From contig DAIDKF010000012.1 of NCBI GenBank assembly GCA_027450185.1, positions 1 through 64,000 on the forward strand: 64,000 bases of DNA, given 5' to 3'. A program made the position numbers and the translations under genes. Below the pieces are notes generated by a model. That model saw only the letters and a list, made by a program, of their open reading frames with translations, made no database searches and was not told where the DNA came from. This stretch comes from Granulicella sp. (GTDB lineage Bacteria; Acidobacteriota; Terriglobia; Terriglobales; Acidobacteriaceae). Shown here piece by piece: positions 1 through 64,000 of the stretch. Numbering within the stretch: position 1 is the first letter of the stretch; the number at the start of each line of letters is the position of its first letter.

Positions 1-172
1 CCTGGAGGGTGGTGGGGTGGGGGATGGCGGGCGTGGCGTCGGGCCGCGAGCCAAGTTTGCGGTGACGCTTGCCGAGTTCGATGTGGAAGTAGCAGAAGGC
101 CTCGGAGCGGAGGGCGGGCGCGCCGCAACGCACTCCGTTGGTAAGGATGTGACGACAGAAGTTGGTGGCCAT
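1..172 (-). CDS. Small cysteine/histidine protein, 3' end cut by window edge
   Basis: Reading leftward from an ATG at 172, an open frame runs off the window after 57 codons. It begins MATNFCRHILTNGVRCG and continues with FCYFHIELGKRH. The cysteines at residues 6, 16 and 27 plus His30 form a C-x9-C-x10-C-x2-H pattern that could bind one zinc ion. I recall similar short proteins as common, uncharacterised conserved proteins in Acidobacteria; that is memory, not a search. The end of the protein lies outside the window. No function can be assigned; a role in nucleic-acid or metal binding would be guesswork. Confidence 0.6.
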   Translation of the reverse strand, partial: MATNFCRHILTNGVRCGAPALRSEAFCYFHIELGKRHRKLGSRPDATPAIPHPTTLQ

Positions 173-400
173 GATGGATTCCTTTCGCGGAGTGGGGGCC
201 AGCCTGACGTTGGCACCCCCCTCCCCCCTTGTTTTTTCAAATGATTCCAAACAAATGGGTTACAGCTAAATGATTCATTTCATTGGTGCTATTAACTCGT
301 TTGAAATGAAAGACTTGCCCTTTTTGTGTCCGCAAAGGATTCACTGCAAAGGATTTATAGGCAAATAATTCATAAAAAACAAGTTACTGTTGGTTTTGCG

Positions 401-661
401 CTACCTGGCGTTGTTGACCGGGTTGGTGGCAGGGTTGTAGACGGTGTCGTTGGGGGAGCGGTGCTCCGGGTGGTTGTGGTGATGACGAGCGTCGTGAAGC
501 TGGGCTACGCCGGGAAGATGGGTGACGGCCCGCTTGCGATTACGCCGGGCGTTGAGTTCGTGGGGCGGGAGCTTGCGGTCGACGCTGCAGGCGTCGTTGT
601 CGCAGCAGTGTTGCTTGCAGGCATCGTCTTTGCAGGCATCGTTCTTACAGGGTTGATTCAT
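401..661 (-). CDS. Cysteine-pentad, histidine-rich small protein
   Basis: An 86-residue protein preceded by a near-ideal ribosome site (AAGGAG, 9 bases before the ATG), which is the main reason to accept it over the overlapping plus-strand frame. Cysteines fall at residues 5, 10, 15, 20 and 25, exactly every fifth position, with an extra Cys19; the repeated unit is C-K-x-D-A. The second half is basic, with a histidine cluster (HHHNHPEH). No signal peptide or membrane segment is visible. The Cys array followed by a His cluster suggests metal binding (metallothionein-like) or redox buffering, but I recognise no named family. No maturation enzyme typical of modified peptides is adjacent. Confidence 0.6.
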   Translation of the reverse strand: MNQPCKNDACKDDACKQHCCDNDACSVDRKLPPHELNARRNRKRAVTHLPGVAQLHDARHHHNHPEHRSPNDTVYNPATNPVNNAR

Positions 662-967
662 GATGTTTTCTCCTTGATTTGGCGCATTAAATGGATCAGG
701 AGCTGCAAGTGGCGGTGTCGCCGGCTTGCAGCCCCTGAGGTCCGAGGAGGAGTGCTTCCCTTCCCGATTTATGGCCTGAATTAATTGTAGCGAGTTGAAG
801 GGGGTAACTATGCCAACTCTATTTGGTTTGGTTTGTTTGGGTTAGGGAGATTAGGGGGTTGACAGGTTTTGGGAGGGTACGGAGAAACTCAGGGGCAAGG
901 GCCATGGCAACTGCCGAGGCGGTTGCCATGGGTGGGGTTGATGGCGAATGGATGGGAGGAGAGTTGG
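662..967. other. Intergenic region
   Basis: The stretch between the Cys-rich gene and the YncE-like gene carries the leader of the former (its ribosome site at about 670-675) and a strong hairpin near 902-931. Nothing else is recognised. Confidence 0.5.
902..931 (-). terminator. Strong hairpin downstream of the YncE-like gene
   Basis: CCATGGCAAC (902-911) and GTTGCCATGG (922-931) are perfect inverted repeats, and the inner bases continue the pairing (GCC with GGC), leaving a very short loop. It lies about 37 bases past the stop of the leftward gene at 968. No T-run follows, so it may stabilise the RNA 3' end rather than terminate intrinsically. Confidence 0.5.
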
Positions 968-2002
968 TTATTTGCCGATGACGATGAGGCTGAAGGTGCC
1001 GGGGATCATGGGAGGACGGCTGTAGCGCTGGCCGGGTTGCGGGGGTGGGGTGGGGCCGAAGTCCGCCGTGGCCGTGAGGAGGTGGCCGGTGGTGGAGTCG
1101 AGGGCGATGGTGCGGGCACCACGCCTGGTGGTGACGGTCTGCTCGACGGCAAAGTCAGTGGGAGAGGATTCCTTGATGACGGTGAGGGTGCCGTCGCCCT
1201 GAGTGCTGAAGGTCTCCTGGGTGGCGGGGTTGAAGACCGCTCCGTCGCAGCCTACGCCGATGGGGAGGGTGGTGAGGATGTGGCCGTCGGAGGCGCGGAG
1301 GATGACCATGTTGTTCTTGTCGCGGCAGGCGGCGAAGAGGATGCCGTGGTCGGCGTCGATGGCCAGGCCGGCACAGCCGCCGCTGACCGAGGAGATGTCG
1401 TAGTTGGCGGTGAGCTTCATGGTGGCGGTGTCTACGACGGCGATGCGGTCCTTGTCTTCGATGTCGATGAAGAGATGGCCGTGGTTGTCGAGGACGGACT
1501 GCTCGGGCTCCCCGCCGAGGTTGAGGGTGGAGAGGATGTTGCCGGTGGCGGCGTCGAGGACGACGACGTTGGGCTCGGCGTGGGAGAGGATGTAGACGCG
1601 GTGGGTGGCGGGGTCGTCGAGATAGCCGTCAGGGTGGCCGCCGGTGGTGATGGTCTTGATGACCTTGAGGGTTCGGGTGTCAAACATGGTGACGGGGTTG
1701 CTGGTGGCGAAGCCGTGGTGGGTGGCGTCGTCGACGGCGGCGCCGTGGGCGTTGCCGGTGGGAACGTCGGCGATGGGAGCGAGGGTGTCGAGGTTATAGA
1801 CGTGGAGGGTGCCGGTGGGTCCGGAGCGGGCGATGTAGAGCTGGCGGGCGGAGGAGTCGGCAGCGACATAGTCCCAGCCACCGTCGCCACCGAGTTTGTC
1901 GATGGAGAGGATCCTGTAGGGACCGGACTGGGCAGTGAGCGATGGGGTGAGGGCTGCGGCGACGACGGTGAGCGCTAAGGTGAGGCGGAGGGCACGAGTC
2001 AT
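968..2002 (-). CDS. Secreted YncE-like beta-propeller protein
   Basis: 344 residues with a classic signal peptide (basic start, hydrophobic stretch, cleavage near LTAQS). The mature part is a chain of about 40-residue repeats typical of YncE/NHL-like propellers, with units such as RQLYIARSG, THRVYILSHAEPNVVVLD and HGILFAACRDKNNMVILR, in which a value or key name alternates with V-V-D-x-A-T-G turns. Such proteins fold as periplasmic or surface seven-bladed propellers and usually bind ligands or partners rather than catalyse reactions. It is a lone gene between unrelated small genes, with a hairpin just after its stop. Substrate unknown. Confidence 0.85.
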   Translation of the reverse strand: MTRALRLTLALTVVAAALTPSLTAQSGPYRILSIDKLGGDGGWDYVAADSSARQLYIARSGPTGTLHVYNLDTLAPIADVPTGNAHGAAVDDATHHGFATSNPVTMFDTRTLKVIKTITTGGHPDGYLDDPATHRVYILSHAEPNVVVLDAATGNILSTLNLGGEPEQSVLDNHGHLFIDIEDKDRIAVVDTATMKLTANYDISSVSGGCAGLAIDADHGILFAACRDKNNMVILRASDGHILTTLPIGVGCDGAVFNPATQETFSTQGDGTLTVIKESSPTDFAVEQTVTTRRGARTIALDSTTGHLLTATADFGPTPPPQPGQRYSRPPMIPGTFSLIVIGK

Positions 2003-2145
2003 GATGCGATAGAGTATACGGCTGGAACGGCAGGGCGAAGCTTAAGGCTTACTCACGATGGAGAGTTTTGTGGAGACGCGGCGAGGCCCATGCGCCGTGG
2101 GGAGGGCGGCGGATGGGCCGAACCGAGCCGGGGGGAGAGAGGGCT

Positions 2146-2445
2146 TTAGTCGGGCTGCATCTGGTGGGCGTGGACGCGGCCCCAGAGGAGGCGGGTGATG
2201 AGATTGCCGGGGGCCTTGCTGTGACGCTCGATCTGGCCGGGTTTGACGTCAATCTCAAAGCCGGTGAAGAGGTCGGTGATGCGCTTGTCGGTGAAGCCGC
2301 GCTGACGCAGGATCTGGATCTCGTCTTCGAGCAGGGAGATGACTTCGGCGCCGGTGTAGCGTTCATCTTCGGCACCGGCGGCCTCGCGGAGTTCGCGGGC
2401 GGCGACGGCGATCTGGTCGATGGTGTAGGTCTTCTTGTGTGCCAT
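2146..2445 (-). CDS. Small conserved helical protein, paralog 1
   Basis: 99 residues from MAHKKTYTIDQ. The start at 2445 is chosen because GGAGGGG lies just upstream; the open frame continues further up but that part reads like noise. The core (DEIQILRQRGFTDKRITDLF followed by TGFEIDV) resembles an amphipathic helix-turn-helix seen in small unnamed proteins. A second gene at 2953-3249 has the same core and the same C-terminal pattern (LL/IW-G-x-x-x-A...Q-x-D), so the two are paralogs. No catalytic motif or membrane segment is visible. Function unknown; a small adaptor or DNA-associated protein is possible. Confidence 0.65.
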   Translation of the reverse strand: MAHKKTYTIDQIAVAARELREAAGAEDERYTGAEVISLLEDEIQILRQRGFTDKRITDLFTGFEIDVKPGQIERHSKAPGNLITRLLWGRVHAHQMQPD

Positions 2446-2761
2446 GGAGTCCCCTCCAGAGGAGCAAGCGGTGCAGATACGGCCAAGAGGCCGAGCTGCG
2501 GGGCGGCGTGGCCGTAAACGTCCCGTGGAGGGTTTATCGGCAAGGGGACAAAACTCCGCATCATGTTCCGAATTGGGACAAGTCGATGGAGTTAAGGAGC
2601 GCCGGAGAGGCTGCGCGAGAGAGGTTCTGAATCGAGTATGGGAAGGGCGGGGATGTTTTCCTCTCGCTAATGGAGAAGCAAACTGGTAGAAGTGGGGATA
2701 CGGTTCGAGGCCCGGCAGGCTGCGGGTGCGGAGACCATGCGAGGCGACGGAGGGTTCTGCT

Positions 2762-2932
2762 ATGGCCGGAGATCGGGGTACGCGTGGGCCGAGGTCGCGG
2801 TGGCCTGATGTGGTGCAGTTTGTGTTTGTGGTGTGCCTGACGGTGCTGTTTCTACTGCTTGCGGTGAGTATGCAGCGGCACCACTTTCTGCGCGGAGAAC
2901 TGTACAAGCAGAGTCATCCGTACTCGCAGTAG
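2762..2932 (+). CDS. Single-pass membrane microprotein
   Basis: A 56-residue frame, MAGDRGTRGPRSRWPD followed by one clear membrane helix (VVQFVFVVCLTVLFLLLAVS) and a basic tail ending KQSHPYSQ. The ATG at 2762 has GGAGGG about eight bases upstream; an upstream in-frame ATG has no such site. A positive N-terminus before the helix suggests N-in topology. It sits on the plus strand between two paralogous minus-strand genes, which may indicate a small functional unit. No family recognised; coding status rests on the helix, the ribosome site and the lack of a better frame. Confidence 0.5.
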   Translation: MAGDRGTRGPRSRWPDVVQFVFVVCLTVLFLLLAVSMQRHHFLRGELYKQSHPYSQ

Positions 2933-2952
2933 CGGGTGAGGGCTGGAGTGGG

Positions 2953-3249
2953 TCAGTCGGCCTGGAGAGGGGCGGCGTTGATTTTGCCCCAGATGAGGCG
3001 AATCAACTGGTCGTTAAGCGGGACGGACCAGTTGCATCCGGCTGGCGCGGGGTGAGCATCGATGTTGAAGCCGCTGAAGAGGCCATGGATGCACTCGTCG
3101 CTGAGGCCGCGGTCGCGGAGGATGCGGATCTCGTCCTGGAGGGTGGAGGCGACCTGGATGTCGGTGAGAGGGGCGGCGGCGGCGCGGTGCTCGGACGTGA
3201 GAGCTGTCACGAAGGAGTAGTCAGCGGGATTCGGTTGCGGATGGGTCAT
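2953..3249 (-). CDS. Small conserved helical protein, paralog 2
   Basis: 98 residues from MTHPQPNPADYSF; the start at 3249 follows a GGAG about 11 bases upstream, and the longer frame above it looks non-coding. Its core, DEIRILRDRGLSDECIHGLF then SGFNIDAHPA, matches the gene at 2146-2445 position by position, and both end with a similar tryptophan-glycine segment. The two copies flank the divergent membrane microprotein at 2762-2932. No enzyme motif, signal or membrane segment. The pair may have arisen by local duplication and divergence. Function unknown. Confidence 0.6.
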   Translation of the reverse strand: MTHPQPNPADYSFVTALTSEHRAAAAPLTDIQVASTLQDEIRILRDRGLSDECIHGLFSGFNIDAHPAPAGCNWSVPLNDQLIRLIWGKINAAPLQAD

Positions 3250-3634
3250 GAGATTCCAGACTCCGGATTGCTCCTGTGCGTCAGTTACGAGAGGCCGCAT
3301 CGTTGGTCTTGCGGCTGGGCGGCGCAAGGACGTCTACGGCGAACGATACGTCGGCGGCCACACACGAGCTCTACGGGCACATCGAGCGTGCTCACGAGGC
3401 TGATCTCTCCGCTGAGCAATTCCGATCATAGTGATGGCGAAGGGAATCCGAGATGGTTCGCAGGGGTTAATCCGCTGGGTGACCTAGACAGTCAATATCG
3501 GAAGTGAAACGTGTGCAAGTAGATGCGGGGAGGGTCAGCGCGATAAAGGATTGGGGGCGCAGAGCGACGCAGCCGCCTGGCGGCGGTGGAGAGGACAGAC
3601 GGCTGCTGAACTGCTGAATCCACGGTGAGGACTC
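3250..3634. other. Intergenic region with no recognised feature
   Basis: About 385 bases separate the start of the second paralog from the stop of the tautomerase gene. Short frames exist on both strands but none has a ribosome site, a plausible composition or recognisable motifs. It probably holds the promoter of the paralog at its left end. Confidence 0.4.
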
Positions 3635-4075
3635 TCAGCGGCCAATATGGTCCATCAGGTCGCGGTCTTCGGGGGGAAGGTTCTGGAGCCAATCGGATTC
3701 AGCGCCGGGCTGAGGGAGGAGGTGGCCGAACTCTACCATCTGGTTGGCGGGCAGGTCGTTGACATAGGCCCAGACGGCATTTTGCGGAGCGTTGGCGGCC
3801 AGGGCAAGGGCGGTGGTGAGCTGGAGGAGAAGCTGCTGCTTCTGCTCTGGGGTGCGGCCTGCGCGGATGTGGCCGTGGAGGAAGATGAGATCGTGCTGGA
3901 GGGGTTTGCCACCGACGAAGTGGTTGCCCGATTCGATGACGGTGAAGATGACCTGCGCGAAGAAAGAGTGCGCACCCGTGACCGACTTGTGGATGCGGGT
4001 GATCTCCTGCGCGATGCGGGTCTTCTGGCGTGGGGTGAGGCGGCGTGCGGCGGTGGTGACGGTGTAGGTGGGCAT
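3635..4075 (-). CDS. Tautomerase-superfamily enzyme of the cis-CaaD / Cg10062 type
   Basis: 146 residues beginning M-P-T-Y; removal of Met exposes the catalytic N-terminal proline of the tautomerase superfamily. Numbering from that proline, the protein has His28, Arg70, Arg73, Tyr103 and Glu114 at exactly the positions I know as the active-site residues of cis-3-chloroacrylic acid dehalogenase (cis-CaaD) and its homolog Cg10062. The segment NQMVEFGHLLPQPG also matches the family's C-terminal region, and the length agrees. Cg10062-type enzymes hydrate acetylene carboxylates and dehalogenate poorly, so the true substrate is open. The gene follows a FAH-fold hydrolase by 21 bases and is probably co-transcribed with it. 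Confidence 0.85.
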   Translation of the reverse strand: MPTYTVTTAARRLTPRQKTRIAQEITRIHKSVTGAHSFFAQVIFTVIESGNHFVGGKPLQHDLIFLHGHIRAGRTPEQKQQLLLQLTTALALAANAPQNAVWAYVNDLPANQMVEFGHLLPQPGAESDWLQNLPPEDRDLMDHIGR

Positions 4076-4096
4076 GGGATCTCCGGGCAGGAGTTG

Positions 4097-4960
4097 TCAG
4101 TTGGCAGTTGGCGGGGCGGGTTCGATGGGATTGCTGAGGGTGCCGATGCCTTCGATGGTGATGGTGACGCGGTCACCGGCACGCATGAAGAGGGGCGGCT
4201 CGCGGGTGAAGCCTACGCCGCCGGGGGTGCCGGTGGCGATGACGTCGCCCGGGGAGAGGCGGGTGAAGCCGCTGAGGTAGGCGATGATGCGGGGGATGGA
4301 GAAGATCATGTCGTCGAGGTGCGCGGACTGGACGAGCTGGTCGTTGAGGCGGGTCTGGATGGAGTTGTGGCCGAGGGGACCAGCCTCTGCAGGGGTGATG
4401 AGCGTGGGACCGAAGCCGCCGGTGGAGGGAAAGTTCTTGCCGGGAGTGAACTGGTTGGTGTGGCGCTGCCAGTCGCGGATGGAGCCGTCGTTGAAGATGG
4501 AGTAACCGCCGATGAGTTGGGCGGCCTGATCCTCGGAGACGTGATGGCCGGCTTTGCCGATGATGACGGCGAGTTCGCCCTCGTAGTCGAAGTCGGTGGA
4601 GTTGGAGGGCAGGAGCATGGGGGTGTTGTGGCCGGTGAGGGTGTCGGCAAAGCGGGTGAAGATGGTGGGGAACTTTGCGACGGGGCGGCCGGTTTCGGCG
4701 CGGTGCTCTTCGTAGTTGAGGCCGATGCAGAAGATCTTGGAGGGGTTGGGGAGGATGGGGAGATAAGTGAACTGGCCGGTGGCGTAGTCGGTGACGGTGG
4801 GCGAGGGGAGCGGCGCGAGCAGGCCGAGGCCCTGCGCGGTGAGGAGGGTGCGGAGGTCGGGGAGGATGGAGCCGATGCGGCGGCCAAGATCGAAGACGCC
4901 ATCGGGACGTGCGATGCCGTAGGAGGTGCGACCCTCTGCGCTGAATGTGATGAATGCCAT
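4097..4960 (-). CDS. Fumarylacetoacetate hydrolase (FAH) family protein
   Basis: 287 residues from MAFITFSAEG (ATG at 4960, GGGAA upstream; the longer frame above is not coding-like). After an N-terminal lid region, the core has the FAH signature KIFCIGLNYEEH, the metal-binding DYEGELAVIIG (two Glu) and FNDGSIRDWQ (Asp), then GDVIATGTPGGVGF. These residues coordinate Mg or Mn and hydrolyse or decarboxylate beta-keto or 2-oxo acids. Members include acylpyruvases and oxaloacetate decarboxylases, so the exact substrate cannot be read from sequence. It lies 21 bases upstream of the cis-CaaD-like tautomerase, suggesting a two-step conversion of an unsaturated or 2-oxo acid. Confidence 0.9.
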   Translation of the reverse strand: MAFITFSAEGRTSYGIARPDGVFDLGRRIGSILPDLRTLLTAQGLGLLAPLPSPTVTDYATGQFTYLPILPNPSKIFCIGLNYEEHRAETGRPVAKFPTIFTRFADTLTGHNTPMLLPSNSTDFDYEGELAVIIGKAGHHVSEDQAAQLIGGYSIFNDGSIRDWQRHTNQFTPGKNFPSTGGFGPTLITPAEAGPLGHNSIQTRLNDQLVQSAHLDDMIFSIPRIIAYLSGFTRLSPGDVIATGTPGGVGFTREPPLFMRAGDRVTITIEGIGTLSNPIEPAPPTAN

Positions 4961-5079
4961 GCTTGCTTCCCTGCCCTGTCTGGTTTGTGGCCGAGGACGG
5001 CCTGTGTCGATGGTAGAACATGCACGGCGGTCGCGGGAGAAAGGGTCATTGGGCAGGACGGGCAGCAGCAGGGGCAACG

Positions 5080-5123
5080 GCAAAAACAACAGCGCGTGCC
5101 AGCGCAGAGGCTCTGGCACACGC
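5080..5123 (-). terminator. Intrinsic terminator after the YceI operon
   Basis: Arms at 5092-5102 and 5113-5123 pair with a single mismatch (core GTGCCAG/CTGGCAC). Read leftward, the hairpin is followed by GTTGTTTTTG. It lies 26 bases past the YceI stop, the expected place for rho-independent termination of the seven-gene operon. Confidence 0.7.
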
Positions 5124-5148
5124 TGTGGTGTGGTGATCTGAATCGGGT

Positions 5149-5727
5149 CTAGTTGGCGGGGGCCAGGGAGCCGGAGAGAGAGAGGTTCACGTCCACCTCC
5201 TTGGCTACTTTGAAGACGAACCAGCTTGGGTCCTTGAGGCCCCACTGGACGTAGGGGACCTGAAAGCGCGTGTCGGCGATGCAGTGGGCGCCGTCGATGT
5301 GGAGGTGCATGGCGACGGTGAGGGGATGGGGGGTGCCGTGGAGGGTGAAGATGCCGGTGACCTGAAGGGTGGAGTCGCCGGTGGGTGCGATGGTGCCGGT
5401 GTAGCTCTCGGGAGCGAAGGTGATGTCAGAGAATTTGGCGGCGTCGAGGACGTCTTTGAACATCTTTTTGTCGCGGCCATCGTTGCCGGTGTTGCCGCTG
5501 GTGGCGGAGACGACGATGAGGCCGGAGAGCTTGGGCGAGCTGCGGTCGAAGTCAACCGTTCCCTTGTCGACGTGGAAGGTGCCGGTGGTGGTGTCGTGAT
5601 TGGAGTCCAGAGTGAAGGCGACGGTGCTGGCACCGGGGTTGACGGTGAGGGTCTGGCGCTGAGCGAGGGCAAAAGGTGTACAGAGCAGCGGGAGGGCTAC
5701 GAATAACAGACGTGCAGTGCTTTTCAT
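5149..5727 (-). CDS. YceI-family periplasmic isoprenoid-binding protein
   Basis: 192 residues starting MKSTARLLF, with a signal peptide cleaved near ALAQRQ. The mature protein has the YceI lipocalin-like pattern: an early STVAFTLDSNH strand, then TGTFHVDKGTVDFD, GRDKKMFKDVLDAAKFSDITF, a L-Q-V-T-G-x-F-T-L-H-G segment and a C-terminal strand VDVNLSLSGS. YceI-fold proteins bind polyprenyl chains or quinones in a barrel in the periplasm. Its ATG overlaps the TGA of the upstream cytochrome fusion (ATGA), so translation is coupled. The polyprenyl diphosphate synthase at the head of the same operon makes an isoprenoid ligand especially plausible. Confidence 0.9.
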   Translation of the reverse strand: MKSTARLLFVALPLLCTPFALAQRQTLTVNPGASTVAFTLDSNHDTTTGTFHVDKGTVDFDRSSPKLSGLIVVSATSGNTGNDGRDKKMFKDVLDAAKFSDITFAPESYTGTIAPTGDSTLQVTGIFTLHGTPHPLTVAMHLHIDGAHCIADTRFQVPYVQWGLKDPSWFVFKVAKEVDVNLSLSGSLAPAN

Positions 5728-7757
5728 TGAGATTCTCCGTGAGGGATTGGACGAATGGAGGGTGAATTTGGGTGCAGGATGATTTGCTGCAACCAAAGCG
5801 TGAGCGACGCGACGTCTGCGTCGGGGAGATATTCGTGACCGGGCATGTCGGTGCCGGGAATGCCGAACTTGATGATCTGGGCGAGGCGGTCGCGCTGCGG
5901 AGGGCCGGGCTGGGAGGGGATGTCGAGCAACGGGCCAACGGACGGGATGGGGGGAAGGCGGCGGAAGCTGGTGCGCCATTGGTTGCGGGTGGCGCCGTCG
6001 GCGGCGTGGCAGGTGGCGCATTCGGCGGTGAAGAGTTGCTGGCCGTGAGCGGCGGTGGCGGCGGCGTAGGCCGCGGGGGAGGGTTGCCAGGAGCGCTGCG
6101 CGAGGAGGTGGGTGAGGCCGGGGTCGGAGTCCTGGCCGTTGCCGGGTGCGGAGGCTGGCGGGCAGAGGGTTTGGAGGTAGGCGATGAGGTCGTCGCCGCG
6201 ACTGGGGACACCGGGTTGGGTGCGGAAGAGATAGGCGTAGGAGGGCATGATGGAGCCGTGGCTGACCTGCGGCGGAGCGTAGAAGTGGGCACGGAGCCAG
6301 AGGGGGGAGCGACGACTGCCAACCTCGGAGAGGTCCGGGCCCTGGCGGCGATTGCCGATGAGAGGTGGATGCTGGGCGCGGAGATCGGCGAGGGGTTGGG
6401 TGGGGCCCCAGAGAAGGACGTCGGGGGTGTTGGGGCGGACGTACTGGGAGTGGCAGTTGATGCAGCCCTCGGAGATGTAAACCTGACGGCCGCGTTCGGC
6501 CTGGGTGAGAGGAGTGGATGCGGGGGTGAGGGCTTTCTGGGTGGACCATACCGCGGCGGCTGCGAGAAGGACTGCGGCGGTGGCGAGGAGTTCGCGGCGA
6601 CGGGTCTGGAGGAGGTGCGGGGTGAGGATGAGCGCGGCGGCGAAGAGGACGAAGGCGGGTGGGATGTGGCCGAGGTGCTGGCCCATGCCGATGCCCATGG
6701 CGGAGCCGCACCAGCCGCCGATGGCGTAGATCCAGCCGGCACGGCGACCGCGTTCGGCGGCGTTGGTGACGCCGGAGAACAGGGCCGGGTAGGCGACCAG
6801 AGCGACGGAGTAGAGCGAGACTCCAACGGGATAGAAGAGCGAGGCGAGGGGGGCGCGGGCGGCGGCCGATTGCGGGTTGCTGAGGAGAAGGCAGGCGGCG
6901 GCAAGGGCGAGGAGAGCGGCGGCGAGGGTGGTGGAGAGGCCTCGGCGGCGGAGGAGATGGACGCTGGCGAGCGCGGCGGCGAGGTGAAGGACACCGTTGA
7001 GGCAAAGGTGGGTGGTGCCCTGCCAGGTGCCGGCCTTGAGGGCGGGGGTGCTTTGGATGATGAAGAAGGCAGCGGAGTCCAGCCAGATGAGGGCAGTGAA
7101 GGCGATGAGGACCAGGGGGAAGATGAGGGCGGCGGCGGGTTCAGCGGAGGGCTCAGCGGTGGACGGTATGCGGGGACTGGCTGCCGCGGCCATGATGACG
7201 GGGGTGGTTTGGGAGGCGAGGAGAACGGCGGCCAGGCAGAGAGCGGCGGCGGTGAGGGATTGGGTTTCGGGAGAGGCGGTGAAGAGCGGGGGGAAGTTGC
7301 AGAGGAGGTAGCCGAGGCCGGTGCCCAGACCGACCTTGAGGAGCGGATTAGAGGCGCCAAGCCAGAGCCGGAGGTGAGTGACCAGGGTGACGGTGAGCGT
7401 GCCGAGGGAGGCTCCGATGAGGAAGGCGACGGCGATGCTGCCGGGGAGGGTGAGGGGGACGAGCGTGAGGAGGGCTGCGGCGGCGGCGAGGGTGAGAGCC
7501 AACTGCAAACGCGGGCGTGGGGCGGAGAGGACTTCGGTGCGCGGTGCGACGAGGCTGAAGAGGATTCCGCCCAGAGCCATGGCGGCCATGACGGGTTTGA
7601 GGTGGGCGTCGGTGAGGTGGAGCTGGGCGAGGCGGTGGAGGAAGGCGAACTGCGCGAAGATGAGGAAGTAAACGTAGGTGATGGCCACGAGCGCGACGCC
7701 GCACCAGCCGCTGGCGGGCCGGGATGTGGCGAGATCGCGCTGGGTGGAGAGGGTCAT
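5724..7757 (-). CDS. Carrier-like membrane domain fused to two cytochrome c domains
   Basis: 677 residues. Residues about 15-415 hold roughly twelve hydrophobic helices resembling an MFS-type or related polytopic domain. A CcoO-like cytochrome c domain follows: heme motif C432-I-N-C-H436, then SQYVRP, GPDLSEVG and the Met ligand in GSIMPSY. A second cytochrome c has C580-A-T-C-H584 and TDMPGH. GCINCHSQYVRP closely resembles the CcoO/FixO subunit of cbb3 oxidases. Start and stop overlap both neighbours by ATGA. Together with the CcoN-like protein encoded two genes upstream it suggests a membrane electron-transfer unit; what the carrier-like domain moves, if anything, is unknown. Confidence 0.85.
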   Translation of the reverse strand: MTLSTQRDLATSRPASGWCGVALVAITYVYFLIFAQFAFLHRLAQLHLTDAHLKPVMAAMALGGILFSLVAPRTEVLSAPRPRLQLALTLAAAAALLTLVPLTLPGSIAVAFLIGASLGTLTVTLVTHLRLWLGASNPLLKVGLGTGLGYLLCNFPPLFTASPETQSLTAAALCLAAVLLASQTTPVIMAAAASPRIPSTAEPSAEPAAALIFPLVLIAFTALIWLDSAAFFIIQSTPALKAGTWQGTTHLCLNGVLHLAAALASVHLLRRRGLSTTLAAALLALAAACLLLSNPQSAAARAPLASLFYPVGVSLYSVALVAYPALFSGVTNAAERGRRAGWIYAIGGWCGSAMGIGMGQHLGHIPPAFVLFAAALILTPHLLQTRRRELLATAAVLLAAAAVWSTQKALTPASTPLTQAERGRQVYISEGCINCHSQYVRPNTPDVLLWGPTQPLADLRAQHPPLIGNRRQGPDLSEVGSRRSPLWLRAHFYAPPQVSHGSIMPSYAYLFRTQPGVPSRGDDLIAYLQTLCPPASAPGNGQDSDPGLTHLLAQRSWQPSPAAYAAATAAHGQQLFTAECATCHAADGATRNQWRTSFRRLPPIPSVGPLLDIPSQPGPPQRDRLAQIIKFGIPGTDMPGHEYLPDADVASLTLWLQQIILHPNSPSIRPIPHGESQ

Positions 7758-8185
7758 TGAGCGTTGGGGCGGGAGGCCTGAAGTTTGGGGAGCCAGTGTT
7801 TGCCGAGAGCGATGAGTTGGAGGATTGCGAAGGCTCCGTCGGAGAGAGCTACGCTGAGCCAGCCGGGTTCAAGTGTGCGGTTGAAGATGCTGGTGAAGAC
7901 GAAGAGCGCCACGCTGGCTCGGGTGATGGCGGTGAGGAGCCAGACGACTTCTAGCCGGGCGGCGAATTGAGGGAGCGTGGTGAGCCATGCGCCGTAGAAG
8001 CAGGCGATGCCTACGGAGAGGACAAAGGCTCCGATGTACGAGAGGAATGGGAGCGTGTCCGGGGCCGCGTGCAGGTGCATGAGGCGCAGAGTGAGTGCAG
8101 GCGCGACGAGCAGGAGGACGCCGGTTGAGGTGTCGGATGTGCCGAGCAGGAGATGGTAGGCGAAGAGGAGGGTGCGAGGTTTCAT
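7754..8185 (-). CDS. Four-helix membrane protein of unknown function
   Basis: 143 residues from MKPRTLLFAYH; the start at 8185 forms an ATGA overlap with the preceding stop, and its own stop overlaps the next ATG, so it is embedded in the coupled operon. Four hydrophobic segments are visible (around residues 7-30, 45-70, 75-100 and 110-130). The sequence has no heme-binding CXXCH and no clear catalytic motif. Position between the CcoN-like and cytochrome c fusion genes suggests a structural or quinone-site subunit of the same complex. I do not recognise a named family. Confidence 0.75.
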   Translation of the reverse strand: MKPRTLLFAYHLLLGTSDTSTGVLLLVAPALTLRLMHLHAAPDTLPFLSYIGAFVLSVGIACFYGAWLTTLPQFAARLEVVWLLTAITRASVALFVFTSIFNRTLEPGWLSVALSDGAFAILQLIALGKHWLPKLQASRPNAQ

Positions 8186-9534
8186 GCGATGGGCTCGGCG
8201 AGGATTGAGTGTGAGGAGGCGGGGCCGCGAAGGAGATGTGAGGTGGCGAGAAGCCACTGGGCGGAGGCGAGGAACATGAGAACGCCGACGAAGAGGCGGC
8301 CGGTGTAGAGGAGGTTGCGGGCGGCACCGGGAAGGATAGTGAAGGCAGGGTTGGAGCCCTCGCGCCAGCCGGCGATGAACATCAGGACGACGTAGGCGAG
8401 GACGCCGAAGTTCCACGCGTGGAAGGACCAGGTGCGATTGAAGATCCAGCCGCTATCACCGAGGAGTTCGACCTGGACGAAGAGAAGCAGGGCGGAGATA
8501 AAGCCGGCCATCGCCATGAGGGAGTGGCCGACGAGGCCGTCGGTGAACTTGAAGTGGTCGAGGACGCGGGGAAGAAAAAGTGCCCAGCCGGTGAGCACCA
8601 GCAACGCCCACCACCAGAGAAAGGCGATGCGCCAGCGACGGGTGTGGGGATGCCAGGCGAAGGCGGCGAAGTAAGCGGGGATGAGCGGTATCCAGACGAG
8701 GAGGCTGGCAAGCGAGATGTATTGCGTGGGGCGGTGGTTGCTGACGTCGGCGCGACCGAGGGAGAGGCAAAGGAGGGATTCGGCGGCGAAGATGACCCAC
8801 GAGGCAGTGACGGCGCGGGAGCGCTGGGCCTTGCGGCTCGTGAGGCCGAAGGGCAGCAGCAAGAGGATGGCAACGACGACGAGCGTGGACTCAAGCTGGC
8901 TGGCTCCGGTGGGGCCGCCGGTGGCGGGGTTGATGGGGGGATAGAGATTGGGGCTGGCGGAGACGTAGAGAAGGATGGGGACGAGAAGCAACAACGCAAG
9001 ACAGATGAGTTTGGCGAAGCGGGCGCTCTGCGGGGTGCTGGCGAAGGCGTAGGCCAGCAGAAGCCAGACGGTGAAGACCGCGAGCGGGAAGAGGATGCGG
9101 GAGTAGCCGGTCCAGTCGAGGAAGAGCTTGCCGCTGGTGTGGCCGGTGATCCAGGTGAGGGTGCCGACGGCGAGCGCGGTGGACCAGATCCAGAGGACGG
9201 GGCGGACCCATGCGGCGGTGGCGGATTCGCGGCCTGCTGGTGAGTCCACGGCATAGACCCTGAAGAGGAAGGCGAGCAGAGGAAGGCTGGACCAGCCATA
9301 GAGCTCGAGCTCCAGGTGGACGTTGATCCAGCGGCCGTAGGTGAAGGTGTCGAAGAGGCGGTTGGTGGCGGGGCAGAGGAGCATGACCGCGAGCAGAACG
9401 CCGATGGCATTGGCGAAGGTGAGCCACGCGAGGGCGTGCCAGGCGGTGAGGACGAAGATGTTCCGGGCGGTGGCATGGGTGGCATCAGGCCCCGCGCCTG
9501 GGCTAGACGGGCCGGGGCTCACGAATCCTCCCAT
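8182..9534 (-). CDS. CcoN-like (heme-copper oxidase subunit I-like) membrane protein
   Basis: 450 residues with about twelve helices. Segments recall cbb3 subunit I: FTYGRWINVHLELELYGW (helix II heme-ligand region), KFTDGLVGHSLMAMAGF (equivalent to the H-x-H helix) and SFHAWNFGVLAYVVLMFIAGW. However, the second His of the H-x-H pair is Leu here, and I find no paired histidines where the CuB site (H...HH) is expected. It is therefore probably not an oxygen reductase but a heme b or structural paralog. The start overlaps the ABC ATPase gene by 32 bases and its stop overlaps the next ATG. Databases may label it cbb3 subunit I. Confidence 0.75.
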   Translation of the reverse strand: MGGFVSPGPSSPGAGPDATHATARNIFVLTAWHALAWLTFANAIGVLLAVMLLCPATNRLFDTFTYGRWINVHLELELYGWSSLPLLAFLFRVYAVDSPAGRESATAAWVRPVLWIWSTALAVGTLTWITGHTSGKLFLDWTGYSRILFPLAVFTVWLLLAYAFASTPQSARFAKLICLALLLLVPILLYVSASPNLYPPINPATGGPTGASQLESTLVVVAILLLLPFGLTSRKAQRSRAVTASWVIFAAESLLCLSLGRADVSNHRPTQYISLASLLVWIPLIPAYFAAFAWHPHTRRWRIAFLWWWALLVLTGWALFLPRVLDHFKFTDGLVGHSLMAMAGFISALLLFVQVELLGDSGWIFNRTWSFHAWNFGVLAYVVLMFIAGWREGSNPAFTILPGAARNLLYTGRLFVGVLMFLASAQWLLATSHLLRGPASSHSILAEPIA

Positions 9535-10207
9535 CGTGCATCTCGACGAGGCGGTGGCAGCGGGCGGCGAGGGCGCGATCGTGGGTCGCCATGACGAGAG
9601 TAACGCCTTCGGCGGCGGCGATGTCGAGAAGCAGTTGAAAGACGGTGGAGCTGGTGGCTTCGTCGAGGGAGCCGGTGGGCTCGTCGGCGAGCAGGATGCG
9701 GGGGTGGTTCATGAGGGCGCGGCAGAGGGCGGTGCGCTGGCGCTCGCCGCCAGAGAGCTTCTGGATGCGATGGTGGAGGCGGTGGCTGAGGCCGGTGCGG
9801 TCGGTGAGGTGCCTGAGACGGTCAAGCGCGGAGCTGCGGCTGATACCGGCGGCAACGGTGGGGATGAGGCAGTTTTCCTGGAGCGTGAGATCGGGAATCA
9901 GGTTGTGGAGCTGAAAGACGAAGCCGATGTCGTAGCGCAGGAGATTCAGGCGGCTGCGATGGCGGCTGAGCTCGGCGCTGTTGACCTCGATGCTGCCGCG
10001 GTCGGGTTCGTCGAGGCCGCCGAGCAGGTGCAGGAGCGTGCTCTTGCCGCAGCCGGAGGGACCGCAGAGAGCAATGGTCTGGCCTTCGCGGGCTTCGAAG
10101 TTGACGCCCCTGAGGACGGTGATGGCGCCGTCGTCGTAGCTCTTCCAGACTTCGGAGGCACGAAGGACGATACGAGAGTCGATGGGATGGATGTGGGGAG
10201 GCTTCAT
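9503..10207 (-). CDS. LolD/MacB-type ABC transporter ATPase
   Basis: 234 residues with Walker A GPSGCGKST, Q-loop FVFQLHN, signature LSGGERQR, Walker B ILLADEPTG and H-loop ATHD. This is the MacB/LolD/FtsE branch, which powers mechanotransmission permeases rather than ordinary import. It overlaps its permease gene by ATGA and the CcoN-like gene by 32 bases, so it belongs to the seven-gene operon. The likely complex is the ATPase dimer with the permease at 10204-11316; possible cargo includes lipoproteins, lipids or heme/isoprenoid-bound proteins, but this is inference. Confidence 0.9.
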   Translation of the reverse strand: MKPPHIHPIDSRIVLRASEVWKSYDDGAITVLRGVNFEAREGQTIALCGPSGCGKSTLLHLLGGLDEPDRGSIEVNSAELSRHRSRLNLLRYDIGFVFQLHNLIPDLTLQENCLIPTVAAGISRSSALDRLRHLTDRTGLSHRLHHRIQKLSGGERQRTALCRALMNHPRILLADEPTGSLDEATSSTVFQLLLDIAAAEGVTLVMATHDRALAARCHRLVEMHDGRIREPRPV

Positions 10208-11316
10208 TCGAAACGCAGCGCCTCCACAGCTCGGATGCGCATGGCATACATGGCGGGATAGAGTGCGCCGGCGACCCCGGTGAGGAAGGCGAGCACGATG
10301 ACGGTGAAGACGATGAGCGGCTGGATGGTGACGTCGACGTAGCCGTGCAGCGCAGGAATTAATTTGAGCACCCAGAGGAAGGCTGCGCCGAGCAGAAGGC
10401 CGGCAATGGCACCGAAGACCGAGACCAGAGCGGACTCACCGAAGATCATGGTGGCAACCTGGAGGTTGGAGAAGCCGTTCACGCGCAGAATGGCGATCTC
10501 GCGGATGCGCGTGAAGACAGACATGATCATGGTGTTGGCAACGCCGAGGCCGCCCAGCAGCAGGCCGCAGCCGCCGACGGTCCAGGCCGTGGCCTTGAGG
10601 ATTTTGAACTGCGAGTAGGAGCGGTTGAACTCGGCGTCTTCAAGAGCGATGAGGTCGGAGTAGTGAGCCTTGATGCGCTGCTTGAATTCATCGGCGAATT
10701 TTTTATCGGAGAGCTTGATGGTGATGACCGATGAGGCTCCGGGCTTATGAAAGAAGTCCTGCGCGGCGGGGAGAGACATGAAGACACCGCCATCCTCGAA
10801 GCCGTTGGCGGTCTGGATGATGCCGGCGACGTGAAAGGTGCCGTTGCCGATGGCGACGGAGCTGTTGAGATGCGCGTGGAGGAACTCGGCGGCGCGCTGG
10901 CCAAGGACAACGTCGTTGGGCTGCTGAGCAAAGTTGGCGCGAGAGCCGGAGAGCCAGGTGGCTTTGCGCAGGCGCGCGTCGGCGGCGGTGATGCCGAAAC
11001 AGGTGATGATGGGGTGGTCGGAGCTGGTGACGACGCCGAACAGGACAGGGTCAGCGTGCTGGACGATGGGCCAGGTGGAGATGTCGGCGAGTGCGCTGGC
11101 CGGGACGTTGCTGAAGAAGAGGTCGGAGACGTTGCGTTCGAAGACGATGATCTGGCTGTCGCTGGAGAGGATGCCGGAGAACATGCCGACGGCGCCCTGC
11201 AGGATGGTGACGATGGTGAGCATGGCGGCGACGGAGAAGGCGATGCCGGCGATGCTGATCAGGGAACGAATGCGATGCCGCAGCAGATTGGTGAGAATCA
11301 GCTTGAGGAAGATCAT
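10204..11316 (-). CDS. MacB/FtsX-type ABC permease
   Basis: 370 residues with the four-helix MacB architecture: one N-terminal helix (about residues 17-40), a large periplasmic domain (about 45-250), and three C-terminal helices carrying the FtsX-domain pattern TRIREIAILRVNGFS. The C-terminus AVEALRFE is the usual end of such permeases. ATGA overlaps with the upstream polyprenyl synthase and the downstream ATPase show translational coupling. Such permeases act in the inner membrane and drive extrusion or lipoprotein release. Substrate unknown. Confidence 0.88.
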   Translation of the reverse strand: MIFLKLILTNLLRHRIRSLISIAGIAFSVAAMLTIVTILQGAVGMFSGILSSDSQIIVFERNVSDLFFSNVPASALADISTWPIVQHADPVLFGVVTSSDHPIITCFGITAADARLRKATWLSGSRANFAQQPNDVVLGQRAAEFLHAHLNSSVAIGNGTFHVAGIIQTANGFEDGGVFMSLPAAQDFFHKPGASSVITIKLSDKKFADEFKQRIKAHYSDLIALEDAEFNRSYSQFKILKATAWTVGGCGLLLGGLGVANTMIMSVFTRIREIAILRVNGFSNLQVATMIFGESALVSVFGAIAGLLLGAAFLWVLKLIPALHGYVDVTIQPLIVFTVIVLAFLTGVAGALYPAMYAMRIRAVEALRFE

Positions 11317-12266
11317 GCTGCTCCCTGAAGGGGGACCGGGGCGGCGCTCTCGCAGGCGTTGTCGATGATTTCAGCGGCCTCTGCGTCCAATTGGACACGC
11401 AGCTCCTGCAGGAACGCAACTCCGGGGCGCAGGGCAACGAGGCGGTCAAGCATGCGATCGCCAATGTTGATGAGGCGTTGGAGGCGTTGGACGGCGCCGG
11501 CGACGCCGATGGCGAGAGCGATATTCGGGCGGCCCATGGAGATGTCACGAGCGACGGTCTTGCCACTCTCCGCGGAGCTCTGGAGGAGATCCTTGAGGTC
11601 GTCGACGATTTGATAGGTGAGGCCCCAGCAGATGGCGACGCGATCGAGCAGTTGCAGCTCGGCAGGCGAAGCGTCGCCGAGGATGCCGGGGAGAACCAGA
11701 GTGAGGCGAATGAGCGAGACGGTCTTGCCCATGGCAATGGCTTCGGTGACGGTGTGATCGGTGCGTGGTGAGTTAGCGGCGTGCACCGAGGCGTAGTTGA
11801 TGTCCATGCTCTGGCCGTTGAGCAGGCCGCCGACGCCGAGGTAGCGCTCGATGTATTCGAGGGCGCGAGCCTGGCGGTCGCGACCGCAGCCGAAGACGGA
11901 CTTCCAGGTGAGGCCGTAGGCGCGGTTGACGAGAGCAAGAGCGGCGAGGATGGCCTCGGCTTCGCCGAACTCGGCGTGGATGCAGGGTGCGCCGCGACGA
12001 TGCTGGGCGTCGTCCATGCAGGGGAGATCGTCGAAGAGCAGAGAGGCGGTGTGGAAGTATTCGAGTGCGAGGCCGAGCTCGGTGGCGTGGGCTGGGGGAA
12101 GGTCGTAGGCTGCGAACATCTTGGCGACGATCTGCGGGCGGACAAAGCTGCCGGGATTGTTGAGGACGCTATCGAGCGCGGCCCGGAGATGAGGCTCGGT
12201 GTTCACGGGGAGGGGGAAATAATCGGTGAAGGTAGCTTCTGAAATCTTGTGATGCTCATCATTCAT
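11313..12266 (-). CDS. Polyprenyl (geranylgeranyl/farnesyl-type) diphosphate synthase
   Basis: 317 residues if translation begins at MNDEHHK (ATG 12266); an upstream in-frame ATG at 12365 would add 33 residues that look dispensable, and neither has a strong ribosome site. First Asp-rich motif DDLPCMDD followed by xxRRG, and second motif DDLKDLLQ, identify a trans-isoprenyl diphosphate synthase; GKTVARDISMGRPN provides the K-T and phosphate-contact region. It elongates allylic diphosphates with isopentenyl diphosphate. Chain length cannot be judged safely. As the first gene of a coupled operon that ends with YceI, it may feed a dedicated isoprenoid to this system. Confidence 0.88.
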   Translation of the reverse strand: MNDEHHKISEATFTDYFPLPVNTEPHLRAALDSVLNNPGSFVRPQIVAKMFAAYDLPPAHATELGLALEYFHTASLLFDDLPCMDDAQHRRGAPCIHAEFGEAEAILAALALVNRAYGLTWKSVFGCGRDRQARALEYIERYLGVGGLLNGQSMDINYASVHAANSPRTDHTVTEAIAMGKTVSLIRLTLVLPGILGDASPAELQLLDRVAICWGLTYQIVDDLKDLLQSSAESGKTVARDISMGRPNIALAIGVAGAVQRLQRLINIGDRMLDRLVALRPGVAFLQELRVQLDAEAAEIIDNACESAAPVPLQGAA

Positions 12267-12498
12267 GAGGGCGTCCCGCGTTGACTTCGACTTCTCGGAA
12301 AGAAGAATGGCCCTGGAAGCCTCCGAGACAGAAAGTTGTGAGGTTGCACCCAGGCCCGGAAGCATGTACGTGCTGTGTAGATTCAGACGCGCAAGGAGCC
12401 AATAAGTAGCGCTGAACTACGTGAATCTTAATGACGATTTGTTCATAGGCGAGAGACGTAATGCGCTCAAACCGAGGCGGATGGATTACCATCGGGTC

Positions 12499-13173
12499 AT
12501 GCGGCTGCTACTGGTCGAAGATGAACTCGAGATTCAGCATTTTCTGGAAACCTCGCTTAAAGAAGCCGGTTACGAGGTGGACGTTGCAGGAGATGGAAGT
12601 ACCGCGGAGAGCCACGCATCGGCGCGGGTTTACGATGCGTTGATTGTAGATCTCGGACTGCCGGATCAGGATGGAATCGACCTGATTCTGCGACTGCGGC
12701 GGCTGGGGGTGAGCAGCCCGGTATTGATTCTGTCGGCGCGGCGATCGGTGGACGATCGCGTGGCGGGCCTGGAACAGGGCGGCGATGACTATCTGACCAA
12801 GCCGTTTGCGCTGGCGGAGTTGCTGGCAAGGCTGCGAAATCTGCTGAAGAGAAATGCAGCGGCCGGCGCGGGGCCGACCGGCTTGCAGGTTGGCGACCTG
12901 GAGCTGGACCTGCTGAAACGCAGGGCATCGCGCGGCGGTGAACTGCTGAATCTGAGCCCGCAGGAGTTTGTGTTGCTGGAGTATCTGTGCCGGCATGCGG
13001 GGCGCGTGGTGACGCGGTCGATGCTGCTCTCCGAGGTGTGGGGGATGCGTATCCAGCCAGACACGAATGTGGTGGATGTACATATTTACCGGCTGCGCGG
13101 TAAGGTCGATACGGAGGGCCGCGAGCCGCTGATCAAGACGCTGCGAGGTGTGGGGTATGTCCTCAAAGGTTGA
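12499..13173 (+). CDS. OmpR-family response regulator
   Basis: 224 residues from MRLLLVEDE; an upstream frame exists but the receiver domain begins exactly here. Receiver: acidic pair E7/D8, phospho-acceptor Asp51 in IVDLGLPD, switch residues in ILSARRS and Lys in LTKPF. Residues about 130-224 form the winged-helix DNA-binding domain (LSPQEFVLLEYLCRHAG...VDVHIYRLRGKVD). It overlaps the histidine kinase gene by 17 bases and is divergent from the polyprenyl synthase operon, with about 230 bases between the starts, so that operon is a natural candidate target. Confidence 0.93.
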   Translation: MRLLLVEDELEIQHFLETSLKEAGYEVDVAGDGSTAESHASARVYDALIVDLGLPDQDGIDLILRLRRLGVSSPVLILSARRSVDDRVAGLEQGGDDYLTKPFALAELLARLRNLLKRNAAAGAGPTGLQVGDLELDLLKRRASRGGELLNLSPQEFVLLEYLCRHAGRVVTRSMLLSEVWGMRIQPDTNVVDVHIYRLRGKVDTEGREPLIKTLRGVGYVLKG

Positions 13174-14629
13174 ACCGGGACAGTTACGGAGCGCTGCCTG
13201 GAGAATCTCACTGTGGGCGACACTGGCATTTGCGCTGGGGACATCGCTGGTCTTCGCAGCGCTGCATCGGTTCGTGGCCAGCGACATCCAGCGCCGCAGC
13301 GATGCGTGGCTCACAGGGGAGGTGGAGGTGCTCGGTGATGTCGCAGAGCGAACCCCCAAGGATCGACTCTACGATCGCGTGGTGAGCGAAGTCGCGGAGC
13401 TGGCGAGCAACGAGGTGCCGAATCGATACCCCGGCGAGCGCAGTGAAAACGATTCGGTGTTTTTTCTGCAGGCCGGACCGACGGGACCTGCAACACTTTG
13501 GGTTGGGGCCGGCAACGGGCAGGCTGACCTAAGTGCGATTCGCGCCAGTACGGTAGTACCGGATGTTCCCTTCCACCTGAACGTCAAGGGTTTCCCGATA
13601 CCGTTTCGCGTGGCCGCCGATCGGATGGACGATGGGAGCTATATCTACCTGGGCCTCTCAGAGAGGGACGAGTTGCGAGTGCTGCGCGCTCTCCGCCTGC
13701 GCTTTGTATCGCTGAGCCTGCTCATTGTCTTCTTCGGCTTTGGAATCGTCTTCTACACCACCAGGAGCATGCTGGGATACGTGCGTGAGATCACCGAAGC
13801 AGCGTCGCGCATTGGCGAATCGGACCTGAGCCGGCGCGTGCCAACGACAAAGTACAACGACGAGGTGGGGCACCTGGCGTTGACGCTGAATCGGATGCTG
13901 GACCGCATCGAGAGCTCGGTGCACCAGTTGCACACGATCACCGATTCGCTGGCGCATGATCTGCGGAGCCCGCTGACGGCCATTCGCGGAAAGCTGGAGA
14001 TGTCGCTCTCGGCGGGCAGGCAGAGTGCGCAGGGTGAGCCGATGGTGGTGTCTGCGATTGACGAGCTGGACCGGCTGACAGAGTTTTTGAACGCGTCGCT
14101 GGACGTGGCCGAGGCGAGAGCTGACGCGCTGCGACTCACGCGTTCGGAGATCGATCTGGATGAGCTGATTCGCTTGATGATTGATCTGTATGAACCGTGC
14201 ATGTCAGAGCGCGGGTTACGGATGCAGTTGCGCAGCGCAGGGGCGGTGAGGGTGTTTGCGGATGCGGCACTGGTGCATCGCGCGGTTTCAAATCTGCTGG
14301 ACAACGAACTGAAACACCTGCCCGCTGCTTGCACGATCATGATCCATCTCCAGGCGGAGAACGGTTTTGCGACCCTGATGCTGGAAGACGATGGGCCGGG
14401 ATTTGGTGAGGATGTGGGGAGCGAGATGTTCCGGCAGCGCGTGAAGGGGAAGAATTCAAGCGGTCAAGGACTGGGGCTGGCGTTTGTGGAGGCGGTGGCG
14501 CGCGCACATGGTGGAACGGTGTCAGCATCGAACCGGCGCGAGGGCGGAGCTCGGCTGGTGATGACGCTGCCCTGCGCGGACGGGGGACAGGAGCGACCGG
14601 AAGACCCGCTTGCCGTGGTAGTGGGATGA
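13157..14629 (+). CDS. Sensor histidine kinase
   Basis: 490 residues from MSSKVEPGQL (ATG 13157, inside the regulator's 3' end). Layout: helix about 15-40, periplasmic sensor region about 40-170, second helix about 180-205, HAMP, then HisKA with H-box SLAHDLRSPLTAIRG and HATPase with N-box NLLDNELKH, DDGPGFG and GQGLGLAF. The phosphorylated His lies in AHDLRSP. The kinase is of the CopS/QseC-like class with a moderately sized periplasmic sensor. It partners with the regulator upstream. Signal unknown; the neighbouring redox and isoprenoid operon suggests envelope or redox stress. Confidence 0.92.
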   Translation: MSSKVEPGQLRSAAWRISLWATLAFALGTSLVFAALHRFVASDIQRRSDAWLTGEVEVLGDVAERTPKDRLYDRVVSEVAELASNEVPNRYPGERSENDSVFFLQAGPTGPATLWVGAGNGQADLSAIRASTVVPDVPFHLNVKGFPIPFRVAADRMDDGSYIYLGLSERDELRVLRALRLRFVSLSLLIVFFGFGIVFYTTRSMLGYVREITEAASRIGESDLSRRVPTTKYNDEVGHLALTLNRMLDRIESSVHQLHTITDSLAHDLRSPLTAIRGKLEMSLSAGRQSAQGEPMVVSAIDELDRLTEFLNASLDVAEARADALRLTRSEIDLDELIRLMIDLYEPCMSERGLRMQLRSAGAVRVFADAALVHRAVSNLLDNELKHLPAACTIMIHLQAENGFATLMLEDDGPGFGEDVGSEMFRQRVKGKNSSGQGLGLAFVEAVARAHGGTVSASNRREGGARLVMTLPCADGGQERPEDPLAVVVG

Positions 14630-14676
14630 GCGCGAGCCAGGCTGACGCAATCCGTTGTCTGGGTGGAGAGTAAACC

Positions 14677-15114
14677 GTGGACCATCGATGGGTTGCGCGG
14701 GTGCTGCTGACGTTGCTGTGTGGAATTCAAGGAATTGCAACTCCGCTGATTGATTTGAACCGAACGCACGCTACCAACCCGACGTGGGTGAGGCATGCGC
14801 GATTTCATGTGGTATGGCAGTCGCTGACGATGTGCCTGATGGCGGTGGTCGAGGTCGCGGCGATCTGGACAGGGTGGGTGGATGCGGAGCGCGGATTCTA
14901 TCTTGCGGTGGCGCTTACGGCGCTGTCACCGGGGGCGTTTCTGCTTTCGTTTGCGGGGCGAGGGCGATTTGGCGGGGCGCTGTCGGATGTGAATGGAATT
15001 GAACCACTGCGGGTGGAGGTTGGCGGCCGAACGCTGCGCATCGATATGAACCTGCTGGCAGTGATTGCGGCGGTGATATCGCTGGTGGCGCTGGTTGTGA
15101 TCTATCGCTGGTAG
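14677..15114 (+). CDS. Four-helix integral membrane protein
   Basis: 145 residues starting at GTG 14677, with GGAG eight bases upstream. Four hydrophobic segments are visible (about residues 7-22, 48-68, 75-95 and 125-143). The luminal-style motif LNRTHATNPTWVRHARFHVVWQ resembles a small family of bacterial membrane proteins that I believe is DUF6640, but I am not certain of the number. It follows the kinase gene by 47 bases and may share its transcript. No catalytic assignment. Confidence 0.75.
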   Translation: MDHRWVARVLLTLLCGIQGIATPLIDLNRTHATNPTWVRHARFHVVWQSLTMCLMAVVEVAAIWTGWVDAERGFYLAVALTALSPGAFLLSFAGRGRFGGALSDVNGIEPLRVEVGGRTLRIDMNLLAVIAAVISLVALVVIYRW

Positions 15115-15119
15115 GCGGC

Positions 15120-15149
15120 CCGCGCAGAGGGGACACGAGGACTGCGCGG
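15120..15149. terminator. Hairpin between convergent genes
   Basis: CCGCGCAG (15120-15127) and CTGCGCGG (15142-15149) are perfect inverted repeats with a 14-base loop, placed in the 57-base gap between a rightward and a leftward gene stop. It could act as a bidirectional terminator; there is no T-run on either side. Confidence 0.45.
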
Positions 15150-15171
15150 AGTGCATGGAACGATCGGGCGC

Positions 15172-18100
15172 TCAGGGTTTGGTGACGTTGATGGTGTTGT
15201 CGTCGGGGATGCGGTCGATGAGCTTGTTGATGGGGTCGATGCCGGCGCGGGTGGGGAGCTGGTCGACGACGATCTCGAAGGTCTGCTTCTGCTGGGTGAA
15301 CTTTTTCTTCTGCAGATAGAGCGTCTTCTCGTGGTCCTTGCTGCCGGTGAAGACGCCGATGTCGATGTAGTCGGCGAGAGGCATGGGAGTCTCGTTGCCG
15401 GAGCCGTCTGACTTGAGCTTTCTGGCCTGCACGGTGAGGGTCACTTTGTACTTTTTGTCAGGGGTCTGGACGTAGGTGGCGGTGAGGGCCTTGTTGTCGT
15501 AGAGGACGATGTTCTCGAAGGCGTCGGTGATGTAGTACTGATACTGGGGCGGAGTTTGAGCGCGCAGAGCGGCTACGAACTGGCGAGTGTCGGGGTAGGA
15601 GACGTCCTGATCGTCGCTTGCGTTGGCGTAGCGATATTGCATGAGGAAGTTGTGCAGGGCGAGGTTGACTTTGTCTTCGCCGATGAAGTCGGCGAGGCCG
15701 TACATGACGAGCGAACCCTTCTGATACCAGACGTAGGCCTCGCGCTGGACGAGGACGATGGGGGGTTCCTTGTGGGCTTCGGAGGCGCGGCCGCGCAGGT
15801 AGCCGTCGAGCTCGTGCCTGAGGAACTTGTGCATCTGGTCGTCGCCGTACTTCTTCTGTGCGATGCGGAGGGCCGAGTACTCGGCGAGCGACTCGGACAT
15901 CATGTTGGAGCCGGCGACGGCGCCGCCGATGAGCTGGTGGCCCCACCACTGATGGGCGAGTTCGTGGGCGGTGACGAAGTAGGTGCGGTCGATGTCTTCC
16001 TGCGGGTTGACGACGCGGCCGATGAAGCCGGGTTCGGTGTAGGGGACGGTGTTGGGGAAGGACTGCGCGAAGCCGCGATAGCGTGGAAACTCCAGGATGC
16101 GGAATTGCTTGAACTCGAAGGGACTGTAGTTTTTCTCGTAGTAGGCGAGGCCGGCCCTGGACGACGCGATCATGTCATCGACGTCATAGGGGTGGTGGGG
16201 ATCGTAGTAAACCTCAATGTTGATGGGGCCGTTGACGCCCTGGTAGACGTCGCGTTTGACGCTGTAGCGGGCGGAGACGTAGGCGAAGAAGTCGAGGGTC
16301 TTGACATCGCCCATGCTGTAGGCGAAGTAGTGACGGCCGTTCTGATGCCAGTCTCGCTGGAGATAGCCGGGGGCGAGAGCAATCTGCGGCTGGCCTTCAG
16401 AGTCATGGTCGGAGGTGCTGACGACGGTGTTGTAGGTGATCCAGTCGGAGTCCTTGGTGAAGAGATTGGTGCGGCTGCCGAGGGGGTCGCCGCGTTGGGG
16501 CAGATCGGTGACGGGGCCAAGATGTTGTTCGCGGCGGCGGCGCGGATCGGTTAGCTCAAAGTTGGGGTCGTAGCCGATGGTGGGGAAGTACCCAACATCG
16601 AAGAAGGTTCCCGAGTAGGCGAGTTCGGGACGCTCGCCGCTGTCGCGGAAGCCGCGCGAGTTGTAACCGACGCTGAAGTTCATGTTGAGCTTGCCGCCGG
16701 GCGCGAGGGGTTGATCGAGCGCGTAGATGGTGTAGAGATCGCGTTTGGCAGATGAGACTTTGTGGAAGGGGCGATCGAAGCGGACGTTGGAGATGGACTG
16801 CTGGGTATCGACGATGTGGACCTGGGAGATGGGCGCGGAGGTCTTGTTCTGGAGAACATAGTGGCCGGTGCCGGAGAAGGAGCGACGCTCGGGGTAGATG
16901 TCGATGTTGGCATCGACGGCGATGACCTTGGGCTGCGGAAGGAACTGATACTTCTTGAAGTCGCGCTCATACTGCGCCTGAATGTCGCGGCGCTGGGGGG
17001 CGCTGAGGAATTCGTTGCGGATGTGCGTGTTGTAGAAGTACCAGGAGCCGCTGCCGATGGCGATGAGTACGAAGACCAAGGCGGCGGGCATGAGCCGCGG
17101 AGCGCGATGGCGGAAGAGACGCAGACGGGCGGCCCAGCCATCCTCTGCGCCGCGCATGGCCAGGCCAATGGAGACAACGCCGAGCAAGGCTGCGATGGAC
17201 AGCCAGTAGGTGATGGACCAGAAGAGTGCCGGCACGAAGTGACCGTAACCGTTCATGTCCGAGTAGATATAGCTGGGCGTGTTGCCGAAGAGATAGAGAG
17301 TGTTCTCCCAGCCGTGGGCCTGCAGGACGGCGAGCAAAACGAAGCTGCCGATGACGATCCCATGGCCGATGAACTTGTTCTTGAGGACAGTCTGTAGAAA
17401 AAGCGCGAAGAGAGTGTAGATGAGGACTTGTGGGAAGACGACGACGTAGAGTTCTTTGAAGTATTCGATGAGCTCGTAGTGGAAGTAGCCGGCGAAGGTC
17501 TGGCTGAGGATGCCGCAGAACATGACGACGGCGAGGAGGACGAGTTCGATGATGGCGAGAGCGGCGAGCCTGGAGAGCCAGTCAGTAGATTCGCGCATGG
17601 GAAGCGCGTCGTGGATGCCGTCGAAGTGGGTGTCGCGCTCGCGCCAGACGATCTCACCGGCGTAGAGAGTGGCGACGACGAGGAGGAGGATGAAAGAGTT
17701 GCCACGGACGGCGTCGAGCATGAGGAAGGTGACGGGGTAGACGTTGCCGTCCTCGACGTGGCCAGCGAAGTGGCCAAGGAGCAGAGCGTACATCACCATG
17801 ACGGCGAAGATGGCCCAGAAGGGCAGCTCGGAGAAGATGTTCCTGATACGGATGCGGGTGAGCGAGACAAACTGCGCGAGAGTGGTGGAGGCGTTGAAAA
17901 CCTGATGAATGACGGGCAGGCGCGCGGCCACGAGTGAGCGGGCGGGCTGTGCGGCGGAGGCATCGTTTTCGCGCTCGCGGGCTGCGCGGCGGCCCTGCGA
18001 GACGGAGGTAAGGGTCTCCACCGAGAGCGGAAACAGGACGTAGACGACGATGAGGCTGAGGATGCCAACGCCGGTCCAGATAAGGCGATTGTAGAGACAG

Positions 18101-18822
18101 ACGCCGGTCCAGGGAAGTTGCAGGGTGTTCTGCTCGACGGGGGTCCAGTAGCGCGTGACGGCGTCGAGGAGGCGGAGGCCGACGGGGTCGAAGATGGCCG
18201 ACCAGAAGTGTTCGAGCGAGCGGGTGGCGTTGAAGATGGCGTTAATGATGAGGTAGGCGACAAAGAAGACGACGCCCTGCAGGTAGACGACAAAGAGCTT
18301 GCGGGTGAGTGCGGCGATGGTGAAAAAGATGGAGCCGAGAAAGAAGATTTGAACGACGGTGACGATGAGGAAGGCGTGCACATACCAGTGAAAGGCACCG
18401 TGCGCGATGCGGGTGTGATCGGCCCAGGGGGCGAGGGTTCCGGCGGCTTCGCCGAAGATGAGGCCGGTGAAGACCAGGACCGTGGTGACGAACGAGCCCG
18501 CCCAACGGCCGCCCAGATAGGCGAATTTGGTGATGGGCTTGGTGAAGATGATCTGGTAGGTGTCGCGCTGGAAGTCGCGCAGGATGGAGGTGCCGAATAG
18601 AGCGGCAATGACGATGCAGCCGAAGAAGCTGAAGATGATGTAGACGACGGTGGTGGCGAAGGGGCCGTTGAGCAGGACCTTGTCGTTGCCGGTGTTGAGG
18701 AAGTCTTCGGCGGCGATGCAGAGGAAGCTGAGGGAGAACCAGAGCGCGAAGTAGACGTAGGTGGAGAGGCTCTTCGCACGGAGCTTCAACTCGAAGGTGA
18801 AGAATTCCCAGAACTGTGCCAT
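15172..18822 (-). CDS. ABC-2 permease fused to M1-family aminopeptidase
   Basis: 1216 residues. The N-terminal half (to about residue 590) carries two sets of ABC-2 permease helices (first segment FFTFELKLRAKSLSTYVYFA, then FGTSILRDFQRDTYQIIFTKPI). The C-terminal part is a gluzincin peptidase with H953-E-L-A-H957-Q-W-W-G and the third zinc ligand in MMSESLAEYSA, 19 residues later, one more than in classical M1 enzymes. The family is known in Bacteroidetes and Acidobacteria as a permease/peptidase fusion. Its ATPase is encoded just upstream, with 56 bases between the genes. It presumably exports and trims peptides, or processes envelope proteins; substrate unknown. Confidence 0.92.
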   Translation of the reverse strand: MAQFWEFFTFELKLRAKSLSTYVYFALWFSLSFLCIAAEDFLNTGNDKVLLNGPFATTVVYIIFSFFGCIVIAALFGTSILRDFQRDTYQIIFTKPITKFAYLGGRWAGSFVTTVLVFTGLIFGEAAGTLAPWADHTRIAHGAFHWYVHAFLIVTVVQIFFLGSIFFTIAALTRKLFVVYLQGVVFFVAYLIINAIFNATRSLEHFWSAIFDPVGLRLLDAVTRYWTPVEQNTLQLPWTGVCLYNRLIWTGVGILSLIVVYVLFPLSVETLTSVSQGRRAARERENDASAAQPARSLVAARLPVIHQVFNASTTLAQFVSLTRIRIRNIFSELPFWAIFAVMVMYALLLGHFAGHVEDGNVYPVTFLMLDAVRGNSFILLLVVATLYAGEIVWRERDTHFDGIHDALPMRESTDWLSRLAALAIIELVLLAVVMFCGILSQTFAGYFHYELIEYFKELYVVVFPQVLIYTLFALFLQTVLKNKFIGHGIVIGSFVLLAVLQAHGWENTLYLFGNTPSYIYSDMNGYGHFVPALFWSITYWLSIAALLGVVSIGLAMRGAEDGWAARLRLFRHRAPRLMPAALVFVLIAIGSGSWYFYNTHIRNEFLSAPQRRDIQAQYERDFKKYQFLPQPKVIAVDANIDIYPERRSFSGTGHYVLQNKTSAPISQVHIVDTQQSISNVRFDRPFHKVSSAKRDLYTIYALDQPLAPGGKLNMNFSVGYNSRGFRDSGERPELAYSGTFFDVGYFPTIGYDPNFELTDPRRRREQHLGPVTDLPQRGDPLGSRTNLFTKDSDWITYNTVVSTSDHDSEGQPQIALAPGYLQRDWHQNGRHYFAYSMGDVKTLDFFAYVSARYSVKRDVYQGVNGPINIEVYYDPHHPYDVDDMIASSRAGLAYYEKNYSPFEFKQFRILEFPRYRGFAQSFPNTVPYTEPGFIGRVVNPQEDIDRTYFVTAHELAHQWWGHQLIGGAVAGSNMMSESLAEYSALRIAQKKYGDDQMHKFLRHELDGYLRGRASEAHKEPPIVLVQREAYVWYQKGSLVMYGLADFIGEDKVNLALHNFLMQYRYANASDDQDVSYPDTRQFVAALRAQTPPQYQYYITDAFENIVLYDNKALTATYVQTPDKKYKVTLTVQARKLKSDGSGNETPMPLADYIDIGVFTGSKDHEKTLYLQKKKFTQQKQTFEIVVDQLPTRAGIDPINKLIDRIPDDNTINVTKP

Positions 18823-18878
18823 AGATGACCCTGTGTCTCCGTATCACTGCATTTGGAATGCGGGTGGCCCGAGGTGAA

Positions 18879-19772
<894 letters not shown>

Positions 19773-19866
19773 GCGCTACCCTCCGATGTGGATGGTGCTG
19801 ATTGAGTGCAGTAGCCGGAATATATCACGGCTAGAGGGGGGTTACGCGAAGAAAGCGGGGTTGGTT

Positions 19867-19886
19867 CCACCGTGGGGCCACGGTGG
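19867..19886. repeat. Perfect short inverted repeat
   Basis: CCACCGTGG and CCACGGTGG (19867-19875 and 19878-19886) are separated by two bases, giving a compact 9-bp stem in the spacer upstream of the ABC ATPase gene. It could be an operator or an RNA hairpin in the leader; no direct evidence favours either. Confidence 0.4.
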
Positions 19887-20046
19887 TGATCCCGTCTGCG
19901 AGGCGGATGGGTGGACGGAGTGGTTTGTCGGAGTTGGGGGAGGGTTGATAGATTGGGTGCGGAGGGCAGCCCGTCGCACCCGGCGCGGTGGAGAATGCCC
20001 GGCGAATCTGCACCGAAAAGGCGGTGGCTCATGAGAGGATTTGAGT

Positions 20047-20250
20047 ATGAGTGATTTTGTTCCCAAAGCAGGCGGAGTGAAGGTCGGCGGACTGAGCCGG
20101 AAGGCGCAGAAACTACAATCATTGCGCGAGAAGGCGGCATCCGTGAAGAATGGCGCGAAACCGCTTCCCGGGGCGTCGACGGCGGTTTTCAAGGCGAAGG
20201 ATTCGTTTGCGAACACGAAGAAGACGACATTCCAGCGCAAGGCTGTCTAG
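20047..20250 (+). CDS. Small basic protein
   Basis: 67 residues, MSDFVPKAGGVKVGGLSRKAQ then a lysine/alanine-rich body ending TFQRKAV. The ATG at 20047 is preferred over the in-frame TTG six bases earlier because GAGG lies eight bases before it. The protein is strongly basic, lacks hydrophobic segments and has no recognised domain; it could bind nucleic acid, but this is only a composition argument. It stands alone between two transporter clusters. Confidence 0.55.
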   Translation: MSDFVPKAGGVKVGGLSRKAQKLQSLREKAASVKNGAKPLPGASTAVFKAKDSFANTKKTTFQRKAV

Positions 20251-20357
20251 TCAAACGGTTGAGGGGCGATGGGCTGGTTGGACAAGGCGATGGGCGCTGA
20301 ATAAACTGGAAGTCTGCCCCTTTTGAATCCGCAGATGCGAGGATTACCTCCAAGTTC

Positions 20358-20636
20358 ATGGCGTCTCCCCTGTCGTTCACCGGATTTGTATGGAAGAATT
20401 TGAAGCGGCGACGGCTGAGAACCGTACTAACCCTGTACGGGATGGGCATGGCCACTGGAGTATTTGTGGTTTTGGTGGGATTTTCGCGGACGTTTGAACA
20501 GGGCTGGCAGAGCATCTACTCGAGCAGCGGAATCGACATTGCAGCGATCCGGCAGACGTTTCTGAATGCGTTGGCAGGCGACGCGGCGGGGACGAAGTGG
20601 AAGGCGTTGACGGTGGAGGCTCTGCGGCATGTCTGA
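20358..20636 (+). pseudogene. Internally deleted MacB/FtsX-type permease remnant
   Basis: 92 codons. The first 65 or so match the N-terminus of a MacB-type permease: a short basic cytoplasmic start, one membrane helix (TLYGMGMATGVFVVLVGFSR), then SSSGIDIAAIRQ where the periplasmic domain normally begins. The last residues, TVEALRHV, match the usual C-terminal end of such permeases (P/V-E-A-L-R). About 300 residues of the periplasmic domain and the three C-terminal helices are missing in between, and the frame is kept. Its stop overlaps the start of the intact ATPase gene, as in a normal operon. It cannot work as a permease. Confidence 0.65.
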
Positions 20637-21294
20637 TGCAACGCTCGAAGTACGCGCGCTCCACAAGAGCTATGACGAAGGACGCATTGAGGCACTGCGC
20701 GGGGTGGACCTCAGGATCGCAACGGGGGAGTACGTAGTGATTACCGGGCCGAGCGGCAGCGGTAAGTCCACGCTGCTGCACCTGTTGGGCGGATTGGACC
20801 GTCCAACCAGTGGTGAGGTTCGCTTCAGGGATGCGAGGCTGTGCACGGCGACGGACCTGGATTCGTATCGGGCGCAGAGCGTTGGTTTTGTCTTCCAGGC
20901 CTTCCATCTGCTGCCAACACTGCGTGCGATCGAGAATGTGCAGGTGCCTATGCTGGCGTTGAATCACCCACGAGCGGACCGCGCGGCGAGGGCCCGGATG
21001 TTGCTCGAGGAGATGGATATGGGACACCGGGCAGAGCAGTATCCGAACCAGCTCTCGGCAGGCGAGCGGCAGAGGGTTGCGGTGGCGCGAGCGCTGGCGA
21101 ATGATCCGGAGGTTCTACTGGCCGATGAGCCGACAGGCAATCTGGACAGCGCGAACTCGGCGCACATCATGGAGATTCTGATCGGGTTGCAGCGGCGGCG
21201 GGGCATGAGCCTGATCGTGATCACGCATGAGCAGGAGATTGCACGGGCTGCGCCGCGACTGATTCGCATGCGGGACGGGAAGGTCGAGGCATGA
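20629..21294 (+). CDS. LolD/MacB-type ABC ATPase
   Basis: 221 residues with Walker A GPSGSGKST, Q-loop FVFQAFH, signature LSAGERQR (Ala for the usual Gly), Walker B VLLADEPTG and H-loop THEQ. It is a MacB/LolD-branch ATPase. Its natural permease partner immediately upstream survives only as an internally deleted remnant, so this ATPase may be orphaned or may pair with a permease elsewhere. The stop overlaps the next gene by ATGA. Confidence 0.9.
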   Translation: MSDATLEVRALHKSYDEGRIEALRGVDLRIATGEYVVITGPSGSGKSTLLHLLGGLDRPTSGEVRFRDARLCTATDLDSYRAQSVGFVFQAFHLLPTLRAIENVQVPMLALNHPRADRAARARMLLEEMDMGHRAEQYPNQLSAGERQRVAVARALANDPEVLLADEPTGNLDSANSAHIMEILIGLQRRRGMSLIVITHEQEIARAAPRLIRMRDGKVEA

Positions 21295-22049
21295 GATTCG
21301 GAACCCTTGTGCTGGCAGCAACGATGTTCTTCCCGAACGCAGCGCGGAGTGCGGAAGTTCCAGCGGCTCTGGCTGCGGCGCGTACGCAGACCACGACGGC
21401 GGACTATCGGCTGAGCGGGCGCCTGGTACGGGTGGACGCGAGTGGGGCTCGGACCAGTGATGCGATCAGCATCAAGGCGCACTGGTTTCCGGGCGTGCTG
21501 CGGCTGCTGCTGGAGGTGAATTCGCCGGGGCAGGAGCGAGTGCATGCGCTGATCGAGATGAGACCGGGAGGAGCGACGACGATACAGATTGCGCATCCGG
21601 GCGATGCGGCGGCGCGCGTGTTGCCGTTTGATCAGTGGCGCACGGGGCCGCTCGGAGCGGGGTTCAGCTACGAAGATTTCGTCGAGTCATATTACTTCTG
21701 GACGGGACAGAAGGATATGGGAACGGTGCAGTTCGGGGCACGGATGTGCGAGTTGCTGCAGAGCACTCCGGGCGCAGAGGATAGGACGCACTACGCAGAG
21801 GTGAAGAGCTGGCTGGATGCAACGAGCAGCTTCCCGGTGTACGTGGAAAAGACGCTGAAGGGCCAGGGGACGGTGAAGGAGTTTACGTCTTATGGGCTGC
21901 GGCGGACCGAGGGCGTTTGGTCGGCGAGCCAGGTGGAGGTGAAGTTGCGAGGCCAAAGCGGCTCGACTCTGCTTATAATCGAGCACGGCACTCCCAGAGC
22001 ACACCTCGGCAGCAAGGATTTCAGTTCCGAACAACTTACGCATTTTTAG
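21291..22049 (+). CDS. LolA-like outer-membrane lipoprotein-sorting family protein
   Basis: 252 residues with a signal peptide (MRFGTLVLAATMFFPNAARSA). The rest shows the pattern of the outer-membrane lipoprotein-sorting family associated with MacB/Lol-like ABC transporters: DYRLSGRLVRVDASG, WFPGVLRLLLEVNSPGQERVHALIEMRPGGA, then SYEDFVESYYFWTGQ, and KSWLDATSSFPVYVEKTL near the C-terminus. This fold carries hydrophobic ligands in a half-barrel in the periplasm. ATGA overlap with the ATPase gene supports a shared role; with the permease truncated the system may be inactive. Confidence 0.8.
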   Translation: MRFGTLVLAATMFFPNAARSAEVPAALAAARTQTTTADYRLSGRLVRVDASGARTSDAISIKAHWFPGVLRLLLEVNSPGQERVHALIEMRPGGATTIQIAHPGDAAARVLPFDQWRTGPLGAGFSYEDFVESYYFWTGQKDMGTVQFGARMCELLQSTPGAEDRTHYAEVKSWLDATSSFPVYVEKTLKGQGTVKEFTSYGLRRTEGVWSASQVEVKLRGQSGSTLLIIEHGTPRAHLGSKDFSSEQLTHF

Positions 22050-22057
22050 GATGGTGC

Positions 22058-23149
22058 ATGCATTACCTTCTGTGGATGACTGGCTTGATGGCGGCTGTGG
22101 TCGCAACGGGTTTTCTTTATCAATGGCTGGGCGCGCACTATGACCGGCTGCGTTATGCGAGCGAGGGCCGGTGGATCGAGATCGGAGAAGGACGACGGCT
22201 GTACCTGCTGGAGAAGGGATCGGGCGGCGCGCCGGTGATCTTCGAGTCGGGGATTGCGGCCACGAATCTGAACTGGTTCCACGTGCAGGAGCGGGTTTCG
22301 CGGTTCGGGTTTACGGCGTCGTACGATCGCAGCGGCCTGGGCTGGAGCAGCCCGTCGCGGACCCCGCGGACGCCGGGCAACATCGCCCGGGAGCTGCATG
22401 AGATGCTCGATAGAGCGGGGATCAAGGGACCGTATGTACTGGTGGGACACTCGTTCGGTGGCCTGGTGATGCGGAAGTTCGCGCTGCTGTATCCGGACGA
22501 GGTGAGCAGCGTTGTGCTGGTGGACCCGATGCGCTGCGAGGAGTGGCCGCCACTGGATCCAACCAAGCAGGCGCTACTGAATCGCGGCATGAAGCTCACG
22601 AACTATGCGATTCCGATTGCGCGGCTGGGACTGGCGCGACTGGCGGTGACCTCACTGCTGTGCCGCTCGGGAAACCTGGCGGAGCGGCTGGCGGGCGCTG
22701 CGGGCAATGGGGGCAGGCACGTGCTGGGGCGAGTAAAAGGCGAGGTCAACAAGATGCCGCAGGAGGTATGGCCCGCTGTGGCGGCCCACTGGTCGCGCCC
22801 CGGGTATTACGCTGGGATGCACAATCATGTGGAGGCCGTGCCGGAGAGCGTGCGGGAGATGCTGAGCTCAGGACCGATCCGTGGAATCCCCGTGCTGCTG
22901 CTGACGCCGGGAAAATCTGAGCCGCTGTCCGAGGATTGCCTGCTGCAGATTGGCGACAATGTGCAACAGGTGATCGCGCATGAGAGCGAGCATTGGATTC
23001 ATCTCGACGAACCGGAGCTGGTGATCGACTCCATTCTGGAGATGGCGATGGCCGCTGCTCCTGCGGCGGTGGCCGCCACGCCCCAGACGCTGGTTCCGGC
23101 TGCGGCAGCGATGAACCGCGCTCCAGAGGCATGGGCCGCCACAAGCTGA
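22058..23149 (+). CDS. Membrane-anchored alpha/beta hydrolase
   Basis: 363 residues from MHYLLWMTGL (AGGATGG upstream; earlier frame overlaps the previous gene and looks spurious). One N-terminal membrane helix, then an alpha/beta hydrolase core: oxyanion region VIFESGIAATNLNW, SYDRSGLGWS, nucleophile motif GHSFGGLVMRKFA with Ser, an acidic residue in the LLLTPG region and His in SEHWIHLDEP. It is likely an esterase or lipase-like enzyme facing the periplasm. It begins eight bases after the LolA-like gene, so it is probably the last gene of that operon. The alanine-rich tail has no clear function. Confidence 0.85.
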   Translation: MHYLLWMTGLMAAVVATGFLYQWLGAHYDRLRYASEGRWIEIGEGRRLYLLEKGSGGAPVIFESGIAATNLNWFHVQERVSRFGFTASYDRSGLGWSSPSRTPRTPGNIARELHEMLDRAGIKGPYVLVGHSFGGLVMRKFALLYPDEVSSVVLVDPMRCEEWPPLDPTKQALLNRGMKLTNYAIPIARLGLARLAVTSLLCRSGNLAERLAGAAGNGGRHVLGRVKGEVNKMPQEVWPAVAAHWSRPGYYAGMHNHVEAVPESVREMLSSGPIRGIPVLLLTPGKSEPLSEDCLLQIGDNVQQVIAHESEHWIHLDEPELVIDSILEMAMAAAPAAVAATPQTLVPAAAAMNRAPEAWAATS

Positions 23150-23179
23150 GAAACGGGCCCGATTTGCCGTCGCAGTGTT

Positions 23180-24811
23180 CTACGGTCTGCGGATGGGCGA
23201 GTCGGTCTGGTTGGAGAACTGCTCGCGCAGGACGCGACGGAGCAGCTTGCCGTTGTGATTCTGCGGGAGCGTGCCGGGAGCGAAGATCCAGATGTGGCGC
23301 GGCGATTTGTAGGCTGCGAGGCGCTGGCGGCAAAAGTCCATCAGAGCCTGCTCGCTGGCTGCGGAGCCGGAGTGCAGTTCGACCGCCGCAACGGGAATCT
23401 CGTGCATCTCCTTGTGAGGCAGGCCGAAGGCGACGGCGCGGGCAACATCTGGATGTGCCAGAACGGTCTCTTCCAACTCGCGGACGTAGACCGAATAACC
23501 GCCGGACTTAATGACATCCTTGATGCGCCCGACCAGACGAATGAGGCCGAGGCGGTTGCGCGTGGCCAGGTCGCCGGTGCGTAACCAGCCGTCGCGCGTG
23601 AGGAGTTCGTTTTTATCGGCTGCGCTCTTTTCTTCATCTTTCCAGTAGCGGGGAGCGAGCCCGCGGCGACGGATCTGGCACTCGCCGGTCGCGCCGGGGC
23701 GTGCGGGCCTTCCCTGCTCGTCGACGACGCGGATGCGAAAGGGGGGCACGGGAAAACAGAGGTCGCCGCTGCCCGGCAACAGCGACAACTCGACACCCAT
23801 CATGGCGAGTCCGCCGAGTTCGACCATGCCGTAGCCGTTGAGCAGCACGGGGGGAATGCGCCGGCCGGCGGGCAGTCGAAACAGCGCGCCATACGCACGG
23901 AGCCGCTCACGCACTTCGGAGGGGAGATGGTCGCTGGCCGAGAGCCACACGCGGACGCTGGCGAGACGCGCGGGATCGGGGCTGCTGTCGACCAGCCGGA
24001 CGAACATGGCGGGAACACCGACGAAGGCGGTGATGCGGAAGCGTTCGGCAAGATCCAGGGCGCTGGCCACGTCGAAGCGATCGAGGAAACAACCGCGAAT
24101 GCCCGCCATCAGGCCGTACAGCGCGATGCTGACCGCCATGATGTGCGACCACGGCAGGGCAATGAGCGCGAGGTCGCGGGGACCGAGCAAGGCTCCGGTG
24201 AGTACGGTTGAGGAGCGCGCTCCAAGCAGCGCGTTGCTGGAGAGAACGGCTCCCTTGGGAAAACCGCTGGTTCCCGAGGTGTGAAAGATGGCGACGGTTG
24301 CGGCGGGATCGATGGCCGCCGGCGGGAAGAACGGTCCGGTGATGCCGGTGCGGACAAATCCGTCGAGCGTCTCGGGTTCGTCGTCGGCCTGGATCCAGGT
24401 GCTCACCGGCAGCGCGCTGCGATTGGCGATGCTGCGCTCGAAGACCGCTTTGTCGGTGACAAGAATCTCCGTACCGCTGTCGGCAAGGATGCGCCGCACC
24501 TCAGCCAGCGAGAGCTGCGGATTGAGCGGAACGGCGATGCCTCCGGCGCGAATGATGGCCAAAAACCAGTGGAAGCAGAGGCGGTCGTTCGTTCGATAGA
24601 CACCGACGAGCTGGCCGGGACGGAGCCCGACGGAGCCGCGAAGGAAGGCGTCCATGGAGCAAACATCGGCGTGCAACTCGGCAAGACGATAGGGACCGGC
24701 TTCAGCGACTGCAACGTCGCAGTCTCCCTTTCGCCGCAGCAGCTCGTCGAGAAGATTGGCCACGGTGACGCTGGGATCACGAGCGAGTTGAAGACGCTGG
24801 ACGATGCTCAT
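23180..24811 (-). CDS. Acyl-CoA/acyl-AMP synthetase (ANL superfamily)
   Basis: 543 residues from MSIVQRLQLA, with its ATG overlapping the preceding stop (ATGA). Core motifs: P-loop HTSGTSGFPKGAV, A5 region NGYGMVELGG, DGWLRTGDLA, hinge IKDVIKSGGY and C-terminal catalytic Lys in PQNHNGKLLRR. It activates a carboxylic acid to the acyl adenylate. The canonical Glu region (Y-G-x-T-E) reads Y-G-M-V-E. The adjacent upstream gene encodes a thioester-reductase-like SDR, so the product may be passed to reduction. No carrier-protein domain is seen in either protein. The acid substrate is unknown. Confidence 0.9.
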   Translation of the reverse strand: MSIVQRLQLARDPSVTVANLLDELLRRKGDCDVAVAEAGPYRLAELHADVCSMDAFLRGSVGLRPGQLVGVYRTNDRLCFHWFLAIIRAGGIAVPLNPQLSLAEVRRILADSGTEILVTDKAVFERSIANRSALPVSTWIQADDEPETLDGFVRTGITGPFFPPAAIDPAATVAIFHTSGTSGFPKGAVLSSNALLGARSSTVLTGALLGPRDLALIALPWSHIMAVSIALYGLMAGIRGCFLDRFDVASALDLAERFRITAFVGVPAMFVRLVDSSPDPARLASVRVWLSASDHLPSEVRERLRAYGALFRLPAGRRIPPVLLNGYGMVELGGLAMMGVELSLLPGSGDLCFPVPPFRIRVVDEQGRPARPGATGECQIRRRGLAPRYWKDEEKSAADKNELLTRDGWLRTGDLATRNRLGLIRLVGRIKDVIKSGGYSVYVRELEETVLAHPDVARAVAFGLPHKEMHEIPVAAVELHSGSAASEQALMDFCRQRLAAYKSPRHIWIFAPGTLPQNHNGKLLRRVLREQFSNQTDSPIRRP

Positions 24812-25914
24812 GGGGTTGGGACTGGCTTGCGGCCCCACTCGCTGGCAACACAGTAGTGGAAGAGGCGATCGAGGTAGTCGAGCACCGGCGGAGGGTAAAG
24901 GCCGGATGGACCGAGCAGGCGTTCGGCGTTGGTGGTGTCGAACTGCATGCGCATAGTGAAGTAGTCGCGATAGGCGCGGCCGTCGCGCAGCACGCGGCGC
25001 TTGCTTCCCCATAAGGCAGCGAAGAGCAGTGGACGCAACGCTGCAAAGAAAAACTTTGGATCGACGTAACGCGGTTGGGGGACGTGGAAGTATTCGGAGG
25101 CACGCTCTGCAACCTGCGCGATCGTCGCGCTGCCGCGAGGGCCGGCGCAGAGATGCACCGTGTTGCCGAGAGCAGCTTCATCGAAGGCAAGCTGCGCAAC
25201 GGCGGACGCAACAAAATCGACGGGCACGATGTCGAGTACAGCATCGGGATAGCCGGGCACCGTGCGCCACAGGCGGCGAGCGTAGATCTTCAGCGGCCAG
25301 TACATCATCTTGAAGCTGGAGGTGACGCCGGTGCGCGAATCGCCGACGATGATGCTGGGACGCAGAATCACGCCGGGCAACGAGCCGAGACGCGACTGGA
25401 CCAGGGCTTCGGCTTCGGCTTTAGTCTGCTCGTAGGTGTTGCGATAGGTCTGGCCGACGACCAGTTCGCTCTCGCGCACGAGGTCCGAGCGCTCGCCGGC
25501 AACGTACGCCGTACCGACGTAGGCGAGGCTACGCAGTTGTCGCGCAGCCGCTGCGAAATCCAGGATGCTGCGCGTGCCTTCAACGTTGATGCGGCGTGCT
25601 TCCTCGATCGAGTGATCGAAGCGCACGGTGGCGGCACAGTGAATGACGCGCGTGGCTTCGGAGGAGAGGCGGCTCCAGGTTGCAGCATCGATACCGCAGT
25701 TGGGTAGACCGACATCGCCGGAGTGAACCTCGACGTGTGAACGCTGGTCGGAAGGAATGATCGCATCGGCGCGCTGCTGGCCTGATAGCCCAGGGCGGTC
25801 GCGGATGAGCAACGCAAGCCGCGCCTGCGGCTGCTGCTGCAGGATCTCATGCACCAGTTGGGTGCCAAGGAAGCCGGTCGCACCGGTAATAAGAATGAAC
25901 TCTTCGTTCGTCAT
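24808..25914 (-). CDS. Thioester-reductase-like extended SDR
   Basis: 368 residues: Rossmann motif TGATGFLGTQL, then RDRPG, Asp in SGDVGLP, catalytic Tyr/Lys in YEQTK preceded by VGTAYVAG, and RPSIIVGDSRTG. These fit the fatty acyl-CoA reductase/thioester-reductase (NAD_binding_4) branch of extended SDRs, as in the R domain of carboxylic acid reductases. It would use NAD(P)H to reduce an activated acyl group to an aldehyde or alcohol. The ATGA overlap with the acyl-AMP ligase gene suggests a two-protein carboxylate-reducing unit. A 13-base-loop hairpin lies about 90 bases upstream. Confidence 0.85.
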   Translation of the reverse strand: MTNEEFILITGATGFLGTQLVHEILQQQPQARLALLIRDRPGLSGQQRADAIIPSDQRSHVEVHSGDVGLPNCGIDAATWSRLSSEATRVIHCAATVRFDHSIEEARRINVEGTRSILDFAAAARQLRSLAYVGTAYVAGERSDLVRESELVVGQTYRNTYEQTKAEAEALVQSRLGSLPGVILRPSIIVGDSRTGVTSSFKMMYWPLKIYARRLWRTVPGYPDAVLDIVPVDFVASAVAQLAFDEAALGNTVHLCAGPRGSATIAQVAERASEYFHVPQPRYVDPKFFFAALRPLLFAALWGSKRRVLRDGRAYRDYFTMRMQFDTTNAERLLGPSGLYPPPVLDYLDRLFHYCVASEWGRKPVPTP

Positions 25915-26003
25915 GTGGAAGCCAATCGCAGTGCTGGGACCACGCGATGGCCGGTGAGAGATGTTCTTTCACTGCCGGTGCTACGTGGGTCGTATACACC
26001 ATG

Positions 26004-26038
26004 ATAACCGCCAGCACCGGTTCGGCACTGGCGGTTAT
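26004..26038. terminator. Hairpin after the cytochrome operon
   Basis: ATAACCGCCAG (26004-26014) and CTGGCGGTTAT (26028-26038) are perfect 11-bp inverted repeats with a 13-base loop, about 60 bases past the last stop of the leftward electron-transport operon (26101). There is no T-run, so it may be a terminator-like or RNA-stabilising hairpin. Confidence 0.55.
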
Positions 26039-26100
26039 GTAGCGGAGCGATCGGCGCAGGGGAGTGCGGTGTGATCGGCAGAAGAGGCACGGCTCAGGAT

Positions 26101-26832
26101 TTACTTTTGTTCATAGACCGTCCCGGCGGGCCGATACGGAGGATCCGCCATGACCCGGATATAAGCGATGATGGCCTGAACGTCGGTGGGGCTCAAGGTA
26201 TTGCCGTACGGCGGCATCAGCGCAGAGCGGTTGAGCGCCGGGCCGCCATGCTGAATGATGGAGAGCAGATCCGCATTGCTCATCTTGTTCAGGGTTTGCC
26301 CGTCGTTGAAGGCGTGCGGTTTGACGGCGAGGTTGTCGTAGTTCGAGACCTGCGCAGCGGAGGACTCCGGATTGTGGCAGCGGCTGCAGTACTTGTCCTG
26401 GAGGATGGAACCGAGTTGCTGCTGATAGCCGAGCGCCGTCTCTGCAATCTGCAGCGTCACCGGATGTGCCTTGCCGGGCGTGGTGGCGGTGACTTCATAA
26501 AGGCCGCCGATGGTGCCCAACCGTACGGCCGTGGTGGCCTGACCGCTGGAGTCGGTGAGCACCGCGGCTGGATCAAAGAGTACGCCCGCGGGGCCGTGGA
26601 ACTCGACGAGCGCCCCGGTAACCGAGTTACCCTGGTCGTCATTGACCTGCACGACCAGCGGGTTGGTCAGCACCGATCCAGTGGGTGCTGTCTGCTTGTC
26701 GCCACTCGATACCACGATGGCCACGCCGGTGGCGGTTGGCTTCAGGGTAGATGCGGACGTGGATGCATGCTTGCATCCGGTACCAATGGTCGTCAGCAAC
26801 AGCACTGCGCATGCAACGGGTCGCCTTGTCAT
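26101..26832 (-). CDS. Lipoprotein with Ig-like (Big-1 type) and cytochrome c domains
   Basis: 243 residues. The N-terminus is a lipoprotein signal with lipobox TIGTGC. Residues about 45-130 resemble a Big-1/invasin-type Ig fold (VQVNDDQGNSVTGALVEF, GQATTAVRLGTIGGLYEVTA). The C-terminal part is a class I cytochrome c with the single heme motif C-S-R-C-H and the distal Met in RSALMPPYG. It ends the electron-transport operon, overlapping the octaheme gene by ATGA. It is probably tethered to the outer membrane or inner-membrane periplasmic face as a terminal electron carrier. The Ig-like plus cytochrome combination is unusual. Confidence 0.85.
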   Translation of the reverse strand: MTRRPVACAVLLLTTIGTGCKHASTSASTLKPTATGVAIVVSSGDKQTAPTGSVLTNPLVVQVNDDQGNSVTGALVEFHGPAGVLFDPAAVLTDSSGQATTAVRLGTIGGLYEVTATTPGKAHPVTLQIAETALGYQQQLGSILQDKYCSRCHNPESSAAQVSNYDNLAVKPHAFNDGQTLNKMSNADLLSIIQHGGPALNRSALMPPYGNTLSPTDVQAIIAYIRVMADPPYRPAGTVYEQK

Positions 26833-28886
26833 TGCTTTCCCTCCTGCTTGCCGGCGCTCTTGAGCGTCATCAGGAACGCTGTCATGGCACGGGCATCTTC
26901 ATCACTGATGTTCTGGTTAGGTTCGATGGTGCCCGGGCGCAGCGCCTGCGGATTCTTCAGCCACGCATAGATCCAGGCTGGTTGCAGTCGCGTTCCCACC
27001 TGCGCCAACACTGGGCCGATGTAACCCTTGTCGGTGTTGGTATTGGCCGTGTGGCAGGACTGGCAGGCGTACTTCGAGTAGAAGAGTTGACGGCCCTGCT
27101 CCACCAGCGCGGGGGGATTGACCGCCGGCGGCGCCTTGTCGGGGTCGATGGCCGGCGACTGATACGCAACCATGATGTAGTCGGTGAGAGTCTTGCGATC
27201 CGCGTCCGACAAATTGAAACGAGGCATGCGTCGAGTGAGTGCAGGCCGCAGCGTGTTGGGGTTCTTGAGGAAGCTGTCCAGCCATTGCGCCTGAACCGCA
27301 CTGCCTTCGTACGAGAGATCGGGCGCCATGTCGCTGCCGTGCCCGTTGATGCGGTGGCAACTCATACAGGCCAGATCAGCCATCAACTTGCCCGCATGTC
27401 CGGCTGGCTCATACGTGGTCTGATGGAAGCCCGCGATGCGGAGCTTGTCGGGCATCGTCTGGCTGCGGTCCGAGAGCGACAACAAAGCAGTGGTGAGCGC
27501 CTCTCGCTGAGCGTCGGTGACAGGAACCTGCGGCATCTTCATCGCGGGACCGAATGAACCTGGGTCCTTGATCTTGGACGCGATGTAGGTGGGCAGCGTC
27601 TGCTTCATGCCGGGAAGGAAGATGAGCTGGGCAAGAGGCTTGCTGCCGATCTGGCTGAGGTCCGGAGCGAAGTTGTCCGGCTTCTTGACGCCGTTGATCG
27701 TGTGGCAGGCCGCACAACCGAGTTCAACAACCAGCTTTCTTCCATGCGCAATCTGCGCCGGGGTTGCAGTGCCCAGATGCGCATCGGTGCTGTAGTCGGA
27801 GTCGGACTTGCTCATCAGATAGCCGGTGAGCATGGCGACCTGCTGCGGCGTAAAGCGATAGTGCGGCATCAGCGTGTGCTCGTCGTAGACACGCGGATTC
27901 TCGATCCACGCCTGCAGCCACGCTGGCTTTACCTTGTTGCCAACGCGGGTGAGCTCAGGGCCCACGTCTCCGCCGACCAGATTGCCCGCAGCATTTTGAA
28001 CGGCGTGGCAGGTGGCGCAGAAGGACTCGCCATAGAGACTCGCACCAGCAGACGGATCGGCGTTCTTCGCGGCGGGAATGATCGTTGCATCTACATCTCC
28101 TGCCTGCGGTTTGCTGCTGCTGATCAGGAATGCAGACAGGTCGCTGGCATCGGCGTCACTGAGCTTGTAGTTCGGCATGGTGGCCGACGCCGCATACGCC
28201 TGCGGGTTCTTGAGCCAGGTGAAGATCCAGTCGCGGGTGGTCTTGTCGGCGATGTGCTCGAGCGACGGAGGATTGTCTGTCGCCTTCATCACGGTGCCGT
28301 CGGGGGTCTTGACCATGTGGCAGTTCACGCAGCCGTACTGCGCCAGATACTGACGGCCCAGATTGAGTTGCGGCGTCCCAGTGAGCGCGTTCTGATGGCA
28401 CTGGCCGCAGCCGGATTCAATGTAGCGCGCGGGAAGGATGGGATCGACGCCAGCCAGCTTGCTGTCATGCGCCTCCTCCACGGTGGTCGCAGGACCCTGG
28501 CCACGATGGCAGATCGTGCAGCCGTAGCGGTCGAGCGGATGCGGGATGACAGGGTGCTTGCGGAATGGCTGCGTTGTGACGTCGGCGAGGCTGGCTTCCT
28601 TGAGGCCCTCATGACAGGTCTCGCAACGGTCAACCACGCCGATCTCCGGATGCCAGATCTGCTGGATCCCGGGCTCGAAACGGCGGCGCAGACTGATGGC
28701 GTCGCCGCGATCGCTGATCATCGACAGGTAGCCGTTCTGATACCGGTGCCACTGACTGAAATGATCCTTCGCGGGAGCAATGGCGAGGGTGAGCATCAGA
28801 ATGACACTGACGATGGCGAAGGCGCGCATGGTATCGCCAAAGAGCGCACGCCACACAGAAGAGATGAGTTGCTTGACGGACTTCAC
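26829..28886 (-). CDS. Membrane-anchored octaheme cytochrome c
   Basis: 685 residues starting at GTG (28886) with GGAGGAG four bases before it. One N-terminal anchor helix (about residues 20-42). Eight heme motifs in order: CETCH, CTICH, CGQCH, CVNCH, CATCH, CAACH, CMSCH, CQSCH. The first three are closely spaced in a multiheme module, while the rest lie in repeated class I cytochrome domains that have W-L-x-N-P and M-P-x-x-x-L/F segments (for instance WLKNPQAYAASATMPNY). It follows the bc-complex genes directly and overlaps the last gene by ATGA. It would take electrons from the b/Rieske module and carry them onwards in the periplasm. Confidence 0.92.
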   Translation of the reverse strand: MKSVKQLISSVWRALFGDTMRAFAIVSVILMLTLAIAPAKDHFSQWHRYQNGYLSMISDRGDAISLRRRFEPGIQQIWHPEIGVVDRCETCHEGLKEASLADVTTQPFRKHPVIPHPLDRYGCTICHRGQGPATTVEEAHDSKLAGVDPILPARYIESGCGQCHQNALTGTPQLNLGRQYLAQYGCVNCHMVKTPDGTVMKATDNPPSLEHIADKTTRDWIFTWLKNPQAYAASATMPNYKLSDADASDLSAFLISSSKPQAGDVDATIIPAAKNADPSAGASLYGESFCATCHAVQNAAGNLVGGDVGPELTRVGNKVKPAWLQAWIENPRVYDEHTLMPHYRFTPQQVAMLTGYLMSKSDSDYSTDAHLGTATPAQIAHGRKLVVELGCAACHTINGVKKPDNFAPDLSQIGSKPLAQLIFLPGMKQTLPTYIASKIKDPGSFGPAMKMPQVPVTDAQREALTTALLSLSDRSQTMPDKLRIAGFHQTTYEPAGHAGKLMADLACMSCHRINGHGSDMAPDLSYEGSAVQAQWLDSFLKNPNTLRPALTRRMPRFNLSDADRKTLTDYIMVAYQSPAIDPDKAPPAVNPPALVEQGRQLFYSKYACQSCHTANTNTDKGYIGPVLAQVGTRLQPAWIYAWLKNPQALRPGTIEPNQNISDEDARAMTAFLMTLKSAGKQEGKQ

Positions 28887-29591
28887 TTAGCTCCTCCAGG
28901 GCAGTACCCACGACCATCCGGGGCCGCGGAAAAAAGTGCCGACTGCTGTTAGCACGATGAGTTCAAAAAGAAACCAGGTCATGACCCACCAGGCCATGGG
29001 CTTGCTGGCGAGATACCGCCGCGGAGCGCTGTGCGACGCAGGCGAACTATTGGCCGCGATAACCATTGCGATGGCAACAATCAGGGTGGGCACCGCAGCC
29101 ACGTACACATGAAACGCAACCAGGAAGACCAGCAGGCCGATGGCCGTCAGGTAGAAGATCCGCAGTCGTCGTTGGCGGTGCTGCAGAAACAGGCCTGCAG
29201 CTTCGATGTTGATGTTGAAGTACGGGATGATAATGAGCGAGACGACCAGCATGGTGGGCACCAGCACGCCTGCGACAACTGGCGGGAAATAGTGCAGCAA
29301 CTCCTGAAGTCCAAGGAAGTACCACGGAGCCTTCGCCGGGTTGGGAGTGTGGGTTGCGTCCGCGATGCCTTCAAGCGGCGCGTTGAACAGCAGTGCCATG
29401 ACCACCAGCACAATCGCGAGGATCTCAACAGCGAGTAACACGCGGAAGAGCACTTCTGGATAGGTCTGGACCTGCTCTTCATAGTTGGCTTTGACCTGCG
29501 CCGAGGTGCGGCGGGTGACAAAGACAACACGCGTTGGCGAGCGCCGCTGATCGGAGTCGACACCTGCGACAAAATCTTTGGGGTCACTCAT
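28887..29591 (-). CDS. Cytochrome b C-terminal / subunit IV-like protein
   Basis: 234 residues. After a polar N-terminus, a helix (about 48-68), then [20 protein letters not shown], the P-E-W-like quinol-site equivalent seen as NPAKAPWYF, followed by further helices. This matches the split petD-like half of b-type cytochromes in b6f-like complexes, where subunit IV is separate. It overlaps the cytochrome b6-like gene by ATGA and abuts the octaheme gene. The C-terminal 60 residues add one more helix ([20 protein letters not shown]). It completes the quinol-oxidising site with the b subunit and Rieske protein. Confidence 0.88.
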
Positions 29592-30382
29592 TGGACCTCC
29601 TTGACGAGCTCTGTTTCATCCACGACTCCTGCCTTCTTCGGCTCACTCTGATGTACGTAGAGGCCACCATCCTTGCGAATACGCCAGAAGTGCACTGCGA
29701 CGAATAGCAGCGCCGCGAGCGGCAGGATGAGGCAGTGCAAAACATAGAAGCGCAGCAGCGCATTGGCGTCCACCTGGTTGCCGCCGAGCAGCAGGAAGTG
29801 GATCTTGCTGCCCACCAGCGGAACTGCTGCGGAGATATTTGACCCGACAGTGATCGCCCAGTAGGCCAGTTGATCCCACGGCAGCAGATAGCCGGTGTAG
29901 CTGAGCAGCAGCGTGATCAGCAGCAGCACCACGCCAACCACCCAGTTGAACTCGCGGGGTGCGCGATAGGCGCCGCGATAGAAGACCTTGAACATGTGCG
30001 CGAAGACCAGGAAGACCATGGCCTGCGCCGACCAGCGATGCAGATTACGCAGGAACAGCCCGGACGAGACGACGAACTGCAGGTCCTTCATATCGGCATA
30101 TGCCTGGGGGACCGACGGATGGTAGTACAGCATCAGCAGCACGCCGGTGACGATGAGGATGAAGAACGTCCCCAGCGTGAGCGTGCCCAGATACCAGGTG
30201 GAGCTGACGCTCAGCATCCGCTTGCGCACCTTGGTGGAGAAGAGATGCAGGAAGACGCTCTGCTGAATCGCCAGAGCATTATGCAGTGTGCTGGTGCCGC
30301 GTCCGCTGCGGAAGATGGAACGCCACACCCTGCTCTGCTCTACCTGCTCGAGGATCTTGTCGGTTTTTCCAGGCATGCTCAT
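29588..30382 (-). CDS. Cytochrome b6-like subunit
   Basis: 264 residues with four main helices. Bis-His heme ligands appear as [15 protein letters not shown] in the second helix and [16 protein letters not shown] in the fourth, each pair spaced for two stacked b hemes. [13 protein letters not shown] is the conserved GY-LPWDQ motif of b6-type cytochromes. Overlaps with the Rieske gene before it and subunit IV after it (both ATGA) show a coupled bc-type complex operon. The complex would oxidise quinol at the inner membrane. Confidence 0.93.
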
Positions 30383-30870
30383 ATCCTCAAAAACTGCAAT
30401 GGGTGAATGTCTGTGGAGCGATCGACCATCAGCTCGCCCTCATCGCTGACCCAGGTCTTCAACCAGGGCAGCGGCTTGGGAGCGGGGCCTGCGATCTTGA
30501 CTCCAGTGCGCGTGAACTCGCTGCCGTGGCAGGGACACTTGATCATTTCCAACTCCTGATTCCAGGCAGTGAGACAGCCGAGGTGGGTGCAGATGGCGCT
30601 GAGCGCGAAGAATCCCTCGGTGATGTGCACCAGATAGATGGCCGCGTTGGGATCCATCGTCACCGTGTCCAGCGCAAAGTCCTCGGGCTTTCCGAGATTG
30701 ACGATGGGAGACGGCTCGTACAAAACGTTGGGAGAGAGAAACTGATACGCGAAGCCAGCGGTTCCCGCCGCAGCGACGGCGAGAGATCCAAGCCCAATCT
30801 TGGCGAAGAAGGCGCGGCGGTCCAATTGTCCCGATACAGGGGTTGATTCGAGTCGTTTACTTTCGGCCAT
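30379..30870 (-). CDS. Rieske iron-sulfur protein
   Basis: 163 residues. A twin-arginine-like start ([10 protein letters not shown]) precedes one hydrophobic anchor. The [2Fe-2S] cluster ligands are in CTHLGC and CPCHGSEF, the standard two Cys and two His arrangement, with [11 protein letters not shown] preceding. It is the high-potential subunit of the bc-type complex encoded downstream and is overlapped by the cytochrome b gene. It starts three bases after the FAD/iron-sulfur oxidoreductase gene. Confidence 0.94.
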
Positions 30871-30873
30871 GGT

Positions 30874-32856
30874 TTACCTCACACTTGCAGTTGCAACAGG
30901 CGGTGCTGGTCTGAATGCCCGGTCGATGGAATCCACTGAGATCAAGCCAGTGGGCGCTACGGGCAAAATATTGTAGGACTCCATCGTGATGGTGCCGGCA
31001 GGGCAACGTGCCGCGCACAGTCCACAACGGATACAGCGCGACTCATCTTTAAGCATCGCGGAGCCTGTGATGACGCCGAGTTCGTCGGCCTGAATGTCAT
31101 CGAGTTCGAGACCGAGCAGTTCGCGGGCGTCGGAGATCTTTGCCGTCGTATCGTCGCTGAATGCGATGCGGTCGAGCGAGACCAACTGAAGGCACTGTTC
31201 GGGGCAGACATCGACACAGCCGCCGCACAGGATGCACATTGAGCCATCCTGCGGAGTGCCCTCGAAGACGGTGTTGACCCAGCAGTGAAGGCAGCGCTGC
31301 GCCTCAGCCATCGCAGACGCTTCGTCGTAGCCAACCTCTACCTCCGTCACGCCGGTGCGGCGGTTGAGTGGCAGCATCGGAATCGGCTGACGCACGAGAT
31401 CGAGCAGATCGAGCGGCATGCGATAGCGATCCATCACGGTTACTTCGACGATGGGATCAGCATGCTTTTCGCCACGCAGAAACTCGTCGATGCCCACCGC
31501 CGCGCGCTTGCCATCGGCGACGCTGTCGATGATCAGACGCGGCCCGAAGACGCAGTCGCCGCCAGCGAACACGCCTGCCGCGGTGGTCATCAGCGTCTGC
31601 GGATTGACGGCGATCAGACCGCGCGGCGAAACCTCCACACCGTCCTCGGGATGAAGGAAGTCGAGCTTGGCCGCCTGGCCGATGGCCATGATGATGGTGT
31701 CGCACTCGATCTCGCTCTCGCTGTTCTCATAGAAGGTGGGGCTGAAGCGCCGGTTCGCATCGAAGACAGACTTCGTCTTGAGGACCTCCAGTGCCCGGAC
31801 GTGGCCATCCTTGGCGACGACCTGTTTGGGACCAAAACCCGCATGAATAATGATGCCTTCTTCTTCAGCTTCTTCAATCTCTTCGAGGGCCGCAGGCATC
31901 TCAGCGCGCGTTTCGAGGCAGACGAGGTGGACCTCCTGCGCGCCGAGTCGCAGCGCAGAGAGCGAGACATCCATCATCTCGCGGGTTGCCACGGCATCCA
32001 TGTTCTCCTGCGACGGCTCGATGTTCTCGACGCCGCCAGCATGCTGGCGAAGCACTTCGCGAGCAGCCGAGCGCGCCACATCCATCGCCACATTGCCACC
32101 GCCGATAACGAGAACCTTCTTGCCAATGGTGAAGCGGTAACCGAGATTCACGTTGAGCAGAAAATCGATGCCCTTATAGACGCCATCGAGGTCGACGCCA
32201 GGGATGGAGAGGTCGCGGCTGCGATGCGCTCCCACCGCGATCAGGGTCGCGTCATAGTCGCGGCGCAGGTCGGCGATGCTGAAGTCGCGGCCTGCGGCCT
32301 GGTTCAACTTCAGCGTGATGTTGCCGGTGGCGAGAATCTCACGGACCTGGGCTTCAACCACGTCGCGGGAGAGCCGATACTCCGGCAGGCCGAGATAGAG
32401 CATGCCGCCGGGAACCTGCGATGCCTCGTAGAGCGTGACTGCGTAGCCCATCAGCGCGAGATCATGCGCGGCGGAGAGCCCAACAGGACCAGCGCCAACG
32501 ATCGCGACGCGGTAGGGTAGTGCCGGTTGAGCGCGACCCGCGTTGACATCGATCGGACTGCGCGACTCAGGGCCGTGACGTTCGGTGAGGAAGCGCTTGA
32601 GAGCGCGGATGGCGATGGGTTTATCGATCTCGCCGCGGCGGCAGGCCGTCTCGCAGGGGTGCGCGCAGACGCGGCCGCATATGCTGGCCAGCGGATTCGG
32701 CTCGCGTGCGTAACGGTATGCGTCTTCGAAGTTTCCTTCGGCGATGAGTTCGACATAGCGCCCGGCGTTGGTATGCGCGGGGCAGGCCATCATGCAGGGA
32801 AAGTTGGTATTCAGCCAATCCCTATCCACCTTCTTGTCGACAAAGCGGTGCGGCAT
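30874..32856 (-). CDS. GltD-like NAD(P)H oxidoreductase with extra ferredoxin domain
   Basis: 660 residues from MPHRFVDKKVD (ATG 32856). N-terminal helical [4Fe-4S] domain of the GltD/DPYD type (CMMACPAHTNAGRYV, then CGRVCAHPCETACRRG). FAD-binding VGAGPVGLSAAHDLALMG, NAD(P)H-binding VIGGGNVAMDVARSAAR, second FAD contact VFAGGDCVFG. The C-terminal 100 residues add two ferredoxin clusters (CILCGGCVDVCP and CIRCGLCAARCP). Such proteins move electrons between NAD(P)H, flavin and iron-sulfur partners. Here it sits between cupredoxin and Rieske genes, implying a direct link from the NAD(P)H pool to the quinol/cytochrome chain; direction unknown. Confidence 0.9.
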   Translation of the reverse strand: MPHRFVDKKVDRDWLNTNFPCMMACPAHTNAGRYVELIAEGNFEDAYRYAREPNPLASICGRVCAHPCETACRRGEIDKPIAIRALKRFLTERHGPESRSPIDVNAGRAQPALPYRVAIVGAGPVGLSAAHDLALMGYAVTLYEASQVPGGMLYLGLPEYRLSRDVVEAQVREILATGNITLKLNQAAGRDFSIADLRRDYDATLIAVGAHRSRDLSIPGVDLDGVYKGIDFLLNVNLGYRFTIGKKVLVIGGGNVAMDVARSAAREVLRQHAGGVENIEPSQENMDAVATREMMDVSLSALRLGAQEVHLVCLETRAEMPAALEEIEEAEEEGIIIHAGFGPKQVVAKDGHVRALEVLKTKSVFDANRRFSPTFYENSESEIECDTIIMAIGQAAKLDFLHPEDGVEVSPRGLIAVNPQTLMTTAAGVFAGGDCVFGPRLIIDSVADGKRAAVGIDEFLRGEKHADPIVEVTVMDRYRMPLDLLDLVRQPIPMLPLNRRTGVTEVEVGYDEASAMAEAQRCLHCWVNTVFEGTPQDGSMCILCGGCVDVCPEQCLQLVSLDRIAFSDDTTAKISDARELLGLELDDIQADELGVITGSAMLKDESRCIRCGLCAARCPAGTITMESYNILPVAPTGLISVDSIDRAFRPAPPVATASVR

Positions 32857-32924
32857 GACAGTCCTTTCTTGCAGTGGGGAGGGAGAATGGGCGGCAACCA
32901 CGATGGGTTGCCGCCATGGAGGAG

Positions 32925-33506
32925 TTACTTGGTGATGGTGAAGTTTGCGGTGGTGTCGCCTGCGACCTTGACGGCGCTGTTGACGGGCTGCTTGCCTTCA
33001 TGCCACGCGGTCACGGTATAGGAGCCATCGGGAACGTTGTCGATCTTGAAATCGCCTGCCTTGTCGGTGAGGGCATAGTAAGGCGTCGGAGAGACGACGA
33101 GATAGCCGGCCATGTCGGGATGCACGTTGCAGAGCAGAGGAACAACACCGGGGTTGTCGAACTTGAAGTTCTGGTGCTGACCCTGCGGCCAGGTTCCCAT
33201 GTTGTGGCCCAGCTTCTTGTTGCCGCTGATGGAGGGCCAGAAGACGTTGTGCGCGACGCTGTCGCTGTTGAGAAATTCGACCGTGGTTCCCTGCTGAACC
33301 GCAACGATGTGCGGCATGAACATCAGACCCTTCTGGTCGATGGTGACGTGCTGTGTGGGTGCGGGAAATGTCTTTCCGGGAATCGCTTCCACGTAGACGA
33401 CGGATTCTCCCTTGACGCCGGCAACCTTGCCATGGATGGTGCCGGCAAAGGCCGCCGCGCTGCAAGCGGTGAGGAGGGTGAGTGCTGCTAGAGCCGTGCG
33501 TTTCAT
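32925..33506 (-). CDS. Secreted cupredoxin-like protein with regulatory-like domain
   Basis: 193 residues with a signal peptide (cleavage near AAAFAG) and a good AGGAGAG ribosome site. Residues about 50-130 are a cupredoxin: His in DSVAHNVFW, then Cys, His and Met in LLCNVHPDM, the usual blue-copper ligand set. The C-terminal 60 residues (TDKAGDFKIDNVPDGSYTVTAWHEG) look like a carboxypeptidase-regulatory beta-sandwich. It probably shuttles electrons in the periplasm between the bc-type complex or octaheme cytochrome and the outer-membrane protein encoded upstream. Confidence 0.88.
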   Translation of the reverse strand: MKRTALAALTLLTACSAAAFAGTIHGKVAGVKGESVVYVEAIPGKTFPAPTQHVTIDQKGLMFMPHIVAVQQGTTVEFLNSDSVAHNVFWPSISGNKKLGHNMGTWPQGQHQNFKFDNPGVVPLLCNVHPDMAGYLVVSPTPYYALTDKAGDFKIDNVPDGSYTVTAWHEGKQPVNSAVKVAGDTTANFTITK

Positions 33507-33572
33507 GTTCTCTCCTGTTGGTGCTGAATAGATACTTCGTCCCAGGTGCGTGGCCTGTCGTTCAGGCCGCGA

Positions 33573-34916
33573 TCAAAAAATGAAGCGTGCGAGCAGATAG
33601 ACGGTATTGTTATCGCTCGCATTGCGCCCCGCGCCATCATAATTCGTGGATCCGCCGTTGAAGCGCGTGTAGCCGGTATATTGCACAGCGAGATCCACGT
33701 TCTGCAAGGGCCAATAGGACACATTGGCGATGTATCCCGCACTGCGCGGACTGCCATTGGCGCTGCCGGCGATTGCAGCCTGGGGATACAGGAAGGTATC
33801 CCCTGTGCCGGAGGTATCAAACCCACCGATGGCCGCGGTGTAACGATCGCCAAAGTGGTACTCGACGTTGGCGTTACCGGAGTTCATCTTATGGTCCGGC
33901 AACTCTCCGGGATTGGCAGCAGCGGTCGCCAGCAGTGAAGCTGTCTGGTGGATGAAGGTGCCGCGCACCGAGAGGGTATCCTTGCGGTGGATGGTCAGAT
34001 CATATTGAAGATCCGGGCCAAAGTCTGTGTAGGTGTCCTCTGGTCCAGTAATGGATCCGGGTGTTGACGCCATGTGCATGCCATAGGCACCGACTTCGAG
34101 ATTGTATTTGGCTCCGATCTGCTGCCACGCCACTCTCCAGTACGGTGCGACGCCGCGGATGTTGTAGGTAGCCGTGGTGCCGTCGGTGGGCTGAGCGCTC
34201 CCGATATGGTCGGAGCGGTAGATTGTTCCAGCGGCGTACAGGTGCTGATTCCACATGGTGTACGCGCCGATACCAGCCACATCCTGGGCCAGCAGGCCGT
34301 TGATGATGGGGGCAGCCGCGGGTTGCGGGGCCGAGTCGCTGAGGATGAACGGATAACCCCAGGCCGGCGTGTCATTCCACAGATCTTCCAGCGTGGGATT
34401 GTTGTTCAGCGTGACGCCATAGACCAGCTCCTTGCCTCCGACCTTGGTCGTGTTGGCGTAACGAATGTCCGTGTTGTCCATGCCGAAGTGGTCGTCTTGT
34501 GCGCTATAGGTCACCTGCAGGAAGCTGCCGAGATGATCACCCCAGGCGCCCGCCAGGAAGAGCGACACGTCCTGCGGAAACTCGAAGTTACCGTTCTGCG
34601 TGGTGCCCTGCGGAGCCTTGGTGCTGGTGAAAGAGGTCTCAAACCAGGCGCCCAGCGGCAGGACCGTGAGCAGGTTCATGGGCGCGTAGCGTTGGCTGGC
34701 GGCGGCTGAAATGAGGTCGCGATTGGCTGCCTTGTTGACGTACCCGAGAAGTTTGAACTCGCGGCCCGCTGCATTCAACTCCGGGGGCGCGGTATGGCAG
34801 CCGGTGCAGGGCAATCCAGTCTGGCGCGCATAGCTGGGAAGTGCGTGGGCACTGGGGACGAAGCCACCCAGAGCGATGAGTGCCGTCACCAAAGAAAGCA
34901 CAATTGTACGTCTCAT
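33573..34916 (-). CDS. Cytochrome-barrel outer-membrane protein, Cyc2-like layout
   Basis: 447 residues; the ATG at 34916 is chosen for its ideal AAGGAGG ribosome site over an upstream in-frame start. A signal peptide is followed by ALPSYARQTGLPCTGCH then PELNAAGREFKLLGY, a monoheme segment much like the N-terminus of fused cytochrome-porins (Cyc2) of iron oxidisers. The remaining 390 residues have alternating polar/aromatic strands (for example ALPLGAWFETSFTS-like, DVSLFLAGAWGDHL) and end in VYLLARFIF, a terminal aromatic strand typical of outer-membrane barrels. First gene of the electron-transport operon. Iron oxidation is only one possibility; related barrels with unknown roles exist. Confidence 0.8.
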   Translation of the reverse strand: MRRTIVLSLVTALIALGGFVPSAHALPSYARQTGLPCTGCHTAPPELNAAGREFKLLGYVNKAANRDLISAAASQRYAPMNLLTVLPLGAWFETSFTSTKAPQGTTQNGNFEFPQDVSLFLAGAWGDHLGSFLQVTYSAQDDHFGMDNTDIRYANTTKVGGKELVYGVTLNNNPTLEDLWNDTPAWGYPFILSDSAPQPAAAPIINGLLAQDVAGIGAYTMWNQHLYAAGTIYRSDHIGSAQPTDGTTATYNIRGVAPYWRVAWQQIGAKYNLEVGAYGMHMASTPGSITGPEDTYTDFGPDLQYDLTIHRKDTLSVRGTFIHQTASLLATAAANPGELPDHKMNSGNANVEYHFGDRYTAAIGGFDTSGTGDTFLYPQAAIAGSANGSPRSAGYIANVSYWPLQNVDLAVQYTGYTRFNGGSTNYDGAGRNASDNNTVYLLARFIF

Positions 34917-35448
34917 GATCCTCCTTAAAACTCGCAACAATAATCTCAAATCGCTACTGAAGATTCCGTCGCTCGGTCGTTGCGCAACGGCTTGTCAAGA
35001 CTCCCACCTGATGCCATGGGAGAGTAGCGTTTGATTATCGTGCAGGTAGGCCGGAAGGCCTGTATGTGACGGGAGTCACCAACTTTTTTTCACGATGTGT
35101 TCCACGTCCAGAGACCGGTCGCAAACTAGGCAGAAAGATCTGGCCAAACTACGCGAATCACATAGTAAAGACTGAGCAAAACACGATTTACCGTGAATGT
35201 TGAAACGGTGAGAGCGGAGCGTAGTTGAAGCTCGAATATGACATAATTGTCATCTTCGATCTACCGCCCTTAACACCTGGAACTGTCCTATCTCAACCTA
35301 GGCTGATCAAGCTCAGGCAATGAAGTGAAGCATCAGCAAACAGCTAATGAGTAACGCGGAAGACTACATGAAACCCAGCATGAACACTTTGTCATTTTGT
35401 GCTGAAAGAAATTCTACGAATTGAATTTAGGATCGCAATAAATCCCAT
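34917..35448. other. Long intergenic region with promoter elements
   Basis: About 530 bases lack a convincing gene. It contains a Crp/Fnr-like dyad at 35065-35080 and a small hairpin (AGGCC-GGAA-GGCCT) at about 35048-35061. This is the leader and promoter area of the leftward electron-transport operon. The right half, towards 35448, is A+T-richer than the flanks and holds nothing I recognise. Confidence 0.5.
35065..35080. promoter_or_regulatory. Crp/Fnr-family-like operator
   Basis: TGTGA-CGGGAG-TCACC matches the CRP consensus TGTGA-N6-TCACA in nine of the ten defined positions. It lies about 150 bases upstream of the electron-transport operon's first ATG. Crp/Fnr regulators commonly control respiratory genes, but a single 5+5 site can arise by chance. 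Confidence 0.4.
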
Positions 35449-35870
35449 TCATTGGACGAGATTGCAGTCCGAATCCTCGGCGTGAGTGAACCGGCCGCAG
35501 TTGGTCATGAACTCGTGGATGCAGAAGCGATGCCGCTCGGCGCCCACCTTGTTCAAGTTCCACGCCGGGTGATTGAAGACCATCAGGACGTTCGTCAGAT
35601 CATTCAACTCGGAGAGAATTTGCTCTAGCCGCTTCATCGACGGAGATGCCGTGAAGGCGGCGAAGGTTTTAATCCAAGACGTCGCGGTGGCGCTGGGCAG
35701 ATTGGGGATGCCGAGATGAATGACCGAGTCGCGGTAAGGCACAGTCCTCTCGACCGAAACGCGAACCTAGCGTGCACAGATGCTCGAGCGCAGCAGCATC
35801 GGCGTCCGGATGTCGTCGTGGGCAGTGATGGAGACCAGAACGGGAAGCTGCAGATGACCTTCGATCAGGC
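35449..35870 (-). pseudogene. Truncated, frameshifted PHP-domain hydrolase remnant
   Basis: Read leftward from about 35860, one frame gives PVLVSITAHDDIRTPMLL, like the metal-binding T-D-H-D region of PHP hydrolases; then, in another frame, VERTVPYRDSVIHLGIPNLP continues into FNHPAWNLNKVGAERHR and ends at a stop at 35449. The N-terminal His motif of an intact PHP domain and the C-terminal third are missing, and at least one frameshift separates the two pieces. The family call is from memory of PHP sequences. Its 5' end meets the glycosyltransferase fragment on the other strand at about 35865, indicating a rearrangement breakpoint. Confidence 0.5.
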
Positions 35871-36119
35871 GGCGTTCCGAATGCGGTGCAGGATGGCTCA
35901 ACCGGCTTCCTGTTTGAGCCCACTCATCCGGATGGACTCGTATGCATGGTGCAGATGGCGTTGAGCAGCACGACGGATCTCGACGCCATCCGCAGACAGA
36001 TGCGGCAGGATGTCGAGCAGCATAGCTGGGAGGGTGCAACGGCCTACCGCGACGGCTATACGCAGAGACCATCCAGAGTTGGTCGCCGCGAGCTTCCAGC
36101 GAACCGGACAGTGCAGTGA
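35865..36119 (+). pseudogene. C-terminal glycosyltransferase (GT4-like) fragment
   Basis: From about 35865 the plus strand reads S-G-G-V-P-N-A-V-Q-D-G-S-T-G-F-L-F-E-P followed by a helical tail with HSWEGATAYRDGY and a stop at 36119. This is the donor-binding end of family 1/4 glycosyltransferases (G-G-x-P-x-A-V-x-D-G-x-T-G). Nothing upstream continues the frame beyond a few codons before a TGA, so the first two thirds are gone. It abuts the PHP remnant at its 5' end. Confidence 0.5.
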
Positions 36120-36188
36120 AGCGACTCGCCATGCGCGCAACGCTCGCCATGCTGTGTACACTGCGGTTCCCAACGCCGCGGGTTCGCC

Positions 36189-37445
36189 TCAGCGCATGAA
36201 CAGGCCCAGCGGGACAGCATCTCCCATCGCGCGATAGCCCGCGGGCGATGGATGAAGATGGTCACCAGAATCGTAGGCAGGCAGAAGGCGATCGGGATGC
36301 AGAGGGTCGCGCACGACCTGATCAAAATCGATGACCGCATCATAGTGCCCGGGCGTGCGAATCCAGGTGTTCACTGCTGTGCGGTCTGCCTCGCTCAGGG
36401 GGCCAGGATGGTAGTAGTTTGAGCCGGCATCTGGCGTAATTGTGGCTCCGAATACGCGCAGTCCGTGCGCGTGTACTCGCTCAATGATCTGCTGATAGGC
36501 TGCAAGGATTTGCCGCACCAGCGCTGCATGTCGTTCGGGCGAGACCTCTCCGTCGCGCGTCAATCCGCCAAGATCGTTCACGCCCTCGAGCACGATGACC
36601 CATCGCACACCAGCCGGCGCAAGCACATCGCTATCGAAACGCGCCAGTGCGTTTGGCCCCAGACCATCGGTCAGCAGATGGTTGCCGCCAATTCCCTGGT
36701 TTGAAACGCCAACGTCCTTCGTGCCCGACGCATGCTGTAGCCGCACCGCGAGCACATCCGTCCAGCGATCGTTGCCATTGGTCGTGGCAGCGTGTCCATC
36801 GGTAATCGAGTCGCCCAGCGCAACCACGGATGCAGCGCCAGGATCCGAAGCAACATCGACCTCGGAGAGCTGAAACCAGTGGTCCGCCTTGCCGGGATTG
36901 GAAAAATTCTGCGCGGCCACCGCATCGCCATGCACGTACCACGACGTGGCGCGAGAGCCCGGATGGCTCGTCTCGCGCGCAGGAGGCGCATCGAGATGGA
37001 ATGAGACTGCGAGGTTTGAGAGTGCACTCACGGGATAAGGGATCGGATCCGACACAAACTCTGCACCCGCCGGAATCATGACATCGCCGGCTCCGGCGAA
37101 GCTCAGCGCTCGATCGCTCGCCGGATCAATCGCCGCCGCATCAGCAGTGAGCGGCCGCGCAATATGCGCCGACGTGATGTGCAGCGGCTCGGTTCCGAAC
37201 GCGTTGGACAGATGCACTCGCAACGCCGTACCGCCGGCGGAGACGTGAACGATCTGGCGCACGGTGACATCGGTTAGATCTGCGGCAGGCAGCGCGTTCT
37301 GCGCTTCGGGAATCTGTTGCGACGCTCCCCACGTAGCAATCCACACTGCCGGCTTGGTGATGGTCTGAGCATTCAGCCCATGTCCCACCGAACATGCAGC
37401 GAGTACGACCCATGCAAACGTGCTGTGAGCAGATGTGATCTTCAT
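36189..37445 (-). CDS. Secreted SGNH/GDSL esterase
   Basis: 418 residues from MKITSAHSTF; the ATG at 37445 has AAGGA at normal distance, while the ATG 18 bases upstream has its GGAG touching the codon. Signal peptide to about LNAQT. The N-terminal 190 residues form a beta-rich accessory domain (VRQIVHVSAGGTALRVHLSN), followed by the SGNH core: block I ALGDSITDG, block II Gly in GIGGNHLL, block III VLEGVNDLG, block V DHLHPSPAGY. This architecture is known in secreted carbohydrate or lipid esterases. No operon partners; it lies inside the remnant-rich zone but is intact. Confidence 0.9.
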   Translation of the reverse strand: MKITSAHSTFAWVVLAACSVGHGLNAQTITKPAVWIATWGASQQIPEAQNALPAADLTDVTVRQIVHVSAGGTALRVHLSNAFGTEPLHITSAHIARPLTADAAAIDPASDRALSFAGAGDVMIPAGAEFVSDPIPYPVSALSNLAVSFHLDAPPARETSHPGSRATSWYVHGDAVAAQNFSNPGKADHWFQLSEVDVASDPGAASVVALGDSITDGHAATTNGNDRWTDVLAVRLQHASGTKDVGVSNQGIGGNHLLTDGLGPNALARFDSDVLAPAGVRWVIVLEGVNDLGGLTRDGEVSPERHAALVRQILAAYQQIIERVHAHGLRVFGATITPDAGSNYYHPGPLSEADRTAVNTWIRTPGHYDAVIDFDQVVRDPLHPDRLLPAYDSGDHLHPSPAGYRAMGDAVPLGLFMR

Positions 37446-37610
37446 CGTCGCGTCCTTGTGCATCTCCGGAAATCAATTGAGTTTCACTGCTGGTGGATCG
37501 TTCGGTGGCACTTCGACAAAGAGGCAGCCCTACGGAGATCCGTGGCAACTGGCTAACAGAATGAATGGGAGGTAATATACTTTGCGCACAATTCACCATG
37601 CGAGTCCAGC

Positions 37611-37638
37611 TCACGGGGCGCTAAATAAGCGCCCGTGA
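37611..37638. terminator. Hairpin after the broken coiled-coil gene
   Basis: TCACGGGGCGCT and AGCGCCCGTGA (37611-37622, 37628-37638) pair with a single bulged G and a 5-base loop. It lies about 22 bases past the leftward pseudogene's stop, a fitting position for its terminator. No T-run follows. Confidence 0.45.
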
Positions 37639-37659
37639 CAAGGGAACACTACTTCGAAC

Positions 37660-38590
37660 CTACAAAAACTCTTTTTGGGCTTGGCCAAATGTTCCGTCTG
37701 CTGTATAAGCTCCAAGCTGTTTGGAAGCATCACCAAGTTCTCCGATGACATGATTGCCAATCCCAGAATTATATAAAGAGCGCTTATCAGCGGAAATGCC
37801 GCCTTTTTGGCTGGGCCGCCATCAGGGTCGTATTCAATAATTACCCCAGACCGACTGCCTCCCCATTGGAGATGGTATAGCCGAAGCCCCAGTGAGCCTG
37901 ATCAAACGCATATGCAATCAAACGCATCAAGTGATCCGCCTCAGCGTTCCTCGAATAAATAACAAAATCTATTTTGTCGGTTGGGATTTTTGCAATTGTC
38001 CTATTAGAGCTTGCCGCAATCCTTGGCCAAGGCCACACGGAGCAAGAGATCGCTCAAGTTGAAGACGTTCAAGTCTCTCTTGCTCGACCTGATGCTGAAG
38101 AATCAAGTTATCGGCCAGTATTTTCTGCTTGTCTATGGCCGCTTCATTTGCCTGTTTTTCAGCCTCCGACGAGTTTTTCCGCGCCTCTTCAGCTTTCGCA
38201 TGGATGGCTTCTGCCTTCTGCCTAGCCATTTCGGCCTTCTCCTTAGCGGCTGCCGAACCCGCTATCGTAATGTTTGCATCAGTTCTGGCCTGAGCAATTT
38301 GAACATCAGCCTGTTTTTTTTGTACGTCTCAAGGTCATCATCCTTCAAGCGGCTAACCGTGTTGCCGAAACCTATAGCCCCAAACGTTCCAGCCAAGCTT
38401 ATGAATGCGGTTATAACTACCACGATTTCAGTTGTGAGTTCCCACCGTAACTCAATTCCCCTATTTTTCGCGTGTTTTCGTATAGAACCATCGCTGCACT
38501 GGCGAGTGTCAGAACTACTCCTACAACATAGATTACGTTTGACTCTGTCAATAGGTGAGAAGCAGAATCGAGACGAAGACTATGAGTCAT
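37660..38590 (-). pseudogene. Two-helix coiled-coil protein gene with five frameshifts
   Basis: Starting at ATG 38590 (MTHSLRLDSASHLLTES) a single coherent protein of about 311 residues can be read to a stop at 37660 only if one base is restored at each of five places: near 38464-38468 (A5 run), 38314-38321 (A8), 37987-37991 (A5), 37844-37847 (G4) and about 37769 (AA). All five are losses in mononucleotide runs or a short repeat; no in-frame stop arises from substitution. The protein has two membrane helices near the N-terminus (VIYVVGVVLTLASAAMVLY and IVVVITAFISLAGTFGAIGF), a coiled coil rich in Ala/Glu/Lys, and a C-terminal domain with IDFVIYSRNAEADHLMRLI. Family not recognised. Confidence 0.75.
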
Positions 38591-38662
38591 GGCGTGTTCG
38601 TTATCACGATGACCGGCGTTGCACTGGTGGCAACGATCATTTACGTAGTGTCATTCGTTTAG
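38582..38662 (+). CDS. Possible 26-residue membrane peptide
   Basis: MSHGVFVITMTGVALVATII followed by YVVSFV and a stop; one uninterrupted hydrophobic helix. The start is overlapped by the start of the broken coiled-coil gene on the opposite strand, and only a weak purine stretch (GAGACGAAG) precedes it. Small single-helix peptides of this size exist as subunits of membrane complexes, but with no neighbours to support it the call is tentative. Confidence 0.3.
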   Translation: MSHGVFVITMTGVALVATIIYVVSFV

Positions 38663-38867
38663 AACAAACGACACCACGCAGGGCAAAGGAAGAATCAAAA
38701 TGAAACACGAGTATCACGAGGGCGATGAAACCCACGAACGATTCAAAAGCTAGGAACAGCTTTATTCCGTGCTCTGAAGTCTAACGCGCCCAAAGTGTCA
38801 AAGCCAGTGCGTACACCCCAAAAAACAGCAGGGCTAATGTCTCCGCTTGCCTCGCCCTTGCCGCCAG
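38663..38867. other. Remnant-bearing spacer
   Basis: No complete gene. Read leftward, the end of this stretch includes a short frame ending L-L-F-F-G-V-Y-A-L-A-L-T-L-W-A-R and a TAG, which looks like the last helix of an unknown membrane protein. Otherwise nothing recognised. Confidence 0.3.
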
Positions 38868-39053
38868 CTAGACAGGGCACCGTTCGCTCATCCACTCCGC
38901 AAACTGCCAGGTGTTCTTTCGCTCACAGCGGCTCAGCAAACCTTGAAGGTAGGCCAGACTGCGCTCCCTTGGCTCCGAACATGCAATCAACCCCGCTATT
39001 CGGTCATGGCACCACAACAACTCACGCTTCCAACCATACATTCGATTCTCCAT
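38868..39053 (-). pseudogene. N-terminal fragment of an IS701-like transposase
   Basis: 61 codons. The segment SEPRERSLAYLQGLLSRCER followed by KNTWQFAEWMSE closely resembles the N-terminal region of IS701-type (DDE) transposases, which carry R-x-x-A-x-x-Y-L-x-G-L-L-S-x-x-E-R-K-N-x-W-Q-L-A-E. The catalytic core is absent and the frame stops immediately afterwards. No inverted repeats could be paired around it. It is a dead fragment marking past insertion-sequence activity. Confidence 0.6.
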
Positions 39054-39352
39054 ATGCCCTCGTGGAGAATTGCCTGCTAGAGCAACTCCAGTCTACCACC
39101 TAGAACTAGTAGCACTAGACGCCCTGCACGATCATGAGCTGAGCATGAATCGACGACAGGTTCGCTGAGCCTGGGGCTGCTGGTTGGGGTCGCCGCGTCG
39201 GCCGACGCCGGATAGTTGCTTGCAGGCAGATGGCGTTGAAGCCCATTGGTGTCGATGTCCGGTCCCGCAGGTTATTCGGCTTATAAAGCACGATCGTCGA
39301 CTGCATCGTGCCCCCAAAACAGAGCAACATTCACTCTGAAACGGTTGTCGGC
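39054..39352. other. Spacer with no recognised gene
   Basis: About 300 bases between the transposase fragment and the PLP enzyme gene. A 71-codon leftward frame exists but has no ribosome site, clear motif or coding-like composition. Nothing else is seen. Confidence 0.3.
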
Positions 39353-40639
39353 TCAAAAGAGTGTTTCGACGATATCGACGACAACATGGTGAGCGTTGAT
39401 GATGAGGAGATGGCGCCATCTATCGAACGTAAGGCAAGGGTGTGAGATATCAAAGGCGATTTTGTCCCCCACCTGAATAGAATCTGCTGAAGTAATCTCC
39501 AAGTAGGCATGCTGGTCCATGATGCGTGTAAGTCGCCAGTGCCCCGGCGTTGCTTGCGGCGTATTGCCCCCCCGCGATACATGAAGAGCTGGCGTTGGCA
39601 AACCACAGTCGAATGCGGCATCACGTTTCCCCATCCCTACAATCGCTTTCGTCGGCTCTGGAACGGAGTGCACGTATGCCCAGACTTGCATCGCCGGCAG
39701 AAGGGTTGATTCCATTTCACGCGCCACCGGGTTGATTCTGGTCGCTCTCTCGAGAGCCATTTTGTAGTCGCCCACATCGTGAGTCAGGTAGCAACCGGGA
39801 CGCAGGACCACCTCAGTAGGGTATTTGATCTCGGAACGGGAAAAAGCCTCTGCTACCAGATCGAACCAGGCAGTCCCGCCGCCGGAGAGGATCATGGAGT
39901 GGCGGCCAAGCGCTCCCTGCGCCACAACGGTCTTCGCGAACTCCACCGCGCGCTGGAGAAGGCCTCGGACCTCTGTCTCATCCTTGCTGATACCCTCGTA
40001 CACCTCTACACCGCAGAGCACGATCGTATCGTGCCAGTGCGCCAGCGCCGTCAGCAGAGCCTCGAGTTGCTCCATATTGCGAACCCCAGTGCGCCCTCCC
40101 TGAAGTCCCACTTCCAGTAAAACCTGCAGACGCTGGCCCTTGGACTGAAAGAAATGTCCCAACTCCGCCAGGTTTTCCACCGAGTCGACCAGGCAGAAGT
40201 AGTCGAACGAAGGATCGCACAGCAACGAAGCAATGATCTCCATATTCTGGCGGCCCACCAGTTGATTTGCCATGAGTACTCGTCGTACGCCGTATGCGTA
40301 GGCCACGCGAGCCTGATGAGCAGTGGCCATGGTGATTCCCCAGGCGCCGGCGTGCAACTGCATGGAGAAGAGTTTTGGCGCCATTGTCGTCTTGCCGTGG
40401 GGTGCCAGCCGCGCTCCATAGGCATCAACAAAGCGTTGCATCCATTGCAAATTGTGGTCGAGCTTTTCTTTGTAGATCACCGCAGCCGGAAGGCTCACGT
40501 CATCTTCCAGCAAATTCCATCCCTGCGCGGCAATCCACTCTGCACTAGCGGGGAGATCCATGGGACCGAGTCCCTTATTCAGTTCGCTGATGGTCTGCGT
40601 CGAGCGTCGAGTCTCACCCCATCTTTTCTCTGCATCCAT
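39353..40639 (-). CDS. D-serine dehydratase / D-threonine aldolase-like PLP enzyme (fold III)
   Basis: 428 residues; ATG 40639 has GGAG six bases upstream. The PLP-binding lysine lies in APHGKTTMAPKLF, the N-terminal barrel signature of fold III enzymes such as D-threonine aldolase, eukaryotic-type D-serine dehydratase and bacterial amino-acid deaminases. The C-terminal DISHPCLTFDRWRHLLIIN carries the His/Cys metal-site pattern (H-P-C) typical of the zinc-dependent DSD1/D-TA branch, and VVDIVETLF is the usual ending. It would cleave or deaminate a D-beta-hydroxy amino acid. Last gene of the leftward catabolic run. Confidence 0.9.
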   Translation of the reverse strand: MDAEKRWGETRRSTQTISELNKGLGPMDLPASAEWIAAQGWNLLEDDVSLPAAVIYKEKLDHNLQWMQRFVDAYGARLAPHGKTTMAPKLFSMQLHAGAWGITMATAHQARVAYAYGVRRVLMANQLVGRQNMEIIASLLCDPSFDYFCLVDSVENLAELGHFFQSKGQRLQVLLEVGLQGGRTGVRNMEQLEALLTALAHWHDTIVLCGVEVYEGISKDETEVRGLLQRAVEFAKTVVAQGALGRHSMILSGGGTAWFDLVAEAFSRSEIKYPTEVVLRPGCYLTHDVGDYKMALERATRINPVAREMESTLLPAMQVWAYVHSVPEPTKAIVGMGKRDAAFDCGLPTPALHVSRGGNTPQATPGHWRLTRIMDQHAYLEITSADSIQVGDKIAFDISHPCLTFDRWRHLLIINAHHVVVDIVETLF

Positions 40640-40819
40640 TTGTCACTCCAGTAAGGTTCCAACTGAACGATTGCATAACGGAGCCGGCGACGGCATAAGA
40701 AGCATTGCACCCATTCGTATCTTCAGCTTGAGTATCATATAGACGCTGATGGAAGCTGGCGATCTGTCTCGAGCCGTCTCCATGACTCAACTCCATCAAA
40801 TCAGATACTGTTCTGCAGT

Positions 40820-42319
40820 TCACTCCGTAATTTCGAAGGTCTGTTGCGCGGTCTCAACTGAGAGACCGTTCCGCCCCGGTTTCGGCGAACTCGGAAACAG
40901 GCTGACGCAATACCCCAAAACGAAAGTCACCAATGTTCCGATGGCGCCGTAGTAAAAGAAACTCCAATCCGAAGCAACCATCATGATCACGACGGAGATA
41001 CAGCCAGCAATCGCTCCGAGGAACACACCGCTTGACCTGGCACGCCGCGTTCCCACAGCGAGGAGAAAGATGCCAAGCATGGGCCCGACGATGGCGCTGC
41101 TCACGCGGAGGTAGGCAACGGCCAGATCCCCGGCACTCCCTGCAAACAAGGCCATCAGTGTCACCACGCATCCCCATACCGCAGTTCCAATTCGCCCGAC
41201 CTTTGCGTAGTGGACCGAAGAGGCGTCAGGCCGGAGAGACCGTGCATAAAAATCCACCGTGAACGCAGTGGTGAGCGCGTTGACTCCGGCCGACATGACA
41301 GACATCGATGCGGCGATGATCGCGGCCACTACCAGACCAGCAATGGTCCCCGGCAGCTCCGTCAGCACGAAATACGGGACGATCGTATCCATGTTATGCA
41401 GACCTGCGAGCCTGCCCGGGTGAGCGTGATAAAACGCAAACAGCACAAGGCCAACCATATTAAGCACTGCAATTACCGGGACGATGAGCATAGCCTGCAG
41501 CACCACGGATTGGCGAAAATCCCGCGTTGATCGTGAAGAAAACAGGCGCTGCAACACCACCTGATCCGTAGTGAGCGGCCCTAAAGCCAGAAATACGCCG
41601 CCCAGCAGACAAGCCCAGAATGTTGTCTCCTTGGCTGGATTGACTGAGAAATCGAAGAGATGCATTCGGCCCGCAGCAAGGTTCACCTCGTACATCGCGT
41701 GCAGTCTGCCAGGGATTCCGTGAAGGGCCACAGAGAAGATGACGAGAATTCCAACCATCACGGTGATGAACTGCAGAACCGCCATCCAAATGACCGCCTT
41801 CATTCCTCCCAGTGTGGTATAGATGGTAGCAAGCATTCCCATGATCAATACGCTTTCCGTGACGGACATTCTGCTCATCAGATGGATGACAAGCGCGGGC
41901 CCGTAAATTGCCACCGCCACATGCCAGGAGCGCAAGAGTTGAAACAGGCCGCTGGTCACCCTGCGCACATTCAGACTGAACCGCTGTTCCAGATATTCGT
42001 AGGCTGTATACAGATGCAGACGCGCATAGATGGGCACAAAGACGAAGAGCACCACCGGCGCTACCAGCGGATACCCAATCGTGACCCAGATGAGTGTCAG
42101 ATTGTGCTTGAATACCCACGCGGGTGATCCCATGATGGAGATCGCGCTCAGGTCGACTGCAACGATAGAGATGCCGACCGGGAGCCAGCCCATTGCCCGC
42201 CCGCCGAGAAAGAACTCGCTGGCGCTGGTGTGCTTCCGGTAGAACGAACTACCCAGCGCTGCGACCACCAACAGATACAGCATCATCGCAACAGAGCCCG
42301 ACATGGATAGATGGATCAT
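40820..42319 (-). CDS. Sodium:solute symporter (SSS family)
   Basis: 499 residues with about thirteen helices. Family signature region ASEFFLGGRAMGWLPVGISI and the Na-site helix APVVLFVFVPIYARLHLYTAYEYLEQRF, plus GPLTTDQVVLQRLFSSRS, are diagnostic of the SSS (SLC5) family, which includes sialic acid, sugar and amino-acid carriers. Its start overlaps the M81 peptidase stop (ATGA). It would bring the island's substrate or a breakdown product across the inner membrane with sodium; which one cannot be read from sequence. Confidence 0.93.
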   Translation of the reverse strand: MIHLSMSGSVAMMLYLLVVAALGSSFYRKHTSASEFFLGGRAMGWLPVGISIVAVDLSAISIMGSPAWVFKHNLTLIWVTIGYPLVAPVVLFVFVPIYARLHLYTAYEYLEQRFSLNVRRVTSGLFQLLRSWHVAVAIYGPALVIHLMSRMSVTESVLIMGMLATIYTTLGGMKAVIWMAVLQFITVMVGILVIFSVALHGIPGRLHAMYEVNLAAGRMHLFDFSVNPAKETTFWACLLGGVFLALGPLTTDQVVLQRLFSSRSTRDFRQSVVLQAMLIVPVIAVLNMVGLVLFAFYHAHPGRLAGLHNMDTIVPYFVLTELPGTIAGLVVAAIIAASMSVMSAGVNALTTAFTVDFYARSLRPDASSVHYAKVGRIGTAVWGCVVTLMALFAGSAGDLAVAYLRVSSAIVGPMLGIFLLAVGTRRARSSGVFLGAIAGCISVVIMMVASDWSFFYYGAIGTLVTFVLGYCVSLFPSSPKPGRNGLSVETAQQTFEITE

Positions 42320-43806
42320 GAAGATAGGGGAAACGCTGCATCGATCTCGAGTGGGAAGATCGGGCAGCGCCTATGGTGATAGGTGAAGTTCGCCGGGTTA
42401 TTGGACGTCACGCCAGGGGTATCGACCAAAATCATCTCACCTGCAATTGGTTCATAGGCAGCGCGTGGAGCAACCACTCCTTTAACGATGAGCACGTCTT
42501 TCTGCTCGGGATGAATCCCGAGGCTGAGCACCTGCTCCAGGCTCATAGGGGCCATGCGCAAGCTGGTGAGCACGACGCTGTGCTGTTCGTCGGTTTCCAC
42601 CACAGCCGTGAGCCCCTGATTTCCGCCGCCCCAACCGCCGTGTCGAACTTGCTTCTCCGTAAAGACTCCATCCGACAGGCTGCGGACTCGGCCCTTGATC
42701 CATATCGGGGTCCCATGACGGTCGTCGCTCTTGGCTCCCACCTCTAGCGCTACCCGGCTCCCCACACCCGACGCGGAGCAGACGGACACAGCCTCAGGGT
42801 CGTACAGAATAACCAAAGCATTCCGCCCCCTCTGGAGCATGATCTCGCGGAAGAGGATGGTGGAATCCGCGGGACTTCCGCCGCCGATGTTATCCCCAAC
42901 GTCCAAAAGCACGGCGGGCTTCTTCTGCGCCAGCAACGCCATGCTCACCCCCGTGGCAGGGTCTGGCAAGTGTTGCAGGAAGCTCTGCCGTCGTTCCCAG
43001 GCCCGTGTGGCCAGCCATAACGCCGCGCGTCTTGCCAGGGCAGCGTCGCCGTCGGCAACCGCTACAAACGATGCACCCATCTCCTCGACATCAGCGTAAT
43101 AGAATCCCATGGCGACACTGGCGGTCAGGATGCCCGGCCACATGCACACGTCCTCAAGGTCTGTATAAAGCAGGCGTGCCGGATCCTGGCGGGTGTATTG
43201 ACAAGCGATCGGCAGCAGCAGCGGCGGCATTTCAAGCGCCTGCACTGGCTTCACTTCACCCCGGAGGATCCTTCCCAGGAGGAGGGCGGCCTCATATCCG
43301 CGCTCATACTGATCGATATGCGGATTTGTACGATACGCGATCAGTGCCGCACTATGGGCCGCCATCGCCGCTGAGATGTTTGCATGAAGATCAAGCGTGA
43401 CGACAATCGGCAATTCCGTACCTACCAGATGTCGCACGCGCCGGAGAAACTCTCCATCGGCGTCAGGATATTGCTCACTCACGGTGGCGCCATGCAGAGC
43501 CATCAGTAGACCATCAATCGGGAGAGCCTTTTGCAACTCCACCAGATATTCGGAGAGCAGCCTCTCATAGCTCTCGGCCGTAATCGTGCCACTGGGTACC
43601 GCCAGGCACGCCATGCCTCCGGCGATACTGAGGTCGGCTTCTGAACAACCGGCAATCATCCCTCCAAGTTCGTGGCGGGCGTCTCGCCACCGCTCCAGCA
43701 TCGCATCGCCACGGGTAAGCGAGACGCGCAGGAAGTCTTCATACTCGGTCTTTGCCGCCAGAAAGGTGTTGGACTCGTGTAGAAATCCCAACATCGCCAC
43801 CTTCAT
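42316..43806 (-). CDS. M81-family (MlrC-like) metallopeptidase
   Basis: 496 residues from MKVAMLGFLHESNTF (ATG 43806, AAGGAGG seven bases upstream). The N-terminal HESNTF, TLDLHANIS and YRTNPHIDQYERGYEA and the later LDVGDNIGGGSPAD are the conserved blocks of the M81/DUF1485 family. MlrC, its characterised member, cleaves linearised microcystin and tetrapeptides, but most members have unknown substrates and occur with amino-acid catabolic genes. Overlaps the SSS gene by ATGA. In this context it may hydrolyse an unusual amide or peptide derived from the island's substrate. Confidence 0.9.
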   Translation of the reverse strand: MKVAMLGFLHESNTFLAAKTEYEDFLRVSLTRGDAMLERWRDARHELGGMIAGCSEADLSIAGGMACLAVPSGTITAESYERLLSEYLVELQKALPIDGLLMALHGATVSEQYPDADGEFLRRVRHLVGTELPIVVTLDLHANISAAMAAHSAALIAYRTNPHIDQYERGYEAALLLGRILRGEVKPVQALEMPPLLLPIACQYTRQDPARLLYTDLEDVCMWPGILTASVAMGFYYADVEEMGASFVAVADGDAALARRAALWLATRAWERRQSFLQHLPDPATGVSMALLAQKKPAVLLDVGDNIGGGSPADSTILFREIMLQRGRNALVILYDPEAVSVCSASGVGSRVALEVGAKSDDRHGTPIWIKGRVRSLSDGVFTEKQVRHGGWGGGNQGLTAVVETDEQHSVVLTSLRMAPMSLEQVLSLGIHPEQKDVLIVKGVVAPRAAYEPIAGEMILVDTPGVTSNNPANFTYHHRRCPIFPLEIDAAFPLSS

Positions 43807-43918
43807 CACCAGCCTCCTTGCGTGATCTTCGCCAGGTTGTCGCGAGCAGATTTGCCGCACGGAGAGTCGGCCCGGAGCAACCTCCGCTGATTTGGCTCGT
43901 GCAGACAACCGCGCAGCC

Positions 43919-44680
43919 TCACCATGCCAGAAGTCCTCCATCCACGGTCAGTGTCGTTCCAGTGATAAAGGTTGCCCGCGAACCCATCAGGAAAGCCACC
44001 GCATCTCCTACTTCAGTAGCTGTTCCACGTCGTCCAAGCGGTGTGGTGCGTAGATACTTTCCCTCGGCTCCACGGCTCAGCACATGACCGGCAATCTCGG
44101 AACTCGTCTCCGTATCAATGTCTCCCGGCGCAACCGCATTCACGCGAATCCGGTACGGCGCGAGTTCAAGCGCCATCGATTGGGCCAATGATACTTGTGC
44201 TGCCTTGGTGGAGCAGTACACGGACGCCAGTTCCTGTGCTGCGAAAGCGCCCACGCTTGAAACATGAACGATAGTGCCTGAAGATGATCGATCGATCAGA
44301 TGACGAGCCACTGCCTGGGAACACCAGATAGTTCCTTTCAGATTCGTGTCTACGATCTTGTGCACAATTTCGGTTGACATTGAGGGGAATGGCGTCAGTG
44401 CGGCCGGCCCCGTCACGGAGGCATTGTTTACTAGACCGTCGATTCTGCCGAAAGATCGGGCAACTGCATTGACTGCTTTATGGACCTGCTCGGCGTCACT
44501 GATATCTGCAGCAAAGCCACGCGCGCCACGATGCAGCAATGCAGCGCGTTCCGCTGCATCCGCGGTCCGCTGCACAATTGCAACCAGCGCTCCGTTCGCC
44601 GTAAGCGCCTCGCAGATACCACGTCCAATACCAGCCGCACCACCGGATACGATAATGACCTTCCCTTCCAGTCCATTCAT
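43919..44680 (-). CDS. Short-chain dehydrogenase/reductase
   Basis: 253 residues from MNGLEGKVIIVSGGAAGIGRG; the ATG at 44680 overlaps the previous stop (ATGA). Classical SDR features: TGxxxGxG variant SGGAAGIGRG, NNAS, catalytic Ser in VSSVGA, Y-C-S-T-K, and APGDIDTE. Acidic cofactor residues typical of NAD preference are not obvious (VQRTAD follows the second strand, an Arg suggesting NADPH). It oxidises or reduces an alcohol/ketone, probably an intermediate handled by the adjacent PLP and aminotransferase enzymes. Confidence 0.93.
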   Translation of the reverse strand: MNGLEGKVIIVSGGAAGIGRGICEALTANGALVAIVQRTADAAERAALLHRGARGFAADISDAEQVHKAVNAVARSFGRIDGLVNNASVTGPAALTPFPSMSTEIVHKIVDTNLKGTIWCSQAVARHLIDRSSSGTIVHVSSVGAFAAQELASVYCSTKAAQVSLAQSMALELAPYRIRVNAVAPGDIDTETSSEIAGHVLSRGAEGKYLRTTPLGRRGTATEVGDAVAFLMGSRATFITGTTLTVDGGLLAW

Positions 44681-45756
44681 CCCTGTGCAGTCTCCTCTGC
44701 CTGTTCGCACAACAGATTCACAAGCGCCCCCTCCAGATCAGCGGCTTCAACACAGACAGCCTCATGTTCTTGCGCGATGCGCATGACCGAAATCGGGTCC
44801 TTGAAGCCATGTCCGGTGACAAGACAAACGCTGGTTTCGCCTCTGGTGACAACACCGGCCTCCAATGCACGTCTCCACCCGGCAAAGGCGGTGGCACCCG
44901 CCGGTTCAGCGTAGATCCCCTCGCGTTCCATCAGAAGTTTCTGCGCACTGAACACTTCTTCATCGCTGACCGCAATGCCCGTCCCCCCACACTTCTGCGC
45001 CAGGCGCAGTGCCCGGCTTGCATCGATATCCATCGGAACGGACAGGCCACTGATCTGCGTGGTACTCCGCGGTGGAACAAACTGATCCGAGCCACTACGG
45101 TAACCTGCCACCATGGTGAGACAACCCTCAGGCTGAACACCGTGAATCCGTGGCGGCTTTCCTCCGCTCGATAAAAAGCCCTGTGCAATTGCCGAGTAGA
45201 GACCCCCTCCTCCTACCGGCACAAATACGTGATCCGGACGAACTGCTTCCAATTCCCCAGAGATGGATTCAACTCCCTGCATGCCTTCTGGACAGAAGCG
45301 AAACGCCGAAATGACCAGGGGAACGTTCCATCGCTGGGATACATCCTGCAGCAAGTTGAATACCGCTGACGTCACGGCCGGGTCCGATACGAATGCAGGG
45401 ACTCGCAACACGTGGGCTCCATACGCCTGCATTTGCATGAGCTTTCCCGATGGAGCGTCCTGGTTTACCAGAATCAGGCAGCGCAGGCCGTAGCGCGCAC
45501 AGTAGGCAGCCAGCGCGGAGCCCGTGTTACCCGAGGAAGTAGCCAGGCATGCCGTAACCCCTGTACGCATCATCCGCGTCACCTCAGCGGCAACAAAGCG
45601 GTCTTTGTACGACCCCGTGGGATTCGAGCTTTCCAGCTTGAAATACAACCGGCCGGCTTGCGGCACTGGTTGCGCCACCGCAGCAACCAGCGGCGTATTC
45701 CCTTCGCCCATTGTGGCGGATGCTGTTGCGAAAGCCTTCCTCTGTGTGGCTGACAT
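44677..45756 (-). CDS. Threonine synthase/dehydratase-like PLP enzyme (fold II)
   Basis: 359 residues with PLP lysine in NPTGSYKDR, phosphate loop region SSGNTGSALAAY and GGGGLYSAIAQGF, the hallmarks of the threonine synthase/serine-threonine dehydratase fold II group. SYKDR (rather than SFKxR) and SSGNTG favour a threonine-synthase-like subgroup, but such enzymes also act on diaminopropionate or hydroxy-amino acids. Overlaps: one base with the MBL gene (TAATG) and ATGA with the SDR gene. Likely does a beta- or gamma-elimination in the amino-acid branch of the pathway. Confidence 0.88.
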   Translation of the reverse strand: MSATQRKAFATASATMGEGNTPLVAAVAQPVPQAGRLYFKLESSNPTGSYKDRFVAAEVTRMMRTGVTACLATSSGNTGSALAAYCARYGLRCLILVNQDAPSGKLMQMQAYGAHVLRVPAFVSDPAVTSAVFNLLQDVSQRWNVPLVISAFRFCPEGMQGVESISGELEAVRPDHVFVPVGGGGLYSAIAQGFLSSGGKPPRIHGVQPEGCLTMVAGYRSGSDQFVPPRSTTQISGLSVPMDIDASRALRLAQKCGGTGIAVSDEEVFSAQKLLMEREGIYAEPAGATAFAGWRRALEAGVVTRGETSVCLVTGHGFKDPISVMRIAQEHEAVCVEAADLEGALVNLLCEQAEETAQG

Positions 45757-46505
45757 TAAAAAATCACCACCCCCTGACCGATCTGCGCTGGAAGAAATCC
45801 GCTCTGTAACGACTGGAGTGCAGCGTCGATGTGCCTTTGCCCAGCCTTCAAAGTGAACATTCCATGTCCCGGAAGCAACATCTCGACGCCGCTGTTACGC
45901 AACATGGGCAGGTCTTCCACATATCCCTGCAAGCTCGAATCCCACGCATTGATCACGCCCAACACACCACCATAGAACACTACATCTCCGCTGAAGCACG
46001 CAACGTGGCCGTCGATCAACGTCAACAGGCAGTAGCTGTCATTTGAATGTCCGCGCACACGCATGGGATTCCATACCCTTCCGCCAACTTCAAACTGCTC
46101 ACCAGAGCGAAAGGTTTGGTCGACAGGGCAATTCCTCAGTCGCAACTCCTTCGGGTAGGCCCCCATCTCCCGCGCTCGACGCAGACCGCTGCGCTCTTCA
46201 TCCCCGGCCTCCAGAATCGATCCGGTCTCTTCGGAGGTGACAAGCGTACAACCGAATCTCTTCCTCAATGCGCCCGCTCCGCCGGAGTGATCCGCATGCG
46301 AGTGCGTCAGGATGATACCCGCAACAGATACCCCTGGGAAATCCGCCGCCAGTTCCGCTGCGAGATCTGCTTCTCCGAGTCCTGAGCCCGCGTCGATCAT
46401 CACCACACCCTGAGGCGAGTCAACCGCGTACACATGACAATCCCACTGGTCGCTCAAGCCGAACTGAGCGCTGCCGACCATTGCGAGTTGAGGGAGAATT
46501 CGCAT
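45756..46505 (-). CDS. Metallo-beta-lactamase-fold hydrolase
   Basis: 249 residues. Zinc motif THSHADHSGG, then His in RGHSNDSY, Asp in FSGDVVFYGG and His in LPGHG complete the two-metal site. The length and ALRKRF...VTSEETG layout fit glyoxalase II-like or lactonase-like members. Its stop overlaps the next ATG by one base (TAATG), and it begins 86 bases after the aminotransferase stop. It may open a lactone or hydrolyse a thioester or amide in the pathway. Confidence 0.9.
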   Translation of the reverse strand: MRILPQLAMVGSAQFGLSDQWDCHVYAVDSPQGVVMIDAGSGLGEADLAAELAADFPGVSVAGIILTHSHADHSGGAGALRKRFGCTLVTSEETGSILEAGDEERSGLRRAREMGAYPKELRLRNCPVDQTFRSGEQFEVGGRVWNPMRVRGHSNDSYCLLTLIDGHVACFSGDVVFYGGVLGVINAWDSSLQGYVEDLPMLRNSGVEMLLPGHGMFTLKAGQRHIDAALQSLQSGFLPAQIGQGVVIF

Positions 46506-46591
46506 CCTATCTTCTTGTCAACGCGTTCGAATCAGTTTTACGCTCATACGCCCGAAGGAGTCTCGGACAACGGACAGCTCTTCAACGGACG

Positions 46592-47935
46592 CTAGCACAA
46601 CACTCTGTCTACAGCGCGAAGGGTATCTTGCAATGCCTGCTCGTCGTGCGCCGTTGAGAGATACCATCTTCCATCCTGTAGCAGCGTAACCCCCTCATCC
46701 AACATGCTGACCGCAAAATCCACATAGAGCGCCTTGTCTGCGAGGAGGATGTCCCGATAGGTATGTGGCATCTCTGTCTGCAATAGAACCTGAAAGACAG
46801 GGCCGCCGCCGGTGGCGATGACTGGAATCTGCGATTCCCTCAACCGACTCACAACGCCGTCACGCAGACGATTCCCTAGCTCCCACATTCTCGAATAGAC
46901 CGCACCGTTATCGGCCGCAAGCGTCTCCAAAGCTGCCTTGGCAGCTGCGAGCGCCAGAGGATTTCCGTTCAGCGTGCCCGCATGAACCACTTTTCCGGAT
47001 GCAATCATCTCCATATATTCCGCTCTGCCGGCAAGCACGCTTAGTGGCAAGCCTGCCCCCACGGCTTTCGCATAGGTTGCGAGGTCCGGAGTCACGCCGT
47101 AGTACTGTTGTGCGCCTCCAGGTGCCAGCCGGAATCCTGTAATCACTTCATCGAAGATCAGCAGAGTGCCATAACGGCGTGTGATATCACGCAGGAACTC
47201 GAGAAAACCAGGCTCCGGAGCGATACATCCGCTATTGCACAAAAGTGGCTCGCAGATTACAGCAGCAATCTCTTCTCCGTGTTGCGCAAACATTTGTTCT
47301 ACGCCCTTGCGGTCATTCCACTGTGCCACCAACGGTGCAACGCCTGAACGCTGGCCCGCTCCAGCCGACACAGGATTGTCGCCGAACTGCCGAAGTTCCT
47401 CCTCGGTCGGATGGTAGCTGATCAGAACACTGTCGTCCCATCCGTGATAATGCCCTTCAAACTTCAGATACCGCTCCCGGGAGGTGAAGGCGCGTGCCAG
47501 CCGCAATGCCACCTGCACAATCTCTGTACCACTATTGGCATAGGCCACACTGTCCGCGCACGGAATCATCTGCGTCAAGAGCTCAGAGACCTCGAACTCC
47601 AGGTCGTGCTGCGCTCCGAAGGTATGCCCCAGCAGAAGATGCTCGTTAAGGGCACGATTCACTTGCTGTGGAGCATGTCCCAGAATTAGAGGGCCCCATC
47701 CCAGCATGTAATCCACGTATTCGTTATCGTCCACGTCCCACAAGCGCGCTCCCCTACCCTTCTTGAAGTACAGCGGAAACGGTTGTGCCGAACGACGCAG
47801 ACCACTGGAAACTCCTCCTGCCAAAGTGCGCTGCGCACGCACTCCGCGTAGCCATGACCCCTGCGCTTTACTGGAAAGCCGGACTCTACGCTCCGAGACG
47901 TGAAACCTCGATGAAATCGCGCTGGAATTGCTCAT
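46592..47935 (-). CDS. Class III aminotransferase (glutamate-1-semialdehyde aminomutase-like)
   Basis: 447 residues from MSNSSAISSRF (ATG 47935, ATGA overlap with the kelch gene). Motifs: ARLWDVDDNEYVDYMLGWGP, NSGTEIVQVALRLARAFT, H-Y-H-G-W-D for PLP stacking, IFDEVITGFR with the Asp contacting the pyridine nitrogen, and the PLP lysine in ATYAKAVGAGLP. GGVSSGLR near the start is the GSA-aminomutase-like signature, but heme biosynthesis genes are absent nearby, so it more likely transaminates an amino sugar- or amino-acid-derived aldehyde or ketone in the island. Confidence 0.92.
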   Translation of the reverse strand: MSNSSAISSRFHVSERRVRLSSKAQGSWLRGVRAQRTLAGGVSSGLRRSAQPFPLYFKKGRGARLWDVDDNEYVDYMLGWGPLILGHAPQQVNRALNEHLLLGHTFGAQHDLEFEVSELLTQMIPCADSVAYANSGTEIVQVALRLARAFTSRERYLKFEGHYHGWDDSVLISYHPTEEELRQFGDNPVSAGAGQRSGVAPLVAQWNDRKGVEQMFAQHGEEIAAVICEPLLCNSGCIAPEPGFLEFLRDITRRYGTLLIFDEVITGFRLAPGGAQQYYGVTPDLATYAKAVGAGLPLSVLAGRAEYMEMIASGKVVHAGTLNGNPLALAAAKAALETLAADNGAVYSRMWELGNRLRDGVVSRLRESQIPVIATGGGPVFQVLLQTEMPHTYRDILLADKALYVDFAVSMLDEGVTLLQDGRWYLSTAHDEQALQDTLRAVDRVLC

Positions 47936-48894
47936 AAGCTGTTCTCCGCTGCTGGCCAGGATAGTGTTGCCGACCATGTTTGAGACCCGCGGACATGTGC
48001 TTTAATCTCTCCGCCTGTCGTATACCATCGCGGTCCAATTTCAAAAAAACCAGCATCGGCCACTGGATGGGGCAGAGTTCCAACGCGCGCGGCACCGCTC
48101 CCCTTCAAGACCAAAACATCCGCGCGAAACTCCGAAGTGAATCCTCCCAGTAACCACACCCGCCCACAGGCCGCGACGGCGGCCATTGCTCGCCGTCCTT
48201 CGGGTAGGCTTCCTTCTCGCGTCCATTGCCGCGATGTCGTATCGAATGCCCATATATCCGATAGATTGCCACGCAAGGCTTTATCCGCCTCGTATCCTCC
48301 GATCACCAGAATCCTGTCTTCGCGGAAGACAGCTCCAAAGGAAGCTCGTGCAGCCGCTGGGCACGCTGGCAGCGGGCTCCAACCTGCCTTGATGTTCTTC
48401 AGATCTATACTCCAGAATGTCTCTAGTCCTGTGGTGTAGTCACCCGGCTTCGAGATCCCGCCTAGAAGGAAGATTCTTTGGCCATCGGTAACGGCAGCCC
48501 CTAACAACCGGGGCTCCGGTAATTCCATCTGCGCCTGCAAGGTCCACTGCGTGCCGTCGAAGGAGTACACCTGACGCAAACCTCGCGCTCCACTCGCTCC
48601 ACCCAGCACATAAAGCGTACCGCCTACCGTCACAGACTCCGCATCACTCAGAGCCTCCGGAAGGGATGCCATTTTGCTCCAACAGTTGCACTCCTGATCA
48701 TAGGCGTCGGTCGCCGCAGTTTGTATCTTCTTGTCGCCCATCCACTCGCTGCCCCCGGCGATGATCAGACGACCATGCACAACCCCAGCAGCATACCCGG
48801 CGCGGGGCTCGGGTAAAGGTGCTCGCGAGATCCAGTTGAAGGGCATTGGCATGAGAATCAAGACGGCTCCAATCCATTGCGGCAGGAAGTTCAT
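47932..48894 (-). CDS. Six-bladed kelch protein, NanM-like
   Basis: 320 residues from MNFLPQWIGAV (ATG 48894, ATGA overlap with the upstream stop). An N-terminal hydrophobic segment looks like a signal peptide or anchor. Six kelch repeats carry the diglycine turn: LIIAGG, LYVLGG, IFLLGG, ILVIGG, VWLLGG and WYTTGG, each with the downstream Trp/Tyr. Bacterial secreted kelch propellers of this size include NanM, the N-acetylneuraminate mutarotase; the match is at architecture level. In this setting a mutarotase or sugar-acid-binding role is reasonable. Confidence 0.85.
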   Translation of the reverse strand: MNFLPQWIGAVLILMPMPFNWISRAPLPEPRAGYAAGVVHGRLIIAGGSEWMGDKKIQTAATDAYDQECNCWSKMASLPEALSDAESVTVGGTLYVLGGASGARGLRQVYSFDGTQWTLQAQMELPEPRLLGAAVTDGQRIFLLGGISKPGDYTTGLETFWSIDLKNIKAGWSPLPACPAAARASFGAVFREDRILVIGGYEADKALRGNLSDIWAFDTTSRQWTREGSLPEGRRAMAAVAACGRVWLLGGFTSEFRADVLVLKGSGAARVGTLPHPVADAGFFEIGPRWYTTGGEIKAHVRGSQTWSATLSWPAAENSL

Positions 48895-49877
48895 CGCACG
48901 CAATCCGCAATAAGGTACAGTGAATCTCCCGGCTTCACGACGGGATGTTCATGAATTAACGCCACCGTTCCCGAGCGCGGCGCACGGTATTCCTCCAGCA
49001 GTTCACCGAGACTATTCACCAAAACCCCCAACATCTGGTTCTCCCGGATCTCTTCCAACAGCTGGGCGTGATTCAACAGAAATCCTTCCCGTCCAGCGCA
49101 GATACCACAATCAGTATCGCCATCACCATACAACTGAAGCCGAATGGGTCTCAGCGTCGGCCTGCCCATCAGAATGCCCAGGTGCCGCATCAGATTCAGA
49201 ACTCCCTGCTTCATCGTTTTCAGATCTCCCGAATCAATCCGGCAAGCACCGCGCGCTTCGGTGTAGATCCACGGAATATCTCGCGACTTTGCAAAGGAAA
49301 TCGTCCGTCCTGGCGGTATGCTTCCATGTCCCCAGATCGTTTCAGCACCAAAGATACGGGCAGCAGCCGAGCTGCGCGGATCGCTTGCATCATAGCCAGC
49401 CATCATTGGCATCGCATAGGCGGTCCCTCCGCTATGAAGATCAAGATAGAAATCTGCGCGAGCAATTACCCGCTCTGCAAGCACCGCCGCGACCTTCTCG
49501 GTGGGTTCTCCCGTGCAATTGCCGGGAAAAACACGAGCCAGATTCAACCCGTCCAATGGGCTGGTTCTTTCGGCAGACCAAAACGCAGCAGGGTGTGCCA
49601 CGGGAATAGCTAACAGGTCGCCATGCATCTGCGAAGGATCGAGAACGTCGGCCACCTCCAGGATGGCGCGCACCCCTTCGAATTCGTCCCCATGGACTCC
49701 GGCGGTCACGACAAGCGTCTTGCCCGACGCTGCTCCGCGTACAAGCAGTACCGGAATCTGCTGCGTGCCTGCCGCAAGCATGAGACGATGGGCCATATTA
49801 CGATCGAACGCCCCGGGATCAAACTGTTCCGGATCCATGGTTCGACGGTATGGGGCTTCGGAGTTCACACCACTCAT
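48891..49877 (-). CDS. Succinylglutamate desuccinylase/aspartoacylase-family amidohydrolase
   Basis: 328 residues; the ATG at 49877 is preferred over an in-frame GTG one codon earlier. Zinc ligands are in VTAGVHGDEFEG (H-x-x-E) and a second His in LDLHSGG; NLARVFPGN and TEARGA fit the M14-like AspA/AstE family. These enzymes remove N-acyl groups from amino acids. First gene of the leftward run, with the CTGTCGACAG operator 17 bases before its ATG, so its transcription should respond to the island's regulator. It fits removal of an N-acyl substituent early in the pathway. Confidence 0.9.
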   Translation of the reverse strand: MSGVNSEAPYRRTMDPEQFDPGAFDRNMAHRLMLAAGTQQIPVLLVRGAASGKTLVVTAGVHGDEFEGVRAILEVADVLDPSQMHGDLLAIPVAHPAAFWSAERTSPLDGLNLARVFPGNCTGEPTEKVAAVLAERVIARADFYLDLHSGGTAYAMPMMAGYDASDPRSSAAARIFGAETIWGHGSIPPGRTISFAKSRDIPWIYTEARGACRIDSGDLKTMKQGVLNLMRHLGILMGRPTLRPIRLQLYGDGDTDCGICAGREGFLLNHAQLLEEIRENQMLGVLVNSLGELLEEYRAPRSGTVALIHEHPVVKPGDSLYLIADCVR

Positions 49878-49893
49878 CACAAGCCAATGTATT

Positions 49894-49903
49894 CTGTCGA
49901 CAG
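49894..49903. promoter_or_regulatory. Operator palindrome, copy 1
   Basis: CTGTCGACAG, a perfect 10-bp palindrome, 17 bases upstream of the aspartoacylase-like ATG. The same ten bases occur at 50065 and 56911, all in promoter regions of the catabolic island. Likely bound by the GntR/FCD regulator encoded at 53213-53878. Confidence 0.7.
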
Positions 49904-50036
49904 TTTTAAATCAAGCCCAACACATCTTCATGGATCGAACGTGAGCCTGCATCGCCATATTCGTTGTCTACCAAAGGCGCTCATTAGAGCTTTCCCGAGA
50001 CGAACCGCAGGCGGAAGGGGGGATCGCGTATTCTGC

Positions 50037-50064
50037 TTGACTCTCCTCAAATCGAAGATATAAT
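50037..50064 (+). promoter_or_regulatory. Sigma-70-type promoter of the aldolase gene
   Basis: TTGACT (50037-50042), 16-base spacer, TATAAT (50059-50064). The transcription start should fall inside the operator at 50065-50074, only about 5-8 bases before the ATG at 50079, so the messenger would be leaderless or nearly so; no ribosome site is present. Confidence 0.7.
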
Positions 50065-50074
50065 CTGTCGACAG
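50065..50074. promoter_or_regulatory. Operator palindrome, copy 2
   Basis: CTGTCGACAG immediately follows the -10 box and covers the expected transcription start of the aldolase gene, the classic position for a repressor. Identical to the copies at 49894 and 56911. Confidence 0.75.
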
Positions 50075-50078
50075 TTAT

Positions 50079-50987
50079 ATGAAAGCTTCCACTCTATTCG
50101 GCGTCATCCCACCCATCGGCACCCCTCTGAACCCAGAGGGTGGCGTAGATGTTCTGGGTCTCCAGAGACTCACCCATCATCTTCTCAATGGCCATGTCCA
50201 CGGCGTCTTCGTGAATGGTTCGATGGGGGGCTTCGCTTTCCTGACCGACACCGAGCAACTCCGCTCCATTGCAACGGTGGTGGACACGGTTGCGGGTAGT
50301 GTACCGGTCATGGCAGGGCTAGGTGAGTCCAGTACCACTCGCGCCGTTCTGAGAGCCCGCGAGATGGCGAAGCTCGGAATCACCCATCTTTCGGTTCTCG
50401 CACCTCTCTTCTACCTGGCGGAACAGGATCATCTCGTCCGTTACTTTTCGGAGATTGCCGCCGCCGTCGACCTACCCATCGTTCTGTACGACAATCCAGT
50501 CCTCACCAAGAATCCAATTCATCCTGAGACGGTGATACGGCTACGGGCGAGGATTCCCCATCTTGTTGGGATGAAGGAGAGTAACCAGGATTGCGTGAAT
50601 CTGCAACTGCTTCTGGAGTTGACTCGCAATGAGGAGAACTTTTCCGTGCTCACTGGCAGCGAGTTTCTCATCGTCGTAGGCTTGCAGATGGGAGTCAAGG
50701 GTTGTGTAGGCGGCATTCATAACATTTGCCCCAGCATTGCGGTCGAACTCTATGAGGCTTTCCTGAAGGGCGATATTGAAACTGCACGGAAGCGCCAGGA
50801 GGTCCTGACACAACTCTGGCAGATCTTCCGACAGGGCAGTGTATGGAATGCTTTCGAAGAAGCCCTGCGATTCCTCGGCATCTGCGAGAGAACTGCCGGC
50901 GAACCATACGTGACCCCACTCTCTCAAGCCGAGCGCGATAATATCCGCAACATTCTCGCCCGGTATCTGGTTCCGGTAACCTCGTAA
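50079..50987 (+). CDS. DapA/NanA-family aldolase with altered substrate loop
   Basis: 302 residues, the normal length for dihydrodipicolinate synthase/N-acetylneuraminate lyase family barrels. Schiff-base lysine in LVGMKESNQD and catalytic Tyr in IVLYDNPVLT are present. The loop that is G-T/S-T-G-E in DapA and NanA reads NGSMGGFAF, so the Thr binding the substrate carboxylate and the following Glu are replaced; the substrate probably differs from both. A start at the first ATG is forced by the promoter, which leaves almost no leader. Overlaps the GH20-like gene by one base (TAATG). Probably cleaves a 2-keto-3-deoxy sugar acid to pyruvate and an aldehyde. Confidence 0.88.
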   Translation: MKASTLFGVIPPIGTPLNPEGGVDVLGLQRLTHHLLNGHVHGVFVNGSMGGFAFLTDTEQLRSIATVVDTVAGSVPVMAGLGESSTTRAVLRAREMAKLGITHLSVLAPLFYLAEQDHLVRYFSEIAAAVDLPIVLYDNPVLTKNPIHPETVIRLRARIPHLVGMKESNQDCVNLQLLLELTRNEENFSVLTGSEFLIVVGLQMGVKGCVGGIHNICPSIAVELYEAFLKGDIETARKRQEVLTQLWQIFRQGSVWNAFEEALRFLGICERTAGEPYVTPLSQAERDNIRNILARYLVPVTS

Positions 50988-53179
50988 TGCGGCCTCCGGT
51001 CTTCACGAATGAACTGTCCTGCCGGGCGCAGCACTCGACAGTACTCGCACGACAAGCTTTAGCTCCGAGTCATCGAGTTCACTTGACAGCCATCGCTGCG
51101 GCTTCGCTCATCTGCACGGCTAGCCTGCTGGCTGCCCCCCTCAATCCCACACTGTCGCTGATTCCTTATCCTCGCTCAGTAGTGCTCGAGCACGGCTCTC
51201 TTCGAATTCCGTCTCGATCGCTGATCTCCTGTGAAAGCCCGGAAGATGACTTCGCAGCCGGACTATTGGCCGCCGAGATTGGTCGGACAAATGGTTACTC
51301 GGCTCGGGTCACCGGTAAGATTCCTGACGGCAGCGCAGCGCCCTCATTTATTCTGGCTCGAGTGGGCACGCCTCAAGCGAATCAGATTCTCGCGCAAGAT
51401 AAGCTGACATTCCCCCGCGACGCACAGCTCGAAGGATACATCCTGGAGGTGAATTCTCATCAGGCGGTGGTCATCGCCGCTTCCAGCGCAGGCGTCTTGT
51501 ATGGCGTTCAGACGTTACGCCAGCTTCTCCAACCCACTGAAGGCGCGACCTCTGTGCCCGCAGTCAACATAACGGATTGGCCGGCCATGAGATGGCGCGG
51601 CTCCCAGGTGAGCCTCAGCCAGGGGGCTGTTCCAACTCTGCACGATCTTGAACGCACCGTCACGCTGCTTTCCGAATACAAGGAGAACGTGATGCTGCTT
51701 TACTTCGAAAGCAGCTTCGATTACCCCAATCTGCCGCTGGTGGCAACGCCGGGGGGCGCCATGACACCGAGCGAAGCTGGCGAACTCGTTGCCTTTGCCA
51801 AGCCTTACCATATTAGAGTCATTCCTCAGCAGGAATCACTCGGGCATATGCACTGGATCCTCCGCAAGCAGATCTATCAGAATCTGGTAGAGATGCCTTA
51901 CGGAAACGTGCTGGCGCCAGACGCTGACGGAGGCCTGAATCTCGTAACAGACATGTTCGACGAGTTAGCGCAGTGCTTTCCAGGACCTTTTCTCCATATA
52001 GGAGCTGACGAACCGTTCGAGCTGGGCCAGGGAAGATCACATGACCTCGTAAGACAATGGGGCGCGGGACAGGTGTATATTGACGCGCTGAAGCGTCGCG
52101 AAGCTGTTCTTCGCCCTCTCGGGCGAAGCCTTCTGTTCTGGGGTGACATCGCGCAACATTACCCCGGCCTGCTAAACCAACTGCCCCATGATTTGATTGC
52201 AATGCCGTGGAACTACAAAGAGTCCGACCCTCTACAGTTGAGCCGCATGATCGAACCTTTCCGAGATGTAGGGATCGAAACATGGGTCGCGCCGGGCGTT
52301 GATAATTGGAACCAGGTCTTCCCAAACTTTTCCGTCGCATTACCGAATATCCGAGGCTTTGCTGAAGCTGGCCAGCAAATGGGGTCTGCGGGCATGGTAA
52401 CCACCACGTGGACGGACGACGGCGAAAGCCTCTTTGACTTCTCGTGGTACGGGCTGCTCTACGGCGCTGAAGCTGCCTGGCAATCCACAGTCGACGATAC
52501 GCAGTTTTCCGATGCCTACGACTGGGCTTTCTATCGCGCGCCCGGTCATCACTTCGCCCATGAAATCTCGCTCCTGTCAGATATCCATCACACGTTGCGA
52601 CCGGTCGTACCCTATGACGCAACGGACCGTCTGATGTGGGTCGATCCCTTTACCCCGGAGGGGCAGCAGCTCTACCTTTCGCTCTCGCCAGTATCCGAGC
52701 GGATTCGACTGCTTGCCGAGCAGGTAATCGCAGACCTTCGCACCTCCCGCTCGCAGGCTGGCCGCAACCAGGACTTTCTGGCTTTCGTTGAATTCGGTGC
52801 ACGACGCTTTGACTATCTTGGAGAAAAGGCGGCATACACGAGCTATATCGATAACCTGTACAGTGAGGCGCGCGAGGAGGCATCGACCAGGCCCGCCGAA
52901 GCTTCCGACAAGCTCGAACGCATCTACTCAAGCGATGGGCTCCTGCTCGATCTGCGCGACGACAATATTTACCTGCGCGAGCGCTATCGCAGTCTCTGGC
53001 TGGCGGGAAACCGTCCCTACTTTATGGACGTAATGCTGCAGCACTACCAGCGGGAGAACGACGAAATCGCTGCGGAGATCGATCGTCTTCGCTGGCTCGA
53101 CGCTGACCTGAATGCAGCACACAGCCTGCCCCCTCTTGTCTCGGACACTGCCACACCTGGACCGATATCGAAACGCTAG
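50987..53179 (+). CDS. GH20-like secreted glycoside hydrolase
   Basis: 730 residues from the TAATG overlap at 50987. A hydrophobic segment near residues 33-50 (HLTAIAAASLICTASLLAA) is a late signal peptide, so an internal start is conceivable. The N-terminal alpha/beta domain (LNPTLSLIPYPRSVVLEHG, GVLYGVQTLRQLL) matches GH20 hexosaminidases, and the barrel carries FLHIGADEPFELGQG with the Asp-Glu catalytic pair (GADE instead of the usual GGDE). The substrate-pocket aromatics cannot be judged safely. The last 180 residues are helical. It probably releases an N-acetylhexosamine-like unit outside the cytoplasm. Confidence 0.82.
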   Translation: MRPPVFTNELSCRAQHSTVLARQALAPSHRVHLTAIAAASLICTASLLAAPLNPTLSLIPYPRSVVLEHGSLRIPSRSLISCESPEDDFAAGLLAAEIGRTNGYSARVTGKIPDGSAAPSFILARVGTPQANQILAQDKLTFPRDAQLEGYILEVNSHQAVVIAASSAGVLYGVQTLRQLLQPTEGATSVPAVNITDWPAMRWRGSQVSLSQGAVPTLHDLERTVTLLSEYKENVMLLYFESSFDYPNLPLVATPGGAMTPSEAGELVAFAKPYHIRVIPQQESLGHMHWILRKQIYQNLVEMPYGNVLAPDADGGLNLVTDMFDELAQCFPGPFLHIGADEPFELGQGRSHDLVRQWGAGQVYIDALKRREAVLRPLGRSLLFWGDIAQHYPGLLNQLPHDLIAMPWNYKESDPLQLSRMIEPFRDVGIETWVAPGVDNWNQVFPNFSVALPNIRGFAEAGQQMGSAGMVTTTWTDDGESLFDFSWYGLLYGAEAAWQSTVDDTQFSDAYDWAFYRAPGHHFAHEISLLSDIHHTLRPVVPYDATDRLMWVDPFTPEGQQLYLSLSPVSERIRLLAEQVIADLRTSRSQAGRNQDFLAFVEFGARRFDYLGEKAAYTSYIDNLYSEAREEASTRPAEASDKLERIYSSDGLLLDLRDDNIYLRERYRSLWLAGNRPYFMDVMLQHYQRENDEIAAEIDRLRWLDADLNAAHSLPPLVSDTATPGPISKR

Positions 53180-53212
53180 TTGTTTAGTCGGGATGTAGAG
53201 AGACTGGCCGAC

Positions 53213-53878
53213 TCAAGACTTTTCCAACCCGGACTTGCCCCAGCGCAGCGTGAAGTGTGCGTACATCACGTTCTTTGCGTCCTTCTCGGGAATCTTACCT
53301 TTAACGAACGCCAATAACGGATGGTGGGAGTCGAGAATCATCTTCATCTCGTGTTGATGAGATTTCTTGATCAGCGCAAATGCAAACAATGGAGCCGTTA
53401 GGCTCACCAGCGTCTTATCGAGAAACTCGTTTCCAGCGGCACTCCATATTAGCCGGTGAAAGGCAAGATCCATGCGAACCGCTTCGAGAGCGGAAATGCT
53501 TCCTGCCCGATCCATTTTCTCTAGTTGGTTTTGTAGCCTTCTCTCTATCTGCGGCGTGAGATTTCTTCTACACAGCAAGAGCGCTTCTGACTCGAGAATC
53601 AGTCGAAGCTGATTGATCTTCTGGATGTCGACGTCTGTGAGGCTAACCACAAACATACCTCGACGTGGCTTATGAACGACCAGCCCCTGCTCCTCCAGTT
53701 GATTCAGCGCTTCGCGAATTGGTGCGCGGCTGACACTAAGCTGGCGGCTCAACTCGCTCTCGTTCAAGCGTGCGCCGGGTGTCAGTTTGCCAGAAAGAAT
53801 TGCATCCACGAGCAATTCGCCTATGTTGTCGGAAAGCATCGAAGTCTTCAGCGTCAGAATCGACTTATTGTTTCGCAT
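53213..53878 (-). CDS. GntR-family regulator with FCD domain
   Basis: 221 residues from MRNNKSILTLK (ATG 53878; the upstream extension lies within the neighbouring gene and reads as noise). N-terminal winged helix: IGELLVDAILSGKLTPGARL, SELSRQLSVSRAPIREALN, QLEEQGLVVHKPRRGMFV. C-terminal all-helical FCD ligand-binding domain (LRLILESEALLL, FHRLIWSAAGNEFL, DSHHPLLAFVKGKIPEKDAK), where the His/Asp set usually binds a metal and a carboxylate effector. NanR is a member of this subfamily. It is convergent with the GH20-like gene and follows the deacylase gene by ten bases. Best candidate to bind the CTGTCGACAG operators. Confidence 0.93.
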   Translation of the reverse strand: MRNNKSILTLKTSMLSDNIGELLVDAILSGKLTPGARLNESELSRQLSVSRAPIREALNQLEEQGLVVHKPRRGMFVVSLTDVDIQKINQLRLILESEALLLCRRNLTPQIERRLQNQLEKMDRAGSISALEAVRMDLAFHRLIWSAAGNEFLDKTLVSLTAPLFAFALIKKSHQHEMKMILDSHHPLLAFVKGKIPEKDAKNVMYAHFTLRWGKSGLEKS

Positions 53879-53888
53879 TGAATTTAAA

Positions 53889-55412
53889 CTACTCCATCTG
53901 GTCCTGCGACCAGCCCAACAGATTAATGCGCTCCCCGTTACGATACACGGAGTGGATACCCTCAGGTCCTCGCTCCGGGTGCTCATAATCCGCCTGGCTT
54001 CCAATCATCTGTGGATCAAAAATCACGATATCAGCAAAATAACCCTTGCGGAGTAAGCCACGCCGTGCTAAGCCAAAGCGCATGGCAGGTTTGGCCGTGA
54101 TCTTATGGACAGCCTCCGACAACGTGAACCAGCGGTCACGACGGCAAAGGTCACCAAGAAGGCGGGGAAACGTTCCGTGCAGTCGAGGGTGGTGCCGGCC
54201 CGGCACGTAAAGGCCATCGGTAATAATCATGGCCAGTGGATCGGTAAGTACTAGCCTGAGATTTTCTTCGCTCTGGTTGAATGTTAGCATCGTCGCCTTC
54301 CCGGATTCCTCCAGAAGCAGGTCAAAGACTGACTCGCAAGGATCCTCGCCGCGCTCTTCGGCGACCGCTGCCAGACTCATTCCGACCAGATGCTGGTTCC
54401 TGGCCGACGCCGCAGAGGTCAAATAGACATCTGTCCAGGGAAACGGGATATTTGCCCGAATCTCTGCGGCAATCTGCTGGCGTACATCTTTGGTCCGCAG
54501 CCGGCCCTCGAGACTCTCGACGCCACCGTCCAGTGTCCACTGCGGCAACAGCTGTGTGAGAGTCGTATTTCCAGCCAAGTAAGGATACCCATCAAACGCG
54601 ACATCCACCCCTTCGTCGACCGCTTGATGAATGTGATCAAGTGCGACCTTCTGAAGGTGCCAGTTAGCCGTTCCTACCGCCTGCAGATGCGATATCTGCA
54701 GGCGGCATCCCGTGCGCCTGGCGAGCTCCAGCTGTTCATCGACCGCTTCCACTAGCTTGGCTCCGTAGTTCCGCATATGGGTGGCATGAACCTTGCCGCG
54801 CAGTGCAGCCCGATGGCACATGCGCTCCAGTTCCTCCAGCGGCGCGCTTGAACCGGGAGCATACATCAAACCGGTCGAAATGCCGACGGCGCCAGCCGCA
54901 AATGCATCGTCGACCAGCCCCTCCATGCGGTCCAACTCCGTCACCGTAAGCGGTCTCTGCTCCATGCCGGCAATCTCAACACGGATGGTTCCGTGGCCCA
55001 CAAGCGAGTACACGCTTGCTGTGGGCGTATGAGCTGCCGCATGGAGATAGTCGCGGGCAGATGGCCACGCCCACCTTTCATCTCCACACAGGATCTCAGC
55101 GGTAAACTGGCGTACGGCCTCTGGACGTGTCTCCATCGGATACGCGGAGAAGCCACAGTTGCCTACAACTTCAGCGGTGACTCCCTGCCGTGTTTTCTCG
55201 ACGCAACCATCTAGCACCTTGAGATCAGAGTGACTGTGCCCATCGATGAATCCGGGAGCAACCACGAGATCGGAACAGTCGATAACGTCAGTCTCCAGAG
55301 GAGGCTCGAATGAACCGATGGCTTCGATGATCTCGCCGTCCAGAAGAATGCCCCCCCGGAAAGGTGCAGCTCCGCTCCCATCCACGATCGTTGCGTTTCT
55401 CAGATACTTCAA
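53889..55412 (-). CDS. N-acyl-D-amino-acid deacylase (D-aminoacylase-like amidohydrolase)
   Basis: 507 residues if translation starts at TTG 55412, which has AAGGAGG four bases upstream; an in-frame ATG 42 bases earlier has no ribosome site and adds residues foreign to the family. Amidohydrolase signature PGFIDGHSHSDL (metal His pair), the Cys ligand in VVGNCGFSAYP, HATHMRNYG, LQISHLQAVG, and Asp in IITDGLYVPGRHHPRLHG identify the D-aminoacylase/dihydroorotase-like subtype III. It removes N-acyl groups from D-amino acids or related amino compounds. Ten bases from the regulator gene, so the two are co-transcribed. Confidence 0.92.
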   Translation of the reverse strand: MKYLRNATIVDGSGAAPFRGGILLDGEIIEAIGSFEPPLETDVIDCSDLVVAPGFIDGHSHSDLKVLDGCVEKTRQGVTAEVVGNCGFSAYPMETRPEAVRQFTAEILCGDERWAWPSARDYLHAAAHTPTASVYSLVGHGTIRVEIAGMEQRPLTVTELDRMEGLVDDAFAAGAVGISTGLMYAPGSSAPLEELERMCHRAALRGKVHATHMRNYGAKLVEAVDEQLELARRTGCRLQISHLQAVGTANWHLQKVALDHIHQAVDEGVDVAFDGYPYLAGNTTLTQLLPQWTLDGGVESLEGRLRTKDVRQQIAAEIRANIPFPWTDVYLTSAASARNQHLVGMSLAAVAEERGEDPCESVFDLLLEESGKATMLTFNQSEENLRLVLTDPLAMIITDGLYVPGRHHPRLHGTFPRLLGDLCRRDRWFTLSEAVHKITAKPAMRFGLARRGLLRKGYFADIVIFDPQMIGSQADYEHPERGPEGIHSVYRNGERINLLGWSQDQME

Positions 55413-55542
55413 TTGGCCTCCTTGCGAACATGCAATCTTGCCTCGTCTGACCACAAATCAATTCGCTGATACATTTGCCCATGACATCCTCCCTTCGCGC
55501 ATCGCCCAGAGCCTTGCGTCATGCAATCGCCGCAGATGCAGG

Positions 55543-56799
55543 CTACGTCACGAGCCGACGCGTTGCATCAATGCGGAACCATAGCAGGAAACCAGCCAAA
55601 TTCAGCACTGCTGCAATCGCAAATGTCAGGTTCCAGCTCCCGGTTCTTTGAACCACGAACCCCATCAGCGCCGGAGAGAGCGTGGCACCCAAGTTTCCGA
55701 TCATATTCATGGCGCCACTCACCGTGCCGGCAGTTCGACCCCCAATGTCCGCGCAGGTGGCCCAGGCTGCGGCCAGGATGAAGTCACTTGCGGCGGCTGC
55801 GAGAGACAAAAAGAGAATTGCAAGGTACACATCGGATAGATGCAGACTGATGAACAGGCATGTTGCCGCGCCTGCCGAGCCTGTCATTCCTACCGTGCGG
55901 CGCGCCCACTTCAGACCTGTATAGGGAATCAAGAGATCTGTGACCAGGCCTCCGCCCAGCGACGCAGCTGCGGAAAAAACTAGCGGCAGGGCCGCAAAAT
56001 AAGCCAGCTGATGCAGCGAAACGCCCCTCTGTTTTACCAGATACATGGGAAGCCAACTGATGTACAGGTAATACGTGAAACCAAGCGTGAAGTACATCAA
56101 GTCGAGCGCCCAAAGATTCCCGTTGCTCAGAATCGCACCCAGCGGGATGTGCACATGCTCGTTCGTGAATGCGGTTGTGCCTTCATCGGCAATCAGCTCA
56201 CGCTCGGCTGTGTTTACACACTTCACCTCAGACGGATTATCTCGATACAGCACAAACCAGGTTGCCGCCAATATACCTCCGGCAACACCCAAGGTTCTGA
56301 ACGTCTCCCGCCAGCCCAGATAATGAAGGAACAGAAGCACGATCGGGGGCGTGACTGCTGCGCCCAGCCTGCTCCCCATCCAGATGGTTCCCATGGCAGA
56401 TCCGCGTCCTCGTGGAGGAAACCAAACCGTTACAGCGCGGGTCATGTTGGGATACGCCCCAGCTTCACCCGCACCGAATAGGAACTGCACCGCAAGCATC
56501 CACCCATAGCTTCGTGCAAATCCGATGGCAGCCGTGAATATCGACCACCAGACCAACACGCGAGCCAGGACGCGTCGAGGTCCGAGTCGGTCTCCGAGCC
56601 AGCCAGTCGGCAGTTCGAACAGAGCATAGGCAGCCGCGAATGCGCTGAAGATCGTCCCCATCTGCTCGGGTGATAACTTTAGATCGCGAATAATCCACGG
56701 GGCAGCAATCGACATACATACGCGATCCAGGTAGGTAAATGCGGCCAACCCGAACAGCCCGGCTAAGACCACGTATCGGATCCGTGTTGGGTTTTGCAT
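55543..56799 (-). CDS. ACS-type MFS transporter (sugar-acid carrier-like)
   Basis: 418 residues from MQNPTRIRYVV; the ATG at 56799 has AAGGAG six bases upstream, while the ATG two codons earlier is adjacent to it. Twelve helices with motif A-like GWLGDRLGPRRVLARVLVWW and the anion:cation symporter feature FLFGAGEAGAYPNMTRAVTVWFP, typical of hexuronate, tartrate and sialate-like carriers. Transcribed leftward from a promoter that contains the operator at 56911-56920. It probably imports an acidic product of extracellular hydrolysis. Confidence 0.92.
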   Translation of the reverse strand: MQNPTRIRYVVLAGLFGLAAFTYLDRVCMSIAAPWIIRDLKLSPEQMGTIFSAFAAAYALFELPTGWLGDRLGPRRVLARVLVWWSIFTAAIGFARSYGWMLAVQFLFGAGEAGAYPNMTRAVTVWFPPRGRGSAMGTIWMGSRLGAAVTPPIVLLFLHYLGWRETFRTLGVAGGILAATWFVLYRDNPSEVKCVNTAERELIADEGTTAFTNEHVHIPLGAILSNGNLWALDLMYFTLGFTYYLYISWLPMYLVKQRGVSLHQLAYFAALPLVFSAAASLGGGLVTDLLIPYTGLKWARRTVGMTGSAGAATCLFISLHLSDVYLAILFLSLAAAASDFILAAAWATCADIGGRTAGTVSGAMNMIGNLGATLSPALMGFVVQRTGSWNLTFAIAAVLNLAGFLLWFRIDATRRLVT

Positions 56800-56899
56800 A
56801 GCCATCTCCTTGGCCTACCGAAGGTTGGTTCGGCGAAACTAGTAACCACTCGCCAGCAGGAAACCGAGTCCCTTCGGCACCCGATCATAAGCTGACGGC

Positions 56900-56928
56900 A
56901 AGGTATCAGTCTGTCGACAGATTGTCAA
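56900..56928 (-). promoter_or_regulatory. Operator-containing promoter of the MFS gene
   Basis: Leftward -35 TTGACA (56923-56928), 17-base spacer, -10-like TACCTT (56900-56905). The CTGTCGACAG palindrome at 56911-56920 lies entirely in the spacer. The -10 match is weak (3 of 6). Confidence 0.55.
56911..56920. promoter_or_regulatory. Operator palindrome, copy 3
   Basis: CTGTCGACAG between the divergent MFS and sialidase-like genes, 60 bases before the latter's ATG. It could regulate both directions: within the MFS promoter spacer, and just beside a -35-like TTGTCA (56922-56927) for the rightward gene. Confidence 0.75.
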
Positions 56929-56980
56929 AACCAGGAAGCTGGCTGTTAGAATGAACTATGCCAGACTCGTGGTCTAACTG

Positions 56981-58138
56981 ATGAAATCTCCCTCCGTAAT
57001 CGCGATACTCCTCCTTCCGGCCTTCTGCTCAACATCGCTCCTCGCGAAGGCTCCAATTCCAGAAAATCCTCGTCTGTCGACTGTTCACACGGTTCTTCTG
57101 CTTCCGCCAGGCCCTGACAACCCCCGTAACTCCGAGGGCTCATTCATCCAGCTCAGCAACGGAACCATTCTTTTTGCCTACTCGCGGTTCTCCGGCGCCT
57201 TAGGAGAGGATGACGCTCCCGCCGAAATCGTCGCCCGCACATCTCATGACGGAGGGCGCACATGGTCCAAAGAGGATTCCCCGCCGCTGGTTCCACGCGA
57301 TGCAGCGGCAAACGTGATGAGTGTCTCTTTTCTTCGTCTGCACGATGGCCGAATCGCCCTCTTCTATATACGTAAAGACACCGCCGTCAATACTCGAATC
57401 TTTGTGCGCTATTCCGACGACGAAGCCCGCACCTGGAGCACACCTACGCCTTGCGTCGACGATGCTGGATACTACGTACTCAATAACGACCGTGCCATCC
57501 AGCTTCGTTCCGGCCGAATTCTTCTTCCGATCGCTTTGCAGACTGCTCCCGATGGCAGCTTCGCAAATGCAGGTCGTGTACTCGCCTATTTTTCAGACGA
57601 TGATGGCAGGACCTGGACCCGCAGCAAGACAATTCTGACCGCACCGCTTCCTACTCCGGAAGGGCTTCAGGAACCGGGCGTCGTTGCGCTGAGCGATGGC
57701 CGTCTCATGATGTATATGCGCACGGCCCTCGGCTCCCAGTACCTCTCTTACTCGAGCGATCACGGGAATTCGTGGACACCACCTCAGCCATCTACGATCC
57801 GGTCACCCCTCTCGCCTGCCACGATACGCAGAATTCCTTCCACCGGCGACCTACTTCTGGTCTGGAATGATCACTCTCGTGTGCCCGAAATCATGCGAGT
57901 CAGCGCTCATTCCTTTGGGAAGCGTACGCCGCTGGCCGTAGCAATATCCAGAGATGACGGCAAAACCTGGGTACGACCTCATGACATCTCTGATGATCCC
58001 GACGGCTGCTTTTGTTACTTTGCCGTTACGTTCATCCATGACCGAGTCTTACTGGCTTTCTGCGGTTCCAGCAAGGGGATGCCCTGTCTCTCCCGGCTGG
58101 AGATCGTATCGTTTCCCATTTCCAGCCTTTACAAGTAA
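56981..58138 (+). CDS. Secreted sialidase-like Asp-box propeller protein
   Basis: 385 residues with a signal peptide (MKSPSVIAILLLPAFCSTSLLA). Five Asp-box motifs mark the blades: SHDGGRTW, SDDEARTW, SDDDGRTW, SSDHGNSW and SRDDGKTW. The N-terminal region GSFIQLSNGTILFAYSRFSG and later LQEPGVVALSDGRLMMYMRT (with Glu and Arg) fit the exo-alpha-sialidase/GH33-like BNR family widely found in such islands, many members of which are not true sialidases. The F/Y-R-I-P signature is absent. Divergent from the MFS gene with a shared operator. It probably attacks a glycan or acidic sugar outside the cell. Confidence 0.85.
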   Translation: MKSPSVIAILLLPAFCSTSLLAKAPIPENPRLSTVHTVLLLPPGPDNPRNSEGSFIQLSNGTILFAYSRFSGALGEDDAPAEIVARTSHDGGRTWSKEDSPPLVPRDAAANVMSVSFLRLHDGRIALFYIRKDTAVNTRIFVRYSDDEARTWSTPTPCVDDAGYYVLNNDRAIQLRSGRILLPIALQTAPDGSFANAGRVLAYFSDDDGRTWTRSKTILTAPLPTPEGLQEPGVVALSDGRLMMYMRTALGSQYLSYSSDHGNSWTPPQPSTIRSPLSPATIRRIPSTGDLLLVWNDHSRVPEIMRVSAHSFGKRTPLAVAISRDDGKTWVRPHDISDDPDGCFCYFAVTFIHDRVLLAFCGSSKGMPCLSRLEIVSFPISSLYK

Positions 58139-58154
58139 CTGACCCGGGAAGCTC

Positions 58155-59372
58155 CTACAAATCTTTATGGCTAGAAGCAATCGACGTTCGCGCAGGGGCA
58201 CCAAGCTCCAAGCGCACCTTCCAGTGCACCTGTTCTCCCGGCGCCAGGATCACCATTCCATTGTCGTGCCCTGCCCACTCTGGCCCGAATGGGTTCGGCA
58301 CGTTGAACTGTGGTTCCAGAACGATCAGTGGCTGTCCCATAGGAGCGTACGCGACGAACGCCTGAACATGCTGGGAGAATGCTGTCATCCGAAGCCGGTA
58401 TCCCGACCTTGGATCGCTAAATCCGCAGTTGATGTTTCCTGCGGCATCGTGTTTGAGGCCGAGAAATGTGTCGTTCAAAGACCCCGTCAAAGGTGCCCCC
58501 TCGGACGAGCGGAAATCGAAGGCAGTACCCTCGACCGGAATCAACTTTCCCGTAGGAAGCATCTGCTGTGGGTTATTCACGGCTGCCCTTGCCTCTGCGG
58601 GAATTTGAAGAAGCGTCTCTTCGCGGTCATTGCCCAGGATCTTGAAGTAAGGATGCCATCCCATTCCCACTGGCTCCGATTCGTTCCCCGTGTTGGTCGC
58701 GGTCAATTGCGCCGTGACCGCGTGTGGCTCCAGCGTAACCTCTATCTCGAGCCGGTTGTCCGAGAACCATCGGCCCTGAGCTGGAAGATCATACGTTGCC
58801 CGTACGCTCGCGCCATTCCTATTGATCTGCTCTGTAAGCGAAGCAGCTTTGGCTGCAAGGATCAATCCGTGCAAAGCTTGCGGCGCAGCGCCGGGGGTTC
58901 TGGCTGGCCAGTTCGCTGGCAACGTCACCGTGCGTCCATCCCACGTGGCAACGATGGACTTCCCGTCCGGCATTGCGTGTCCCAGGATGCGATTTGCAAA
59001 AGGAAACAGAAAGGCACCTCCCATCATGAAGCTGGCGTTCAAGTTCTCTTCTCCATTTTTCCCATTGAACTGTTCAGCAGCATCTTCGAGCGATGGAGAC
59101 GCCATGAGATCCACTTGTCCACGGCCGGGCAGATATGCATTGATCTGGAAGACGTTCATGCCGCGCCCGGGCAGAATCGTCACGCTGACGAATTCGGGTT
59201 GTTCGAGACTGCCGCTAACTTCACGATGCAGAACAACTGGACGTTGACCACCGATCATAAGCACCTCCTGCCTTTGCTGCCGAGCCTCGGCCTTGGGCTG
59301 CTGTGCAGCGAGAAGATTGGGTACGACAAGAACCGTCGCCAGGAGTACACATGAAAAAGCACGTTCGACCAT
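58155..59372 (-). CDS. Secreted aldose 1-epimerase-like protein
   Basis: 405 residues from MVERAFSCVLL (ATG 59372, GAGG just upstream). Signal peptide to about LLAAQQ. The galactose-mutarotase fold is marked by N-R-I-L-G (substrate Arg), the catalytic His in GMGWHPYFK, LNDTFLGL and catalytic Glu in IVLEPQFNVPNP. It equilibrates sugar anomers or recognises related sugars, presumably in the periplasm. It is convergent with the sialidase-like gene (16 bases apart) and overlaps upstream frames of the divergent SGNH gene. Confidence 0.85.
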   Translation of the reverse strand: MVERAFSCVLLATVLVVPNLLAAQQPKAEARQQRQEVLMIGGQRPVVLHREVSGSLEQPEFVSVTILPGRGMNVFQINAYLPGRGQVDLMASPSLEDAAEQFNGKNGEENLNASFMMGGAFLFPFANRILGHAMPDGKSIVATWDGRTVTLPANWPARTPGAAPQALHGLILAAKAASLTEQINRNGASVRATYDLPAQGRWFSDNRLEIEVTLEPHAVTAQLTATNTGNESEPVGMGWHPYFKILGNDREETLLQIPAEARAAVNNPQQMLPTGKLIPVEGTAFDFRSSEGAPLTGSLNDTFLGLKHDAAGNINCGFSDPRSGYRLRMTAFSQHVQAFVAYAPMGQPLIVLEPQFNVPNPFGPEWAGHDNGMVILAPGEQVHWKVRLELGAPARTSIASSHKDL

Positions 59373-59437
59373 ACATCCTCGTCCTTCATTCGAAGATCCC
59401 CGGAGCAGATATCTCCCTTGGGTTCGCAAGGCATGCG

Positions 59438-60295
59438 ATGTCACACCCAACGCTATTCCCTTCTACACGCTTCAGGCAGCATGTGGGTCCGTCACTCCCC
59501 GTGCAACGCCGTAGGCATCCGTGGACCTCACTTTTTGCGGCACTGCTGTTCGCTAGTTTCATCCTGTCTGTTCCAGTGAAAGCTGCCTCCTCTCTGCCCG
59601 CGACGGGCACGGATGATCTCGCCAGCTTGCACAAACTGCTTCACAATCCCCAACCGATCATCTGGGTTTTCACCGGCGACAGTGTCACAGAAGGTGCGAA
59701 GTGGACTGGTGATGCTCGCCCCTACCCGTCGATCTTTGCCGAACGCATTCGCTGGGAACTTCGACGAACCCGCGACGTCGTCATCAATACGGCCATCAGC
59801 GGAGATCGCGCCCAAAACATTCTCGATGACTTCAATTGGCGCATAGCCCATCTTCATCCAGATGTAGTGAGCCTAATGATCGGGATGAACGACTGCGTTG
59901 ACGGTCCCCAGGCAGAGGCGGCATTCACTTCCAACCTCTCGGAGCTGGTACACCGCATTCTCGCGATTGGCGCCATTCCCATCCTGCACACTACCAATAC
60001 CACGTTGTACGACCGCGACCGCATTGATCTATCCCGGTACGACGCGATCATTCGCAAAGTTGCTGCATCGAATCACGTTATTCTCGTCGATAACTTCACC
60101 TATTGGCAACAACATCGCACCCAGTCCAATCTCCAATGCTGGTTAGGAAATCCGATCCATCCCAATGGCCTGGGACACATTCAGATTGCCCAGCAAATGC
60201 TGCGAACGCTCGGCCTCTTCGATCCCGACAGCGCTGTGGGGCAATTCGAAAGCCATGCGGTGCCTGCGGCATCCCCGTTGCCATGCCCTCGATGA
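59438..60295 (+). CDS. Exported SGNH-type esterase
   Basis: 285 residues from MSHPTLFPSTRF, with a membrane/signal helix (SLFAALLFASFILSVPVKA). SGNH blocks: WVFTGDSVTEGAKW (Ser), ISGDRAQNIL (Gly), LMIGMNDCVDG (Asn) and the Asp/His pair region GNPIHPNGLGH. Secreted enzymes of this type deacetylate glycans or sugars; in sialate systems NanS plays such a role, though this protein is not clearly orthologous. Upstream starts are possible but overlap the divergent epimerase gene. It precedes the FAH-type gene by 43 bases. Confidence 0.85.
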   Translation: MSHPTLFPSTRFRQHVGPSLPVQRRRHPWTSLFAALLFASFILSVPVKAASSLPATGTDDLASLHKLLHNPQPIIWVFTGDSVTEGAKWTGDARPYPSIFAERIRWELRRTRDVVINTAISGDRAQNILDDFNWRIAHLHPDVVSLMIGMNDCVDGPQAEAAFTSNLSELVHRILAIGAIPILHTTNTTLYDRDRIDLSRYDAIIRKVAASNHVILVDNFTYWQQHRTQSNLQCWLGNPIHPNGLGHIQIAQQMLRTLGLFDPDSAVGQFESHAVPAASPLPCPR

Positions 60296-60338
60296 TGGAC
60301 CATCGTCTTCAACCCCCAACCCGCAGGAGAAATGCACC

Positions 60339-61193
60339 ATGAAACTTCTTCGTTATGGATCTCACGCAGCGGAGCGCCCCGGCATTCTGGACCCAGAGGG
60401 TAACATTCGCGATCTTTCGGGCATTGTGCCTGACATATCTCTATCGACCCTTTCTCCAGACTCCCTGGCAACGCTCAGCGGAATCAAACTCGAGAATCTT
60501 CCCATCGTGCCGGAAGCCATGCGGTTAGGCCCATGTGTCGGTTCCGTGGGCAAGTTCATCTGCATTGGGCTGAACTACGCCGACCACGCTGCAGAATCCA
60601 AAATGACCGTGCCAAGTGAGCCCGTCGTATTCATGAAGGCAACCTCCGCTATCAGCGGCCCCTATGACGCTGTCGAGTTGCCGAGAGGATCCCGCGAAAC
60701 TGACTGGGAGGTTGAACTCGGAGTCGTGATCGGAACGAAAGCCAAGTACGTTGCAGAGCAGGATGCATTGAACTATGTGGCAGGTTACTGCGTGGTCAAC
60801 GATCTTTCGGAGCGTGCGTTTCAGCTTGCCGGCACCGGACAGTGGGTCAAGGGAAAGAGCGCTGACACATTCGGTCCAATCGGGCCGTGGCTGGTCACAA
60901 CCGACGAAATTCCTGATCCGCAAAACCTTCATCTGTGGCTTGAAATGGACGGCAAGAGATTTCAGAACGGTTCAACCAGAACAATGGTATTCGGCGTCTC
61001 TTACCTGATCAGCTATTTGAGCCGGTTCATGACGCTTCATCCTGGAGACATCATCTCCACTGGAACACCTCCTGGTGTTGGCTTGGGACAGACCCCTCCA
61101 ATATATCTCCGCGCCGGCAATCACATTCGTTTGGGAGTTGAAGGTCTAGGAGAACAACGACAGTTTGTCATCTCCTGCAATGAAACCTCCTAA
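60339..61193 (+). CDS. FAH-family hydrolase of the 2-keto-3-deoxy sugar-acid type
   Basis: 284 residues from MKLLRYGSHAAERPG (ATG 60339, AGGAGA nine bases upstream). Signature KFICIGLNYADHAAES, metal ligands in TDWEVELGVVIG and NDLSERAFQ, and the motif GQWVKGKSADTFGPIGPWL, which is typical of the branch including 2,4-diketo-3-deoxy-L-fuconate/rhamnonate hydrolases and so-called ureidoglycolate lyases; STGTPPGVGLG completes it. It would cleave a diketo-deoxy acid to pyruvate plus a hydroxy acid. This role fits a pathway that also has a DapA-family aldolase and dehydrogenase. Confidence 0.9.
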   Translation: MKLLRYGSHAAERPGILDPEGNIRDLSGIVPDISLSTLSPDSLATLSGIKLENLPIVPEAMRLGPCVGSVGKFICIGLNYADHAAESKMTVPSEPVVFMKATSAISGPYDAVELPRGSRETDWEVELGVVIGTKAKYVAEQDALNYVAGYCVVNDLSERAFQLAGTGQWVKGKSADTFGPIGPWLVTTDEIPDPQNLHLWLEMDGKRFQNGSTRTMVFGVSYLISYLSRFMTLHPGDIISTGTPPGVGLGQTPPIYLRAGNHIRLGVEGLGEQRQFVISCNETS

Positions 61194-61243
61194 CGCTGCT
61201 GGAACTATCCATGACTTCAGCGGTGCTATCGATTTGAAAATCA

Positions 61244-61282
61244 AAGGAGCGCTTCGGACAGTTTCGCACCGGCGCGCTCCTT
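61244..61282. terminator. Hairpin between convergent genes
   Basis: AAGGAGCGC (61244-61252) and GCGCTCCTT (61274-61282) are perfect inverted repeats with a 21-base loop in the gap between the rightward FAH gene and the leftward receptor gene. Probably a bidirectional terminator-like element. Confidence 0.5.
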
Positions 61283-61358
61283 CGAAATTGAATGTGTGCT
61301 TTCAGTTGAATGAGGAGCCCCTTTGCCGGCACCACTTCAAGGCTGCCCTATTTCTCTC

Positions 61359-64000
61359 TCAGAACTGGTACCTCAACGCGAACTGCATGATGCGCCAGGA
61401 CTGCGAAACTACCCCAGTAATCACGCCGAACGTAGCAGGCGATTGAGCGTTCGTGCTTGGTTGCGCCCACTGGGGATGGTTCAACACATTGTAAATTTCC
61501 CACCGGAATTCAATATTCTGGCCTTCGCGAATGGGAAAGTCTTTGTAGAGTTGCGCGTCCCACTTATTTGTTGGGGGGCCTTTGAGGTCGTCCCTTCCGG
61601 CTTCGCCAGCTACCTGGTAGGTAGGAGTAGCTGGCACCTCAAATGCGTTCACGTTATAAAAGCGCTGGGCCGTCCGCTGACTGCGGGGTAAATTGGGGTT
61701 CTGGCCCGGTACCAGATACGCTCGCGCAGTGCATGCCGCAGCACACATCCCTACGTTCGATAAGTTCATCGAAGCCGACTGTGGCACCCCATTCTGCAAC
61801 TGGTAAATGCCACGCGTACCCCAACCGGAAATGATCTCATTCAGTGCACCGTGAGCTTCTGCGAATAGCGCCTGTCCGCTCCCGAGGGGAAAAGCGTAGC
61901 CATAAGCAAGGGAAATGCGATTTGGAACATTGAACTCCGAGGGGCCATACGCCGACGACTTCTGATGATAAGGATCTGTCCACTGCGGTCCTTCATTCAT
62001 CGTTGATGCATTGTCCAGAGACTTTGAGAACGTGTAGGAAAAGAGATAATTCAATCCATGCCACGGAGCTTGTTCGAGCCTCACCGACACTCCGTTGAAA
62101 TTTGAGAATCCACTAGGTTCAAAATCCTGAATTCTCGCATACTGAGGATACGGCAACATCGTCTGCACATTGCCAGGACCAGGGGCAACCCAGTCGGCAT
62201 TGTTGTAAATGAGTAGATGATGATCCACGCTGCCTTGGTACAACAACTGCAACGAGAGGCTGTTATTGATGTCATGCTCCACATTCAACATCCACTCCTG
62301 TACCTGCCCATAGGGAGCATTTCTCGATAGGTATGGAAAGACGGTCAATGGTGCCTTTCCCAGCGCGTCCACCCCGGTCTCCACTCCTTCGGGATTCCAT
62401 CCGAATCGGGGCGTCGACGTCGTGTTGGTCCAGGCTGGGGCCAAGTCGTCCGGTGCGTAGTCGTTCGTCGATGCGGTGCTGGAGACCTGAGGGTCAGCGT
62501 AAAAAACACCAAATCCTGCGTGTAGCACGGTCTTGGGAGTCACCGAATACGCAAGACCGAATCTTGGCGCGACCTCCTTCCAGTCCGTGTCGTATGGCGC
62601 ATTATGGTTCGTCGTCTGTAGTAGTATGGAGGGATTCACATTTTGTGAGAAGCTCTGGATCGCCGCCAGCGATTTGCAGGTGTTCGGGATCACCTGGTAT
62701 GCCAGTCCGTTTACCAGGTTCATCTGCATACCGCAATGATCCGACATGTTAATGGCGGTCTCTACCTCATAGCGGAGACCTAGATTTAGCGTGAGTTTGT
62801 GCGTGACCCTCCAGTCATCCCCAAAGAACATCGACCCGTAATTCATCCATGTGTCCCACGCAGTCGCTGTTAGGGTCTTGCTGACTGACTCGGGATATCC
62901 GAGGAGATAATCGGCAACTGGATTACCTGTGAATGTTCCCAGGAAGTCCCAGTATCCGTTTCCGCCAGTGAAGAACATATCGGTTTCGATCCGCTGCAGG
63001 TCGCCGCCGAGCTTCATCGTGTGCCTTCCACGCGTAAACACAACCGAGTCCTGCAACTGATAGTTGTTCATAACGCTTGTGCTCGGCGTGGGATCTGAAG
63101 GAGCAAGAATTCCGGTAATGCTGATCGTCGGTACCGCCCAAAATAGTGCGTTGGTAGCAGACAACGTATCCGTAATTCCTGACGGTGTGATGAAATCCTG
63201 CACGTAGGAGTTCAATGTTGTCGTCACCTGGTGATATCTCTCGTAACTCACGGAAAGGGTGTTCAAAAGACCAGCAGAGAAGATGTGATTCCATTGACCA
63301 CCGCCTCCCTGATTGAACAGGGTCAGGTGAGAGCCGTCCGCATTGGCAGGTGGCGGAAGGTTGGGAGGGGTACCGTTCACTTCCTTGTCATAGAGATAGC
63401 GCGCAAAAGCTGTATCTTTTTGCCCCCAGGCGAAGTCGACACGCCCAACTCCATAATCATAGTTATCTTGAACAGCTGGGACGTTCTGGAAGCTATAGTT
63501 GTAGGCCGGATTTCCTGTAATGTTCGGCAGAGGGAAAAGCTGCAGCAAGTATTGCGAGATTGGGCTTATGTCCTGAGACGGTATCGTATTGTTCGGAAAC
63601 GGCGCTCCGGTGGACGGATCTATGATGGTGGAGGTGAAGATCCCGTTTCGTTCGTCCTGCGTTGGCTCCTCTCCTGTGGGCGGGGAAACGGTCGATGTCT
63701 GACGAAGCCCCTCGTAGTTACCAAAAAAGAAAATCGTGCGATGAAGAAGTGGACCGCCAACGGAACCGCCGAACTGGTTGCGGTTTAGCGGACTCTTCGA
63801 TGTTGCGAAATCGGGCGTCGCGTCGAATGTTTGGTTACGGGCAAATTCGTAGGCGGATCCGTGGAAATGGTCAGTTCCACTACGTGTCACCACGTTGATG
63901 ATCGCACCTCCACCGCGGCCGAACTCCGCCGGTGGCATACCCGTCTGAACCCTGAACTCCTGGACCGAATCAACAGGTACTGCAACGTTCCAGTTATTTC
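61359..64000 (-). CDS. TonB-dependent receptor, Oar-like (5' end beyond window)
   Basis: At least 879 residues; the N-terminus lies to the right of the window. The plug domain is recognisable: VPVDSVQEFRVQTG, PAEFGRGGGAIINVVTRSG, FHGSAYEFARN and NRNQFGGSVGGPL, the pattern of acidobacterial receptors with an N-terminal carboxypeptidase-regulatory domain. The rest is a large barrel with many aromatic strands, ending RIMQFALRYQF with the terminal Phe used for outer-membrane assembly. It probably imports an oligosaccharide or glycopeptide that feeds the island's enzymes. Confidence 0.92.
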   Translation of the reverse strand, partial: NNWNVAVPVDSVQEFRVQTGMPPAEFGRGGGAIINVVTRSGTDHFHGSAYEFARNQTFDATPDFATSKSPLNRNQFGGSVGGPLLHRTIFFFGNYEGLRQTSTVSPPTGEEPTQDERNGIFTSTIIDPSTGAPFPNNTIPSQDISPISQYLLQLFPLPNITGNPAYNYSFQNVPAVQDNYDYGVGRVDFAWGQKDTAFARYLYDKEVNGTPPNLPPPANADGSHLTLFNQGGGGQWNHIFSAGLLNTLSVSYERYHQVTTTLNSYVQDFITPSGITDTLSATNALFWAVPTISITGILAPSDPTPSTSVMNNYQLQDSVVFTRGRHTMKLGGDLQRIETDMFFTGGNGYWDFLGTFTGNPVADYLLGYPESVSKTLTATAWDTWMNYGSMFFGDDWRVTHKLTLNLGLRYEVETAINMSDHCGMQMNLVNGLAYQVIPNTCKSLAAIQSFSQNVNPSILLQTTNHNAPYDTDWKEVAPRFGLAYSVTPKTVLHAGFGVFYADPQVSSTASTNDYAPDDLAPAWTNTTSTPRFGWNPEGVETGVDALGKAPLTVFPYLSRNAPYGQVQEWMLNVEHDINNSLSLQLLYQGSVDHHLLIYNNADWVAPGPGNVQTMLPYPQYARIQDFEPSGFSNFNGVSVRLEQAPWHGLNYLFSYTFSKSLDNASTMNEGPQWTDPYHQKSSAYGPSEFNVPNRISLAYGYAFPLGSGQALFAEAHGALNEIISGWGTRGIYQLQNGVPQSASMNLSNVGMCAAACTARAYLVPGQNPNLPRSQRTAQRFYNVNAFEVPATPTYQVAGEAGRDDLKGPPTNKWDAQLYKDFPIREGQNIEFRWEIYNVLNHPQWAQPSTNAQSPATFGVITGVVSQSWRIMQFALRYQF

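Follow-up and report, generated by a model that had tools for sequence, protein, structure and literature searches.

We found a broken gene for a putative membrane-anchored coiled-coil protein on the minus strand of the window, the 64,000-nucleotide stretch analysed here (bases 1-64000 of contig C12, 72,383 bp; the draft genome comprises 145 contigs, totals 2.17 Mb and is 54% complete). The gene runs from 38590 to about 37652, reads as one protein over three frames and carries six counted -1 breaks. We think it likely that the locus reflects real decay, that is, that it is a pseudogene of an accessory gene, and the accessory gene was probably acquired horizontally. The first-pass annotation had offered recent decay as one of three readings, and it is the best supported of them because other gene remnants lie around it, along the border of foreign-looking DNA, and because the rest of the assembly, where sampled, has clean frames. 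A decayed accessory gene is ordinary in kind. As decay, the locus would be the scar left where conserved chromosome meets a foreign-looking block in this Terriglobia draft genome, and a seemingly isolated broken gene becomes part of a wider decayed strip.

A frame map of the minus strand gave open pieces from 38590 in frames 1, 0, 2, 1, 0 and 2, with no stop codon inside the pieces of the path. Each step between pieces is -1 modulo 3, the size of each loss being known modulo 3 only. Piece 1 (38468..38590, frame 1) contains the start codon and the first predicted hydrophobic helix, and the first break, in a run of five, was placed by hydrophobic-helix continuity and a weak profile match (E 4.6). 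Piece 2 (38319..38465, frame 0) carries the second hydrophobic helix and was aligned at the most lenient shift penalty. After a break in a run of eight, piece 3 (37991..38313, frame 2; profile match E 5e-6) covers the coiled coil as far as ERLERLQLERSLAP. Piece 4 (37851..37984, frame 1; E 0.0097) follows a break near a run of five and gives the first half of the C-terminal alpha/beta region, and piece 5 (37776..37847, frame 0; GVIIEYDP...KKAAFPLISAL) follows a break near a run of four and was assigned by a profile match (E 0.49) and its colinear position; for both pieces the -1 step was placed by alignment. Piece 6 (37677..37773, frame 2; NSGIGNHV...) was assigned from the L-x3-G-[IVL] spacing after SAL, and the fifth break, in a short TA-rich stretch, from the SAL-x-x-S-G-I-G spacing, both read by eye in the homolog alignment. 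Piece 7 (37652..37672, frame 1), which follows a break in a run of five, supplies the C-terminal RVFVGSK and the stop codon. By our assignment five of the six breaks are in or beside runs of four to eight, the longest run (8) occurring at one break only, and the GC content of the gene is 47.4% as against 59.5% for the window.

To place the pieces independently of the joined sequence, we left the window protein out and built a profile from the ORFs of homologs alone (16, of which one is short and one contains masked residues). It was compared with every stop-to-stop segment of the window that reaches 15 residues, 1,823 in total. At the top of the ranking stood 37972-38328 (E 5e-6), 37844-38053 (E 0.0097) and 37614-37901 (E 0.49), which lie in three frames and match the consecutive profile positions 52-145, 146-183 and 187-228. 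A frameshift-tolerant alignment scored 75.7 bits, compared with 54.9 bits when shifts were disallowed; 13 control stretches gave 14.5-19.0 bits. Under the most lenient penalty the steps chosen at the second, third and fourth breaks were all -1 and none was +1; under the two stricter penalties only the -1 steps at the third and fourth were retained. The alignment does not extend to the first, fifth and sixth breaks. A chance chain of open pieces with no gene behind it is refuted for pieces 3-5 by the independent profile and the alignment controls. For the locus as a whole we give this reading almost no credence: the path had been picked by eye and the independent profile does little or nothing for pieces 1, 2, 6 and 7, but piece 7 carries the end motif of the homologs.

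Used as a query in a first search, the joined protein recovered its own pieces and open frames in 2 of 100 other genomes. A three-row profile that includes the joined protein matched 26 of the 398 other genomes in a sample of the class, and the 29 homolog rows listed from these 26 genomes have no stop in the matched stretch, though the weakest rows may be unrelated coiled coils. The search for an intact protein in relatives that the first-pass annotation had proposed thus returned open homologs. The window copy is about 24-30% identical to its homologs and colinear with them over the coiled coil and the C-terminal region. These comparisons demonstrate a single protein family behind the pieces, with open members in other genomes of the class. 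Both open homologs elsewhere and several disabling lesions in one frame, as expected of a pseudogene, are therefore present.

The last of the six breaks was found at the gene end. The first-pass path ended in KEFL*, which is out of frame relative to the homolog ends, whereas frame 1 of the window, one -1 step further on, ends in KRVFVGSK* with its stop at 37652. We call this step a sixth break because the C-termini of the closest two homologs (IRLFIGSK and IRMFIGSKQ) match the frame 1 end and because the motif is rare in the window, where its strict form closes 2 of the 1,823 segments. The strict motif was found in 6 of 27 homologs (L002, L043, L044, L047, L063 and L067), and a FIGSK-type end is no family-wide rule.

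Several features that had been read from the sequence at first pass therefore needed adjustment. A single protein across the frames is upheld for pieces 3-5 by profile and alignment, with no internal stop, and the frames number three rather than five. Every step is indeed -1 modulo 3, the count rising from five to six with the missed gene end, and the placing of the events in runs or a short repeat agrees with our own (five of six in or beside runs of at least four, the fifth break in the TA-rich stretch). The description as a two-helix coiled-coil protein needs widening: as predicted from the sequence, the gene encodes N-terminal hydrophobic helices, a coiled coil and a C-terminal alpha/beta region, not a coiled coil alone.

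The same order of parts is seen in the class homologs L043 (= L079), L002, L042, L044 and L045, which are open frames of 276-299 aa, whereas the window copy is broken. By eye, the homologs and the window copy share ERLARLQLE, APR/ADR and L-x3-G, and the closest two homologs also share the FIGSK end. The window protein has a cysteine where 14 of 16 homologs have arginine (also read by eye) and retains most other conserved positions. The intact protein fits no curated family in Pfam, NCBIfam, PADLOC or PHROGs. Against Pfam the joined protein gave only PA26 at E 0.088, under the cut-off, and three homologs gave no match; in NCBIfam two of four homologs had weak matches far under the cut-offs; and weak matches, mostly over the coiled coil, were obtained for one of four homologs in PADLOC and two of five in PHROGs, neither of which gives a cut-off. 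A profile search of the PDB returned two weak matches only (E 0.036 and 0.08). In an AlphaFold model of one homolog (mean pLDDT 68, pTM 0.40), built with moderate to low confidence, residues 3-144 form a single long helix and the C-terminal part an alpha/beta region; a fold search with this model found no match at E 0.001. Our analysis thus outlines an uncharacterised membrane/coiled-coil family, and we can only guess that its intact members might be membrane-tethered scaffolds or sensors. No relatives were found in a plasmid search with the joined protein or in a comparison of homolog L002 with plasmids and phages, and a scan of genome contigs with the joined protein gave no match. One family homolog (L083 3989-4678) sits on a viral-filed contig, where an ORF that by eye resembles a serine recombinase precedes it by about 1.4 kb.

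The surroundings of the broken gene were compared with G014, the nearest relative found, which is collinear with the window over 1-37506 and loses synteny at 37506. DNA identity is 80-92% over the main blocks and 67% over the first 621 bases. Between shared genes G014 has an open 428-residue glycosyltransferase and an open 356-residue frame, of which the window retains remnants: residues 326-426 of the glycosyltransferase at 35862..36163 (plus strand), with a 1-base loss breaking the frame near 36043, and residues 57-189 only of the 356-aa protein at 35479..35877 (minus strand). The two alignments have 10 bases in common (35868..35877), and about 1.5 kb present in G014 is missing from the window at this junction. 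On the other side, upstream of the broken gene, 38868..39053 (minus strand) holds only the start, about 61 codons, of a DDE_5 transposase that is a 384-aa open frame in a relative; we take this remnant to be IS701-like. Because of the truncated neighbours at 35479-36163 and the cut-off transposase start, we place the broken gene in a strip of gene wreckage at about 35.1-39.3 kb. The first-pass statement that neighbouring genes show no such damage does not survive, since both remnants on the left are truncated, that of the glycosyltransferase with a 1-base loss, and the transposase is cut off. The nearest flanking genes, at 36189-37463 and 39353-40639, are open. The former (36189..37463, minus strand), a GDSL lipase-like gene, is the last gene in common with G014 on that side; since the G014 DNA beyond it is unrelated to the window, the junction there is variable in both genomes. 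That G014 DNA (L029 9900-16610) contains what appear by eye to be broken transposase pieces. At a second site in the window (20611-20620), G014 is about 0.85 kb longer and two matches overlap by 10 bases; of a 377-aa ORF at this site only 88 residues are matched in the window.

A local sequence or assembly error, in which the cell carries an intact gene and bases in runs were dropped from an unpolished or low-coverage patch, had also been proposed. The lesions themselves fit it well: all six losses are -1, runs of at least four hold or adjoin five of them, nonsense is absent and motifs are largely kept, a pattern that resembles the long-read error signature in the part of PMC12007338 drawn on here. 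In that part of the Kastor paper, nanopore homopolymer errors are single-base losses in runs of two to eight, more in A/T than in G/C, as in the window, and deletion errors are commonest after runs of four to five. Such errors fragment many genes per assembly, whereas the sampled rest of this assembly is clean: losses concentrated in homopolymer runs were found, but breaks across the assembly were not seen in the three stretches compared.

This contrast comes from a census of frames in three stretches that add up to about 77 kb out of 2.17 Mb, one being the leftmost 37.5 kb of the window and the others 20 kb each. In the final census, which required at least 60% identity to G014 orthologs and counted as passing those with at least 90% aligned in one frame, 56 of 65 orthologs passed (20,654 residues). 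Selection by ORF length gave 64 with a match and 49 passing, and selection by match score with no identity floor gave 75 and 60 (21,844 residues); the 60% floor removed ten rows, all cross-matches with 20-39% identity, and four of these had previously passed. The nine that did not pass are the two remnants, an upstream-extended start (L074:15910-17373), genes cut by a stretch end (L074:3-1379, L075:80-1141) or by the window start (L027:7610-8422), and genes partly divergent but in one frame (L027:8587-8922, L027:12306-12737, L028:8882-9427). Rows with more than one frame were upstream-extended starts (L028:4589-8524, L074:15910-17373, L074:3213-4595), and the only true second-frame piece was that of the glycosyltransferase remnant. 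Across the three stretches, frame breaks were thus confined to the decayed strip, and these clean single-frame orthologs exclude a uniform assembly error rate. In the 56 passing genes every A/T run with at least 5 bases (29) and every G/C run with at least 4 (358) is unbroken, whereas 4 of 8 A/T runs and 1 of 5 G/C runs of the same lengths lie at a break in the broken gene (Fisher p 0.001 and 0.014, a comparison that leans because the 56 were counted for passing).

The unbroken runs in passing genes, the open flanking genes and the truncated neighbours, which indel errors would not produce, all stand against a local error, and we regard it as improbable, though the most serious competitor to decay. 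If it were an error, the locus would be a caution for annotation only.

The spectrum of lesions speaks against decay, as six single-base losses with no nonsense are unusual. Among 346 one-lesion Salmonella pseudogenes, the portion of PMC2916853 used here gives 131 with a premature stop, 141 with short deletions of any size and 17% with insertions. If these shares are treated as independent, the probability that none of six lesions is nonsense is about 0.06, and that all six are short deletions <0.005. Local error fits the spectrum better than these decay figures do. Of random substitutions in the frame, about 3.4% would create a stop; 30 substitutions would leave the frame free of stops with a probability of 0.35 and 60 with a probability of 0.12. 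In the same portion, Kuo and Ochman (2010) describe multi-lesion pseudogenes with small frame-breaking deletions in a dispensable gene and larger deletions adjacent, as in the window. The window locus differs from the Salmonella set in having six lesions of one type and no stop, 346 of those 378 pseudogenes having one lesion (PMC2916853, same portion).

Inactivation purely by slippage losses in runs, with no nonsense decay, would point either to a contingency gene in its off state or to raised -1 slippage in the lineage or at the locus; we hold it to be very unlikely. Loss of mutS as a cause of slippage was rejected, a full mutS1 match without stops being present at G000:C4:30408-33104. Slippage switching or programmed frameshifting that gives a low-level full-length product fares still worse and is barely credible. 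The breaks do lie in runs, one of them of eight, and shorter runs may slip in some bacteria, but eight As are called non-slippery and nine slippage-prone (both from the part of PMC1088944 considered). Six separate corrections would be needed in one message for each product, only one run is as long as 8, and none of the 29 homolog rows listed has a stop where it matches; we found neither a break kept among homologs nor a long repeat. This first-pass suggestion is accordingly set aside.

We therefore return to decay as the preferred reading. Selection on the accessory gene would have been lost, after which replication slippage would have removed single bases, mainly in short runs. The protein would no longer be made, and the remnant would persist in a degenerate strip between conserved chromosome and a block of foreign composition.

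That block occupies 39353..64000. In G014, 39301-59300 is almost absent, with one 59-base match. Two stretches running from 39.3 kb to the contig end (7.3 kb overlap) have a GC content of 0.556-0.568, compared with 0.591-0.631 in eight others from this genome, and their tetranucleotide correlation with those eight is 0.40-0.64, compared with 0.61-0.87 among the eight. The right part of the contig, from window position 37500 to the contig end, may be a genomic island or, less likely, a chimeric join, and the composition break coincides with the strip that holds the broken gene. An island borne by a tRNA gene was rejected, as no tRNA was found in the window or in L029. The sign of the GC skew flips near 36 kb.
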